This document shows positions 1 to 64,000 of a stretch of DNA of 64,000 nt, in pieces. The DNA is taken from NCBI GenBank assembly GCA_024345305.1, contig BRON01000022.1, forward strand, positions 186,001 to 250,000, given 5' to 3'. The stretch is from Mrakia gelida. Lineage: Eukaryota > Basidiomycota > Tremellomycetes > Cystofilobasidiales > Mrakiaceae. The notes beneath the pieces were generated by a model. It worked only from the letters and a program-made list of their open reading frames with translations, made no database searches and was not told the origin of the DNA. The position numbers and the translations under genes are program-made. Numbering within the stretch: the first letter of the stretch is position 1; every line of letters begins with the position of its first letter.

Positions 1-500
1 GCGTCGTCCGTGAGTGTTTTCGTTCTCGACGCGTTTTCGTTTCGTCACGCTCTCCTTCACCGTATATAAGGGAAGCTGATCGGAGCCTCTCGTTTCCTTC
101 ACCCCAGGGTCCTGCATCCGAGGGCACAGCCTCTCCTCCGCTGGTCAGTACGTCAAAGCCTGATCGGCCCGTCGATTCGACGCGTCCAACTCTACCGTTC
201 TTCCTTCTCCTTAGACTACTTGTACATCTTTTAGGTTGCATTATCTTCACTCTGTCTAATGCTCCCGCTCTCGCAATCGGCACGATTGTGCTGTCGAGCG
301 GAAGGAAGGGAAGAGCAGTCGAAAAAAGCGCGAAGTAGACCGACATGGTTTTCTTTCGCGCGAGCCGTCGCAAGAAGAGGTGTCGTGACTGTCATGAGAG
401 GTGGGAGAGATGTAGGTAGATGAGTACAAAGCGAGAGTGGTGGGGAGTGGGTAGGGAGTGAGGTAGATGTCGGAGGGGAAAGCGCGTCGAATGTCGTTGA
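1..500. other. gene-free left edge
   Basis: I see no coding exon with a recognisable product here. A TATATAA-like string lies near 62-70, but no start codon or exon can be tied to it. The right part is the 3' flank of the citrate lyase-like gene that ends at 501 on the - strand. Confidence 0.4.
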
Positions 501-2407
501 TCACGGCCCAGGTGACCATCCTCCCTCATCCGAGTCGGTGGTTGAGGAAAGAGACTTGTCGGTCATTCCGAGGAGGTTGGCCACCGGGACGACTCGCTGT
601 ATGGGGTGGAAGGAGGGAAAGGGATAGGGAGAGTCAGCTCAAGAGAGAGACGAGACGCGACGAAACGAAACGACGAGAAAGGAGATCGAGCCGAAGGAAC
701 CTTCGCAGCCTTGACCATGGGTTCATCGATCATCACACTGAATCATCGTCGATGAGAGGGTCGAGAGAGATAGCGATGGTGAGAACGAAGACTGGATGCG
801 AGAGATCTGAGAGGGGTGGATCGCTTGCTGGAGGGTAGAAGCCAAGTGGGTCAAGCGAGACGCGTCGTCGAGAGGTGAGAGGGAATGATTGAAGAGAAAT
901 CCGAAGGAAGGAAAGTCTGCATTCAGCCTCGTAACGCAACTGAAGCCTCTGGGAGATCGACAAAGGCCAATGAATGTCGAGAAAGAGGGGAACGTAAGGA
1001 ATGATGGGCAGGAGGGGAGTCGAACGAACCTTTCCGTCGAAACCAAGACGCCGACCTTCCTCGCACTCCTCCTTCAACACGTTCTCGTCCTTGTAGTTGA
1101 TGCAGACCTACAGCAAAGGGGACGAAGAGGTGACGAATCAGCGATCGAAACTGGGAAGGAAGCGCGGAGAGCGAGGGAAATAAGACGCGTCGCTTTCGAG
1201 GGCAGAATCTGAGCTCACCATGTCGATCGCAGGGATACTAAACGCCTTAGCGGCTAGTACAATCCGAGACCGAGCGTAGAGGAGTTCAATCCGAGAGGGA
1301 GATCGAAGGATCGAGGTCGAAGCACAGACTGTAAGCGAACGAAGACAAGGTGTGGAGGCAGAGTCAGTCGAGCGACGTCTGAAACGTCTGAGAAGTGGAG
1401 AGGTAGACTGACAGTCTTCAGCTGCAAACTGCGAGAAGAAAAGAGAGTAAGAGAGAGGAGGAGTCAGGTTTTGTGAGCGATCGAGGACGAGAGGGGAGAA
1501 GAAGGAAGCAGCAAGAGGCGAGAAGGACGAACCAAGAGACCGGACATTTGGCAGCCCTCCCCTCGCCAGCCAGCGATGTCCCCGACGTTCCAAAGGGACT
1601 CTGCACTCTCTACACTCGCTATGAGAGGTACTCGACTTCCGACCTCTGTAAGAATTCGGCAAGAGGCGGGTCAGCTCCTCTTCGAACGACACTCACTCCC
1701 TCGACTCGTCGTTCTCTGAGCTCGCTTGACTGACCTGCACTCTTCCCCCTCGCCTCCATGATCAAACTCGCCACCTTGGAGAGATGAGCTGGATGATCGA
1801 CCTTAGGTATCACGATGACGGGTAGACGTGGAGTGGAGGTGTGATCTCCGGTTTGAGAGGGGAGAGGGGAGTGAAGTTGGAGGAGGTGGTGGAGGAAGGG
1901 AAGATGGAGAAGATGGAAGCGAGATCGTCCTCTTCAAAGCCTGAACCGACGGTGTTGATCCGGACTGCTAGGCGGGTACGAAGATAAGGGTTGGCCTGGT
2001 GAGAGCGGAGTAGGAGAAGATTAAAGAGGTCAGGGGCAAGGGAAGCAAGAGCAAGGGAGGGGAGGGAGGAGATGACGATGCTGACCTTCAAGAACGCAAC
2101 GAGCTCCTCCCTCGCCTCCTTTTTCCTCGAGATGGGTACCGAGTCCTCGAGATCGTAGATGATGGTGTCGGATGACGATACGTTGTCTGCGAGAGATTTG
2201 GCGAGGAATTTTTGGGAGGAGCAGGGCACTGGAAGATGAGACGAAGGAAGGAGAGCAATGGAAGGTCAGCTCGAGCTCTCGATCCACTCGACGACTCGAT
2301 GAAGGCTCACCGTAGAGAAGAGAGCGCAGAGGTCTGATCCCTGTCTTCTTGATAGTAGAGAGAGCTTGAGATCTTTGATGAGATAGAATTCGAGTAAAAG
2401 AGACCAT
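501..2407 (-). CDS. citrate lyase beta subunit-like protein (CLYBL/HpcH-HpaI family), possibly decaying
   Basis: Members of this family cleave or make citramalyl-, malyl- or citryl-type CoA esters; the CLYBL branch is mitochondrial. Reading the - strand, spliced pieces give a basic, presequence-like N-terminus, then TIIYDLEDSVP (the conserved Asp-Leu-Glu-Asp), RINTVGSGFEEDD, VIVIPKVDHP, VPLIASVESAESLWN, FAAEDFCAS, IELLYARSRIVLAAKAF, AIDMV, VCINYKDENV, QAIHPSQI and MIDEPMVKAAK, in family order. Introns are short with GT-AG ends, for example 2310-2229. I start at 2407; an in-frame ATG at 2458 is possible. Two oddities: the frame changes between the GSGFEEDD and VIPKV exons without a clear intron, and about 28 residues usually found between the IHPSQI helix and MIDEP are missing. 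Family is secure; whether the gene still works is not. Confidence 0.75.
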
Positions 2408-2546
2408 GGCCGTTGAGAGAGGTTCTTCTGCAGAAGGAGCAGCTTGAGGAATCTTCAAAACGAGGTGAGCTCATCGCTCCTTCCCTTCCCTTTTCCTCCC
2501 ACCCATCACGACCAGGTTGTCATAGTAGCATCCCTTTCGACGAACC

Positions 2547-3549
2547 ATGTCCCCTCCTCTTCCTCACATCCCCCTCGAAGTCAAGCACGAGATCCTCAAG
2601 TTCTGCGATCCCTCGACACTCGCTCAAACCTCTCGAGTCTCGCTTGCCTTCCTTCAACTCTCCTCCCCTCTCCTTTATCGAGATGTAGAGATCCACGGCT
2701 TGGAGCAACTTCAGCAGCTCTTCACTGAGAGGGTTAGCATCTCGGTCATCATCTGCAGGAGCGCTGGTACTTATAGCCAAGGTCGCTGATGAACTTCTAA
2801 TTGTTCCTCCCTGCCTCTTGCTCACTCAGGACGAGACCTCCCAACCCCACCTCTCCCCTCTCCTCAATCTCAACCAGATGAAAATCTTCTCGTTCACCCT
2901 CCGTCATCCCTCCCCAGAAGCTCTCCCTCGACAGGACCACCTCACCCATCCTCCTCGACCGACTCCTCATCTTCCTCCCTTACGTCCCCGAATCCCCTCG
3001 TTCAGCTCCCGCCGTCTCCATCCTCCCCTTCCGAATGGTTCAAGATTTCCTCGATGACTTCTTTTTCCCCCTCTTCATGCCAACCGTGCTTCACGTCGAA
3101 GGAGTCGAGCCAGAGGGCGGGTCAGAGCCCCCAAACCATTCGAGAACCTTCCCCTCCTCGCGCTCGAGTACGACGACTCAGACGAGTGTGACTGGTCCAA
3201 CCTTCGCGTCCTCTCGTTCAAGGATGCCAACACCTCGAGTATGCTCTCCAACCTCCCTCTCCAGGACGTCGTTTTCGTCGTAGAGTTCTCGGAAGGACTG
3301 TCGGATCGCCTTCGAACACGGCTGGTCGCCGACATTGGGATGGATTTGTTGTACGCGAGGAACGAGGAAGAGGCGGGGAGGGAGGAGTTTCCCTGTCCGG
3401 GCTTAGAAAGGTCAGAGGTATGGATTGATTCTGAGAGGAGGAGGCAGCAGGTGCTGAGTTATCTCAGGATGAAAGCGGAGGAGTATCTCGACGCGTCGGT
3501 GGTCGAAGCGAGATTGGGAAGGATAGAGGTTCTCGTTCGTCAGGGTTGA
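2547..3549 (+). pseudogene. F-box-like protein, frameshifted
   Basis: The start reads as an F-box-like motif (LPHIPLEVKHEILKFCDPST, then LAQTSRVSLAFLQLSSPLLY). In other proteins this segment binds Skp1 in SCF ubiquitin ligases. An intron runs from about 2734 to 2829. The rest has no family I know. It is a paralogue of the - strand locus at 7495-8525, which has the same LAQTSRVSLA segment and a matching second exon (DETSQPHLSPLL against DSTSQPQVSSFL). The coding frame changes at least twice, near 2905 and near 3120, so no single frame runs from start to stop; the last part (LEYDDSDECDWSNLRVLSF to the stop at 3549) is intact. This is a decayed copy unless the indels are sequence errors. Confidence 0.6.
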
Positions 3550-3961
3550 TCTAGCAGTGAGTATACTCCTTTGGTCCACATCTTCCCTTTATCCGTCCTT
3601 TCATCTTATCGCAGAAGATCGACCTGGGCTGCCTCTCTCCGCGACTCTCTCCTTCAGATCTTTCGTCCCTCGCTCGCTGTCGTAGCTGTCGCCCATAGTA
3701 GGACTCCTGACCTTTGATCAGCGTCGTGGACCTGGGAATGGCAAGTAGACTTCGAACGTCTCCACCAAGGCGCAACAGTCTCGACCGTCGTGAAGGAGAG
3801 GGAGCGAGCGAGGGAGAAATATATCGAGTTTCGAAAAGCCAGCTCGTCGCCCTTCTCCTTCGCTTCCCTCGACCGGCCCTCACTCCCCTCACAAACTCAT
3901 CTCTTCCTTTTTCATCACATCAACAGCTACCTCGCCCTCCCAACTCTCCTCGTCCCTCAGC

Positions 3962-5252
3962 ATGTTGACCGAAGCTCAGAAGTGTGAGTGAAGAACGAGA
4001 TCAACCTCAGCGGACGAAGCCGAGAGGTCAAGATTGCGAGCTCACACCTCCCCTTCCTTCCTTTTCTCCTCCCTGCTGGCCTCCAGCATGCTGCACGATC
4101 CCTCCAGTGGAGGCTGAATACACTCCCAAGGGTGTTTTTGAGGTAAATCTCACTCTTTCGAGCTCAATCCAGCTCTGCAAAGAGGGAGAGCTCACCCAGC
4201 CCATCCCTCCCTCTGTCCTTTCACAGACCATCGAAGGACTCAAGACCTACGTCGCTGGCCCTGCGGACGCTACCAAACTTATCATCTATGCATACGATAT
4301 CGTTAGTGGTTGATTCCGTTTCCTCTCTCTAGCAGGGCTCACTGAAGAGCGGAGGATAGCAAAAGAAGGGGAGTCGGAGCTGACCTCGACTGCTCCGTCC
4401 CTCCCTCCCTTCGTTTCTCCAGTTCGGCCAGTCCCCTCAGGCTCTCCGAGGAGCTAATCTTCTCGCTGCTGGAACCAAGGCTAGGGTATGGGTTCCAGGT
4501 ACGTTTTTTCTTCTTTCTTCCTTCCTTCCTTCCTTCCTTCCTCCCCTCAAAGAGGAGAACCGAAGGCTGACCCTGACCTCGGTCGACCCACCCCTCGCCT
4601 GTTTTTGGACTCGCCCTCAGATTTCTTCGACGGAAAGCTTCCAGATCGAGCTCTCTTCAAGCAGCCTAGGACTCCCGAAGCGTGAGTTTGGGATCTACCC
4701 ATCTGCTGAAGGCGAAGCTGACCAGCTCTCCTCTTCGTTCCGCGTCCTTTAGCGATGCTCAACTCAAAGAGTTTCGAGCGACGACCGCTTCGGCTGAACG
4801 AAACCTCGCTACTCTCGACAAGCTCATCACGCTGGCTAAGAGTCATGGGATCGAGAAGGTTGGGGCTATCGGATTCTGCTAGTCAGTCCTTGCTCTCGCT
4901 CTCCTCTCGAAGCTCGCGACGATTCGACAGCTCGTTCGACGCGTCGAGCTGACCTTGTTTCCGTCTTCAGGGGAGCGAAGATCGTTGTTCTCTCGACTCT
5001 GACTGATGCTAAAGCTGTCCTGCATCCCTCTTGAGTGTGTCTCCTCTTCGAACCTGTCGAGAAAGAGGCAAACTGACGCTTTTCTCGTGGCTCGAACGAC
5101 AGAAACCTCGCCTCGACCGATGGAGACAACATCAGCGTCCCTACTGCTCTCTGGCCCACTTCAGTGAGTTCGAGCTTTCCCTTAGACACCGATTCATATC
5201 TTGAGCTGATATTTTGTCCCACTTGCACTTCCAGGGCGAGGACATGGCAATC
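3962..5252 (+). pseudogene. dienelactone hydrolase family protein, nonsense and 3'-truncated
   Basis: Spliced exons give MLTEAQK, SCCTIPPVEAEYTPKGVFE, TIEGLKTYVAGPADATKLII, YAYDIFGQSPQALRGANLLA, DFFDGKLPD, KVGAIGFC, GAKIVVLSTLTDAKAVLHPS and ISVPTALWPTSGEDMAI. This is the order of dienelactone hydrolase-like alpha/beta hydrolases; GFC carries the nucleophile Cys of the Cys-His-Asp triad. At the exon junction after GFC the expected Trp codon is spliced as TAG (base 4878), and a second in-frame TGA follows HPS near 5034. The reading frame then stops at GEDMAI, where a telomere repeat and retroelement end begin, so the segment with the catalytic Asp and His is gone. Introns at about 4144-4227 and 5161-5232 are normal. 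The copy is dead; the family call is confident. Confidence 0.8.
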
Positions 5253-5376
5253 AGGGTTCTATAGTCATATCAATACGGGTTAGGGTTAGGGTTCTATAGT
5301 CATATCAATACGCAGAGAGCAAGGTCAGAGAGCAAAAGAGAGAGAGAGAAAAGCAAGAAACAAACAGGGGTAGGGC
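5253..5376 (-). mobile_element. telomere repeats plus two 3' ends of the telomeric retroelement, sealing a break
   Basis: On the + strand an AGGG stub is followed by the retroelement's 3' terminal 21 bases, then two TTAGGG-type repeats, then about 90 bases of the same 3' end, stopping at CAGGGGTAGGGC. These are the same sequences as in the array at 36289-43130 and in the same orientation (element on -, TTAGGG on +). To the left a dienelactone hydrolase gene is cut; to the right an F-box-like gene on the other strand is cut. Both lost their 3' ends exactly here. Confidence 0.85.
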
Positions 5377-6152
5377 CCTGGATGATTCCCAAGTGAGAAC
5401 CACAGGTTATTCGGCTCCAAGGCTCCGAAGAGGCTTGACTGAAGCCTCTCGCTCTCCCCGAGAAGCTTCTGTCGTACGATGCTCACGAGTCTGTCCTCCC
5501 CGCTCACTGCCTTCTGCCACTTTCCCTTCTCGATGCCTGGGAACTCTGTGACAGAGTCATTGATAGACACCCGATAGGCTTCGAGGTGTCGCCTTCCGAG
5601 TTGCTGGAGGAGTTGAAGCGGCCAGGATGGGAGGAGGGAGGAGGAGGAAGGGGGAAGGAGGATGACGATCCGGTTGAGGTTCGGGAAGAGGAGGGTAGGA
5701 GTGGATTTGGGAGGAGGGTACCGTTGAGGTTGGAAGCAGCTTATGAGGCCGGTTGAGCAGTAGTATTGCATCGTAAAGAGGCCATCGTGGCTCGATCTAG
5801 GGGTCAGGGAGCCGTCGGGTTCGAGGGAGATGGGAGGATGGGCGTCCGGTTTGTGTCGAAGCTCACGAACCCAACTCCTTCTCCTCCTCACTTCTTCCCC
5901 TTCCCCGTCGAGTACCCCCAAGCCATTCCGAAAGAAGAGTTCCCAGTGGTGTGGCTCGCTTATGGTGATAGAGTAGAAAAGGGAGGGAAGGACGAGGTGT
6001 CGGAAGCCTTTGGAGACAAGGAGGAGGGAGGTCGAGCCTTGAGTGGGAGTGATGAGGGCGAAGTTGTCCTCGGGAGTGTGAAGAAGTTGGTCTCGTTGGA
6101 AGTAGTAGAAGATGACTCGTTCGAGGACCTCTGCAGGAAAAGAGGGGGACAT
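5377..6152 (-). pseudogene. F-box-like protein, 3' end replaced by retroelement
   Basis: One uninterrupted frame starts at 6152 with an F-box-like segment (FPAEVLERVIFYYFQRDQL, then STSLLLVSKGFRHLVLPSLF, YSITISEPHHWELFF). Such proteins usually act as substrate receptors of SCF ubiquitin ligases; that role is inferred only from the N-terminus. About 258 residues match gene-like sequence (PNLNRIVILLPPSS, LEAYRVSINDSV). The last 15 or so, up to the stop at 5325, are read from the retroelement 3' end and are not part of the original protein. No internal stop or frameshift is visible, so truncation is the only lesion I can see. Confidence 0.6.
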
Positions 6153-6305
6153 GCGACGGCTGGAAGGAGTTGGGGAAGGAGAGAGAAGGGAGTGGGTGTC
6201 GAAAAGGAGGGGAGCACGAGGGCCGTGTGAGCTCGGGTTCTTTATTTGAAGCGTGGTGACTCACCAAGGAAGGGAAGCGAAGGGAAGCTTTTCTCGGTGC
6301 TGCAT

Positions 6306-6639
6306 CTACAGTAGTACCCAGAGATCAGGCTCATCTATAGCTGATCGAAGACGACGTGTGCGAAACGACAAATTCAACGACGCTGAGATTCGTCCCGCTT
6401 CTGCTGAGAGGCTCAAGCGAGAGCAGAGACAGAGTCAGTGTGGGATTCGCAGAAGATGCGAAGTCCACGCAAGGCTATGGACAGAGAGATACAATACGCG
6501 ACTCACCTGAAGCCTGCTCCTCAACCTCGACGGCAAACTTCCCTCTACACCTCTCCTCGACCTCTCGTAGCACGGCCAGCTCCGCATCTATCCTCAGCTG
6601 CTCCGTCCTCAATACCTGCACTATTGACGCGATCTGCAT
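6306..6639 (-). CDS. small predicted coiled-coil protein, unknown
   Basis: I do not recognise this gene. On the - strand an ATG at 6639 opens a 45-codon exon rich in heptad-like Leu/Val/Ile (IASIVQVLRTEQLRI, ELAVLREVEERCRG), followed by a clean GTGAG donor at 6506. A pyrimidine-rich CTCTCAG acceptor leads to a second exon at 6403 ending in RRLRSAIDEPDLWVLL and a stop at 6306. That gives about 80 residues with coiled-coil character and no signal peptide. The splice signals match those of neighbouring genes, which is the main support. It could be one end of a longer gene whose 5' exons I failed to find. Confidence 0.35.
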
Positions 6640-6801
6640 CTAATCCAGGTGGAGAGTCGCATGCTGTCCACATATCCATCTCAAGAACAAAAACCCGTCG
6701 CGCTCGAGCGCGAGAGGAGCTGGATGGATCCGAACGACTCGACGACGGTCGAGGACTGGGGGTGGAAGCGATGCTAGGGAACAACCGGTTTGCTGACGGA
6801 A

Positions 6802-7118
6802 TTAGATCACCATTCCTTTGATGACGATCTCTCGTAGTCGGGAGAAGTTCAAGAGGAGGGGTGTTGGCTCGAGGTCGATGGCCACAGCTTCATTCAAGTC
6901 TTGAACGTCGTATACGAGGCGAGTCGGGTTGAGAGGGGGCAAGAGGGAATCATGCAGGAGGGGCAGGACTTCGAAGGTACTGGCCTTGCAAGTTAAAAGT
7001 GGATGTCGAGCGAGGAAAAGCGCGACGCGAGATTGTCACAAGGACGGCGGCGGACTGACCCAGAATCAATGTGAAGGGTTTGCAGAGACTGATTCTGACT
7101 CCTTGCGATTCTCTTTAG
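6802..7118 (-). pseudogene. C-terminal fragment of an F-box-like protein
   Basis: Two exons on the - strand read LKRIARSQNQSLQTLHIDS and, after an intron with a GTCAG donor, STFEVLPLLHDSLLPP, NPTRLVYDVQDLNEAVAIDL and LLNFSRLREIVIKGMVI with the stop at 6802. The style (short leucine-rich stretches ending in 'LREIVIKG') matches the leucine-rich tails of fungal F-box-like proteins. No start or F-box was found upstream before the unrelated region at 7150-7480, so I call it a remnant. Confidence 0.35.
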
Positions 7119-7494
7119 ATCCCTTCACCCGAAATCTTGCCTCGCCATCATCTCCATGACAAGTTATCTTCTTAACGAAAAGGCTTCGATCTCTAGAGAT
7201 GGTCGACGACGAGGGTGACTGTACCGAAAGCGTCGACGATGAGGGGATTCCATCACCTCTCCCTTACCTCCTTGTCCTCTGCCTCTTCCTCGCTCCTCCT
7301 CGAATCCGCCCTCGTCTTTCTCCTCACCCTCAACCGCTCGGGCCTCAAATATCTCGATCTCCGAGGAACTAGGCAATGATCGTCTCGAGCTGCAGAAGAG
7401 ATGAGAGCGAAGAAGAGAGCTGAGCACGTCAGCACAACGATTCAGTAGAGGAAGAAAAGGATGGGGATGGTCCACTCAAGTCTAGCACTACGAC
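7119..7494. other. no confident gene
   Basis: A + strand stretch near 7260-7370 reads SALVFLLTLNRSGLKYLDLRG, which looks like a piece of a leucine-rich repeat, but it has no start, no clear splice site and soon hits a stop. It may be another F-box-type remnant. Confidence 0.25.
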
Positions 7495-8525
7495 CTAACA
7501 AACCTTCACATCGCCCTCGATCCTCCTCAACCATCTCTTTGCAACCAACACGTCCAAAGGCACACCCTCCGTCCTCACGCGTCCCACCTGTTCTTCAAAG
7601 CATTCCAACATAACTCTCCTCATCTCCTCAGACCCAACGTGTATTTCAACATTTAGCCTCCCCTCCTCTCCCTGCTCGAGGACATTCCCGCGGAACATCG
7701 CGTCCCAGATCCCCCTCGTCACCCGGTACCTCTGATTCGAGGTCAGGCCCTCCGTGAGCTCCAGATCGACGCTCCGAGCGGTGCAACGGGTCTGGTTGAA
7801 GCTTGCGACCGCGTTCTTGAGCTTGAGAGAGCGAAGGTGTGTTTTGCGATTTGACGGCTGAGAGAGAGGTTAGAGGGAAGGAATCTCGGCGGGTAGTTTG
7901 GGTTGGCGTTTTCGTCCTGCTCGAGGAGCTCGAGCCGTGCTTGGTCTGCTGGAGGAGGGAGTATGCCTTCGGTGTAGAGCTCGACGGGTTGAAAGATGGA
8001 CAGGATATCTAGAATGACGAAGTGAAGGGCTGGGAGGTAACCTTCGGAAGGGCGCGTCTCCGAAAAGGGGTCGAAGGGGAGGAAGATGGAGAGGCGAGCA
8101 AGGAAGAAAGGAGTGGCTGGAGTGCTGAAGCGGTCGAGATGGAGCGGGTAGATGGGTGAGGGGATGATGAACCTTGGCTCCGTGAAGGTGAGAGCTTTAA
8201 ACTGGTCAAGGGAGAGGAAGGAGGATACTTGAGGTTGAGAGGTCGAGTCCTGGGGAGGGAGGGAAGGGAGCAAGTAGGAAGCTCGTCAGTTCGAGGCTAC
8301 CTGCTTTGTAGTCCAAGGTGAAAGAAGCTCACCCTTGTACACAGCATCATCTCGAACTGTTCCGATCCATGTGGTGGCAGAGAAGGGGGAGGAGAGCTCG
8401 AAGGAGGCGAGCGAGACGCGAGAAGTCTGGGCGAGAGTCGTGGGATTGCAAAGTCGGAGGATCTCGCGGTGGATCTCGAGAGGTAGGGTAGGAAGAAGCA
8501 AAGAGGAAGAAGCTGACGTGAGCAT
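7495..8525 (-). pseudogene. F-box-like protein, paralogue of the 2547 locus, one frameshift
   Basis: Start at 8525 (MLTSASSSLLLPTLPLEIHR, then EILRLCNPTTLAQTSRVSLA); longer in-frame starts exist up to 8708. An intron runs from about 8331 to 8253 with GTGAGC and CCCCAG ends. Exon 2 carries a variable region (FIIPSPIYPLHLDRFSTPAT, FVILDILSIFQPVELYTEG) and a distinct C-terminus (YRVTRGIWDAMFRGNVLEQG, then LNVEIHVGSEEMRRVMLECF). Between SRQIAK and the C-terminal part the frame is lost at about 7846, where one more A in an A4 run would restore it. The matching paralogue at 2547-3549 shows that both belong to one local family. Function beyond a possible Skp1-binding F-box is unknown. Confidence 0.6.
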
Positions 8526-8749
8526 GTTGAGGAGGAGAATCCGAAGCAAAGACTCGGGTTTGGCGGTTGTGATAGGTGGAGGAAGAAGGGACGGACGGGA
8601 GGGGGAGGAAAGTCCCCGCTCATTCCACGAGTTCCATCCCATCCAGATGGGCTCTCCTTCCCTTCTCTTTTCTCGCCTACTTGCATAAATATTGCTCGCT
8701 CGTATCATTTAAGGTATGCAAGTCTCTGAACCAAATCGCTCGCAGACGA

Positions 8750-10235
8750 CCTGGTCCAAGGACTGTTTTTAGTGGTCGGATGGAGGCAAACCATCAAGCT
8801 GACTGCGGATGTAGCTGCGCGTCCTCAACCGCTCACTGATCCTTTCATCTTCCCTGTTTCCTCCGATCTGCCCTGTAACCTTGTCCGGCGCAAGCTCGAG
8901 ACCTCCCCGCTTGGTTCCTTCCGTCTAGTCCTAACCCCTCCCTCCCCGAGTCAAGCATGCCAGGCTAACCAACACAGGCTCTGCTATCGACGTTGTGATT
9001 CCTCCTCCTCGAATCGCTAGCATCGCTTTAGCATGACGGTTTACGGCTCGTCTACTGATACAAGTCGTTAGCGATGACTACACACTTGCGGCATTAGTTC
9101 CCAAACAACCGCTGTTATCATTGATCATCCGTCTTCTAGCCCCTCTATGAAGAGAAGAACGGAAACGACAGGCTGTCTTTTGCGAAAACTACGAGTCGCC
9201 CCGTCACTGTCAAAAAGCATTATGCTCGTGAGGTAAGGTTAGCAAAGTAAGCCATTCTTACACTGGACTTCTCTTCACTTCGGCGTGATAAAGCCTGAAG
9301 TACCATTCTCAGGCTTGATATCCCGGTGAAGAATCGCAGGGAAGGCGTGCGGACGAGTGAAACGAGATGAGCTAGAAAGATAAGGACTCTACTACGACAC
9401 GGTACGAAACATTCAAAACAGTATACACAACTCGATAGAATACACGTAAAAGGAGGAAGACGTCTGCCGTGTGAAGAAGTTCTCCCTCGAATACGCGCGC
9501 CTCACTTTTTGGAATCTAACCTCTAGCCTGAGCCACATACCCACAAGGCTCACCGTACCCGTAACGTCTCTGGAGCTTCTGGTCTTCATCAACATTTCAA
9601 TTGGCTGAGACTTTTGCGATGGAGAAAACTGGCATCAGGTAAAGTTGAAGGCCAGGAAAGGGACAGCCCGTCATTTCGTATGGACCCGATGGGCCTTCTT
9701 GAGTATTCCGAGCGTCCTTCGCGTTGTTGAAAACAGTATCGTTGGAACATTGTCGAGGCTTTGTAGCTCTTTCCAGTGTTTGGGTTACATAACTTACTTT
9801 GTTAGGCGCCTTCCGTTAGTAACGTCATAGTTTAGCCCTGTTTCTGGACCATTCTCCGTATTCTGTACAGTATGTAACGTATATAAGCTACTTAGCTGGG
9901 TAGGAGTTCTCTTATACAACAATGGTCACCTCGAGTCGTTCCGCCTCTGAGCACGAAGCATCAAGTATCACCTCACTTTCTAACACGTCTCTCCCCCTTC
10001 TTCATCTCCTCGAACTCTCTGCTCTTCGAGCACCTCAATAACCTTCCGCTTACCCTCCCTCTTTCTCGCCTCCTTATTTCTACCTTTATCCAGGTACCCT
10101 CTGGAATGCAGCCATACAACTGCGAGCTCATTACGCCGCTCAACTTCACCTCTCCTCTCTCCTCCCAAGTCCTCTTTTACAAACGCCGAAACTCCTCCTA
10201 TCAGCTTCACCATCCTCACGTGCTCACCTAATTAG
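8750..10235. other. repeat-derived, gene-poor stretch
   Basis: I find no supported gene. A copy of the AACGACAG-type palindrome lies at 9162-9180. A 40-codon + strand frame opening at 9922 (MVTSSRSASEHEASS) might be a 5' exon for the coding-looking sequence at 10236, but I could not join them. Confidence 0.3.
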
Positions 10236-10424
10236 CCCCTCTATCTCGATCCCACAACCTACTACTACGTCAAGGTCTTTGGGAGTCGCTCGACAGAGGT
10301 CACCTCCGTCCCTTCGGCAGTCGAGGACGAGGCCAACGTGCTCGTGGATGTGACCGCGATTTGGCAGGGTGCAGGAGATTGCGGCTTGGACAGTTCCATC
10401 ACGAGCATTATCAGAAAATGGTAA
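10236..10424 (+). pseudogene. orphan 3' exon of an unrecognised gene
   Basis: An AG acceptor at 10235 opens 62 codons ending with a stop at 10422-10424: PLYLDPTTYYYVKVFGSRST, then VPSAVEDEANVLVDVTAIWQ and DCGLDSSITSIIRKW. Composition is protein-like and unlike the low-complexity shadows around it. I recognise no family. Upstream frames look coding in patches (NCELITPLNFTSPLSSQVLF) but are interrupted by stops. Confidence 0.3.
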
Positions 10425-11406
10425 ACGGCCTGTCGTCCTTGAGCTGGAAGTCTGACGGCGCAATAAAAAGACGGGTTGCAACGTTCAGTTTGGGTGTTGA
10501 AGGGAAACAAAGAGAGAGAGGAGACGATACTCACACAAGACTAGGAACTAGCCGACGGCGGAGAAGATCGAGTAGGGAATTTCGGCGATGAGTTGGGATG
10601 ACTGCCAAAGGAGAAAGGGGAAGTAAGCGAGATGAGAAGCTCCCTCCTCCCCTCTTTGGGAAAGAACTAACAGGAAAACGACGAAAGAGTACATCTTAAA
10701 ACTGGATCCTCGGTTAAAAGCGCGACGCTCTGACGTCCTGTATCACTGGATCGTTGATGGTGCCGCTCGTCTCCCACTCTGACGGCTTCCGCAGGCACAT
10801 ATCGCAAAGATGCATGGTCACGTCAGCGTATCCACGGACCACGAACCGAGAAAGGGCATCAAAGCTTCTTGACGACAAACGACCTCTGTCTTCGCAGCTC
10901 GCTGAGCTGTCAAGCAGCCGGTGAAACCTGAATTCAGGCTTTAGAATGATGACAGAAAGAAAAAAGAAACGAACGGTGTCGACTGAAGTGTCGAAAAAAA
11001 AGAACAAGGTTGAAAACGACAGGCTGTCTTTTCTCTACCTTTCTGTTTTTTCTCTGCGTATCAATGCACTGAGACTTTCCTTCCTCCCGTTGCTTTCAAT
11101 TCCCTCGCGAAGACGGTAAGGGGTTAGAAGGAATTGCTTGATGGACCTGGATCAGCGGACGCGTCGCGGGTGGCCAGGGTTGCCATCAGACACCCTCCTC
11201 TGCTTGTTCGCCTGCCACCACTTTTTCTAGAGCATCGACATGGGCCCATCGTATACAAAGACCGAGTGAAAAGGTGAAACAAGTGGACAAAGAAAAAGAC
11301 AGCTGCGTTTCTCAAGTACGACGTGTCTGATCTGCAAGAGAGATGGATCAATAAAAGTACATAGTCACTAGTGCAGATGGCGCCTTCCTTCTACTCCAGT
11401 GGCTCC

Positions 11407-11790
11407 TCAGCCTCGAAATTCCAACAATCCACCCTTCCTAAAAACTCCCTCCTTCCAACAACTTTTCCGCTTATTAGCCACCTTAGCGTCCTTTTCTCCT
11501 CCGCGTAACACATGATCTTTCCAACCTACACTCCAATCAACCCTGAGATAATCGAGTACCTCCGTATCTCCCTCGCAGTCTCCTTCGGGAGCGAGCTCAA
11601 TGTCCCTCTGCTTTCCTGTCGCGTCGAATCCGTCCTCCCAGGCAAAGCATCGCTCGAAAGCTCCCAACCAGTCTCGCCGCCGTGCTATGAGCGAGCTTCT
11701 TCCTAGCTCGGTACTCGGAAAGAGGGTCGTTAAGTCGATCCCGGAGGTAGTTGAGAGGAGTTGGACCAGCGAGTGCGGCGCTTGAGCCAA
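11407..11790 (-). CDS. hypothetical protein, doubtful
   Basis: A 127-codon open frame from an ATG at 11790 reads SGIDLTTLFPSTELGRSSLI, AFERCFAWEDGFDATG and LDYLRVDWSVGWKDHVLRGG. A second frame overlapping its upstream end (LRDRLNDPLSEYRARKKLAH) also looks coding. This fits a frameshifted C-terminal piece of an F-box-like protein, comparable in layout to the tail of the 7495-8525 locus. Identity is unknown; it may be a remnant. Confidence 0.25.
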   Translation of the reverse strand: MAQAPHSLVQLLSTTSGIDLTTLFPSTELGRSSLIARRRDWLGAFERCFAWEDGFDATGKQRDIELAPEGDCEGDTEVLDYLRVDWSVGWKDHVLRGGEKDAKVANKRKSCWKEGVFRKGGLLEFRG

Positions 11791-13149
11791 AGCATTTGGA
11801 GCATTTCATCGTCTGTTCGCTCCGTAGCGAGAATGAGAAACGACAGCCTGTCGTTTCCGCTTCCCTGCTGTTCTACCTCTTCACTCGGTAGCTTCTTCAC
11901 AAAAAGTCACAAGCGACTGCTCTCTAAGCGAGTCCAAGTTGAAAGTACAAAAAATGTCAGGATTGAGCGAGAGCAAGAGGGCAACGGAATGAAAGCGACG
12001 CGACCAAGATAAGTCAGGTGCTTATCGAGGAACGAGCACGAGGTAAGACATAAGTTCAAGATAGCTGTTAAAAGTCAGAACGTGAGGCGAGCGCATTTCA
12101 GGGAGGCAAAGCCATCAAAGGGCAGTAAGACGTTCGCTCTTCATCGCCTTCGGACCGATTTTCCGGCCCCCTCGAATCATATCCCTCCTCTTCTACCGAC
12201 TGTACCGTTATTATCACCAACATAAACTCCTGAAGTAGCTCTGAATGCTAACCGTCCTCTTCGCCAACAGTCGCTTGCAGAGTAGAGTTCCTCACCCGCG
12301 TCCCACCCCGCCGCCCGTCCCTAACTTCTTTTCGCCCCCCAATCTGGTCCTCCTCCGAGGCCCAACAGCTCTTGGGGGGAGAAGAGTATATCACTACAAA
12401 GCCTTTCCCCAAAGAGTAGAAGTCGCGTGGTCGAACGTTCAGACTTCGTGGAGTGACTTTCCATGCGCACCTCTCCTCCATCCTACCTCGCCCGTGTCTC
12501 GCCTCTGTTCGAGCGCTCACCGGCTCCTCCGACGTTTCAGGTTCGTCACAGGTCCCCCGTACCCGTCTTATCCGATTCAGATGGTCCGCTCCTTGTCAAC
12601 CTCGGCCAAAGTCTTGTCCACCCTTACGCTGACTCCCTTCTTGCCCCATCTTCCAGACTTCGAGTCGTCCTACACCAATTCGAGCGATCACTGGGAGATG
12701 AGGTTAACCTACAACCATCTCCTCCATCTTTCAGTCTCTTGACTGCGTGTTTCCTCCTTTGACTTGGTTTTACTTTGTCCTTCGTCGTATCCTCCGTCCT
12801 TACTTTTCTCAGTCTCTATCCTCTTCTCCCACCTCGTCTCCTAAATCTCTACCTGCTCATGTGACCTGTACGACCTAGATACCATGCTGTTAATTGTCAG
12901 CAGCACCGTTTATCCCACCTCAGGTGCTTCTTGCTGGACGACGTCCCCCCCGGTCGCCGTCCAACTCGGCCGCCGTACACTCCGCCATCCGTGACCGAAC
13001 CCTCCCCTCTTGCTCTTAACGGATCTCTTGTGCAAGATGAAACATAAAAGAGCAGAGAGCAGATCAGCTAGAGACTGGTGTGGCTATTACGAAGTTATAG
13101 CGTAGGAGGGAATAAACAGAGAAGGATTATAGCTAGTAAGAAGCTATAG

Positions 13150-13460
13150 ATACTGTGAAATCGTCCTTGAATCCATATCAAGGTAATATAGATGTCCAGA
13201 TGACTTTTGACCCCACTCTTCCCTTTCGTTCCACTCCATAGCGAGCAAAAATGCAAAACGACAGGCTGTCGTTTATCGATCCTTCATCTCAACTCAACAC
13301 CCTCGATACTAATATTCAGCTCTCAGTTCAGCCTTCCAAGCACTGTCTAGAGAAGATGGAAGCGACAGGCTGTCATTTTCTCTTCTTCTGCTTCACCTTC
13401 CCACTCAATCTCTCCTCCGCAAAAAGACCGGGCGGCTGCTTCGGAACAGTTTCCAACGCT
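13150..13460 (+). repeat. dispersed repeat with AACGACAGGCTGTCGTT palindromes, copy A
   Basis: This stretch carries two palindrome copies (13255-13274 and 13360-13378) and matches, in inverted orientation, 23750-24145. Shared words include GAATCCATATCAAGGT, ATCGATCCTTCATCTCAACT and CCGGGCGGCTGCTTCGGAAC. The downstream part (to about 13600) also resembles 20580-20710. Some reading frames look conserved between copies (FLFFCFTFPL, SSAKRPGGCFGT), but only because the DNA is repeated. Confidence 0.75.
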
Positions 13461-14194
13461 GAAAACCGAAAAACCACTGTGGGACATTTGGCGACGTTGG
13501 GGTTGAGCGAGACTAAAGCAAGTCGACCAAAGAAGTCACATAATTTTGAGGGACCGACGATGAGGCATGACCCAAATTATTTGAGGATGAGGTCTACTGT
13601 AGGGACGGTCGGGAGAGAGTGCAGCTTGTTCGTCTCGGCGCATCGCTTGAGACTTTCGAAAGCGTTAGAGGCGATTCAGTGAACTTGGTGATGAACTGGA
13701 TTTGTTCGTAATACAGAAGGTGAGAGGTCAGTGAGAAGCAAAGAAAGGGAAAGACAGGAAGAGCTGAAGAGAAAGAAGGCGAGACAAACCTCCGTCTGAG
13801 CGATCACGTCTGCGGTGGTGTCGTCTCTGACCTTGTCCGTCCAACAAAAGGGAAGCGCAAACAATATTGATGTGAGGCGAGTAGACGGAAGAGAAGGAGG
13901 TCTGATCTGGATAAGAAACGTCCAGCCCGGTCAAACGGCAATGAACTGTGCGAGCGTCGCTAGTTATCAGAACAGAGGAAAGAAGGGGAGGAGGACGCGT
14001 CGCACACTTGCTTCTCCTCGAAAGCTGGGGTTCTAAGAAGCTGAGGCTTCTGGATCGGACACGACCGCTAGATAGTGACCCCTAGATCGTAGCCAAACCA
14101 TTCTCTTCGTCGCCTCTCCTTTCCTTATCCGACTTCTCTTCGTTCACTCCTCCTCCTCTTCTTCCTGCTTCACCCTGTCGAACTTTATTGCCTG

Positions 14195-14686
14195 CTAAAC
14201 CAGCTCATCCGTAACCTTCCAAGGATCCATCAACTCCCATCTTCCCCACCTCGACGAGAGAACGATCGGGAGCGACGATAGGACCTCCGATCCGAACTCG
14301 AGGAACGCGACGATCTTGTAGCTTCCTCCGAATGTCTTGGAGCGATGGTTGAGGAGGGATTGGGCGAGGAAGACAGTGAAGCGGGAGGTGTGGTAAGTTG
14401 GTTTGATGAAGCGAGTGAGGGACGTCGAGGCGAAGTCGTGGACGTAGGAGAGGGAGGCGGGAGTGAGGGAAGGGTGGGCGCGAGGAGTGCTCACTCTGAA
14501 AATGATCGCAGCAAACGTTCCCAACGTCGCGAGGATCTGATTGGAAAATCAAGGATCTGTCAGTACTACCGGACACCAAGAAAACAAGGGGAAGAGCAAG
14601 AAGTGGTGCAATAAGCTCACACCTGAGATCGCAAAACTAGTGGAGAGCACTGCTACAGCGGTCGACGGCGCGTCCTCCTGTCCCAT
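14195..14686 (-). CDS. small predicted membrane protein, unknown
   Basis: Exon 1 starts at 14686 (MGQEDAPSTAVAVLSTSFAI) and ends at a GTGTGAG donor. Exon 2 starts about 14533 after TTTTCCAATCAG with ILATLGTFAAIIFRVSTP and runs to the stop at 14195 (SYKIVAFLEFGSEVLSSLPI, RWGRWELMDPWKVTDELV). The joined N-terminus forms one hydrophobic segment across the splice, consistent with a membrane anchor or signal anchor. About 130 residues. I do not recognise the family. It is one of the few apparently intact small genes here. Confidence 0.45.
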
Positions 14687-15161
14687 TATCACACAGTGAA
14701 GTGCTGAATTAAGGATGAGGGCGACGATTAAGCTTACTTGGAGGAGAAAAGAAGGATCGAGTCAACATCGAAGGAGTGGGCACGAACGTGAAGAGGAGGT
14801 GAAGGAAAGGGGGGGCGTACTGAGCGTCAAATGTCTTTTTTTCTTCTATAGAAAGAAGACCAGTAGAAGTGATGAAAGGAGCGAAGCGGAGAGGATCTAA
14901 ATAGTGTAGAAGGGTATCTGGATAGCCTTCTCTGCCGTCGTAGAAGGATAGACAAAAACCATGTTCGAGGTGGAGGGAAGGAAAAACGGGGGACGGAAGC
15001 TGAGTTTGCTGTGAAGATTTGCGTATCTCTTTCTTTCTTTTCTACAGTAGAATAGGTTGTTGAGCTCGCTCCTCTAGTTTCTAATCTCGCTAGCTCTCTC
15101 TCTCTTCGCACACTGCCTTATTCCCTTAACCTTTTTCACTTCCCTCTCCTCCCTTCTTACT

Positions 15162-15348
15162 CTCGTCTACATCTTGACCACCAAGCTAGCGTCTCACGAG
15201 TCCTTGTTCGTTCATCTTCTACTCTCCTCCTCTTCATCAGTCGTGTACTTATATTCTCTCTCTATACTTCTACAGCTTTCTCTCTCCAGGTTAGCTCGAT
15301 ACATCGTCTACATCTTGACCACCAAGCTAGCGTCTCACGAGTCCTTCT
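15162..15348 (+). repeat. direct repeat of about 44 bases, two copies 143 bases apart
   Basis: The string beginning CGTCTACATCTTGACCACCA and ending at ACGAGTCCTT occurs at about 15162-15206 and again at about 15305-15348, inside a pyrimidine-rich, gene-free region (14720-15470). No other gene feature is visible there. Confidence 0.6.
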
Positions 15349-15800
15349 TTCTCTCTCCAGATCGAACCAGACGCTAGACCTTACATCTTCATAGTTTCTA
15401 GATCTGTTCGGTCGAGAGAGGGAGAGAATTGAGCAAAATGAGCTCGTTGTGATATTCGGCTACGGCTAACGAGTCAAACTGAGGAGAGGAGAGAAGAAGC
15501 GATGCAGCGTTCGGGTCTCGTCGACGTCAGATTGAAGGAGAGGAAGAGAGTGGGGCGGACCTCTAGGCGAGGAAACAGGCAAGGAACAAGAGCAAGTTGA
15601 GCTGACCCAGGAGCGAGGGGCGAATCGAGGAGGAAGGTGTTCGTGCCTGGAAGGGAAAGTGGAAGAAAAGGTCGCCGTGTTGGATCAAGCAGCGAGATCT
15701 CGACGACGAGCGAAACAACGACGAGCGGAAGACAGACAAAGGGACTCACCATTCAAGATGCACGGACCTTGACGTTTATCTGACCCTCCACCCTCGCAGG

Positions 15801-16639
15801 TCACAGTCCACCATCAACACGAGACTTCATGATCGCGCAAAACATCTTCCTCTCCCAGTTCGACCTGGCGAACATCACTACCTGCACCACCTCCGGGAGA
15901 GGAAGATCGCGACCACAGATTTCATCCGACGTACCGTCTCCGGTTGTCTTGAGTTTCGAAAGATCGTAGGTGACCCGTCGAAGTTGAGGGAAGTTGATGC
16001 TCGCGAGCTGCCTGAGCCTCCTCCCTCCCAGACCCGCCGGTCCTCCGAGCTCGATGGTCTTCGGCCGACTCCAGAAGGCGTCGTCGAGGTCGATGTACTT
16101 GGAGGTCTCTCCGAGGGGTGTTTGGACGACGAGATGCTTGGGGTGGCAGAGCCTGTAGAGGGTTCGGAGAGCGAGGGGCTCGATGTTGAGCCGGAGGACA
16201 AGTCGGCGTAGGCGAAGGGCTGGTTGGATGGGGATGGAGAGGAGGCCATCGTACGAGTCGCCTGTGACTTGTGTGAAGTGAAGGATACGGATTGGAGGAA
16301 GGCTGGAGCCGGTGGAGGAGGGAAGGAGGGAAGGGAGGGTCTGGCAAGGATAAGAGTGGGAGGAGATAAGGAATTTCAGCACAGCAAGATAACCAGGCTG
16401 GGAAGACACAGTCGACACTCACCCTTGGTCTGATGAGAAGTGAGAGCTACTCGCAGCCGCGAGTCTCGACAAGGATCTCCTTCTTGAGCTCGTTGGCGAG
16501 GAAGGGAAAGGGTCGAAGGCGTAGTTGGCTGGCATCCGAGCTGACTTTGAGGGAGGAGAAGTCGAGGATAGGGGATGCGATAGGAAGGGAAGAGGGAAGG
16601 AGGAAAGGGGGAGAAGCGTCCATCCGTCGAGGAGGAGAT
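15801..16639 (-). pseudogene. F-box-like protein cut at its 5' side by a solo LTR
   Basis: On the - strand coding sequence resumes right after the LTR at 16639: LRLRPFPFLANELKKEILVE resembles an F-box start. It then loses frame near 16470 (dropping one base restores TRLRVALTSHQTK), passes an intron at about 16428-16347, and reads cleanly from LPSLLPSSTGSSLPPIRILH through LSIPIQPALRLRRLVLRLNI, PLALRTLYRLCHPKHLVVQT and RQLASINFPQLRRVTYDLSK to the stop at 15801. The leucine-rich, periodic layout suits an F-box/LRR-like protein. Possible 5' coding sequence on the far side of the LTR (16830-17040, YDPRLPIASNHQDWILLHLK) suggests that the LTR inserted inside the gene. Confidence 0.5.
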
Positions 16640-16825
16640 TGTTGTTGGGTCGTCCACTTGAGCTTAGGGATGTCTGCAGGATGTGGTTCAAAGCTTGTTG
16701 TATAAAGCTAGCTACTCGAAAGGTTTATATACTATGGAAATGGTCACGTGATCTGAAGGTAGCTTACAAAGCTGTTTACGAAGAATGGTTACTAACAAGG
16801 GGACTGAACGAGACGCGTTACTAAG
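16640..16825 (-). repeat. solo LTR of the copia element
   Basis: Bases 16640-16805 match the 5' LTR of the copia element at 36122-36288 with only a few differences. The match starts at TGTTGTTGGG and includes GGTCACGTGATCTGAAGGTA. To the right of 16805 a further 20 bases (AACGAGACGCGTTACTAAGC) are shared with the decayed LTR at 22533, so the true LTR extends to about 16825. No internal retrotransposon sequence accompanies it, as expected after LTR-LTR recombination. I could not see a target-site duplication. Confidence 0.85.
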
Positions 16826-17111
16826 CTACCACGTAAGACCTCTCTGCGAGTCGCCACCTTCCAACAGAGATGGAAGGGTCGGAGGAGGTTGATATCGGTA
16901 CGAGTGAGACCTTGAGATGAAGAAGAATCCAGTCTTGGTGATTGGAGGCTATGGGGAGGCGTGGGTCGTAAAGGTGGATCTGGAGGTAGGTCGAGGCTTG
17001 CGGAGAGTTGAGCTTGAGCCTTCCTTCCCTTCCTCCCAACGGCTTTGACCCTTCCCTTCCCTGCCTTTCTCAAACCTCAAGATCTACACTTTACCACCCG
17101 AGCTTGCATCC

Positions 17112-18057
17112 ATGCCTCCTAGGAACCGAAACTCGTCGCTCAACAGTCGTCAGAGGAGAAACAGGAGGACGAAGGTCGACCTAAGGTGAGCTCGACGTTT
17201 CCCTCCTTCCCTGTTCTCCTCCTCCCTCCGCCCACCCACGCCTCCCTTCTTGTCTCCTTCTCGATTCAAGGGGCTGATTCCTACCACTCACTCCTGTTCC
17301 CTCCACTCAGAACTCCTCTCTTCGCTCCTTCTTCCCTCTCGAAATCGTCAATCTCATCCTCGCCGAACTCGGAGGCGAACTCCCTTCGCTGGCCTCGTTC
17401 TGCCTCTCTCGTTCGGATGCTTGGAGGAAGCGAGTGGGAAGCTGTATAAAAATCCGGTCTTAAAATCAGCTCGAGGGATATTCAGCTTCTTCTGCGGAGT
17501 GAGTCTCGAAGCAAGGGATGGAGGACGAGGGAGGACGAACGAGCTGACCACCATCCCTTCCCCTCCTCATCCCCCTCTCCCTACAGACGAAGCTCAGATC
17601 ACGATCCCGTCTCATCCCTCACCTCTCGCTCTCTCAAGCCCAGAACCTCACTCTCCATCTCTACGTATGCACCAACGCCCTGGTCCCTCATCTGGTCGAA
17701 AAATCTGGAATCTCCCTCCCTCCTCGTCTTCTCGGCATTTCCCCCATCTCTCTCGACTGCCTCTCCCTCCTCCGACCTCCTTCAACACCTTTCAATCACT
17801 CACCTTTTGACACCTTTCTCCTATTCATCCTACCTCACCTCTCTCCCACCAAGGTCCGCATCGACCGCGGAACCTCCCCAACGCGTCTGGTTGCAACCCC
17901 AAAGGACTGGACTCGAACCCTCGTCGCTTGGGGAAGCAGGTTCCGTTCTCTCACGCTCTCCGGCAGCACGGAACGACTCGGACTTTCCTCGGAACGGAGC
18001 GTCACTTCATCCTTCAAAACTCGCCTTCCATTCGAAGCGGACGAGCTTTCGAGTTGA
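17112..18057 (+). pseudogene. F-box-like protein, frame breaks
   Basis: Exon 1 (MPPRNRNSSLNSRQRRNRR) ends at 17185 before GTGAGC. After the acceptor at 17310 comes an F-box-like segment (FFPLEIVNLILAELGGELPS, then FCLSRSDAWRKRVGS) in a frame that does not match the exon 1 phase and meets a stop near 17460. A later exon from 17587 reads LIPHLSLSQAQNLTLHLYVC, TNALVPHLVEKSGI, LGISPISLDCLSLL and WTRTLVAWGSRFRSLTLSGS, ending at 18055-18057. At least two indels or stops separate the pieces, so this is probably a relic. Its only assigned role is the inferred Skp1-binding motif. Confidence 0.5.
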
Positions 18058-18443
18058 CCTTCGACGCGAGGGAGAGCCAGAGCGCAGGACGAGGCTTTCG
18101 TAAAAGGGGTGGAAGGAAGAGCTGACGAAGCTGGAGGTGGAGTAACGAGGGAGGGTCGAGATCGCGGTCGTTGAGGAGGCAGCAGAGTAGCGTTGACTTC
18201 CATTTCATTTGATGCCATCACTGAACGTTCACGAGCGGCAGAAGAGTCGAGAGGGAAGGATCGCTGAAGGAGAAAAAGGAAAGTCGACTCGTTGCGACGC
18301 GACGCGTCTTGTCTCTTCGAGGTGGCGGTGAGGAAAGGGGTCTGCGTAGCTGAGTAGGACGAGAAGAGGTAGAACAATAAAAGGCAGACCAAAACCCAGA
18401 AGCGAAGTAGAGATAGAAAAGAAGCGAGTACGGGCGGAGAAAG

Positions 18444-19523
18444 GTTCACGTTTGGTAATGCCTGGATCGGCGAGCTTGCCTTTGAGCCTGCCCCCGCTGC
18501 CATCTCCCTCGGAGGACTCATCTTCGTCTTGTGAGCTCGGCTGCTCTTTCCTGAATTTGGTGTCTCATATCTGACGCCGCTCTCTCGTTCCTTAGCTTCG
18601 CCGACTACTTTTTTCCGCCCGAATGGATGCGTCACCGTCAGATGTCCCGAACGCCTCAGGGCGCCTTAGGCTCGCCATCTGCGGGATCGGGCTCGCAAAA
18701 CGAGAAGAATGCTAATCCTTTCGCGCACGACCACCACGGACACTCTCTCGACTTGGACGACATCACCGACTACGCTTCTCCCCAAGCGCAATTTGATGTC
18801 ACCTTACTCGAAACTGGTATCAACTTCCATTCTATCATGATCGAGTTTCCCTCGGAGTGTCGAGAGGCTCTCAATGGATGCCGCTTTTCATCGCCATCGT
18901 TTTCCATCAGATGTTCGAAGGTACGTCCTCCGACATACCGATGCGCTCTAGCTGTCAGAGTGACATGAGCTGATCTGTGATGCTACCGCCCAGGCCTCGC
19001 CCTTGGTTCGCGGATTGGCCTTCTTGTCTGGCCCGCCAACATGGGGTGGAAGAAGTGGGCCATGGGGACGGCCTTTGGAGTAAGTACTCGTTCACACATG
19101 CATCAATCAAGGCTTTCCCGCTGACGTCTGTCTGTCACACAGTTCATCACTCCTATCGGGGTCGCGATCGGTATGGGTGTGCACTCGTCCTACAACCCCA
19201 ACAGCGCCCCCGCCCTCATCTCGATTGGAGTCCTGGACTCGCTCTCTGCCGGGTGAGTCGGCCTCAATGCTGTTCCCCAGGCTTTGGCCGAGCTGACCTG
19301 TCTTTGCAGTATCCTCCTTTACGCCGGTATTGTCGAGCTTCTGGCACACGACTTCCTTCATGGAGAGCTTGCGACGGCCGGCATTGCCAAGGTCTTGATC
19401 GCTATTGCGTCTCTCTTCGCAGGCATGATCTGCATGTCTGTTCTCGGAGTCCGGTTCGTCTCGCTCTATGTTTTCTGGCAGCCTTGCTCGATTGCTAACA
19501 TTGTCTGTACACACAGGGCTTGA
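18444..19523 (+). pseudogene. ZIP-family zinc transporter (ZRT-like), 5'-truncated with one frameshift
   Basis: ZIP proteins import Zn2+ across plasma or vacuolar membranes using eight helices and a His-rich loop. Spliced + strand exons give AFEPAPAAISLGGLIFVFFA (helix III), a loop with HDHHGHSLDL, LLETGINFHSIMI (helix IV with the HS motif), FIAIVFHQMFEGLALG (helix V, HxxxEG metal site), GFITPIGVAIGMGVHSSYNP, LDSLSAGILLYAGIVELLAH and MSVLGV near the end. Introns at about 18538-18602, 18921-18993, 19081-19142, 19253-19310 and 19458-19516 are canonical. One base is missing at about 18843: adding a G restores MIGVSLGVSRG. The first two or three helices are absent upstream, where the F-box-like locus ends at 18057. 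A dead copy, family certain. Confidence 0.8.
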
Positions 19524-19927
19524 ATAGTTTGTGAGTACGTTCGATTTTGAAGGTTCTCACAACCTCATTGTCTGGGAATGAACCTTGCTCCTTCCCTCTC
19601 CTTACTAGCTCTTCATCCCTTCCCTACACTTACCTTCCCCTCTTCTTTCTCTTCTCTCTTTGTCTCGCGTTATCTCAGGCGTCCATCAGGAAGCTGAGCC
19701 CGGTCGTCCGTCGCGTCGCGTCTTGCTCTCTCCTCGCCGGAGCCTTGGTCGGTCTCTTTTCTCTAGCTCCACTTTTCTATTTCTATGCTCTTTCTACGCA
19801 CTTCCAGTTCCCAGTTATTGCCTGACTCTGGCCCGAGCCCGAGCCCTCTCGTTTATTATAAAGGAGGACTTCTGCCTCCTCTCCCTTGACCATTTATCTG
19901 GACACACTTTTGAGGAGCAGGATGAGT

Positions 19928-20223
19928 TACGGACGGTCTGTCAGATGGGTGGAGGAGTTGTGACGGGCGACGAAAGAGTGAAGGAGCTCGACCTGACTGG
20001 GTTGGGAAGAAGGAAGGAAGCGAGGGGAGGACGAAGAATCAGGGACGGCGTATGAAGGAAGGGTGGAGGTGATGCATGTGTTTAGACTTACGGCGACGGT
20101 TTCAGGAGCGGAAGATTCACTGAGCATGAAGTGGATGTCATCATCTTGTGAAGTGAGGAGAACAAGCGGCGAGAGATGGGAGTGTTGAAACCGGTTCTGG
20201 GAAGTCAAGTTGAGGTTGTTCAA
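19928..20223 (-). CDS. possible two-exon gene end, unknown
   Basis: A - strand frame reads SPLVLLTSQDDDIHFMLSES, then SAPETVA to a GTAAGT donor near 20092. An AACCCAGTCAG acceptor near 20001 joins VELLHSFVARHNSSTHL and a stop at about 19926. The splice signals are good and the composition is protein-like, but there is no clear start and no family I know. Confidence 0.3.
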
Positions 20224-20489
20224 GTCTTTGTTTCAACCACAGACCGGTCGCAGAAACGGCACAGACCCAGAAACGGGACAGTTCCTCGCTTGCTTAGCTC
20301 TTTTGATGCAGACATATACTCAACTCTTACTCCTTCTATAAAGGCGTTTATCGCCTTTCGAGATTTGCTGAAAGGCCCAGATACCTATACGAAAGGACGA
20401 GTCAGCAGACGCAAGGCCTTGGAGAGTCTAGAGAAGTCGATTTAGATACCATACACTCGTTCTTTCAAACCCAGCGTTCCTTACGAGGA

Positions 20490-20985
20490 TAAGAAACGAC
20501 AGGCTGTCGTTTTCCCGTCTGTATCCGCTCCCTGTTCAGTTTCTTCATCACGAAGAAGCCAGGCGGATGCTTTGGAACGGATTCCAAAGCTGACGCCCCA
20601 AAACATCACTGGGGGACATTGGGTGATGCTGGAATTAAGCGAGACCAAGGAGGGAAAGAAGACAGGTACTCATGAAGGAACGAAGATGAGGTACGACATA
20701 AAGATGATTTAAAGATGGGGTTCCTTAAATGTGACGCGTCGCAGTCCCTTCTTGTGGCGCTGGTGGTGTCGATTGGTGGGGTTTGGGGTTGGGACCTTGG
20801 AAGGCGATGAAGGAGTAAAGGAAGGTGATGAAGGATTCTCAGTGGTCAGGAATGTGTATTAGAATCTCGATTACTCTTCTTAAAGCTCGGTCTTACTTTT
20901 GGCACTTCTAGGCGACGTGTGTGTCTTTCGGCTTTCTCTTTCGTTCTGCCTTGACTCTCTAGAGCCCCACCCCTGTTTGCAAGCT
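20490..20985 (+). mobile_element. old, diverged copy of the telomeric retroelement 3' region next to a palindrome repeat
   Basis: Bases 20730-20985 match the element of the 36.3-43.1 kb array in sense orientation. Matches include the coding part (GACGCGTCGC then GGCGCTGGTGGTGTCGAT), TCTCAGTGGTC, TTTTGGCACTTCTAG with the same stop codon, and the 3' UTR down to CACCCCTGTTTG. Many substitutions and indels break the reading frame. It is not bordered by TTAGGG and has lost the terminal bases. Directly upstream, 20490-20710 carries the AACGACAG palindrome (20493-20513) and matches the repeat at 13250-13600, which may place that repeat in the 5' part of the same element or simply beside it. Confidence 0.7.
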
Positions 20986-21407
20986 CCGAAAACTCGATTT
21001 TGGCAGGGAAGTGGGCCACTTTCTCGATGCTGTAGGTCCCTTCGTTTGGCTCTGTTTGCTCTCTGAAGGACTGCCACCTAAATCCCATTTCCTCGCTCGC
21101 CCTCCCCGCTCTTACTCGCTCACTGACTCTCACATCTCTCGATGCTCCACTGTGGCAGTGTCGAGGCTTTCTACGTGCTACTCATCTGCTGAGCTACCTG
21201 GGCCCTTCTTGAGGGAGAGACCGGTCACTCAGGTGAAACAAATGGTTAAGGAAAAAGACAGCCTGTCGCATCGCTACTTCCTCCTCACTCTTCCTCCTCG
21301 TCGTCGTCTTGGTCGACCCTCCTCCAGCCAAGCCTGCACGGCCAACACTTCTTTGATCTCTACTTCCCAGGCGTCTCCTGCTCCACAGCTCTCTATCAGC
21401 TCCCAGC

Positions 21408-21408
<1 letters not shown>

Positions 21409-21438
<30 letters not shown>
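21409..21438 (+). repeat. poly-C run of about 30 bases
   Basis: An unbroken run of C on the + strand inside a non-coding, pyrimidine-rich stretch. Its exact length is the least reliable base count in the window. Confidence 0.7.
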
Positions 21439-21440
<2 letters not shown>

Positions 21441-22532
21441 TCAGCACCACCGGAAGTCCCTTCAGAACCGGCGACGCGAAGTTGAGCTTCGCGACGAGTC
21501 GGTATCCTGCTCAAACGTTTTGGAGCGACAATTGAGGTGTGTTTGAGCCAGAAAGACCATCCATCACGACGCGTCTCACTTCTCCTCTCGTTCCGTTTTG
21601 ACTCACTCCCAATCCGGCGAGTCAATCTTAGCACAAGCCAAATATTCAGCCATATCTTCGACCTTTGTATGTGGAAAAGAAACAAGCTCCAAGGGGCCCT
21701 TTCCTTTATTTCCTCTCTGTCTCTCTCATCAGCTGAGGTTGACAGATTGAAAGTTATAGCGACGACGAAAACGACAGGCTGTCTTCTACTTCACATTTTT
21801 TATTTCGGTGTTCTAGTCGTCTTGTGCGTTTGCACTGATCAGCTGTATTTCCTGGGATAGTTCTTTTCGAGATCTGCTCTGGAGCAGTCGAGCGCTGACC
21901 TCGACGCTTTCTCGTCCTCTTTTCTTCAGTTATCGTCACGACGCCAATTTCCTGTCTTCATGTTCAATCTGAGGACCTGACCTGACCAACGTCTGCAGCT
22001 TTGTGTAGGTATACGTAGAACAAGGCAGAGAAACGGGGAGAATATAAAAGCTCAGACCAAAAGGCAAGGAAAGACATGAGGGGAGGAGACCATGTCCTGT
22101 GTCTGACCCGCAATGTGATCGCACCGGTGATATGTGCCACAGTCATGGCAGGCCCATCCACAAGACCACTGAACGCTTGACTCAGCTGCAGTGGGATCCA
22201 ACCCCCGGAATGTTTGTAGAGGAGAGGACAGGCTGAGAAACCGCAAGAAGCATAGATATGCGATGATTAATACTAGTCCGGATAATGAGGGTAGGTCACC
22301 AATGATCTCGTCTACGAAACAAGGTCAACACAAAGCAACCATCGCGAACATACTTCTCGTCGTCCGACATCCTTGTCCGACGCGCCGCAAATCTTTAAAC
22401 CAATCCCGTACCTTCCATAAGCTGAGAGAAAAGGGGAAGTATCATCTTTCCTAAGCGGATACTGTAGACAGCAGCACAAACTCACTATATCAAATCCGAA
22501 ATCGTGTTGGAAGCTGGCGAATCGCAAAGAGG

Positions 22533-22640
22533 TATCACGTATTAGCTTGGTAACGCGTCTCGTTCGATACCCGAGTCAGCAACCGCCGTTCGGAATCAGC
22601 TTTGCAAGCTACCTTCAGAACCCGTGACCATTTCCACAAG
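22533..22640 (+). repeat. decayed copia LTR, inverted relative to the solo LTR
   Basis: TTAGCTTGGTAACGCGTCTC, CAGCTTTGCAAGCTACC and CGTGACCATTTCCA match the reverse complement of the 16640-16825 LTR, with many substitutions. It is an older insertion of the same family. Confidence 0.7.
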
Positions 22641-22790
22641 CAAAGTACCGCTTGCCAAAGAGAAAAAAGATGGGAAGGGATGGGGAAACATTCAGCTTCA
22701 CTCGACGCGCCCGCTACCCCCGCCCCCAAGCATGCCTCCATCCCACCATTCCTCTGATCAAATCAGTCACCCATACATTTCCTCTCAACC

Positions 22791-23276
22791 ATGTCCTCTT
22801 CATCTAAAGTCCCCGCGACAGCCGAATCAACAGGTTTCAAGCCTTCTCCACCCACTCTTCAGCTCTCTTCTTCAACCGGCTCACCCTCCAGCTCGTCCTC
22901 AGTCGCCCACCCTTCCACTCCCCCTGCTACACTTACTACTTCAGAATCACGCAACCAACCATCATGTCCATCTCTTCCCACTCGAACTGTCCTCCCGCAC
23001 GTCCCACATTTACCCACTCCGGTTCGCTACAAGGGCAAGATCTACTCCCCACCAGTTAGTGTTTACGATGTCAACCGGGCGACGTCGGGCCCGTACAAGG
23101 ACTTCCACCTTCCCAGCTCAACAAACCCTCCCTGGCAGATGGTAGAGCCTGGCGAGCATAGGTCTACGTTTGAGACACTGGTGGAGAGGCAGAGAGGAGC
23201 GAGGGAAGCTCAAGGTCATCACAAGACAGGGAAGACGGAGCAACCCTGCCAAAGAGCAGAAAAGGAAGGGAAATAA
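22791..23276 (+). CDS. hypothetical Ser/Pro-rich protein, unknown
   Basis: One open frame of 161 codons. The N-terminal half is Ser/Thr/Pro-rich (STGFKPSPPTLQLSSSTG). The C-terminal half is more structured: VRYKGKIYSPPVSVYDVNRA, then GPYKDFHLPSSTNPPWQMVE and FETLVERQRGAREAQ. No signal peptide or membrane segment. I know no family for it. The change from low-complexity to ordinary composition and the clean stop argue for a real gene, but a second long frame overlaps it. Confidence 0.45.
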   Translation: MSSSSKVPATAESTGFKPSPPTLQLSSSTGSPSSSSSVAHPSTPPATLTTSESRNQPSCPSLPTRTVLPHVPHLPTPVRYKGKIYSPPVSVYDVNRATSGPYKDFHLPSSTNPPWQMVEPGEHRSTFETLVERQRGAREAQGHHKTGKTEQPCQRAEKEGK

Positions 23277-23749
23277 TCGTCGGCGGAAGAGGGGTCACGA
23301 AAGGAACGAATAGGGGTACAAACAGGGAAGGGAGCGGAGAGGGATGGATCGGCTGGGCTTTGGGGTGGGAAACGAGATGAGGAAGCAGGGGACAGGGAGC
23401 GGGTTCCGGAGAGGTGGAGTTGGGTCTCGGAGAGGTTGGTGGACGACGAGTTGAAGAGAGTGTAGAGGCCTGGGTTTGGGGAAGGATCAGCAATGGAGTG
23501 GCACGAGACGAATGGATGGTGAGGAGGTTATGAGTAGCCTGCCTCTTCCTTGGCTGTCGCTTCGTGACTCCTGTCGCTGTCGCTTTAAGGTTATGCTCCT
23601 TCCGCGTCCTTGTAATGTTTGTTTATTGCTAGCATTCACGAACCGCTATACTTATCCATGTCTTTGGACCCCCACCGGCTGCGAGGAAAGACGGACTAAG
23701 AACAGAAAAATAGTGTGAGTGAAGGGCCCTGAGGAAGCGAGCTGCATCC

Positions 23750-24145
23750 ACGGGACGAGTTCCGAAGCAGCCGCCCGGCCTTTTTGCGGAGGAGAGACTG
23801 AGTGGGAAGGTGAAGCAGAAGAAGAGAAAACGACAGCCTGTCGTTTTCATCCTTCCTAAAAAGCGCTTGGAAGGCTGGATGGAAGCGTGAGTATTTGGTA
23901 TCGACTTCTTGAGTCTCACCAAGTCCTGGATCTTGCTGACTGGTCCGTTTTGTACATACTGGGCTGTTCAGCAGCTGCTCATGGATTCGATCCTTCTCGT
24001 TGGAAAGTTAGTTCGCAGGAGTGTTAAGTTGAGATGAAGGATCGATAAACGACAGCCTGTCGTTTTTTTTTTTAGTGGAAAGAAAGAGAGAAGTGGGGTC
24101 GAAAGTAATATGGACATCAATATCACCTTGATATGGATTCAGGAC
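23750..24145 (-). repeat. dispersed palindrome repeat, copy B (inverted)
   Basis: Inverted match to 13150-13460, with palindromes at 23826-23846 and 24048-24067. The order of shared words is kept, with about 60 bases replaced between the two palindromes. Together with copy A it brackets about 10 kb. Confidence 0.75.
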
Positions 24146-24289
24146 TCTCCCATACCCTACATCTGACCCTAGAATCGTCCAGATCTCCACCACTCGTGAT
24201 GGGATCCGGATGACTGGGACAATAAACACCTTTCCCTTCCAAGCGGGAGGGGGAGAAACGAAAGTCTTTCGGCCCATTCTGTTCAAATC

Positions 24290-24930
24290 CACAAAGGGTC
24301 TACTTGGAAGCAGACAGAAGATACTTGCAGTACCTGCTGCTCATCTCTGAAGGAGAGACAAGGGGGGAGACGAGAGAGAAAGCCCGGAGACGGCAAGACG
24401 CGACGGAAATGAGGACGAGTAACGCAATTTCTTCTCTTGTACGTTCGCTTCCTCTCCGACACACCTCCTTGCCGCGGTCGGACGAACTTTACCTCTATAT
24501 CTCCCTCCAACTTCTCAACCCCACGAAGGGAAAGGAGAAGCTCACCCTGTGAACTACTTTTTGTCGACTCTCCTTTTTGGGTCGACAGGAGCATCTAGAT
24601 GAACCGTGTAGAAGTGGGACGCAGAGGGGCAGACGGCTATGTCGAGATCGACAAGAAGTCTGAGCTAAAGGAGGAGCAGGAATGTGATATCATCGAAGGA
24701 CGCGACGAGAGGTGCGAGGTGAGGGGAGGTTCCGTCAAAGTAAAAAGGCGCTCGCTCCTTCGTCCAATTCTTTGGTCTGCCAGGAGGCGAAGAGGATAAA
24801 GGATGAGCTTTGAGCTCTTTAAGGAGCTGGAAGCAAGTCTGAAGAAAGAGAAACGGCAATGAAGTGGAGGAAGGAAGAACGAAGCTCACCTCGTGTGCTT
24901 CTCGCCTGTGAGCTCGTCTCGTGCCGTCCA
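24290..24930 (-). pseudogene. relic of a Fot1/pogo-type transposase
   Basis: The - strand matches the 3' half of the transposase at 30184-31961. The intron is alike (VSFVLPSSTSLPFLFLQ against MSFVLPSSPSLPFLFLQ if read through), as are FYFDGTSPHLAPLV (DDE catalytic region 'FDGxxSH') and the WMLLSTQKGEST region. Frames are broken throughout and the 5' half is absent. It abuts the 5'-truncated P450. Confidence 0.6.
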
Positions 24931-24988
24931 CTTCTTTCTCTCTTTACCCACTGACTGTATTGCAAACTCTCTCTCCCCCTCCCTCTAC

Positions 24989-25839
24989 CGCCTATCAGAC
25001 CTACGACGACTTCCCTCGATTGACGTTCGCTCTCGCCGCTTTTTTCGAGACGCTCGATTAGATCCCTTTCTCTCCGCTCGTCCACCAAGGCCCCACGACG
25101 ACTGACTCCCTCCCACTCTGTTTCTCTGTCTCCAGGTTCTTTTCGCCAGTCGCTCCGATCCCTAAGACCACCCGTGCGTCTGATTCTTCCCGTCGATGTC
25201 GAGAAGTCGAAGCTGATCCGCGTCCCGTCTCTCTTCTTGGTTCAACGCAGAGGAGGACACCACCCTCATTTTCAGCACCATTCATGATGAGAACGGAAAC
25301 ACTTCGACCGATACTATCCTCATTCCAAGGGCAGCGATCTCCTCATCGACTCGACAGCTCTTCATCACGATCGTTGGTTCAACTCTTTCCCCTCCCCTTT
25401 TCCCTTTCGCAAAACTGACTGAAGTTCTCACTCTATTCTATAATAGGCATCTGCTGACAAACCCTTCCAAGTTTGACCCCAGTCGATTCCTCCAGGACTA
25501 CAACAAGGACGCGTTCGTCGGGTGAGTCGACTGATTGATCTGCCTTCCTCCTCTCTCTTACTGTACTTCTCGCTTCCGAGCTGACTCTTGTCTCTTCTCC
25601 TCTCAATACTCGAACACATCAGCTTCTCTCAAGGTCCCCGAGGCTGCGCCGGTCGTCGTTTCACCGAGATCGAAGCAGTCTGCGCCGTCGCTCTCTTTGT
25701 CAAGAACTTCGAGATCGTCGCTGTTCCTCGTCCAGGAGAGACGAAGGAAGCGATGGGTGCGAGGTTGATCAAGTCGAGGAGGATTTTGACGCTTATGCCT
25801 CTTTCGGATATGGAGCTGGTTTTGAGGAGGAGGGGTTAG
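24989..25839 (+). pseudogene. cytochrome P450, C-terminal part only, frameshifted
   Basis: P450s are haem-thiolate monooxygenases. Spliced exons show YDDFPRLTFALAAFFETL (ExxR helix K, where one missing C at about 25057 turns ETLRL into a stop), VAPIPKTTRASDSS, EDTTLIFSTIHDENG, DTILIP, then after a one-base loss at about 25328 KGSDLLIDSTALHHDR, NPSKFDPSRFLQDYNKDAF and the haem-binding FSQGPRGCAGRRF with the ligand Cys, ending MELVLRRRG at 25839. The last intron (25521-25621) is canonical. Nothing upstream of helix K is present; the relic transposase begins there. The pieces add up to about 200 of the usual 500 residues. A dead fragment with certain family. Confidence 0.8.
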
Positions 25840-26030
25840 ATAGGTTTGGAAGACGAGAGCTGGGATCGAGAGGGAGACGCGTCGTTGGAACTTGAAGGTC
25901 GAGAGCTCGAGATGAGCTTGAGCTTTTCTCGAACCTCGTTCCACGACGGGAGCGGCAAGACGGTACTCCTAGAGCTTGTAGCAAAGATGGTCGCATAGCA
26001 GAGAGAACAGCAAATCGAAAAGCCTGCGCG

Positions 26031-27181
26031 TCACCTCGTCGATCTCCTCAAAACAATCTCGTACCTCCCTCTCCCCTTCTCCTTCACCAACCTCTCCACC
26101 GCCCCCTTCAGAATCTCCTCGTCCTCCTCCTCGCTCACAATAATCTTCACCCCACCCTCCTGAATTCCCTCCGTCTCCCTCACTCCGCTCTCCTCCAACC
26201 ATTTCACCCAGCCCTCCCAACACTCTCCCACCTCTCCCTCTTCTCCAACCCAGTCGTCAAACCCCTCCCTCGCGTCCCTTCGCATATCAAACACCACCCC
26301 AGGTATTCTCCCCATGTTGAAACTCCCCAGGAAGGGCAACAACACCAGCCCTCTCTGTCCAGCGAACGGAGGCGCGGAGATCCCAACTCCCTCGAAAACG
26401 ACCTCCTCGACCCTGTTGAACGTTCCAAAGACGAAGTCCAGCTCGCCGTGAGTCCGATATAGCAGGTTGTAGTGTAGGTCGAGATGGAAGAAGATCTCGG
26501 GAAGAGGACCCTTGGTGAAGACGAGGCGGCGTGGGTTGAGGTAGGGGAGGTAGGGTCCGAGGGCGGCGTGGATGATGCGGGCGGAGCGGGGGGAGGCGAA
26601 GGTCAGGGAGGCGAGGGGAATGGGACTGGAGAGGGCGAGCACACGGGCAAAGGGAATGATGGGTTTGGGGAAGCTGGCGTCGAAGAAGCTGTCGGAGAGA
26701 GTGATGCGAAGCTGGAGGAGGAGGGAGGGTCCGAGGTGAGGTCGAAGGCGGCTCGTTGAAGGGATGAGGGTGGGCTGGAGGGTCGAATATGAGAGGCACA
26801 TATGAGCTTTGGAGATACACAAAAGGGAGGATATGTTTCAGTCGAGACCTTGAACGTACAGCTCCAAAGAAGAGGTCGAGACGCGTGGAGGGACCTTCGA
26901 GGTCGACGGTTGAATAGAGATTCGGCCCAGCAGCCTGGAGAACGGAGAAAGAGACGAGGCACAGGTTGATTAAGGTTACTGCATTTTCTACCTCCTTGAC
27001 GATCGCGTCGATGATATCCCAAGGGATATGCTGGGAGATGGGAGAGAGCTGGAAGAAAGAAGGGGTTAGCGAGGGAGGAGGAGTGTGAGCTCGAGTCGAT
27101 TCGGACTCTGTTCTTCCTCGTTGCCAGAGAGAGGAGACTCACATCGTTCGAGGCATCGATATCGAGTGGATTGGCTACCAT
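26031..27181 (-). CDS. F-box-like protein, one uncertain junction
   Basis: Start at 27181 (MVANPLDIDASND), then exons beginning LSPISQHIPWDIIDAIVKE (F-box-like) and AAGPNLYSTVDLEGPSTRLD. After an intron around 26850 comes one long frame of about 260 codons: LLLQLRITLSDSFFDASFPK, IIPFARVLALSSPIPLASLT, HGELDFVFGTFNRVEEVVFE, VLLPFLGSFNMGRIPGVVFD, and an acidic tail with VKIIVSEEEDEEILKGAVER. The stop is at 26031. The phase across the 26850 intron does not fit the long frame without an indel, so it may be broken there. This is the best preserved of the six or more F-box-like loci and probably the most useful family reference. Confidence 0.55.
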
Positions 27182-27902
27182 CTCGTCGGAAGGAGGATCG
27201 AGAAGGAAGCTGGGAAGCAGGAGGAAAAGGAGGAGGAGATGACGGTCGAGCGACTCAAGGAGGAAAGTGAAACGAGCCGGACTCTTGCCTCGCTCTCCCT
27301 CGGCCTCAAATTTACGGACCTGGATTTCTTAATAGCAGACTTTACCGATTCAACATTACGACTCTGGAAGTGCTCTATGTTTTTACCCTCTTAAAAGCGA
27401 ATTTAAGAGACCGAAGGCGAGGACTTACTCAAGAGTTGCTCTGAACTTCGACTCCCTTCTTCCACGTCTTTACTCTCGCAAACCGAACCAGGATGTCTAC
27501 AGGAGCAGCTCTGCTACAAGGATGGACAATACAATGGTACGTTTACTTTCCTCCCGCTCGTATCGTAGTAGGAGCCTCTATAGAAGCTCGAGCTGAACCA
27601 TGTTGTCCTCGTCTCGCTCCATCTCCCTCCCTCCGTTCTCGTTCCTTTCCCTCCCTCGTCGCCTTTTCGACCCATGTGTTCTCAAGGGATGAGGCTGGAA
27701 CCCCTTTCTACATCAGTGAGTACAAACCGCTCTTAGCATCACTTCGCTGTTTGGATTCGCGATCTTGGGACGGGCTGGTTTGACCAAGAGCAAGGAAGGA
27801 GGGAGGCGAGGGAGCCCGAGCTGGCCAGCTCAACCGCCCAAACAGACAAACTACCTCTCGTGTATACGAGGTCATATCTACGAACCTCGCTAGGTCAGGA
27901 GC

Positions 27903-29883
27903 ATGTCATTGAGCTCTCAACGCCTCTGTCGAACTCTTTACGAGCTCAAAGACGGACGATGCGATGGGTTCGCTGGCTCCCTTCCCTCCCTCCTCCCTCT
28001 CGTCACTCCGATCCTCCCTCCGTCCCACACATCTTTTGCTGCTCTTTTCGCGCTCAACGAGTACCTCTTACTGACCGCTATCGCTGTTCTTTCGTGCTCC
28101 TCTCTTCTCTCAGGTCCTCAAGGTCAATCTCAGTGCGACCACCCTTCTCGAACAGCCGACTCGTCTGTTCCTCCCCTCCCTCAAGACGCCAACTTCCCTC
28201 AGACCTCCCCACCCACAACCTCATCCTCCCACAACCCAAAAAGGCGTCAATACGCAGCAGCTCAGGCAGCCTACGTCAACACCAACGGCCCAGGAGGTTC
28301 CTTCGACCCTTCCATCCCTGATCCGGCAGCAGGAGGAGCTCCAGCTGAGCTCTTCACGCCTGGTTACGGAGAAGAACCTCAGCAGCCGGCCGACTACGCT
28401 CCTGGAGCTACCGGAGGTCAGCGACCAGCCTACGGACAGCAGCAGCAGCAGCCTACGGGGTACGCTGGAGGAGCTCAGGGTGAAGTGAACCAGCTCGCAG
28501 GACAGTTCGGTCAGATGGGTGACCAGGAGGAGGAGAGGACCTCAATGTGAGCTTGCTGTCTTCGCTGGGCTGCAGAAATGAAGGTCTAAGGGTAGCTGAC
28601 TAACTTCTTCATCACTCAACCCTGCCTCTCTAGTACCCTATACATATCGTCAACCTCGTCGGAATGCAGCCTGACGTTCGAGTTCTCGAGGACGCTCCTC
28701 CTTCCATTCGACTTCCTTCCAACGTTCGTCCTTCCCTCCACCTTCTTCGACTCATCCCACAGCTTCATCCCTCTCTCCTTGGACTTAGGAGACGACTGGG
28801 ACCCTGCCGAAACGTAAGCTAACCTCGCCTCTTCGTCCTCCCTTGTTCGTTCGATCCCCTCAGGCCACCGTCACTCCCAGTCCGACCGCCATCCCCGACC
28901 CTTCCTACATGAGATCCACGATCAACGCCGTCCCTTCCACTCACAGCGTTCTCCTTCGGTCTCATCATCACACCTTACCGTTCGCTCAAGGAAGGAGACG
29001 TTCGTCCTTTCATCGCTCCTCCTTCCTCCTCCTTCTCGCTCGATCGATCACCTCGAGCTCACTCGTCGCGTCTCGTTCTCCTTCCTTTCGCTTCTGCAGC
29101 CCGAGGTGCCAGTCGTCAAGGATACCGTCATCGCTCGATGCAGGAGATGTCGATCGTACATCCACCCTTACGTTACGTTCATCGAGGGAGGAAACCGATG
29201 GAAGTGCACGATGTGCAACCTCTCGAACGAGGTCCCTCAGCTCTTCGACTGGAACCAGGAGACCAACCACCCTGCCGACAGGTCCCAGAGGGCTGAGTTC
29301 AACAGCAGTGTTGTCGAGTTCGTCGCTCCTACAGAGTACATGGCGAGTTCGAGTTCGAAGTCGTTCGATGATCGGCGCGAAGGGAGTTGAGCTTACGAGG
29401 TCGTTTGAACTGACCATGATTCTACTTGCCCGTCCTGCTGGGACGTAGGTTCGACCTCCTCAACCTCCGTGCTACGTCTTCCTGATTGATTGTTCCGAGG
29501 CTGCCGTCAAGACTGGTTCGTTTTCGCTCTCGTTGGACCTGGATCGAGCTTAGCCCACCGTCTTCTTCGCTCACGATCCCTCCTATCTTCTTCACCAACA
29601 GGGATGCTCGCTACCGCTGCTCGAACCATCCTCGAATCCCTCCACCGACTCCCCAATGACGATGGTCGAACCAAGATCGCTCTCATCGCCGTCGACAACG
29701 ATGCTCGTCGTTTCCGACCTCGAGGACGTCTTCCTTCCCAAACCCTCCGATCTCCTCGTCAACATCGTCGAGGCTCGTCCTGCGATCGAGAGCATGCTCA
29801 AGAGGCTCAGCGACATGTTCAAAGATACCTACGTCACGGGAAGTGCTCTCGGAGCTGGTTTGCAAGCCGCCTTCAAGCTCGTG
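27903..29883 (+). pseudogene. SEC24: SEC24 (COPII coat cargo adaptor), 5' portion, decayed and truncated
   Basis: Sec24 pairs with Sec23 in the COPII inner coat and selects cargo at ER exit sites. Visible segments in order: Gln/Pro-rich N-terminus (RQYAAAQAAYVNTNGPGGSF, a run of six Gln), [51 protein letters not shown], the zinc ribbon [14 protein letters not shown]...[16 protein letters not shown], then trunk strands [44 protein letters not shown] and [12 protein letters not shown]. Compared with the family, residues are deleted (with frame loss) before ITPY and between AVDN and MLVV. Reading ends at FKLV (29883), where transposon-like sequence starts; the gelsolin-like C-terminal half is absent. 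The start is uncertain: 27903 is the first in-frame ATG, and an acceptor at 28113 is an alternative. As SEC24 is normally essential, an intact copy should exist elsewhere. Confidence 0.75.
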
Positions 29884-30183
29884 GTACAGGCCCAGTCACA
29901 GAAACGGGCCACAAAACTTGTCCTTTTGAACGCGCTTGATCTCGCTCAGATTTGAACTTGAGGATCCCACTTTCTGATCATCGCTATTCGATAGGTAGAA
30001 GAGCTCAGAAAAAGTTTCAGACCCGCGAAAAATTGTCTCTTCTTCAACGGGCAAGACTTCTCTCAGACGCGTCATTTCTGGACGGCCGCTGACCGAGGCT
30101 GATTTGGCGGAGAAACGGGCCACCTTCCATCTCGTTTTTCTTTCTTGTTTCGACCTCTCTCCATCCACCCACCCCCCCCCTAA

Positions 30184-31961
30184 ATGCTCCCCAGACCTCT
30201 TCGACTCTTTCCTCTGCCCGGTCCCAACTACCGAGGTCAAGGAGCAATCTCCAAAGCAAAATACAAAGCTCATGCGGACGATCCAGTCGGACGCGAGATC
30301 AGAATCAAGACCGCTCTCGAGGCTTTCGATGATCCTACCGACGCGAGAAGTTTTCGTCGTCTCTCGTCGGACTACCATGTCAAACGTACGACTCTCCAGC
30401 ATCGCCGAGACGGAGCGAAGCCTCACAACAAGGCTCACGGACCGGCTAAGGCTCACGGACCGGCTCAGTATCTCACGAACTCGCAGGAGGCTGGACTGGA
30501 GGAGCTCCTTCGAGACGTCGAACATCTCAACTGGAACGTCTCCCCCCCAGTCATCAGAGAGATCGCTTATGGGGAAGCCTGGCTCGACTCGTCCTGGACT
30601 TCACTGGGTCCATCGCTTCGCTCGACGGTTCAGGAAGACGGTAACCATGGGGAAGGGGAAGCTCGAGGCGAAGGAGCGACACGCTGCGAAGGATCCTCCA
30701 ACCGTCATCAAGTTCTTGGAGGATGTGAGTTCTCACCTTCTTATCGTGTAAAAGGACGTATGAGGAGCACCTCTCCAGCTTTTGAACGGTTCTAGTTCCG
30801 TGCTCTCTGTAGGAGGAGGCCAAGAAAACAAGTCGAGTCGAACGAGCTGACCTTCGGCTTCCTTCCTTCTCCTCCTCTCTTCTCTCAGGTCGCTGCCGTC
30901 GTCGCCAAGAAGGCCATCAAGAGGGAGAACGTCTGGACGATGGACGAGAAGGGCTTCATGCTCGGTCTGTCGAAGTCAAAGACACTCTTGATGTGGAGAG
31001 ACCCGTCGAAGAGGTCGGAGTAGAAGAGGACACCCAAGCAGGTTCAAGGTGAGTTGAGCTTCGTTTCCTTCCCTCTCCTCCCTTCCCTCTGCTCCTCACC
31101 TTTCGCACGTTCATCAAGCTTACGACATCTTCTTCCCAACTGACCCTTTATTTTTTCATCTTCCGACTCTACAGACGGAACTCGTAACCGTCGTCGAATG
31201 CGTCTCTGCCGCCGGAGCATCCATCGAGCCTCTCATCATCATGAAGGGGAAGTACCTACACTTCGGATGGGTCAGACACTCAATCCTTCCGACTAGTATT
31301 GGATCGCGCTACGGAGAAGGGTTACATCAACTCAGAGGTAGCTCTGGAGTGGATGGTGCACTTTGAGGAGCTCACGGGGTGAGCTTCGTTCTTCCTTCCT
31401 CCCCTTCGTTGCCGTTTCTCTTCCTTCAGCCTTGCTTCCAGCTCTTCAAAGAGCTCAATGCTGAATCCTTACTCTCTTCGCCTCCTCATAGACCAAAGGT
31501 TTCCAACGGAGGAGCGTCTTCTCTACTTCGACGGAGCCACCTCACCTCGCACCCCTCGTCATCTCCTACGCCTTCAACCATGGGATCACCATCGCCAACA
31601 CCCCCCCACAGCTCGGACTTCCCCTCCGCTCTCGACGTCGCCGTCTTCTCCCCCGCCGCCCACTTCTACACGGTTCACCTGGATGCTCATGTCGATGGAG
31701 GAGGGAGAGTCAACAAGAAGGCGTTCACAGGGTGAGCTCGTACTTTCCCTTCTTTGACCTTTCTTCGTCTTGCTCACCTCTTCGTTTTTCCTACCTCCCA
31801 GGATCCTCGCCGCGGCTCGCAAAGACTACATCAAACCCAAGACCGTCATTACAGGCTTCAGGAAGGAAATCTGGCCTATCGTTCCCTCAGCGATCCCCTT
31901 CGTCAAGGAGTATCTCGACGCGGAGGAGCGACGTCGACTCGATTCTCCCTCCACGCGTTGA
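30184..31961 (+). pseudogene. Fot1/pogo-like DDE transposase, partly decayed
   Basis: Cut-and-paste transposase of the Tc1/mariner-pogo group. N-terminal DNA-binding part: ALEAFDDPTDARSFRRLSSD, YHVKRTTLQHRRDG (HTH), LTNSQEAGLEELLRDVEHLN and RPGLHWVHRFARRF (CENP-B-type HTH). DDE part: NVWTMDEKGFMLGLSKSKTL (first Asp), TELVTVVECVSAAGASIEPL, YFDGATSHLAPL (second Asp) and DFPSALDVAVFSPAAHFY, ending VKEYLDAEERRRLDSPSTR at 31961. Introns at about 30727-30889 and 31735-31801. Lesions: an extra G in a G run near 30570, a stop at 31021, and inconsistent phases near 31500. I could not define inverted terminal repeats; AGAAACGGGCCAC occurs at about 29897 and again at about 30111. It lies directly after the truncated SEC24. 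Confidence 0.65.
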
Positions 31962-32024
31962 TATGTACGCGACTTTTTTTTTTTTTTTTTTCTTGGTCTT
32001 CTCGAGCGCGTGCTCTTCTTAGTT

Positions 32025-35000
32025 GTTTCGATGGCTCCTTGGTTGTCGTCGTTCACTGGGATCGATTCGGTGTCGTATCCCAGTTCAGCGAGGATCCTGG
32101 CAACCCATCTGAAGTTCCGGCACCCTGCGAAGAGAGCGATGCACTCTGCTTCAGGAGAAGAGAGACTGATTGCCTTTTGGCGTCGACTCGCCCAGATGAC
32201 TGTAGATCGAAGGACCTTGACGACGAAGCCTGTTGTTGATCGTCTTGATTCCGTGTCTCCGGCGTAGTCGGAGCCGGTCCAGAGTTCGGCGACTGGAGCG
32301 TCCGAGTGTCCTCCAAGTTGGAGCGACGTATCTGCTGATCCTTGTAGGTATCGCATGACCTTCTTGACTGCTCCCCAATGGACCCTTCGTGGGTCTGAAC
32401 TGAATCGGGTGAGAACTCCGACGGCGAAGGCGATGTCCGGTCGAGTGCAGATTTGGAGGACATCAACGATCCCACCGCTTCGAGGTAGGGTACTCCGTCC
32501 AGCTTCTCTGATCCCGAATCCTCCGATTGGACCGACAGTTGCCTAAAGTCGTCCATCGGAACCTTGTTTGGTTTAGTGTCGACCATGTTGAATCGTTCGA
32601 GGACCGTTTGCACGTATCGTTTCTGGCTGAGGTCCATTGTCCCCGCCTTGCGGTCCCTCGTAACGTCGACTCCGAGGATGGTTCCTGGGTTGAGGTCTCC
32701 TCTGTCGTCGATGTTGAATTCCTTTTGGATCTCCGTCATGACCCACTCCAAGTCCTCCTTGTCTCCCGCGGCGACGAAGTCGTCAACGTACTGGACCAAC
32801 ATGATCCGTCGTCCCTTCCTATGCCCAATGTAGATGCAAGGGTCTGCTTCGAGTGGATGGAGATTCAGTTGAGTTTGAAAGAACTTTGAAGAATGATTGT
32901 AGAACGCGAGTGGTGATTGCTTGAGTCCGTATAGGGCCTTGAGGAGATGCGCCACGAGTTTCTTCTTGTCGGCTCCCTTTTGTTCGTACCCTGTTGGCTG
33001 TTCCATGAAGACCGTTTCCACTAGGTCTGCTGTGAGGAATGCCGTCTTGAAGTCTCCTTGGACTAGATCGAGATCCTCCGATGCTGCGATGGCGAGGACG
33101 ATCCTGAGTGAGTTCAGCTTTGATACCGGCGCGTACGTCTCGATGTAGTCGACTCCTTCTTGCTGACTGAATCCCTTGGCGACCCGTCTAGCTTTGAAGC
33201 GAGTAGTCCTCCCGTCGGCTCCTTTCTTGAGCGCGTAGACCCAGCGACCTCCGACCGTTTTTGATCCTGAGGGTAGCTCCGTGAGTTCAAAGACTCCGTT
33301 CCCTTCCATCGACACCATCTCTTCGTCCATCGCTTCCCTCCAGAAGTAGGCGTGCTCCGACGCCATGGCTTCTCCGTATGTATTTGGGACGGAGGGTGGT
33401 GGAAGATCCTCGAGTTTGGGTTGCGTCGCTTGAGCGTGTCCGGCGAAGTCCTCCGAAATGAAGTCGGTGATGTCGTAGTCCGTCTGGACAAATCTTGCCG
33501 AGTCTCCTGTTCCTGTGAATGGCTTCTTGTTCCGTTGACCTCGTCCGTAGCTCCCACTCGAATAGACAGCCGGTTCATCGATGATGGGCTCGTAAGTGTA
33601 GGAGTGCTTGACGCGTGATAGGTTGGGTTTCCTTGCCTCGGTCTCCCTGACCGGGTCTTGTTGGTTGGACTTGAGTAGGTGCTGTTCCTCTCCTTTGTCC
33701 TCCTCCAGTTCCATCTCTTCTTCTTCCTCCTCCTTGTGGTCCTCCTCGATTCTGGCTCGTCCCATTCCTGGTAATTCCACCGTCTGGTGGATTCCACGTG
33801 TTTCGTCGAAGATAACGTCCCGAGAATGAAGAATCGACCGCTTGGGATCTCCATGGACCTGAAGTCGATAGGCCTTCTTCCAGTTGAGATCGCCGTATCC
33901 GAGGAAGATGCACTTGATGCTCTTGGGTTGATGCTTGATCTTTTGAAGGTTGAGCGCGTAAGCGATAGCTCCGAACGTCCGCATTGCAGTGAGGTCGGGC
34001 TTCCTTTTGTAGTAGGCTTGGTAGGGGGTTTGAGAGTTGACTGAGGATGAGGGAATGCGGTTGATTGTGTATGTGGCGTAGTTCATGGCTTCCGCCCAGT
34101 AGGATCCGTCGAGGTCCCTCGCGTCTCGTAGCGCGCAGGTGATCTTCTCCTCGATGGTTCGCATTCCTCGTTCGGCCTTGCCGTTTTGTTGCGGTGTGCG
34201 TGGGATAGTCGTTTCCTTGGTGATTCCTTCGTCCCGGAGGTAGAACTCGTAGTCCTTCGACGTGTATTCCCCACCGTTGTCTGACCTGATCCGTTTGACG
34301 ACGTGATTGGTCCTTTTCTCCTCCCTTTTCCTCCAGGCGATGAATGTTGCCAGTGTTTCCGACTTCCTCTTCATTGCGAACGACCAGTGGTAGTTGCTGA
34401 AGTCGTCCCAGATCGTCATCATGTAACGCATTCCTTGAGCCGAGGCGATTGGCATCGGTCCGGCGAGATCCGTGTGGACGAGTTCGAGAGGTGAAGTGGT
34501 TTTGGTGGTGGAGGTGGGGAATGGAGTTCGATGTTGTTTCCCTTCGACGCAAGGTACACAGATCCTTTCCTTGAATCCGATGATGTCCTTTTTGGTGAAG
34601 GTTGGTAGGAGCTTCTGACGAGACAACTCCTCCATGGCGGAGATAGAAGCGTGACCGAGCCGGCGATGAAGGACCTCGATCTTGTCGACTCCTGTTGCCG
34701 CGAGTGCGACGTCTTCTCCTCCTGAGCCGACTCCCTTGTAGTCGCTCACGTCCAGCATGTAGAGGTTCTTCGACACCTCTCTTCCCTCCATGAACAGCGA
34801 TCCGTCTCGAAGGAACTGGCACCGCTTGTTGGTTTGGGTTGTCCCCTTGCTGGGGAACCTGGTCTCGACTCCTTTGTTACCGAGTTGACCAATACTGATG
34901 AGGTTGCTGAACCCTGGGATGTGGTATACGTCGGAGATGGTGAAGGCCTTCCTTGATCCTTTCACGGTGGTCTGGAGGTGGATGGAGCCGATGCCGAGGA

Positions 35001-36072
35001 TCTGTACGATTGATCCGTTGGCCATCGTGACCGTTCCGTTGTGCGCCTTGTATGTTACGAAGCGTTCCCGGTCCCCGACGATGTGGTTTGATGCTCCACT
35101 ATCGGCGATGTATCCATGCTTGGTTTGAGCAAAGAGCGCTTGAGCCGACGTCGCGATGTCGGATCCTGCTTCAAGACCGTAGTCTACGAGGTGCGCCTCT
35201 TCCCTATCCTTCCAGTTCCCCTTGTTCTCCTTCTTCCCCTTCCCGAACTTCCTTCCCTTTCCACCTTGTCCCTGCCCCGTGGGCTTTCCTCCATTCAACT
35301 CCCAGCACTCCGACTTGAAGTGTCCGACCTTGTTGCAGTGATGGCACTTGGCGGTCCTCTTGTCGACTAGGAGGGCTGTTTCCTTCGACGATGAAGTACC
35401 GGTCGGTTTGAGGGACTCGTGAGTCCTTACGTGGATGAGGAGGGATGTGGCGACGGCGGTTGGGTTGAGTTCTTGTTTTGATTCTTGTGCCTGGAGCGTT
35501 TGGTGTTGAATGAATTGTTCGAGTGATGCGGGTAATCCACTGAGGAAGAACATTGAGCTCATCCTGTCTGGGATGTTGAGGCCGAGAGCTGACATGTCGT
35601 CGATGATCCTTTGGAATTCGTCGATGTACTCCTGTACTGGTTCTCCCTCCTCCATCTTGAGGTCCCTCATCCTTCGGATGGCCATGACCTCTCCCGCTCC
35701 TCCTTCCACCTTGTGAGTCTTCCTCAGAAGATCCCATGCCTCCTTTGCGTGTTTGCAGTTCCGGATCCGAGGTAGTTCTCGGTCGCTGACCGCCATTTGA
35801 ATCCTGTGGAGCGCGAACTCGTCCATATGGTCCCATTCTTCGATGTCCTTGACGTTGTTCTGCTGCTTCACGACCTCTTGTCCGGTGGTGTCCTTTTCCA
35901 TAATTTCCGGGGTGAGGTTGGGCCTGGTTTTCGTACCGAGGACGACGGGCTTGATTCCTGCTTCTCCAAAGGCGATCTCCATCCTTACTGACCACGTCTC
36001 GTAGTTGGTACCATCGAGAGCGGTGAGCTTGAACAGCTTGTGATCTAGCTTCTTGGAGTAGTTGCTTGACAT
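32025..36072 (-). mobile_element. Ty1/copia retrotransposon Gag-Pol, 3'-truncated
   Basis: One frame of over 1,200 codons starts at 36072 (MSSNYSKKLDHKLFKLTALD). Order: Gag with zinc knuckle CHHCNKVGHFKSEC; protease YIADSGASNHIVGD; pre-integrase VLHRRLGHAS; integrase HTDLAGPMP, IRSDNGGEY and TPQQNGKAERGM; reverse transcriptase RFKARRVAKGFSQQEGVDY, YGLKQSP and LVQYVDDFVAAG; then RNase H (TGSDYAGDTESRRSTTGFVV, LSSPEAECIAL). Integrase before RT is the copia order. A single base is missing at about 32463 (SLMYLQICTRPDIAF is read by restoring it). The RNase H ends at NQGAIETTK near 32025, about 60-100 residues short. No 3' LTR follows; instead an 18-base A run (- strand, about 31973-31990) and then the transposase tail. 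Otherwise the frame is clean, so this insertion is much younger than the surrounding pseudogenes. Confidence 0.9.
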
Positions 36073-36121
36073 GACGAAGGATTGTTGCTTAGCGGGTGGT
36101 GGCGAACTGGTGCTGATAACG

Positions 36122-36288
36122 TGTTGTTGGGTCGTCCACTTGAGCTTAGGGATGTCTGCAGGATGTGGTTCAAAGCTTGATGTATAAAGCTAGCTACTCG
36201 AAAGGTTTATATACTATGGAAATGGTCACGTGATCTGAAGGTAGCTTACAAAGCTGTTTAGAAGAATGGTTACTAACAAGGGGACTGT
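36122..36288 (-). repeat. 5' LTR of the copia element, cut by telomere repeats
   Basis: Matches the solo LTR at 16640-16805. The inner end (CCCAACA on the - strand) is followed by a likely primer-binding region, TTATCAGCACCAGTTCG. The outer end stops at GGGGACTG (36288), where the solo copy continues about 20 bases further; here TTAGGG repeats start at once. Confidence 0.85.
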
Positions 36289-39200
36289 TAGGGTTAGGGT
36301 TCTATAGTCATATCAATACGCAGAGAGCAAGGTCAGAGAGCAAAAGAGAGAGAGAGGAAAGCAAGAAACAAACAGGGGTAGGGCTCTTGAGAGTAAAGGT
36401 AGAACAGAAGAGAAAGCCAAAAGACACGAGAACTAGAAGTGCCAAAAGTGAGAGCGAGCCCTAAGAAGAGTAACCGAGATTCTACTAAGCATTCCCGACC
36501 ACTGAGAGGGTTAGGGTTCTATAGTCATATCAATACGCAGAGAGCAAGGTCAGAGAGCAAAAGAGAGAGAGAGGAAAGCAAGAAACAAACAGGGGTAGGG
36601 CTCTTGAGAGTAAAGGTAGAACAGAAGAGAAAGCCAAAAGACACGAGAACTAGAAGTGCCAAAAGTGAGAGCGAGCCCTAAGAAGAGTAACCGAGATTCT
36701 ACTAAGCATTCCCGACCACTGAGAGTTAGGGTTAGGGTTCTATAGTCATATCAATACGCAGAGAGGGTTAGGGTTAGGGTTCTATAGTCATATCAATACG
36801 CAGGGTTAGGGTTAGGGTTCTATAGTCATATCAATACGCAGAGAGCAAGGTCAGAGAGCAAAAGAGAGAGAGAGGAAAGCAAGAAACAAACAGGGGTAGG
36901 GCTCTTGAGAGTAAAGGTAGAACAGAAGAGAAAGCCAAAAGACACGAGAACTAGAAGTGCCAAAAGTGAGAGCGAGCCCTAAGAAGAGTAACCGAGATTC
37001 TACTAAGCATTCCCGACCACTGAGAGTCCTTCATCACCTCCCTCCACTCCTTCATTGCCTTCAACGTCCCATCCTCCAAACCACCTCCGATCGACACCAC
37101 CAGCGGAACAAAGGGGACCGCGACGCGTCCTGCGTACTTGGCCACCTTCTTCCTCATCGCCACCTCCAGTAGGGTTAGGGTTCTATAGTCATATCAATAC
37201 GTTAGGGTTAGAGGGTTAGGGTTAGGGTTCTATAGTCATATCAATACGCAGAGAGCAAGGTCAGAGAGCAAAAGAGAGAGAGAGGAAAGCAAGAAACAAA
37301 CAGGGGTAGGGCTCTTGAGAGTTAGGGTTCTATAGTCATATCAATACGCAGAGAGCAAGGTCAGAGAGCAAAAGAGAGAGAGAGGAAAGCAAGAAACAAA
37401 CAGGGGTAGGGCTCTTGAGAGTAAAGGTAGAACAGAAGAGAAAGCCAAAAGACACGAGAACTAGAAGTGCCAAAAGTGAGAGCGAGCCCTAAGAAGAGTA
37501 ACCGAGATTCTACTAAGCATTCCCGACCACTGAGAGTCCTTCATCACCTCCCTCCACTCCTTCATTGCCTTCAACGTCCCATCCTCCAAACCACCTCCGA
37601 TCGACACCACCAGCGGAACAAAGGGGACCGCGACGCGTCCTGCGTACTTGGCCACCTTCTTCCTCATCGCCACCTCCAGTACAGCCTGCATTCCTCGTGT
37701 CGCCTCCCTCCACTCGGACGCGTCCCGCTCTGGGGAGAGGTTGCGGGTCGCTCGCTCTGCTTCCACAGTCGCCAAAGAGATGATGGTGAGATCGAACATT
37801 TAGGGTTAGGGTTCTATAGTCATATCAATACGCAGAGAGCAAGGTCAGAGAGCAAAAGAGAGAGAGAGGAAAGCAAGAAACAAACAGGGGTAGGGCTCTT
37901 GAGAGTAAAGGTAGAACAGAAGAGAAAGCCAAAAGACACGAGAACTAGAAGTGCCAAAAGTGAGAGCGAGCCCTAAGAAGAGTAACCGAGATTCTACTAA
38001 GCATTCCCGACCACTGAGAGTCCTTCATCACCTCCCTCCACTCCTTCATTTAGGGTTAGGGTTCTATAGTCATATCAATACGCAGAGAGCAAGGTCAGAG
38101 AGCAAAAGAGAGAGAGAGGAAAGCAAGAAACAAACAGGGGTAGGGCTCTTGAGAGTAAAGGTAGAACAGAAGAGAAAGCCAAAAGACACGAGAACTAGAA
38201 GTGCCAAAAGTGAGAGCGAGCCCTAAGAAGAGTAACCGAGATTTAGAGTTAGGGTTAGGGTTCTATAGTCATATCAATACGCAGAGAGCAAGGTCAGAGA
38301 GCAAAAGAGAGAGAGAGGAAAGCAAGAAACAAACAGGGGTAGGGCTCTTGAGAGTAAAGGTAGAACAGAAGAGAAAGCCAAAAGACACGAGAACTAGAAG
38401 TGCCAAAAGTGAGAGCGAGCCCTAAGAAGAGTAACCGAGATTCTACTAAGCATTCCCGACCACTGAGAGTCCTTCATCACCTCCCTCCACTCCTTCAGGG
38501 TTAGGGTTAGGGTTCTATAGTCATATCAATACGCAGAGAGCAAGGTCAGAGAGCAAAAGAGAGAGAGAGGAAAGCAAGAAACAAACAGGGGTAGGGCTCT
38601 TGAGAGTAAAGGTAGAACAGAAGAGAAAGCCAAAAGACACGAGAACTAGAAGTGCCAAAAGTGAGAGCGAGCCCTAAGAAGAGTAACCGAGATTCTACTA
38701 AGCATTCCCGACCACTGAGAGTCCTTCATCACCTCCCTCCACTCCTTCATTGCCTTCAACGTCCCATCCTCCAAACCACCTCCGATCGACACCACCAGCG
38801 GAACAAAGGGGACCGCGACGCGTCCTGCGTACTTGGCCACCTTCTTCCTCATCGCCACCTCCAGTACAGCCTGCATTCCTCGTGTCGCCATTTAGGGTTA
38901 GGGTTCTATAGTCATATCAATACGCAGAGAGCAAGGTCAGAGAGCAAAAGAGAGAGAGAGGAAAGCAAGAAACAAACAGGGGTAGGGCTCTTGAGAGTAA
39001 AGGTAGAACAGAAGAGAAAGCCAAAAGACACGAGAACTAGAAGTGCCAAAAGTGAGAGCGAGCCCTAAGAAGAGGGTTAGGGTTAGGGTTCTATAGTCAT
39101 ATCAATACGCAGAGAGCAAGGTCAGAGAGCAAAAGAGAGAGAGAGGAAAGCAAGAAACAAACAGGGGTAGGGCTCTTGAGAGTAAAGGTAGAACAGAAGA

Positions 39201-42200
39201 GAAAGCCAAAAGACACGAGAACTAGAAGTGCCAAAAGTGAGAGCGAGCCCTAAGAAGAGTAACCGAGATTCTACTAAGCATTCCCGACCACTGAGAGTCC
39301 TTCATCACCTCCCTCCACTCCTTCAGGTTAGGGTTAGGGTTCTATAGTCATATCAATACGCAGAGAGCAAGGTCAGAGAGCAAAAGAGAGAGAGAGGAAA
39401 GCAAGAAACAAACAGGGGTAGGGCTCTTGAGAGTAAAGGTAGAACAGAAGAGAAAGCCAAAAGACACGAGAACTAGAAGTGCCAAAAGTGAGAGCGAGCC
39501 CTAAGAAGAGTAACCGAGATTCTACTAAGCATTCCCGACCACTGAGAGTCCTTCATCACCTCCCTCCACTCCTTCATTGCCTTCAACGTCCCATCCTCCA
39601 AACCACCTCCGGGTTAGGGTTAGGGTTCTATAGTCATATCAATACGCAGAGAGCAAGGTCAGAGAGCAAAAGAGAGAGAGAGGAAAGCAAGAAACAAACA
39701 GGGGTAGGGCTCTTGAGAGTAAAGGTAGAACAGAAGAGAAAGCCAAAAGACACGAGAACTAGAAGTGCCAAAAGTGAGAGCGAGCCCTAAGAAGAGTAAC
39801 CGAGATTCTACTAAGCATTCCCGACCACTGAGAGTCCTTCATCACCTCCCTCCACTCCTTCATTGCCTTCAACGTCCCATCCTCCAAACCACCTCCGATC
39901 GACACCACCAGCGGAACAAAGGGGACCGCGACGCGTCCTGCGTACTTGGCCACCTTCTTCCTCATCGCCACCTCCAGTACAGCCTGCATTCCTCGTGTCG
40001 CCTCCCTCCACTCGGACGCGTCCCGCTCTGGGGAGAGGTTGCGGGTCGCTCGCTCTGCTTCCACAGTCGCCAAAGAGATGATGGTGAGATCGAACATTTA
40101 GGGTTAGGGTTCTATAGTCATATCAATACGCAGAGAGCAAGGTCAGAGAGCAAAAGAGAGAGAGAGGAAAGCAAGAAACAAACAGGGGTAGGGCTCTTGA
40201 GAGTAAAGGTAGAACAGAAGAGAAAGCCAAAAGACACGAGAACTAGAAGTGCCAAAAGTGAGAGCGAGCCCTAAGAAGAGTAACCGAGATTCTACTAAGC
40301 ATTCCCGACCACTGAGAGTCCTTCATCACCTCCCTCCACTCCTTCATTTAGGGTTAGGGTTCTATAGTCATATCAATACGCAGAGAGCAAGGTCAGAGAG
40401 CAAAAGAGAGAGAGAGGAAAGCAAGAAACAAACAGGGGTTAGGGTTAGGGTTCGGTTAGGGTTAGGGTTCTATAGTCATATCAATACGCAGAGAGCAAGG
40501 TCAGAGAGCAAAAGAGAGAGAGAGGAAAGCAAGAAACAAACAGGGGTAGGGCTCTTGAGAGTAAAGGTAGAACAGAAGAGAAAGCCAAAAGACACGAGAA
40601 CTAGAAGTGCCAAAAGTGAGAGCGAGCCCTAAGAAGAGTAACCGAGATTTAGAGTTAGGGTTAGGGTTCTATAGTCATATCAATACGCAGAGAGCAAGGT
40701 CAGAGAGCAAAAGAGAGAGAGAGGAAAGCAAGAAACAAACAGGGGTAGGGCTCTTGAGAGTAAAGGTAGAACAGAAGAGAAAGCCAAAAGACACGAGAAC
40801 TAGAAGTGCCAAAAGTGAGAGCGAGCCCTAAGAAGAGTAACCGAGATTCTACTAAGCATTTAGGGTTAGGGTTCTATAGTCATATCAATACGCAGAGAGC
40901 AAGGTCAGAGAGCAAAAGAGAGAGAGAGGAAAGCAAGAAACAAACAGGGGTAGGGCTCTTGAGAGTAAAGGTAGAACAGAAGAGAAAGCCAAAAGACACG
41001 AGAACTAGAAGTGCCAAAAGTGAGAGCGAGCCCTAAGAAGAGTAACCGAGATTCTACTAAGCATTCCCGACCACTGAGAGTCCTTCATCACCTCCCTCCA
41101 CTCCTTCATTGCCTTCAACGTCCCATCCTCCAAACCACCTCCGATCGACACCACCAGCGGAACAAAGGGGACCGCGACGCGTCCTGCGTACTTGGCCACC
41201 TTCTTCCTCATCGCCACCTCCAGTACAGCCTGCATTCCTCGTGGTTAGGGTTAGGGTTAGAGGTTAGGGTTAGGGTTCTATAGTCATATCAATACGCAGA
41301 GAGCAAGGTCAGAGAGCAAAAGAGAGAGAGAGGAAAGCAAGAAACAAACAGGGGTAGGGCTCTTGAGAGTAAAGGTAGAACAGAAGAGAAAGCCAAAAGA
41401 CACGAGAACTAGAAGTGCCAAAAGTGAGAGCGAGCCCTAAGAAGAGTAACCGAGATTCTACTAAGCATTCCCGACCACTGAGAGTCCTTCATCACCTCCC
41501 TCCACTCCTTCATTGCCTTCAACGTCCCATCCTCCAAACCACCTCCGATCGACACCACCAGCGGAACAAAGGGGACCGCGACGCGTCCTGCGTACTTGGC
41601 CACCTTCTTCCTCATCGCCACCTCCAGTACAGCCTGCATTCCTCGTGGTTAGGGTTAGGGTTAGAGGTTAGGGTTAGGGTTCTATAGTCATATCAATACG
41701 GGGGTTAGGGTTAGGGTTCTATAGTCATATCAATACGCAGAGAGCAAGGTCAGAGAGCAAAAGAGAGAGAGAGGAAAGCAAGAAACAAACAGGGGTAGGG
41801 CTCTTGAGAGTAAAGGTAGAACAGAAGAGAAAGCCAAAAGACACGAGAACTAGAAGTGCCAAAAGTGAGAGCGAGCCCTAAGAAGAGTAACCGAGATTCT
41901 ACTAAGCATTCCCGACCACTGAGAGTCCTTCATCACCTCCCTCCACTCCTTCATTGCCTTCAACGTCCCATCCTCCAAACCACCTCCGATCGACACCACC
42001 AGCGGAACAAAGGGGACCGCGACGCGTCCTGCGTACTTGGCCACCTTCTTCCTCATCGCCACCTCCAGTACAGCCTGCATTCCTCGTGTCGCCTCCCTCC
42101 ACTCGGACGCGTCCCGCTCTGGGGAGAGGTTGCGGGTCGCTCGCTCTGCTTCCACAGTCGCCAAAGAGATGATGGTGAGATCGAACATTTAGGGTTAGGG

Positions 42201-43130
42201 TTCTATAGTCATATCAATACGCAGAGAGCAAGGTCAGAGAGCAAAAGAGAGAGAGAGGAAAGCAAGAAACAAACAGGGGTAGGGCTCTTGAGAGTAAAGG
42301 TAGAACAGAAGAGAAAGCCAAAAGACACGAGAACTAGAAGTGCCAAAAGTGAGAGGTTAGGGTTAGGGTTAGGGTTCTATAGTCATATCAATACGCAGAG
42401 AGCAAGGTCAGAGAGCAAAAGAGAGAGAGAGGAAAGCAAGAAACAAACAGGGGTAGGGCTCTTGAGAGTAAAGGTAGAACAGAAGAGAAAGCCAAAAGAC
42501 ACGAGAACTAGAAGTGCCAAAAGTGAGAGCGAGCCCTAAGAAGAGTAACCGAGATTTAGGGTTAGGGTTAGGGTTCTATAGTCATATCAATACGCAGAGA
42601 GCAAGGTCAGAGAGCAAAAGAGAGAGAGAGGAAAGCAAGAAACAAACAGGGGTAGGGCTCTTGAGAGTAAAGGTAGGGTTAGGGTTCTATAGTCATATCA
42701 ATACGTTTAGGGTTAGGGTTAGAAGGGTTAGGGTTAGAGGGTTAGGGTTAGGGTTCTATAGTCATATCAATACGCAGAGAGCAAGGTCAGAGAGCAAAAG
42801 AGAGAGAGAGGAAAGCAAGAAACAAACAGGGGTAGGGCTCTTGAGAGTAAAGGTAGAACAGAAGAGAAAGCCAAAAGACACGAGAACTAGAAGTGCCAAA
42901 AGTGAGAGCGAGCCCTAAGAAGAGTAACCGAGATTCTACTAAGCATTCCCGACCACTGAGAGTCCTTCATCACCTCCCTCCACTCCTTCATTGCCTTCAA
43001 CGTCCCATCCTCCAAACCACCTCCGATCGACACCACCAGCGGAACAAAGGGGACCGCGACGCGTCCTGCGTACTTGGCCACCTTCTTCCTCATCGCCACC
43101 TCCAGTACAGCCTGCATTCCTCGTGTCGCC
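36289..43130 (-). mobile_element. tandem array of 5'-truncated telomeric retroelement copies separated by TTAGGG repeats
   Basis: About 29 copies, all in one orientation. On the - strand each copy runs from a variable 5' cut, through part of an open frame and an AG/CT-rich 3' UTR, to the same 3' end ATTGATATGACTATAGAA, immediately followed by CCCTAACCCTAA. On the + strand the junction is always GGGTTAGGGTTCTATAG. Copy lengths range from about 20 bases (36780, 41682) to about 480 (37329, 39627, 41718). Between copies lie one to four TTAGGG units, sometimes with short degenerate tracts (42710-42745). No poly(A) and no target-site duplications are visible. The polarity equals that of HeT-A/TART-type additions, where 3' ends face the centromere. 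Whether the parent is LINE-like or an endonuclease-deficient Penelope-like element cannot be settled here because no RT core is present. Confidence 0.92.
39759..40097 (-). pseudogene. C-terminal coding fragment of the telomeric retroelement (one of three longest copies)
   Basis: The longest copies keep 112 codons ending in a stop at 39759; identical ones lie at 37461-37799 and 41850-42188. The text reads ERDASEWREATRGMQAVLEV, AMRKKVAKYAGRVAVPFVPL, VVSIGGGLEDGTLKAMKEWR and MLSRISVTLLRARSHFWHF. A 'VPFVxSxGG' stretch followed by a basic amphipathic end is something I associate with C-termini downstream of the reverse transcriptase in LINE-type proteins; this is recollection of style, not a search. 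The first Met is accidental: it sits at the truncation point, directly next to TTAGGG. The rest of the protein is nowhere in the window. Confidence 0.6.
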
Positions 43131-43414
43131 TAACGGGTATGCGCCCCGTTCCTGCCTCCAGGAACGGTCGATTCCGTGTAGTCGACTACCCGGATCCGGG
43201 TAGTCCGACCGTTCCAGCAGCCCTTTTTGGACTACCCGGACTTTGCGTCGCTTCGTTCTCCTTCCTCCTTCCTAACGGGTATGCGCCCCGTTCCTGCCTC
43301 CAGGAACGGTCGATTCCGTGTAGTCGACTACCCGGATCCGGGTAGTCCGACCGTTCCAGCAGCCCTTTTTGGACTACCCGGACTTTGCGTCGCTTCGTTC
43401 TCCTTCCTCCTTCC
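43131..43414 (+). repeat. palindrome-rich boundary block, tandem duplicate of 142 bases
   Basis: Two near-identical 142-base copies (43131-43272, 43273-43414), each starting TAACGGGTATGCG and ending in TTCTCCTTCCTCCTTCC. Each holds a hairpin with a 9-base stem (43146-43167 in the first), a perfect 22-base palindrome (43184-43205) and a half-palindrome GGACTACCCGGAC. One further copy starts the second helicase unit at 56575 and a diverged copy starts at 55310 just after telomere repeats. It marks the centromere-side edge of each subtelomeric unit. Confidence 0.85.
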
Positions 43415-45028
43415 ACCGAATCGCAAACGGGAAACACGACCAGCGAGATCTACCCATGAAGCACAATGTATCAGAAGCACAGCTCTCTAGAACAAAATCT
43501 GCATCGTCGACAGCGATTCTCCCGAGAGGTACCTCAAAACGAAGGAGAGGGTGAGCTCGAGCTGACTTCCGCGAGTTCTTTTCGGAGGAGCTCCATCCTC
43601 TCTTTAGCTGCACTGTATATTCAAGGCCGAGTTCCTGCTATGCGAAGAGCTAGGGCCGTTGATTAGTAGCTCTAGTATGTCCGGTATAAAGGGCTTAGCT
43701 CTAGAGTGAAGATTTGCCGACGTCTCGAGCTCGAAAGAAATGAGCTCAAGCTCACCTCCCAGCTCCTCCTCCTTTCTCCTATGCGAGTCTGAGCCTCGTG
43801 GTAGGAAAATTTGCTCGCTCGAAGCGGGAACGTGTTCTCTATACCCGGCCTCCTGACTAATCTGTTTTCAGATTTCGAGTTACTGCTAGAGTCGTTGCGC
43901 AGCGCCAGCGAACCTGTCGATGGAACTTGCCCTCTCGTTCGTTCAAGCTCAACCCCCATCTCCTCCCCCCTCCCCCTCCTCCCTCGCTTACCTCCTACAA
44001 CAGCAGCTGGACTCTTCTCGGGCCTCCTGCCTCTTTGGTACTATAGGATTGACCTGGGCGATGGGAGGGTGGTTTCATACATCGATGGATCTACAAAGCC
44101 GTGGACCGAAGGGGACGAGGTCCGAGTCAACCGCGTGTCTTCGACGAGAAGTTGCGGAGCTGCTCTCTCCCCCAACCACATCGACCTCTTCCCTTGACCA
44201 CTTCCTTCCCATTTCCCACTCCCTCTACCAACAACTTGTCAGCTCCTACGAGGGAGTAGCATCCCTCCCAAGGGCCCACTGGAGCTGTGCTTGAACGGCA
44301 GCCTTGGTGAGCTCCCTCGCCTTATCGCTTCCTCATCGCTTCCCTTTCCTCAACCCCTCCTCCTCTCGCAAAGGAAGGGAAGTCCTTTCTCTTGAGCTTC
44401 TATGTTGGGAGTGTATCCTCTGGGGTGCAAAGAACCCACTGAGAACGTGGATGTATGCTGGGAAGGTCTCTCGTTGGAAGGAGGAGGAGCAGGCTCCCTC
44501 CCTCATGACTCGGTCTTCCCCTCCTCCTTCCCTTCCCTCCTCCACGAGCGAGCTCAATGCTGACCCTCTTTCCTCCCCTTCCCTCCCACCAGGAACTTCT
44601 CCCCCACTCCTCCTCTACTCCTAGCCATCCAACGGATCCGATCCAATTCTACAACCCTCTTCAGCTTCCTTCGAAAGCGACCTCAGCCAAACCTCCTTCC
44701 CCTTTGGAACCCTCGCTGAACGAGCTCTCGAGAGACTTTCTCGTGGGACTCAAGTGAGTCTTTCGCTTTCAGTTAGAGGTAGGGGAGGTGGGATGAGGTG
44801 TCACCTGCCTTTGCAGAAGGAAGGAGAAGGAAGGAGGAGTTGCGAGCTCGAGCTGACCATCGTTCTTCCCTCTACCTCGCTCGCTCTCCCTCCTTCCCCT
44901 TGCACTCTCAGGTTCTTTCTTCAGTACCGTAAGTTGCCCTCGCATACCTCAATCTTCTCATACCATCCACCCTCCGCTTGGTTCTGTTCTGACTTTCGAT
45001 TGACCTTCTCTCGTTCGTGCTCGAGCAG
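43415..45028 (+). other. 5' region of helicase unit 1
   Basis: The segment contains a repeat (about 43667-44030, beginning TAGCTCTAGTATGTCC) that recurs at 51647, 55706 and 56969. It is followed by sequence with patchy coding character: LQQQLDSSRASCLFGTIGL around 43990, and PIQFYNPLQLPSKATSAKP, NELSRDFLVGLK around 44640-44756, then a small exon FFLQY at 44913-44929. These could be 5' exons of the helicase gene, since homologous proteins are long, but the frame they give (HELPMLK...) runs to a stop at about 45089 instead of into the zinc finger. The same holds in the second copy (56717-58330). Confidence 0.45.
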
Positions 45029-48000
45029 ATGAGCTTCCCATGCTCAAGAGCGATCTGCCATGCCCTCTCACCCTTCTCCACCCTTGCTAAACTCACCGAG
45101 CATGTGAAGGATGTTCATCAAGCTGAAATTCGTCTTGCTGGAGGTCTCAAAGGTGCGCTTGCACACATCTTCTCCGTGTAGGTTCCGTTCAAGCCCAACA
45201 CTCATCCCGTTCCTCCCTTCCCCTCGTTCTCCCTCCCCCATCCCTCTCAGTGCCGCGTGGAACCAACGGATCGTTCTCCTGCCCTCGACCTCACTCGGAA
45301 CCTCACTTTTCCCGTACCCCAAACACGTTTCATAAGCACTGGAAGATCTGCACCCTCACCGAACCTCTCCACCCGCTCTTCCCTTCTCCTCTCGTTCACT
45401 CTCCCTCTCCCTCTCCCCAACCCGACGCTCCCCCTCCGCCAACACAGGATCAACAGGAGGAGGAGGAGAACGCTCACCTAGGGGATGGGGAAGGGTTTGG
45501 TTTTGGGATGGACGAGGGGGAGGGAGAGGGAGAGACCGAGCGAGGTGGTGGCGAGGGAGTTGGAGGGAGTGCGAGTGGGTCGAGCTCGAGTGGGACGAGG
45601 AAGGGGAAGGAACGCGAGGTTGTTGTTGAGAGTGAGGGTGTTGGTGGGGAGGATGGGAACCTTTCGGAAGATGGAGGAGTCGGTGCTGCATGTGGGATGG
45701 ATGGAGTCGAGGGCGAGGTCTCTTCGGACGATGGTGAGTCTCTCTAGGTCACTCTTGTTTGCTCTCTCGCTCGAGAGTATGGACTCGTGCTGATCCTCAA
45801 ACCCTTCTTCCCTCCATCAGGCTCAACAGCATCGGTTCTTAGAGACGACAGGGCTGGTAACAACAGCCTCAGGGGACTCACCATCGGAGGATCTTTCGTT
45901 CGAGACGCGTTCTGGAAGCTACCTCATCTCGCCAGTTCGTTCTTCTTCTCCTCCCTCCTCCTTGCTCTCCCCCTTCCTTCCCGACCCTGACCTTTCTCCT
46001 CTTCCTCCTTTCAGCCACTCCCGCTCTCAATATCGCCTCTCTCGCTGTCAACACTCGCATCGGCCTCGTCATCTCAACCCACGAGGACTCCCACGGAGGA
46101 GGTGTTCGTCCCTCTCGCATCGGACACCATCTTTCACTCCACACTCCGTCCCTCTCCTCCTCCCAGCGGAAGACTCTCACCCGAGATGCCACCCACCTCC
46201 TCAACCTCTCTTCCTCTCTCGACACCTCCGACTACGCTTCCCTCGCCAACAACCAAGACGCGATCGGCCTCCTCCTCTCGACGAGTTCAGGCTCGACCTT
46301 CCCTATGGTCGAGGGACTCGCTGTGAGGTCAGGAATAGGGTGTGGGAGCTGTGGAGCTGTCTACAAGGATGGCGACTCCCTCCGAAGCCACCGTCACAAG
46401 AGGCACGGAGGAACAAACCTCGCTCCCACTCCCGCCTACTTCCAACGGCTCTTCCCCGACGCTCACCTCCCCGCCTTCGCCGTTCCTCCTCCCTCCCACG
46501 ACTCCACCAACTTTGTTCCTCCTCCCCCTCCCAAGGTCCCACGATCGGATCCCCTCTCGGCATCAGCAGCCTTCCTTCTCAAGCAGCAGAACGAGATACT
46601 CTCCTCCCTTCCCATCCCCAGCGACAAGCTCGACAATTCCCTCTACCATCAACCAGTCTACCAGAACCCTCTCGGCTACGGCTCCTTCATCCGACCCTAC
46701 CCTCTCGCCATCCTTCGCTCAGCCATCTCCCCCGCCCACAACTACCGATCCTCGGACAAGACTCGAATCGAAGACCGCGACCCTCTGCGAAACGTCTGGG
46801 TCCACGTTCAGGATCTCGCCTTAGGGGTTCGGAAGTACGGGACGAACCCGAGCGAGTTCGCTGTGGCGAGGAAGATCGGGATGGGGGATGGGTCGGTGCA
46901 GATCTCGGAGGACATGGTCGAGGAAGAGCGAGGAGGGAAGGGACCGACGAGGATCTTCAAGCCGCGGCTTGCGGATTCGACCCTCAAACGATACAGCAGG
47001 GACGCAAGCTCGCTCATCCTCTTCGCCCTCAGGGTCACGCCAACGGTCTACCGAAACCCCATCCCCATCCCTCAGGGCGAGCTCGCACCTCCTCCAATCA
47101 TCTCCCCTCCTCCTTCCTCCTCCTCCTTCTCCACCTCCATCGACCTTCCCTCCTTGCACACCACCGAGCGGATGGTACTCGCAGCCAACACCCTCCGTCA
47201 GATCCTCCAGAGGGACGTCCTCACCCAGCCGAACGGGGTCTTCGGAGGAGAAGGAAGAGGAGGAGTCGAGGAGTCGAAGGAGGTTCAGGACGCCCTTCTC
47301 CAGTTCCTCCTTGCGATCTACTCCCCTCGATACTCATCCACTCCTCCTCGGGGCCAGATGGTCCTAGATCAGTTCCTAATCTGCCTTTCCCTCGCCGCCG
47401 GAGGAGGCTTTCGGGAGATCGGATCGTTCGGACCTCAGCTCGCGTCCTGCGAGTTCTTCGTTCGACTCGTCGTCTACCGCCTAGTGCTGGACGAGATTGG
47501 ATGGGGAGAGGTTAGGGAGTTGGATGAAGCTGAGGTTGGAGCAGTGCCAGTGTCGAGAGGGTAAGTCGGTTGTCTTGATCGCTTTGCGGTTTCGAAACGC
47601 GTCGCTCACCTCTCTCTCTTTCTTCTTTCTCAGTCTCGACTCGCCGCTCTTCGAACTCGTCACAGCTCACCCCAACGGAGCTCAAGTCACACCCTTCGTC
47701 GTCCTTCGAGCTACTCGCTATCCCATCTCCCACGCCATCACCGCTGCTGGACCCGTCGTCTCCATCCAACCCCTCCACGACCCAGTCGAAGGCCACCTCC
47801 TCCCTCTCCTCTCCTACAACCGCTTCATCTCCCTCACCGCTATTGCCGACGCAGCCAAGGGAGCCATCGCATCAGCTGCTTCCTTGATCAAGACCCTCAC
47901 CTTCTCGGCAGACCTCTCAGCAGTTGGCCGAACGATGGAAGGAGTGACGGTCGGAGGAGTTGCGGGAGAGGTTGGAGGATCGATCTTCACGGATCCATCA

Positions 48001-51000
48001 AACTGCATCAAGCTCGGGATACCTCGGAACCAACAGGCTCTCCTCCTCTCCCTCTCTCTCTCCAACTCCAAGCTCTGGATCTCAAACCCCTCGGATCCTC
48101 TCAAACCCCAGCTCAACCTTCCTCACGCCCGAGCCTTCCTTCACTCCCTAGCCGCCGCGAAGCTCAACCTCCTCGTCGCCATCCACCTCTCCTCCCCTGG
48201 AGGTCGAGCTTCGGAACTCGTTACTCAGCAGCTCACCCGAACGGTCGACCACGGCTCCTCTCTCTTCATCACCTCCAACCGACTCGCCGTTCGTACGGAG
48301 GTCAACAAGACAGGAACGAAGACCATCCATCGCTTCGTGTCGCCGACCCTCGTGCCTCTCGTCATCCAGCTCTTCGGAGTCGTACAACCCTTCGCTCTCT
48401 ACCTTCTCTCCCTCCTCCACTCTCTCAGCCCTCTGGACAACAACCTCGACGTTCAGACCACCTTCAGGACGTTCCTTTGGACGAACGGTGTCGGGAAGCA
48501 GATCGTCGCCGCCGACCTCAGATCCCACCTCAAGCTCGCCTTCGTCTTGTCAGGCTCGTCGTCGGGAGTCGGGCTCCAAACGGTTCGACACGCCGAAGTC
48601 TTCATCAGTCGGATCATCCTCCCTCTCCTCGGATCAGACGCCAACGGACTCCTCGTCGCTCTGGAGACTCAGTCGAGCCAACGAGGCCACTCGCTCAAGA
48701 CGGACGAGGCCGCTTACGGAAACACCGACTCCAGTGGTGGGATTCGGGACTTGGCTGCTTTTGGAGACGCGACGAATGCGATGAGGGTTGTGAGCCTGTA
48801 TCAACTCGCGTTGGGAGTGGATCCTGTGAGTCTTTGCCTCCATGTTCGTTCTCGATCCTCTCGCGACACCTCGTTCTGACCAACCCTCCTCTTCCCCCTC
48901 CTCCGCTACGCTACGCAGGTTCTCAAGATCGACCGCTTGCCCGACAGGCTGGATCTGTTTCTTGGGCGTAGCTCTCATCCGTCGGTGAGTCCTTCCTCCG
49001 TTCTCTCTTCTGGCGACGTCCCTCGCCTGACTGACGCGTCTCTCTTCCTCTCCTTCTCTTCAGCTCTCCTCCAAGCGTCCCTCCTCCTCTTCTCTCTCTT
49101 CCTCCCAACCTCTCTTCAAACGTCCCACACCAGCACCACCCTCCCCTCCTCCAGTCTCAGGGTACGACGACGAAGGATCCGAGCCGATGGAGCTAAGTCG
49201 AGACGACGCGTCAGGAGGAGGAGACAGCGCGAGAGACCCAGTCTTGGAGGAGGAGAGGAGTTCGATTCTTTCATCAAGTGCGGTGGAGGTATCCTCAAGA
49301 AGCCGGACTCCTCTCGATCTCCAAGCTCTCACGGACGGTGTCGACTTCGACGACGACATGGACGACTTCGACGGATCCAGTCCCCCTCCTCCTCCTCCTC
49401 CTCCGGCTCCTCGCATTCCTCCTGAACCCTCCCCTCTCCCCGTTCCTCCTCCCTACTCCCAAGCGGATGTCATCACCAGCCTTCTTCGGGAGTGGACCGG
49501 CAACCCATCAGCGGAGCTCTACGAGAACCAGCTCGAAGCTGCTGCCAAGATCATCCGCGGAGGAACCGATTACCTTCTCAGCAGCCCCGTTGGGTCGGGC
49601 AAGACCTTCCTCTCCCTCCTTCGAGCTCTCCTCGACCGCAGTCACCCTACTGGTCGTCTCGTCGTCTTCATAACACCCTTCCGCTCCATCCTCGCTACGC
49701 TTCACGCTCGATGTCGGAACAGCAGTCTCGACGTCCACACCCACCCCTTCCCTCCCGAAACCCCTCTCGTCAGCCTCCGAGGTGTCCTCCTCATCTCGAT
49801 CGAGCAGCTAGGCAACAAGCAGCTTCGAGAGGACCTCGCTTCCCTCGGCACCATAGGGAAGGTCCTCCAGTTCGTCGGGGATGAGGCTCACACCTGGGCG
49901 ACTCAGTCGGATTGGAGGCCGTCGATGGGCTACGTCTCCCTCGCTCGACTCGCGCGAGCTCCCTTCCTCCTTCTCTCCGGCAGCTGGACTGAGGGAGCAC
50001 GGAGACACGCCGGAACACTCCTTCACTCAACCCTCACCGAGCTCAACTTCCCTCTTCGTCGTCCTGGAGTCACGTTCCACGTTGTGAAGCTGGACTACAG
50101 CGACGACGTCTTCAAGACGATGATGGATACTTTCGGGAACGGTCACCTCTCTGCTCCTAGAGCTCCAGTCATCATCTTTGGATTCACCAAGAAGGAGCTG
50201 GACGCGCTACGAGGAAGGCTGGTGGAGGAGGCGGAGAGGAAGGGTGTCGAGGTGAGGACGGAGGTCTACTACGCGGTGACGGGTGTGGAGGAGACAAGGA
50301 AGATGGATGGAACGAGCAGGGATTGGGAAGCCGGAAGGATCGACTACCTGTTCTGCACAACAGCGGGGATTCAAGCTCTGGACTGTCCGGTGAGTCAAAC
50401 ACAACCCCCCTTGCGTCGCGTCGGGTCAGGACGAGAACAACAACCGAACTCTCTTCCTTCCTCTTCCAGCAATGCAACCTCGTCATCTTCCTTCCTCACC
50501 CAAAAGGATGGACAGTCTCCGAGCGCGTTCAGGGAGGAGGTCGAGGTCGAGACTGGGAGACCGTCGTCTGGGACCTCCAAAAGAAGAAGTCGCTGCTTTT
50601 CGTCGACCACCCAAACGGGTTCGACCCTCGCTTCCGCTCTCCAAACAGCTGCATCGCCAAAGCACTGGAGGAGCAGCTCAACGATTTCTCGTCGGGAGAC
50701 TGTGGGCTCTGTACAGAATGTCGTCGTCGTCGCGTTGCCCCTCCTCAATCTCCCTCCCTCCCCTCCCACCGAACCACCAACCTCCTCCCCTCAGCCATCT
50801 CTCCTCCCCTCATCAGCTCTCTCTTCCCTACCATCCCTCACTCCTCCGAGATCCCCGAAGCCTACCTCCAATCCCGTCAGCTCCATACTCAAGCAAACAT
50901 CCTCCACGACGAACTTGCCCATCTCCTCCGAACCCTCGACTCCCTCTGCTCGTCGTGCATCCTCCTTCACCCAACCACTCAACTCTCTCCCAACGCCACC

Positions 51001-51557
51001 TCACTCCACAAGTACGGATGCCCCAGCAAGAAGAAAGAGTACGTTTTCGATTCTGTCTGCCTCTCCTTTTTGACCGCGACGCGTTCTGACGTCGCTTTCT
51101 TCTCTTCTCTCGCAGGTGCTCGTACTGTACTGGCTGCAACTGGAGGAGTCTCGAGACATGCGCAGTCCTTACCGCTCAACGCTTTACCTACTCCAACTGC
51201 TGTTTCGGATGCCTCTTCCCTATCTCGCTGCACGAGGAGGCGGCGGAGGGTGGGATGGGAGGAGGGTGTCCGTTCAGAGCTGCGAAGATGGTTGTTCCTC
51301 TTTGCATGCAGCTGTTCCGGGATCGGAGTTGGAGGGAGAGGGCTATCGAGGAGGGGAGGATTGGATCAGACTGGGGGTGGGTGTCTGACGGAGAAGGGAT
51401 ACTGCTGGGGACGAGGGAATATTACAAGTGGAAGATCACGAAGGAGAAGGACGTGGAGTTCTCGTTCTGGCTAGGTTTGCTCTCCCCTACACTTCCTTTC
51501 ACCAACGCTGCTCTTCTCCTCCTCTGGTTCTACAAGACTGTCTCTCGCCCTACGTAG
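45029..51557 (+). CDS. telomere-linked RecQ-type helicase with C2H2 zinc fingers, copy 1
   Basis: Nine exons join in phase: 45029-45152, 45251-45733, 45821-45934, 46015-47560, 47634-48825, 48919-48984, 49064-50389, 50470-51038, 51116-51557; about 1,953 residues. N-terminus: finger-like CHALSPFSTLAKLTEHVKDVH and CPRPHSEPHFSRTPNTFHKH, an acidic Gly/Glu/Ser-rich linker, then finger CGSCGAVYKDGDSLRSHRHK near residue 350, as seen in fungal telomere-associated helicases. The helicase core lies near residues 1320-1650: LYENQLEAAAKII, SSPVGSGKTF (Walker A), GDEAH (motif II), LLLSGSW (motif III), YLFCTTAGIQALDCP. The C-terminus has Cys-rich CGLCTECRRRR and CSYCTGCNW. Like yeast Y' and Ustilago telomere-linked helicases it sits in subtelomeric repeats and is transcribed towards the chromosome end; a role in recombination-based telomere upkeep is inferred. 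The start is conservative. No stop or frameshift found. Confidence 0.88.
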
Positions 51558-51639
51558 TAACTCGTGTCCTCCTCTTTCTGTTCCGCTTTCGTTTCTTCTC
51601 CGGTTCTCTTTGATGTCTCTTGTCTGAAGTTGGAGTCGT

Positions 51640-52545
51640 TCGTACGTAGCTCTAGTATGTCCCGTAAAGAGGGCTTAGCTCTAGAGTGAAGATTTGCCGA
51701 CGTCTCGAGGTTGAAAGGTATGAGCTCAAGCTCACCTCTGAGCTCCTTCCCCTCTCTCCTATGCGAGTCTGAGCCTCGTGGTAGGAAAAGTTGCTCGCTT
51801 GAAGGGGGAACGGGTTCTCTATACCCGGCCTCCTGGCTAATCTGTTTTCAGATTTCGAGTTACTGCTAGAGTCGTTGCGCAGCGGCAGCGAACCTGTCGA
51901 TGGAAGGGCCTTCTCGTTCGTTCAAGCTCAACCCCCATCTTCCCTCGCCCTCCGCTCTATACATACGCTTCCCCCTTCCCCCTCCTTCTCCATTATGAGT
52001 CTATGGTAGTATAGGACCAACCCTATCCACTTTTTATCCTTCGCCAGGGCTGGATGGAGGAGAAAATGAGCTCGATCAATGTGAGCTCCACCTCCACATC
52101 CTCCCCTTCCTTCCCTCCATCTTCTCTCCTTCCGTTCTCCTCACCTCTTGCTCGGATCGCAATGGGACTTCGGGGGTATAGTAGGGCAGCTAGGGTGCCT
52201 AGGTGGAAGGTCTCAGATTTCGAGGGATGTATACGGTTGAGGCTCCTCGCTCATGCAGTCTTGTTGAGCTTGACTCTCCTTCCTCCCATGCATCCGATGC
52301 TGCTGAGACTCTCGTACTCACTCTATCTTCTCATTCTCTCTTTCCTACCACTCTAGTATACCTCCTCTTCCATCGCGAAACACTCCCACTACCCCTCTTG
52401 CTCCACCTCTCCCTCCCTCGACCTCCCCACTCCATGCGCTGGCAGCTCGACCTTTCTCCTTCCTTTCCTTTGTCGAAGCTGTCGAGACGAGTTCTTGCTC
52501 CCTTTCCTCCCTTCTGGCGAATTCATACGGCTTATATATAGTGGG
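51640..52545 (+). repeat. tail block of helicase unit 1
   Basis: Begins with the TAGCTCTAGTATGTCC repeat seen upstream of the helicase (43667) and continues through CTGGATGGAGGAGAAAATGA to CCCTTTCCTCCCTTCTGG. The whole block recurs with modest divergence at 55706-56574. No gene recognised; hydrophobic frames (LLSLTLLPPMHPMLL) occur in both copies but come from pyrimidine-rich DNA. Confidence 0.75.
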
Positions 52546-52689
52546 CCCATAGGTGGAGAAGTAGAGGGATGCTGTAGGAGTGTTGGAAGGCCTCTCTCGG
52601 TCGTCGAGTCGGCTTGCGTTGAGCTCACCTCTCCTCCCCTTCCCTCCATCTCGACCTTGCCTCCCTTCGACGTTCGTCAGTTCTTCCGT

Positions 52690-54640
52690 GGCACTGCTAG
52701 ATGACCTACCTATGATCTCGTATTGCTTCGCTTACTCTCTGGAGATGTTCGGTGTCGCTCTAGCTGCTTTCGTTGAGGAGTTGGGAGTGCTCGGAAGTGG
52801 GTGCGAGATGGTGGACGCGCTCTTCGACGGCTACTAGAACATGAACGGGCGCACCTGTATACTCGTGAGTATATGCGATCAAAAGGGAATCAAAAGCCTG
52901 TTTGATCCATCTATGACCCGAGGTGATCTACATCAGATGGAAGCGATCGATCTAGGACTTCTCCTTCCAGTCGCGTCCTCCCTTCTTCCAGCCAAGTTCG
53001 ACTTGCTCAAATCTTCTCTGAGCTAATCGGAACCAATCCAGATCGTCTCCAGTAGTCCTGACGGTTCTCCCAATATGTTCGGTACCGCTCCAGCTGCTCT
53101 GGGTCCGAAGTTAAAAGTGTTCGCAAGCGGATACGAGAGGGTGGACACGCCGTTTGACGGCTACTAAGACATGATTGAGACCACCTCTATACTCGTAGGT
53201 ATATGCGATCGAAAGGGAATTGAAATTCGGTTTCAACTATGAATCACTCGAGGTGATCTATACGAGATGGAAGCGATCAATTCGGGACTTCTCCTTCCAG
53301 TCACGTCCTCCCTTCTTCCAGCCAAGTTCGACTTGCTCAAATCTTCTCTGAGCTGATCGAAACCAATTCGGATCATCTCTAGTAGTCTTGACGGTTCTCC
53401 CAATTTATTCGGTGCCGCTCCAGATGCTCTGGGTCCGAAGTTAAAAGTGTTCGTAAGTAGGTGCGAGATGGTGGACGCGCTCTTCAACGGCTACTAGAAC
53501 ATGAACGGGCGCACCTGTATACTCGTGGGTATATGCGATCAAAAGGGAATTAAAAGCTGGTTCGATCTATGTATGACGCCAGGTGGTCTATACGAGATGG
53601 AAGCGATCGATTCGGGACTTCTCCTTCCAGTCACGTCCTCCCCACTGCCAGCCAACTCCGACTCGCTCAAATCTTCTCTGAGCTGATCGAAACCAATTCG
53701 GATCATCTCTAGTAGTCTTGACGGTTCTCCCAATTTATTCGGTGCCGCTCCAGATGCTCTGGGTCCGAAGTTAAAAGTGTTCGTAAGTAGGTGCGAGATG
53801 GTGGACGCGCTCTTCAACGGCTACTAGAACATGAACGGGCGCACCTGTATACTCGCGGGCATACGCGATCAAAAGGGAACTCAAATTCGGTTTCATCTAT
53901 GAATCACTCGAGATGATCTACACCAGATGGAACAGATCAACTTAGGACTTCTCATTCCAGTCGCGTCTTCTCCCCTCCCAGCCAAATCCGACTCGCTCAA
54001 ATCTTCTGTGAGCCGGTTGATACCAGTCCAAATCATCTCTAGTAGTCTTGACGGTTCTGTCAATATGTTCGGTGTCGCTCTAGCTGCTTTGTTGAGGAGT
54101 TGGGAGTGCTTGCGAATGGATGTAAGATGGTGGACGCGCTCTTCGACAGCTGCTAGAACATGAACGGGCGCACCCGTATACTCGTGGGTATATGTGATCG
54201 AAAGGGAATTTAAATTCGGTTTCAACTATGAATCACTCGAGGTGATCTATACGAGATGGAAGAAGTTGTTTCGTGATCCCTTGTTCATGTCACGTCCTCT
54301 CCCCTCTTGTGCCAGTTCGACTCACTCAAATTTTCTCTCAGCTGGTCGAAACCAACGCAGATCATCTCAAGTGCCTTTGAGGGTTCTCTCAATATGTTTG
54401 ATGCCACTCCAGCTGCGTGGGGCCCGAACTGGGGGTGCTCGCGAGGAGATGCGAAAGGATGGACATGCTCTTCACCGGCTAGGAGAACACGAACGAAACC
54501 ACCACTATAGTCGTGGGTATATGCGATCGAAAGGGAATTCAAATTCGGTTTCAACTTTGAATCACTCGAGGTGATCTATACGAGATGAAAGGGATCGTCT
54601 CATGACTCTTTGTTCCAGTCACGTCCTTCCTTTTGATGAA
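52690..54640 (+). repeat. about six degenerate tandem repeats of 330 bases
   Basis: Unit starts at about 52838, 53166, 53497, 53827, 54157 and 54483, spaced 326-331 bases, with a partial unit before the first. Each opens with a form of GAACATGAACGGGCGCACC, then TATACTCG, GAGATGGAAGCGATC, CTCCTTCCAGTC and TTGACGGTTCTC. Units 2 and 3 share about 145 identical bases (53354-53500 and 53685-53830); the last units are the most diverged. Each contains short frames with stops; no gene. Confidence 0.85.
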
Positions 54641-54867
54641 GCACCCTGACCTGCTCAAGTTGCCACTGATCTCCTTTCCAGCAATGAATACAGTCTTGGA
54701 AAGTGAAAACAACTAGCTGAAACCGTCTATGAGTCGTGGAGACAAGGGACAGCGCTGGGGTGTTGGGCTGGAGAAGGGAAGGAAAGGACGCGTTGGAAGA
54801 GTGTTGGGTACGACGGAAGGAGTGGGAGAGTAGTAGAGTAGTGAAAGTGAAGAAAAAGTAGAGAAAC
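54641..54867 (+). other. transition with falling cytosine content
   Basis: After the last tandem unit, + strand C becomes rarer step by step: common to 54720, about ten in the next 90 bases, one in the last 60. No gene seen. Confidence 0.6.
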
Positions 54868-55260
54868 AGTGTTGGGTAGTAGGTGAGTTGGTTTGGAGGT
54901 GTTTGGTAAAGAAAAAAGGATGGGAAAGTGAAAAAGTTGAGGAGTTGGAGTGGAAGAGAGAAAAAAGTAGGGGAAGTAGTGAGGAGGTTGAGGAAGTAGA
55001 GAAGGTGAAAAGGAATTGAAAGTGAAGGTGATGAGTGATGTAGTAAGTTTGAGAAAGTGTGGGAGGGTGTTGTAGTAGAAAAGGGGAGGTGTGGGAGGGA
55101 AAAGAAGTTGGAAAAAAGTGAAAAAGAGAGTTGGAGTGGGTTTGAGAGTGAAGTAGTAGTAGGGAAGTGGTTTTGGAGTAAAGAAAGTGAGAAGGGAGTG
55201 TATAAGAGTGTTTGTGGAAAGTTTGAAAGTGATTAGAAGTGTTGGAGTGAGGAAGAGAAG
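54868..55260 (+). other. cytosine-free tract leading into telomere repeats
   Basis: From 54868 to 55309 (442 bases, counting the telomere repeats) the + strand has no C at all, only G, A and T. Examples are GAAGTAGTAGTAGGGAAGTG-type strings without a fixed period. The 210-codon - strand frame across it is an artefact: without G on that strand only TAA can stop translation. Confidence 0.9.
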
Positions 55261-55309
55261 GTTAGGGTTAGGGTTAGGGTTAGGGTTAGGGTTAGGGTTA
55301 GGGTTAGGG
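55261..55309 (+). repeat. interstitial telomere tract, eight TTAGGG repeats
   Basis: Eight perfect repeats of the telomere sequence, G strand on +, with no retroelement copy attached. They are followed at once by the boundary block of the short unit. Confidence 0.95.
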
Positions 55310-56574
55310 CTAACGGTATGCGCGCCGTTCCAACGCGTTGGAACGGTCGTTTCCGTCAAGTCGACTCGACGGATCCGTCAAGTCCGACCGTTCCAACAGG
55401 ACTTGACGGACTTGACGGACTTTGCGTCGCTTCGTTCTCCCTCCCCTCCCCACCGAATTGCGAGCGGGAAAAACGACCAGCTAGATCTACCTATGAAGTA
55501 CAATGTATCAGATGCACAGCTGTATACGAGAAAAGCTGCATCGTCGACAGATATTCTCCCGAGAGGTACCTCAAAACGAAGGAGAGGGCGAGCTCGAGCT
55601 GACTTCCGCGAGTTCTTTTCGGAGGAGCTCCATCCTCTCTCTTTCAGCTTCTCTGTATACTTGAGACCAAAACCGCAGATTGTAAACAGCTGGAGTCGTT
55701 GGTACATAGCTCTAGTATGTCCCGTAAAAAGGGCTTAGCTTTAGAGTGAAGATTTGCCGACGTCTCAAGGTTGAAAGGTATGAGCTCAAGCTCACCTCTG
55801 AGCTCCTTCCCCTCTCTCCTATGCGAGTGTGAGCTTCCTAGCAGGAAAATTTGCGCGCTCGAATAGGGAGCGTGTTCTTTATACCTACTCTCCTGACTAA
55901 TATCTACTCAGATTTGGATTTACTGCTAGAGTCCCCTCTCAGCAGCTATGAACGTGTCCAAGGGAGGAGCTTCTTGCTTGCTCAAGCTCAACACCCACCT
56001 TCTCTCTCCTCTCGCTCTATACATGGGCCTCCCCCCGGTCCCTCCTTCTCCATTATGACTCTTTGGTAGTATGGGACCAACCCCAGCTGGTTTTTATCTC
56101 TCGTCAAGGCTGGATGCAGGAGAAAATGAGCTCGATCGAGGTGAGCTCCACCTCCACCTCCTTCCCTCCCTTCCCTCCATCTTCTCTCGTTTCGTTCTCC
56201 CCTCCTCTTGCTCGGATCGCGATGAGACGTGGAGGATATAGTAGGGCGGCTATGGAGCCTAGGCTGGTGGTCTCAGATTTTGAGGGATGTATACGGTTGA
56301 GGCTCCTCGCTCATGGAGTCTTGTTGAGCTTGACTCTCCTTCCTCCCATGCATCGCATGCTGCTGAGACTCTCCCACTCACTCTATCTTCTCGTTCTCTC
56401 TTTCCTACCACTCTAGTATACTTCCTCCTCCATCGCAAACCGCTCCCATTGCACGCCTTGGCTCTCCTCTTCCTCCCTCGACCTCGCGATTTGATGCGCT
56501 GGCAGCTCGACCTTTCTCCTTCCTTTCCTTTGTCGAAGCTGTCGAGACGAGTTCTTGCTCCCTTTCCTCCCTTC
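55310..56574 (+). repeat. short subtelomeric unit, helicase unit with the middle deleted
   Basis: The first part (55310-55700) is a diverged form of the start of the helicase unit: boundary palindromes at 55325-55346 and 55363-55384, then TTTGCGTCGCTTCGTTCTCC, and GAGAGGTACCTCAAAACGAA as at 43530. The second part (55706-56574) matches the tail block at 51640-52510. All of the zinc finger and helicase gene is missing. It ends exactly where the next full unit starts (TAACGGGTATGCG at 56575). Confidence 0.75.
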
Positions 56575-58330
56575 TAACGGGTATGCGCGCCGTTCCTGCC
56601 TCCAGGAACGGTCGATTCCGTGTAGTCGACTACCCGGATCCGGGTAGTCCGACCGTTCCAGCAGCCCTTTTTGGACTACCCGGACTTTGCGTCGCTTCGT
56701 TCTCCTTCCTCCTTCCACCGAATCGCAAACGGGAAACACGACCAGCGAGATCTACCCATGAAGCACAATGTATCAGAAGCACAGCTCTCTAGAACAAAAT
56801 CTGCATCGTCGACAGCGATTCTCCCGAGAGGTACCTCAAAACGAAGGAGAGGGTGAGCTCGAGCTGACTTCCGCGAGTTCTTTTCGGAGGAGCTCCATCC
56901 TCTCTTTAGCTGCACTGTATATTCAAGGCCGAGTTCCTGCTATGCGAAGAGCTAGGGCCGTTGATTAGTAGCTCTAGTATGTCCGGTATAAAGGGCTTAG
57001 CTCTAGAGTGAAGATTTGCCGACGTCTCGAGCTCGAAAGAAATGAGCTCAAGCTCACCTCCCAGCTCCTCCTCCTTTCTCCTATGCGAGTCTGAGCCTCG
57101 TGGTAGGAAAATTTGCTCGCTCGAAGCGGGAACGTGTTCTCTATACCCGGCCTCCTGACTAATCTGTTTTCAGATTTCGAGTTACTGCTAGAGTCGTTGC
57201 GCAGCGCCAGCGAACCTGTCGATGGAACTTGCCCTCTCGTTCGTTCAAGCTCAACCCCCATCTCCTCCCCCCTCCCCCTCCTCCCTCGCTTACCTCCTAC
57301 AACAGCAGCTGGACTCTTCTCGGGCCTCCTGCCTCTTTGGTACTATAGGATTGACCTGGGCGATGGGAGGGTGGTTTCATACATCGATGGATCTACAAAG
57401 CCGTGGACCGAAGGGGACGAGGTCCGAGTCAACCGCGTGTCTTCGACGAGAAGTTGCGGAGCTGCTCTCTCCCCCAACCACATCGACCTCTTCCCTTGAC
57501 CACTTCCTTCCCATTTCCCACTCCCTCTACCAACAACTTGTCAGCTCCTACGAGGGAGTAGCATCCCTCCCAAGGGCCCACTGGAGCTGTGCTTGAACGG
57601 CAGCCTTGGTGAGCTCCCTCGCCTTATCGCTTCCTCATCGCTTCCCTTTCCTCAACCCCTCCTCCTCTCGCAAAGGAAGGGAAGTCCTTTCTCTTGAGCT
57701 TCTATGTTGGGAGTGTATCCTCTGGGGTGCAAAGAACCCACTGAGAACGTGGATGTATGCTGGGAAGGTCTCTCGTTGGAAGGAGGAGGAGCAGGCTCCC
57801 TCCCTCATGACTCGGTCTTCCCCTCCTCCTTCCCTTCCCTCCTCCACGAGCGAGCTCAATGCTGACCCTCTTTCCTCCCCTTCCCTCCCACCAGGAACTT
57901 CTCCCCCACTCCTCCTCTACTCCTAGCCATCCAACGGATCCGATCCAATTCTACAACCCTCTTCAGCTTCCTTCGAAAGCGACCTCAGCCAAACCTCCTT
58001 CCCCTTTGGAACCCTCGCTGAACGAGCTCTCGAGAGACTTTCTCGTGGGACTCAAGTGAGTCTTTCGCTTTCAGTTAGAGGTAGGGGAGGTGGGATGAGG
58101 TGTCACCTGCCTTTGCAGAAGGAAGGAGAAGGAAGGAGGAGTTGCGAGCTCGAGCTGACCATCGTTCTTCCCTCTACCTCGCTCGCTCTCCCTCCTTCCC
58201 CTTGCACTCTCAGGTTCTTTCTTCAGTACCGTAAGTTGCCCTCGCATACCTCAATCTTCTCATACCATCCACCCTCCGCTTGGTTCTGTTCTGACTTTCG
58301 ATTGACCTTCTCTCGTTCGTGCTCGAGCAG
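56575..58330 (+). repeat. boundary block and 5' region of helicase unit 2
   Basis: Copy of 43273-45028 at a constant offset of 13,302 bases, with a single boundary block (56575-56716) instead of two. I saw one difference near the start (GCGCGCC for GCGCCCC). Confidence 0.9.
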
Positions 58331-61300
58331 ATGAGCTTCCCATGCTCAAGAGCGATCTGCCATGCCCTCTCACCCTTCTCCACCCTTGCTAAACTCACCG
58401 AGCATGTGAAGGATGTTCATCAAGCTGAAATTCGTCTTGCTGGAGGTCTCAAAGGTGCGCTTGCACACATCTTCTCCGTGTAGGTTCCGTTCAAGCCCAA
58501 CACTCATCCCGTTCCTCCCTTCCCCTCGTTCTCCCTCCCCCATCCCTCTCAGTGCCGCGTGGAACCAACGGATCGTTCTCCTGCCCTCGACCTCACTCGG
58601 AACCTCACTTTTCCCGTACCCCAAACACGTTTCATAAGCACTGGAAGATCTGCACCCTCACCGAACCTCTCCACCCGCTCTTCCCTTCTCCTCTCGTTCA
58701 CTCTCCCTCTCCCTCTCCCCAACCCGACGCTCCCCCTCCGCCAACACAGGATCAACAGGAGGAGGAGGAGAACGCTCACCTAGGGGATGGGGAAGGGTTT
58801 GGTTTTGGGATGGACGAGGGGGAGGGAGAGGGAGAGACCGAGCGAGGTGGTGGCGAGGGAGTTGGAGGGAGTGCGAGTGGGTCGAGCTCGAGTGGGACGA
58901 GGAAGGGGAAGGAACGCGAGGTTGTTGTTGAGAGTGAGGGTGTTGGTGGGGAGGATGGGAACCTTTCGGAAGATGGAGGAGTCGGTGCTGCATGTGGGAT
59001 GGATGGAGTCGAGGGCGAGGTCTCTTCGGACGATGGTGAGTCTCTCTAGGTCACTCTTGTTTGCTCTCTCGCTCGAGAGTATGGACTCGTGCTGATCCTC
59101 AAACCCTTCTTCCCTCCATCAGGCTCAACAGCATCGGTTCTTAGAGACGACAGGGCTGGTAACAACAGCCTCAGGGGACTCACCATCGGAGGATCTTTCG
59201 TTCGAGACGCGTTCTGGAAGCTACCTCATCTCGCCAGTTCGTTCTTCTTCTCCTCCCTCCTCCTTGCTCTCCCCCTTCCTTCCCGACCCTGACCTTTCTC
59301 CTCTTCCTCCTTTCAGCCACTCCCGCTCTCAATATCGCCTCTCTCGCTGTCAACACTCGCATCGGCCTCGTCATCTCAACCCACGAGGACTCCCACGGAG
59401 GAGGTGTTCGTCCCTCTCGCATCGGACACCATCTTTCACTCCACACTCCGTCCCTCTCCTCCTCCCAGCGGAAGACTCTCACCCGAGATGCCACCCACCT
59501 CCTCAACCTCTCTTCCTCTCTCGACACCTCCGACTACGCTTCCCTCGCCAACAACCAAGACGCGATCGGCCTCCTCCTCTCGACGAGTTCAGGCTCGACC
59601 TTCCCTATGGTCGAGGGACTCGCTGTGAGGTCAGGAATAGGGTGTGGGAGCTGTGGAGCTGTCTACAAGGATGGCGACTCCCTCCGAAGCCACCGTCACA
59701 AGAGGCACGGAGGAACAAACCTCGCTCCCACTCCCGCCTACTTCCAACGGCTCTTCCCCGACGCTCACCTCCCCGCCTTCGCCGTTCCTCCTCCCTCCCA
59801 CGACTCCACCAACTTTGTTCCTCCTCCCCCTCCCAAGGTCCCACGATCGGATCCCCTCTCGGCATCAGCAGCCTTCCTTCTCAAGCAGCAGAACGAGATA
59901 CTCTCCTCCCTTCCCATCCCCAGCGACAAGCTCGACAATTCCCTCTACCATCAACCAGTCTACCAGAACCCTCTCGGCTACGGCTCCTTCATCCGACCCT
60001 ACCCTCTCGCCATCCTTCGCTCAGCCATCTCCCCCGCCCACAACTACCGATCCTCGGACAAGACTCGAATCGAAGACCGCGACCCTCTGCGAAACGTCTG
60101 GGTCCACGTTCAGGATCTCGCCTTAGGGGTTCGGAAGTACGGGACGAACCCGAGCGAGTTCGCTGTGGCGAGGAAGATCGGGATGGGGGATGGGTCGGTG
60201 CAGATCTCGGAGGACATGGTCGAGGAAGAGCGAGGAGGGAAGGGACCGACGAGGATCTTCAAGCCGCGGCTTGCGGATTCGACCCTCAAACGATACAGCA
60301 GGGACGCAAGCTCGCTCATCCTCTTCGCCCTCAGGGTCACGCCAACGGTCTACCGAAACCCCATCCCCATCCCTCAGGGCGAGCTCGCACCTCCTCCAAT
60401 CATCTCCCCTCCTCCTTCCTCCTCCTCCTTCTCCACCTCCATCGACCTTCCCTCCTTGCACACCACCGAGCGGATGGTACTCGCAGCCAACACCCTCCGT
60501 CAGATCCTCCAGAGGGACGTCCTCACCCAGCCGAACGGGGTCTTCGGAGGAGAAGGAAGAGGAGGAGTCGAGGAGTCGAAGGAGGTTCAGGACGCCCTTC
60601 TCCAGTTCCTCCTTGCGATCTACTCCCCTCGATACTCATCCACTCCTCCTCGGGGCCAGATGGTCCTAGATCAGTTCCTAATCTGCCTTTCCCTCGCCGC
60701 CGGAGGAGGCTTTCGGGAGATCGGATCGTTCGGACCTCAGCTCGCGTCCTGCGAGTTCTTCGTTCGACTCGTCGTCTACCGCCTAGTGCTGGACGAGATT
60801 GGATGGGGAGAGGTTAGGGAGTTGGATGAAGCTGAGGTTGGAGCAGTGCCAGTGTCGAGAGGGTAAGTCGGTTGTCTTGATCGCTTTGCGGTTTCGAAAC
60901 GCGTCGCTCACCTCTCTCTCTTTCTTCTTTCTCAGTCTCGACTCGCCGCTCTTCGAACTCGTCACAGCTCACCCCAACGGAGCTCAAGTCACACCCTTCG
61001 TCGTCCTTCGAGCTACTCGCTATCCCATCTCCCACGCCATCACCGCTGCTGGACCCGTCGTCTCCATCCAACCCCTCCACGACCCAGTCGAAGGCCACCT
61101 CCTCCCTCTCCTCTCCTACAACCGCTTCATCTCCCTCACCGCTATTGCCGACGCAGCCAAGGGAGCCATCGCATCAGCTGCTTCCTTGATCAAGACCCTC
61201 ACCTTCTCGGCAGACCTCTCAGCAGTTGGCCGAACGATGGAAGGAGTGACGGTCGGAGGAGTTGCGGGAGAGGTTGGAGGATCGATCTTCACGGATCCAT

Positions 61301-64000
61301 CAAACTGCATCAAGCTCGGGATACCTCGGAACCAACAGGCTCTCCTCCTCTCCCTCTCTCTCTCCAACTCCAAGCTCTGGATCTCAAACCCCTCGGATCC
61401 TCTCAAACCCCAGCTCAACCTTCCTCACGCCCGAGCCTTCCTTCACTCCCTAGCCGCCGCGAAGCTCAACCTCCTCGTCGCCATCCACCTCTCCTCCCCT
61501 GGAGGTCGAGCTTCGGAACTCGTTACTCAGCAGCTCACCCGAACGGTCGACCACGGCTCCTCTCTCTTCATCACCTCCAACCGACTCGCCGTTCGTACGG
61601 AGGTCAACAAGACAGGAACGAAGACCATCCATCGCTTCGTGTCGCCGACCCTCGTGCCTCTCGTCATCCAGCTCTTCGGAGTCGTACAACCCTTCGCTCT
61701 CTACCTTCTCTCCCTCCTCCACTCTCTCAGCCCTCTGGACAACAACCTCGACGTTCAGACCACCTTCAGGACGTTCCTTTGGACGAACGGTGTCGGGAAG
61801 CAGATCGTCGCCGCCGACCTCAGATCCCACCTCAAGCTCGCCTTCGTCTTGTCAGGCTCGTCGTCGGGAGTCGGGCTCCAAACGGTTCGACACGCCGAAG
61901 TCTTCATCAGTCGGATCATCCTCCCTCTCCTCGGATCAGACGCCAACGGACTCCTCGTCGCTCTGGAGACTCAGTCGAGCCAACGAGGCCACTCGCTCAA
62001 GACGGACGAGGCCGCTTACGGAAACACCGACTCCAGTGGTGGGATTCGGGACTTGGCTGCTTTTGGAGACGCGACGAATGCGATGAGGGTTGTGAGCCTG
62101 TATCAACTCGCGTTGGGAGTGGATCCTGTGAGTCTTTGCCTCCATGTTCGTTCTCGATCCTCTCGCGACACCTCGTTCTGACCAACCCTCCTCTTCCCCC
62201 TCCTCCGCTACGCTACGCAGGTTCTCAAGATCGACCGCTTGCCCGACAGGCTGGATCTGTTTCTTGGGCGTAGCTCTCATCCGTCGGTGAGTCCTTCCTC
62301 CGTTCTCTCTTCTGGCGACGTCCCTCGCCTGACTGACGCGTCTCTCTTCCTCTCCTTCTCTTCAGCTCTCCTCCAAGCGTCCCTCCTCCTCTTCTCTCTC
62401 TTCCTCCCAACCTCTCTTCAAACGTCCCACACCAGCACCACCCTCCCCTCCTCCAGTCTCAGGGTACGACGACGAAGGATCCGAGCCGATGGAGCTAAGT
62501 CGAGACGACGCGTCAGGAGGAGGAGACAGCGCGAGAGACCCAGTCTTGGAGGAGGAGAGGAGTTCGATTCTTTCATCAAGTGCGGTGGAAGTATCCTCAA
62601 GAAGCCGGACTCCTCTCGATCTCCAAGCTCTCACGGACGGTGTCGACTTCGACGACGACATGGACGACTTCGACGGATCCAGTCCCCCTCCTCCTCCTCC
62701 TCCGCCTCCTCGCGTTCCTCCCAAACCCTCCCCTCTCCTCGTTCCTCCTCCCTACTCCCAAGCGGACGTCATCACCAGCCTTCTTCGGGAGTGGACCGGC
62801 AACCCATCAGCGGAGCTCTACGAGAACCAGCTCGAAGCTGCTGCCAAGATCATCCGCGGAGGAACCGATTACCTTCTCAGCAGCCCCGTTGGGTCGGGCA
62901 AGACCTTCCTCTCCCTCCTTCGAGCTCTCCTCGACCGCAGTCACCCTACTGGTCGTCTCGTCGTCTTCATAACACCCTTCCGCTCCATCCTCGCTACGCT
63001 TCACGCTCGATGTCGGAACAGCAGTCTCGACGTCCACACCCACCCCTTCCCTCCCGAAACCCCTCTCGTCAGCCTCCGAGGTGTCCTCCTCATCTCGATC
63101 GAGCAGCTAGGCAACAAGCAGCTTCGAGAGGACCTCGCTTCCCTCGGCACCATAGGGAAGGTCCTCCAGTTCGTCGGGGATGAGGCTCACACCTGGGCGA
63201 CTCAGTCGGATTGGAGGCCGTCGATGGGCTACGTCTCCCTCGCTCGACTCGCGCGAGCTCCCTTCCTCCTTCTCTCCGGCAGCTGGACTGAGGGAGCACG
63301 GAGACACGCCGGAACACTCCTTCACTCAACCCTCACCGAGCTCAACTTCCCTCTTCGTCGTCCTGGAGTCACGTTCCACGTTGTGAAGCTGGACTACAGC
63401 GACGACGTCTTCAAGACGATGATGGATACTTTCGGGAACGGTCACCTCTCTGCTCCTAGAGCTCCAGTCATCATCTTTGGATTCACCAAGAAGGAGCTGG
63501 ACGCGCTACGAGGAAGGCTGGTGGAGGAGGCGGAGAGGAAGGGTGTCGAGGTGAGGACGGAGGTCTACTACGCGGTGACGGGTGTGGAGGAGACAAGGAA
63601 GATGGATGGAACGAGCAGGGATTGGGAAGCCGGAAGGATCGACTACCTGTTCTGCACAACAGCGGGGATTCAAGCTCTGGACTGTCCGGTGAGTCAAACA
63701 CAACCCCCCTTGCGTCGCGTCGGGTCAGGACGAGAACAACAACCGAACTCTCTTCCTTCCTCTTCCAGCAATGCAACCTCGTCATCTTCCTTCCTCACCC
63801 AAAAGGATGGACAGTCTCCGAGCGCGTTCAGGGAGGAGGTCGAGGTCGAGACTGGGAGACCGTCGTCTGGGACCTCCAAAAGAAGAAGTCGCTGCTTTTC
63901 GTCGACCACCCAAACGGGTTCGACCCTCGCTTCCGCTCTCCAAACAGCTGCATCGCCAAAGCACTGGAGGAGCAGCTCAACGATTTCTCGTCGGGAGACT
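58331..64000 (+). CDS. telomere-linked RecQ-type helicase, copy 2, runs off the window
   Basis: Same exon structure as copy 1 shifted by 13,302 bases (13,299 after about 62,690), continuing to the window edge within exon 8, so the last 330 or so codons are not seen. All reading frames compared are identical to copy 1 except a short Pro-rich linker just before the helicase core (62,580-62,770), where one codon is lost and several residues change: copy 1 reads APRIPPEPSPLPVPPP, copy 2 PRVPPKPSPLLVPPP. Walker A (GSGKT) and DEAH are intact. Such identity means a very recent duplication or ongoing gene conversion between units. Confidence 0.88.

Follow-up and report, generated by a model that had tools for sequence, protein, structure and literature searches.

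A head-to-tail array of truncated CNL1/MoTeR-type LINE copies and short telomere repeats in Mrakia gelida

Contig C22 of Mrakia gelida (251,987 bases in an assembly of 34.9 Mb and 25 contigs) carries an array of 29 5′-truncated LINE copies, arranged head-to-tail and alternating with short stretches of telomere repeat. To judge from close homologues, the copies are 3′ fragments of a non-LTR retrotransposon of the CNL1/MoTeR type, with a predicted R2-like reverse transcriptase (RT) and a restriction-like endonuclease (REL). The array was probably built by serial addition of cDNAs onto DNA 3′ ends. The window, that is, the whole stretch of 64,000 bases that was analysed, corresponds to C22:186001-250000, and its features are collected in Table 1. 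A second, smaller array lies near the opposite end of the same contig; the two are called here the right and the left array.

Table 1. Features of the window discussed in the text (positions are those of the window).
Feature	Position	Strand	Basis or remark
Right array of 29 LINE copies, with 9-22 bases of perfect TTAGGG repeat before every copy (+ strand)	36288..43131	-	Survey of copies and junctions
One of the three longest right-array copies, 468 bases (others 37330-37797, 39628-40095)	41719..42186	-	Encodes C-terminal 112 residues of retrotransposon protein
Outermost right-array copy, cut at base 376, joined to helicase repeat at AACGGGTATGCG	42756..43131	-	Junction comparison, both arms
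Interior pair of copies, 19 and 83 bases (the latter with 1 mismatch); GGGTT precedes the first and a telomeric spacer separates the two	5254..5376	-	Joins two unrelated sequences
Segment 100% identical to C22:148859-151858	5377..8376	+	3,000 of 3,000 tested bases; starts exactly at end of interior pair
Older degenerate fragment of the same element	20733..20979	+	Genome search with element sequence
Copia-type LTR retrotransposon fragment beneath the array, 3′ end also missing	31994..36287	-	LTR comparison
Tandem subtelomeric repeat with helicase-like ORF (TLH-like)	43132..64000	+	ORFs recur every 13,302 bases; contig ends inside

Structure of the right array

The right array is confirmed as a real feature of the assembly. 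All 29 copies share one orientation, the sense of the element being on the − strand, and all open on the + strand with the 19-mer CTATAGTCATATCAATACG, the antisense of the element 3′ end, directly after ...GGGTT. Copy starts span positions 36302 to 42756, and poly(A) is absent from the copies. Measured against a 470-base reference, itself one of the 29, none of them contains a mismatch. The copies break off after 19 to 468 bases, at 20 distinct 5′ cut points. Cut point and following spacer together give 24 distinct combinations, and the remaining five copies repeat an existing one: the 468 unit is represented by three copies, and the 237, 180 (TAGAG) and 370 units by two each. These five are best read as recombination duplicates. 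The preliminary description had listed about 29 copies with a common 3′ end fused to TTAGGG, a single orientation and no poly(A), and in all these respects it agrees with what is found in 29 of 29 copies at 36288-43131. Its view that the 5′ cuts mostly differ is borne out by the 20 distinct cuts and fails for the five copies that repeat both cut and spacer; its figure of about 29 additions has to come down to 24 distinct units at most.

The array rests on the 5′ LTR of a copia element, which lacks its first 60 bases and runs directly into GTTAGGG, a join that looks like a healed or extended chromosome break. On its other side, the array gives way to a repeat that may be called TLH-like on the basis of its position, weak DEAD/ResIII matches and analogy; for one of its ORFs, no homologue at E ≤ 0.001 was found among 7,995 scored candidates. 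Genome-wide, the 3′-end 25-mer ending in CCCTAA occurs 47 times with 0-1 mismatch (up to two were allowed), and its reversed control does not occur. TTAGGG repeats are found at several contig ends of the genome, among the matches listed.

Identity of the element

The 112-residue C-terminus encoded on the − strand of the longest array copies has 37 genome-wide matches, with a longest open frame of 222 aa. A degenerate copy on contig C6 (locus L048) contains RT motifs upstream of the same tail. Its RT region, with stops read through, retrieves 114 homologues, the best of which (P0002, 579 aa) is 90% identical and agrees with the array-coded tail at 108 of 112 residues of its C-terminus. Identities are lower in Filobasidium (52%), Wallemia (48%) and Cryptococcus (43-45%), and lower again in Aureobasidium and Rhynchosporium. 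P0002 contains the motif C x2 C x7 H x3 C x9 RHE x20 E x8 RTD, which combines a CCHC with a REL signature. A pattern of this kind, slightly widened from the one printed for MoTeR/FoTeR/CRE (PMC12857005; papers are cited here from the portions available), is found in 84 of 115 proteins (the 114 homologues and one 75-aa fragment), is missing in 31 and occurs in none of 2,300 shuffled controls.

A 14-sequence profile compared with the PDB retrieves R2 retrotransposon structures first and LINE-1 later. An RT tree, as the preliminary description had proposed, was computed from 90 sequences (midpoint-rooted, without MoTeR/FoTeR); it places P0002 in a clade with Cryptococcus proteins that comprises 63 of the 90 sequences (support 0.944). 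The Cryptococcus homologues bear the database name 'hypothetical protein', and we take them to be CNL1. The R2-like RT is seen in the degenerate C6 copy and in close homologues, and the array copies hold the C-terminus only. Homologues, REL motif and RT tree thus group with the CNL1 type an element that had been thought possibly undescribed and not assignable to a family. No published description of this very element was recognised in a literature search run without the host name, which makes that result a weak one.

Searches with the 3′ end, the tail and the RT segment, with the best candidates scored, found no full-length autonomous copy in the assembly. Searching for such copies, also proposed earlier, thus yielded the 37 tail matches and no complete element. 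The C6 RT segment has four matches in its own genome, namely the C6 copy itself and three short fragments. An RVT_1 search of the genome missed the degenerate C6 copy, and the absence of full-length copies thus rests on the other searches. The 20 RVT_1 loci that it did find, many of them near contig ends, were considered as a full-length source and rejected, as no match to the 112-aa tail lies within 10 kb of any; the one examined, on C23, is of the Ty3/gypsy type as read from its RT and RNase H sequence. A scan of viral contigs for the element 3′ end gave no match. As these searches of the assembly turned up no intact source copy, activity of the element can only be inferred.

Copies outside the arrays

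The 3′-end 25-mer is present (0-1 mismatch) at six further places outside both arrays. Perfect telomeric tails of 14, 16 and 17 bases adjoin the copies on C5 and C15 and the inner copy of the interior pair in the window; at the outer copy of that pair, 6 bases are perfect. Tails of the older copies (two on C23, one each on C24 and C6) have decayed to 2-8 perfect bases, so that the argument for copies carrying their own tail rests on three sites. A scan of five sites for target-site duplications found no common flank longer than 5 bases; only C5:14075, C15 and C23:19751 are simple sites, the C24 copy having an inserted copia as its 5′ flank and the window pair joining two unrelated sequences. 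Inside telomere repeats, target-site duplications cannot be judged.

Before the interior pair, which lies ~60 kb inside the contig, a gene similar to C14:60168-60777 (80%) breaks off, and a duplicated segment begins exactly where the pair ends (Table 1). The spacer between its two copies measures 16-17 bases. The first tail of the pair has only 5-6 bases, which counts against the origin preferred below. From its structure, the pair presents the same unit grammar as the array at a join of two unrelated sequences, one of which was duplicated. It may be a former chromosome end that was later internalised, of the kind called a 'relic' in MoTeR (PMC7367193), or may have patched a double-strand break directly. 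That the pair borders a 100% identical duplication suggests a possible part for elements of this kind in the repair, and the rearrangement, of broken chromosomes away from telomeres.

Junctions, spacers and the origin of the array

The distinct 5′ junctions listed number 26 (23 right, 3 left), and 21 were scored for bases common to the copy 5′ end and the telomere repeat; the other five have an irregular spacer start (ATTTAGGG twice, TAGAG, GGGGTTAGGG and TTTAGGG). No base is common in two junctions, one in ten, two in seven, three in one and four in one. At least one common base is thus found at 19 of 21 junctions, against a null expectation of 23%. The mean of 1.48, compared with 0.30 for random cut points and phases, was reached in none of 20,000 resamplings, although cut points 19, 180 and 235 recur, so that the scored events may not all be independent. 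These 1-4 common bases, together with the broken copia LTR at the base, uphold the earlier proposal that the + strand reads as a growing G-strand.

The perfect repeat adjoining each copy is 9-22 bases long in the 29 right-array copies and 12-19 in the 12 left-array copies. A few whole spacers of the right array exceed this; they are composite and measure up to 50 bases. The phase of the 3′ junction is fixed in 41 of 41 array copies. Two spacer types contain one or six element bases between two telomeric stretches, and additions can thus stop almost at once.

The identity of the element, the unit structure with its common 3′ end, the seeds, the truncation of the copia LTR beneath the array, the tails at C5, C15 and the inner copy of the interior pair, the place of that pair at a duplication edge and the recurring units speak for serial cDNA addition onto DNA 3′ ends, which we consider the probable origin of the array. 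On this reading, the chromosome would have broken inside the copia LTR, and short cDNAs, antisense to the element RNA, would have repeatedly extended the exposed G-strand-like 3′ end. Every cDNA would start in about 1.5-3.5 telomere repeats, mostly joined to the previous end via 1-2 matching bases, and each time copying would have halted, or the end been trimmed back, within 500 bases. Recombination would afterwards have duplicated some units, and in both arms the end would finally have come under a cover of helicase repeats, the probable route being break-induced replication from a different chromosome end. The spacers could derive from a telomere-like tail of the RNA or from telomerase, or the two could act at different steps. 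Because the adjacent repeat is uniformly short, short tails occur away from the arrays and two copies were added at the interior site, the element RNA may carry a telomeric tail. The narrow range of spacer lengths, the fixed phase, the tails at three non-array sites and the mostly 1-2 bases in common put this source slightly ahead of telomerase.

A telomerase-capped cycle, close to the re-capping by telomerase that the preliminary description had inferred and also the MoTeR scheme, is a serious possibility to which we nevertheless give less than an even chance. Here, TPRT into the terminal telomere would be followed by erosion into the copy, healing by telomerase from a 1-4-base seed and insertion of the next copy in the new repeats. 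Of 24 de novo telomeres in Magnaporthe, 19 formed on seeds of 1-4 bases; in addition, long interstitial tracts break there, so that short ones would remain (PMC7367193). The present genome has a telomerase gene (PF12009 match at C8), and 4 of the 24 distinct right-array spacers contain TTAGA, with five occurrences that all follow TTAG and hence fall in a single repeat phase. TTAGA would be expected if telomerase copied one base beyond its template. Such single-phase variants point to telomerase in some spacers. However, TTAGA is absent from the 71 TTAGGG units of five tracts at four contig ends, where CTAGGG and TTAGGGG variants are present. The cycle also fits poorly with an adjacent perfect repeat of 9-22 bases in 41 of 41 array copies, when up to 144 bases of uninterrupted perfect repeat are found near contig ends, and with the short tails found away from the arrays.

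A more general model is rather unlikely. An R2-type LINE RT would prolong free DNA 3′ ends of every kind, at telomeres or at breaks, by jumping serially from one copy to the next of an RNA that ends in 2-3 telomere repeats; it would lay telomere-like caps without telomerase, and would sometimes stitch the end into another locus and duplicate it, as at window 5254-5377.

Nested insertion, in which a telomere-repeat-specific endonuclease cuts the tails of earlier copies and later copies enter the array anywhere, seems unlikely. The fixed phase of the 3′ junction would suit it, as would the precedent of CNL1, which inserts into its own copies (PMC12810828), but the base of the array is a broken LTR with no telomeric target, and a later copy that splits a tail should shorten the spacers, except where the tail is duplicated. 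Even so, the pattern produced when copies insert into the telomere repeats of older ones differs little from that of serial addition.

The left array, recombination and the contig ends

The left array comprises 12 copies in mirror orientation (C22:9685-14276). If the contig ends are taken as chromosome ends, all copies of both arrays (29 of 29 and 12 of 12) have their 3′ end on telomere repeats and their 5′ end toward the chromosome end. The left array holds only five unit types and a duplicated 2.44-kb block, and was therefore mostly made by recombination. Its long units differ from those of the right array at 1-2 positions, and a unit cut at 375 and followed by ATTTAGGG is common to both arms. 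One of its copies is interrupted by a copia insertion with a TCTCA duplication.

Recombination as the main process, with a few founder units multiplied by unequal exchange or break-induced replication, would agree with this composition of the left array, with the five repeated units of the right array and with the 375-cut unit present in both arms. It is nonetheless improbable, as the 20 cut points of the right array require ~20 separate 5′ ends, which already shows that recombination alone is insufficient there.

The outermost copy adjoins the same helicase-repeat boundary in both arms, cut at 376 in the right and at 380 in the left; with this 4-base offset the two outer junctions are similar, not identical. 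Over 4,620 bases, the helicase stretches of the two arms are 100% identical. Both ends of C22 fall within helicase repeats, and telomere repeats are absent from the two end stretches checked (the last 1,987 and the first 4,620 bases). Between the end of the right array and that of the contig lie 22.9 kb, and in the present assembly the array is not at a telomere. An assembly artefact, which a repetitive region and contig ends in helicase repeats without telomeres might suggest, is very improbable given the varied, non-periodic order of units, the copia insertion splitting a left-array copy and the same unit grammar at the interior site.

Comparison with known systems

HeT-A, TART and TAHRE stand in for a missing telomerase, and likeness to them was rejected on the PF12009 match of the telomerase gene. 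SART and TRAS have an AP-type endonuclease and a poly(A) tail; here, poly(A) is absent, the homologues have a REL motif, and PF14529 has no match in the genome. The order of R2 before LINE-1 in the profile comparison speaks against kinship with Penelope-like elements (Coprina/Athena).

R2 is the best PDB relative. In vitro, the R2 RT prefers to move to a new template that matches by 1-2 bases, and the nucleotides that it adds without a template are mostly A (PMC8857657); many of the present junctions look similar. The same paper suggests that template jumping may be dispensable in vivo.

The element works like, and by sequence belongs with, the telomere-associated LINEs CNL1, MoTeR and FoTeR. 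With CNL1, as we take the Cryptococcus proteins to be, it shares 43-45% identity over the searched RT region and the spacing C-x2-C-x7-H-x3-C-x9-RH (shown for three proteins, P0062, P0064 and P0065). CNL1 itself forms telomere-flanked subtelomeric arrays with 5′-truncated insertions and self-insertion (PMC12810828), and has been linked to MoTeR and FoTeR (PMC12857005, PMC12810828). In contrast to CNL1, the array copies here measure 19 to about 490 bases, none being full-length, and the right array rests on a broken copia LTR. CNL1 reporter insertions have duplications of 0-13 bases (PMC12810828), whereas none longer than 5 bases occurs at the few sites scanned here.

MoTeR1/2 of Magnaporthe oryzae likewise have the 5′ end facing the chromosome end (PMC12857005). 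Also described for them are telomere tracts at interstitial positions, copies that are truncated, an array of 18 copies in which truncation points recur, relics that have become internal, and arrays into which retrotransposons have inserted (PMC7367193). MoTeR tracts differ in reaching 18 repeats and containing TTTGGG variants (PMC7367193), against at most 22 bases of perfect repeat per copy here, and the printed MoTeR motif is C-x2-C-x6-H (PMC12857005) rather than x7. FoTeR of Fusarium oxysporum agrees in the type of REL motif, the orientation, the telomeric repeats on the 3′ side and the adjoining telomere-linked helicases (PMC12857005). In the available part of that paper, FoTeRs were undetected at non-telomeric loci, whereas decayed or short copies here also lie in interior sequence.

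The 24 distinct units and the interior pair form a compact record for asking whether a telomerase seed or an RNA tail operates where telomere-associated LINEs link successive ends. Subtelomeric arrays of CNL1 and arrays of truncated MoTeR copies have already been published (PMC12810828, PMC7367193); the present case is unusual in how short its copies are, in the broken copia LTR at its base and in the pair that borders a duplication.

Regions flanking the arrays and other element copies

The left end of contig C22 is 100% identical across 4,620 bases to the helicase-like subtelomeric repeat of the window. At C1:4727, on another contig, TTAGGG repeats are followed directly by a boundary, CTAACGGTATGCG, similar to that of the helicase-like repeat, which therefore seems, from this junction, able to cap ends. 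Telomere variants (CTAGGG and TTAGGGG) are present at the C3 and C7 contig ends (loci L053, L054 and L055).

The outermost copy of the left array is the insertion site of a copia element (L039), with a TCTCA duplication; this element is a recent arrival in the array. The interior LINE pair coincides with the edge of the segmental duplication in the window, where element sequence replaces the end of an ORF. Two old degenerate copies of the LINE have in common ~34 bases of flank past the telomeric tail (91% identical); the two may have entered the same kind of target, or the shared flank may be a 3' end of earlier date.

Coordinates of the features (window positions unless a contig is named)
Feature	Position	Remarks
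Helicase-like subtelomeric repeat	43132-64000	ORF spacing 13,302 bases
Segmental duplication	5377-8376 and C22:148859-151858	100% identity over the 3 kb compared
ORF	5325-6152	275 aa; F-box-like, judged by eye only
Copia element (L039)	C22:4809-9684	LTRs 99.7% identical
Old degenerate copy (L048)	C6:1224603	
Old degenerate copy (L050)	C23:40341
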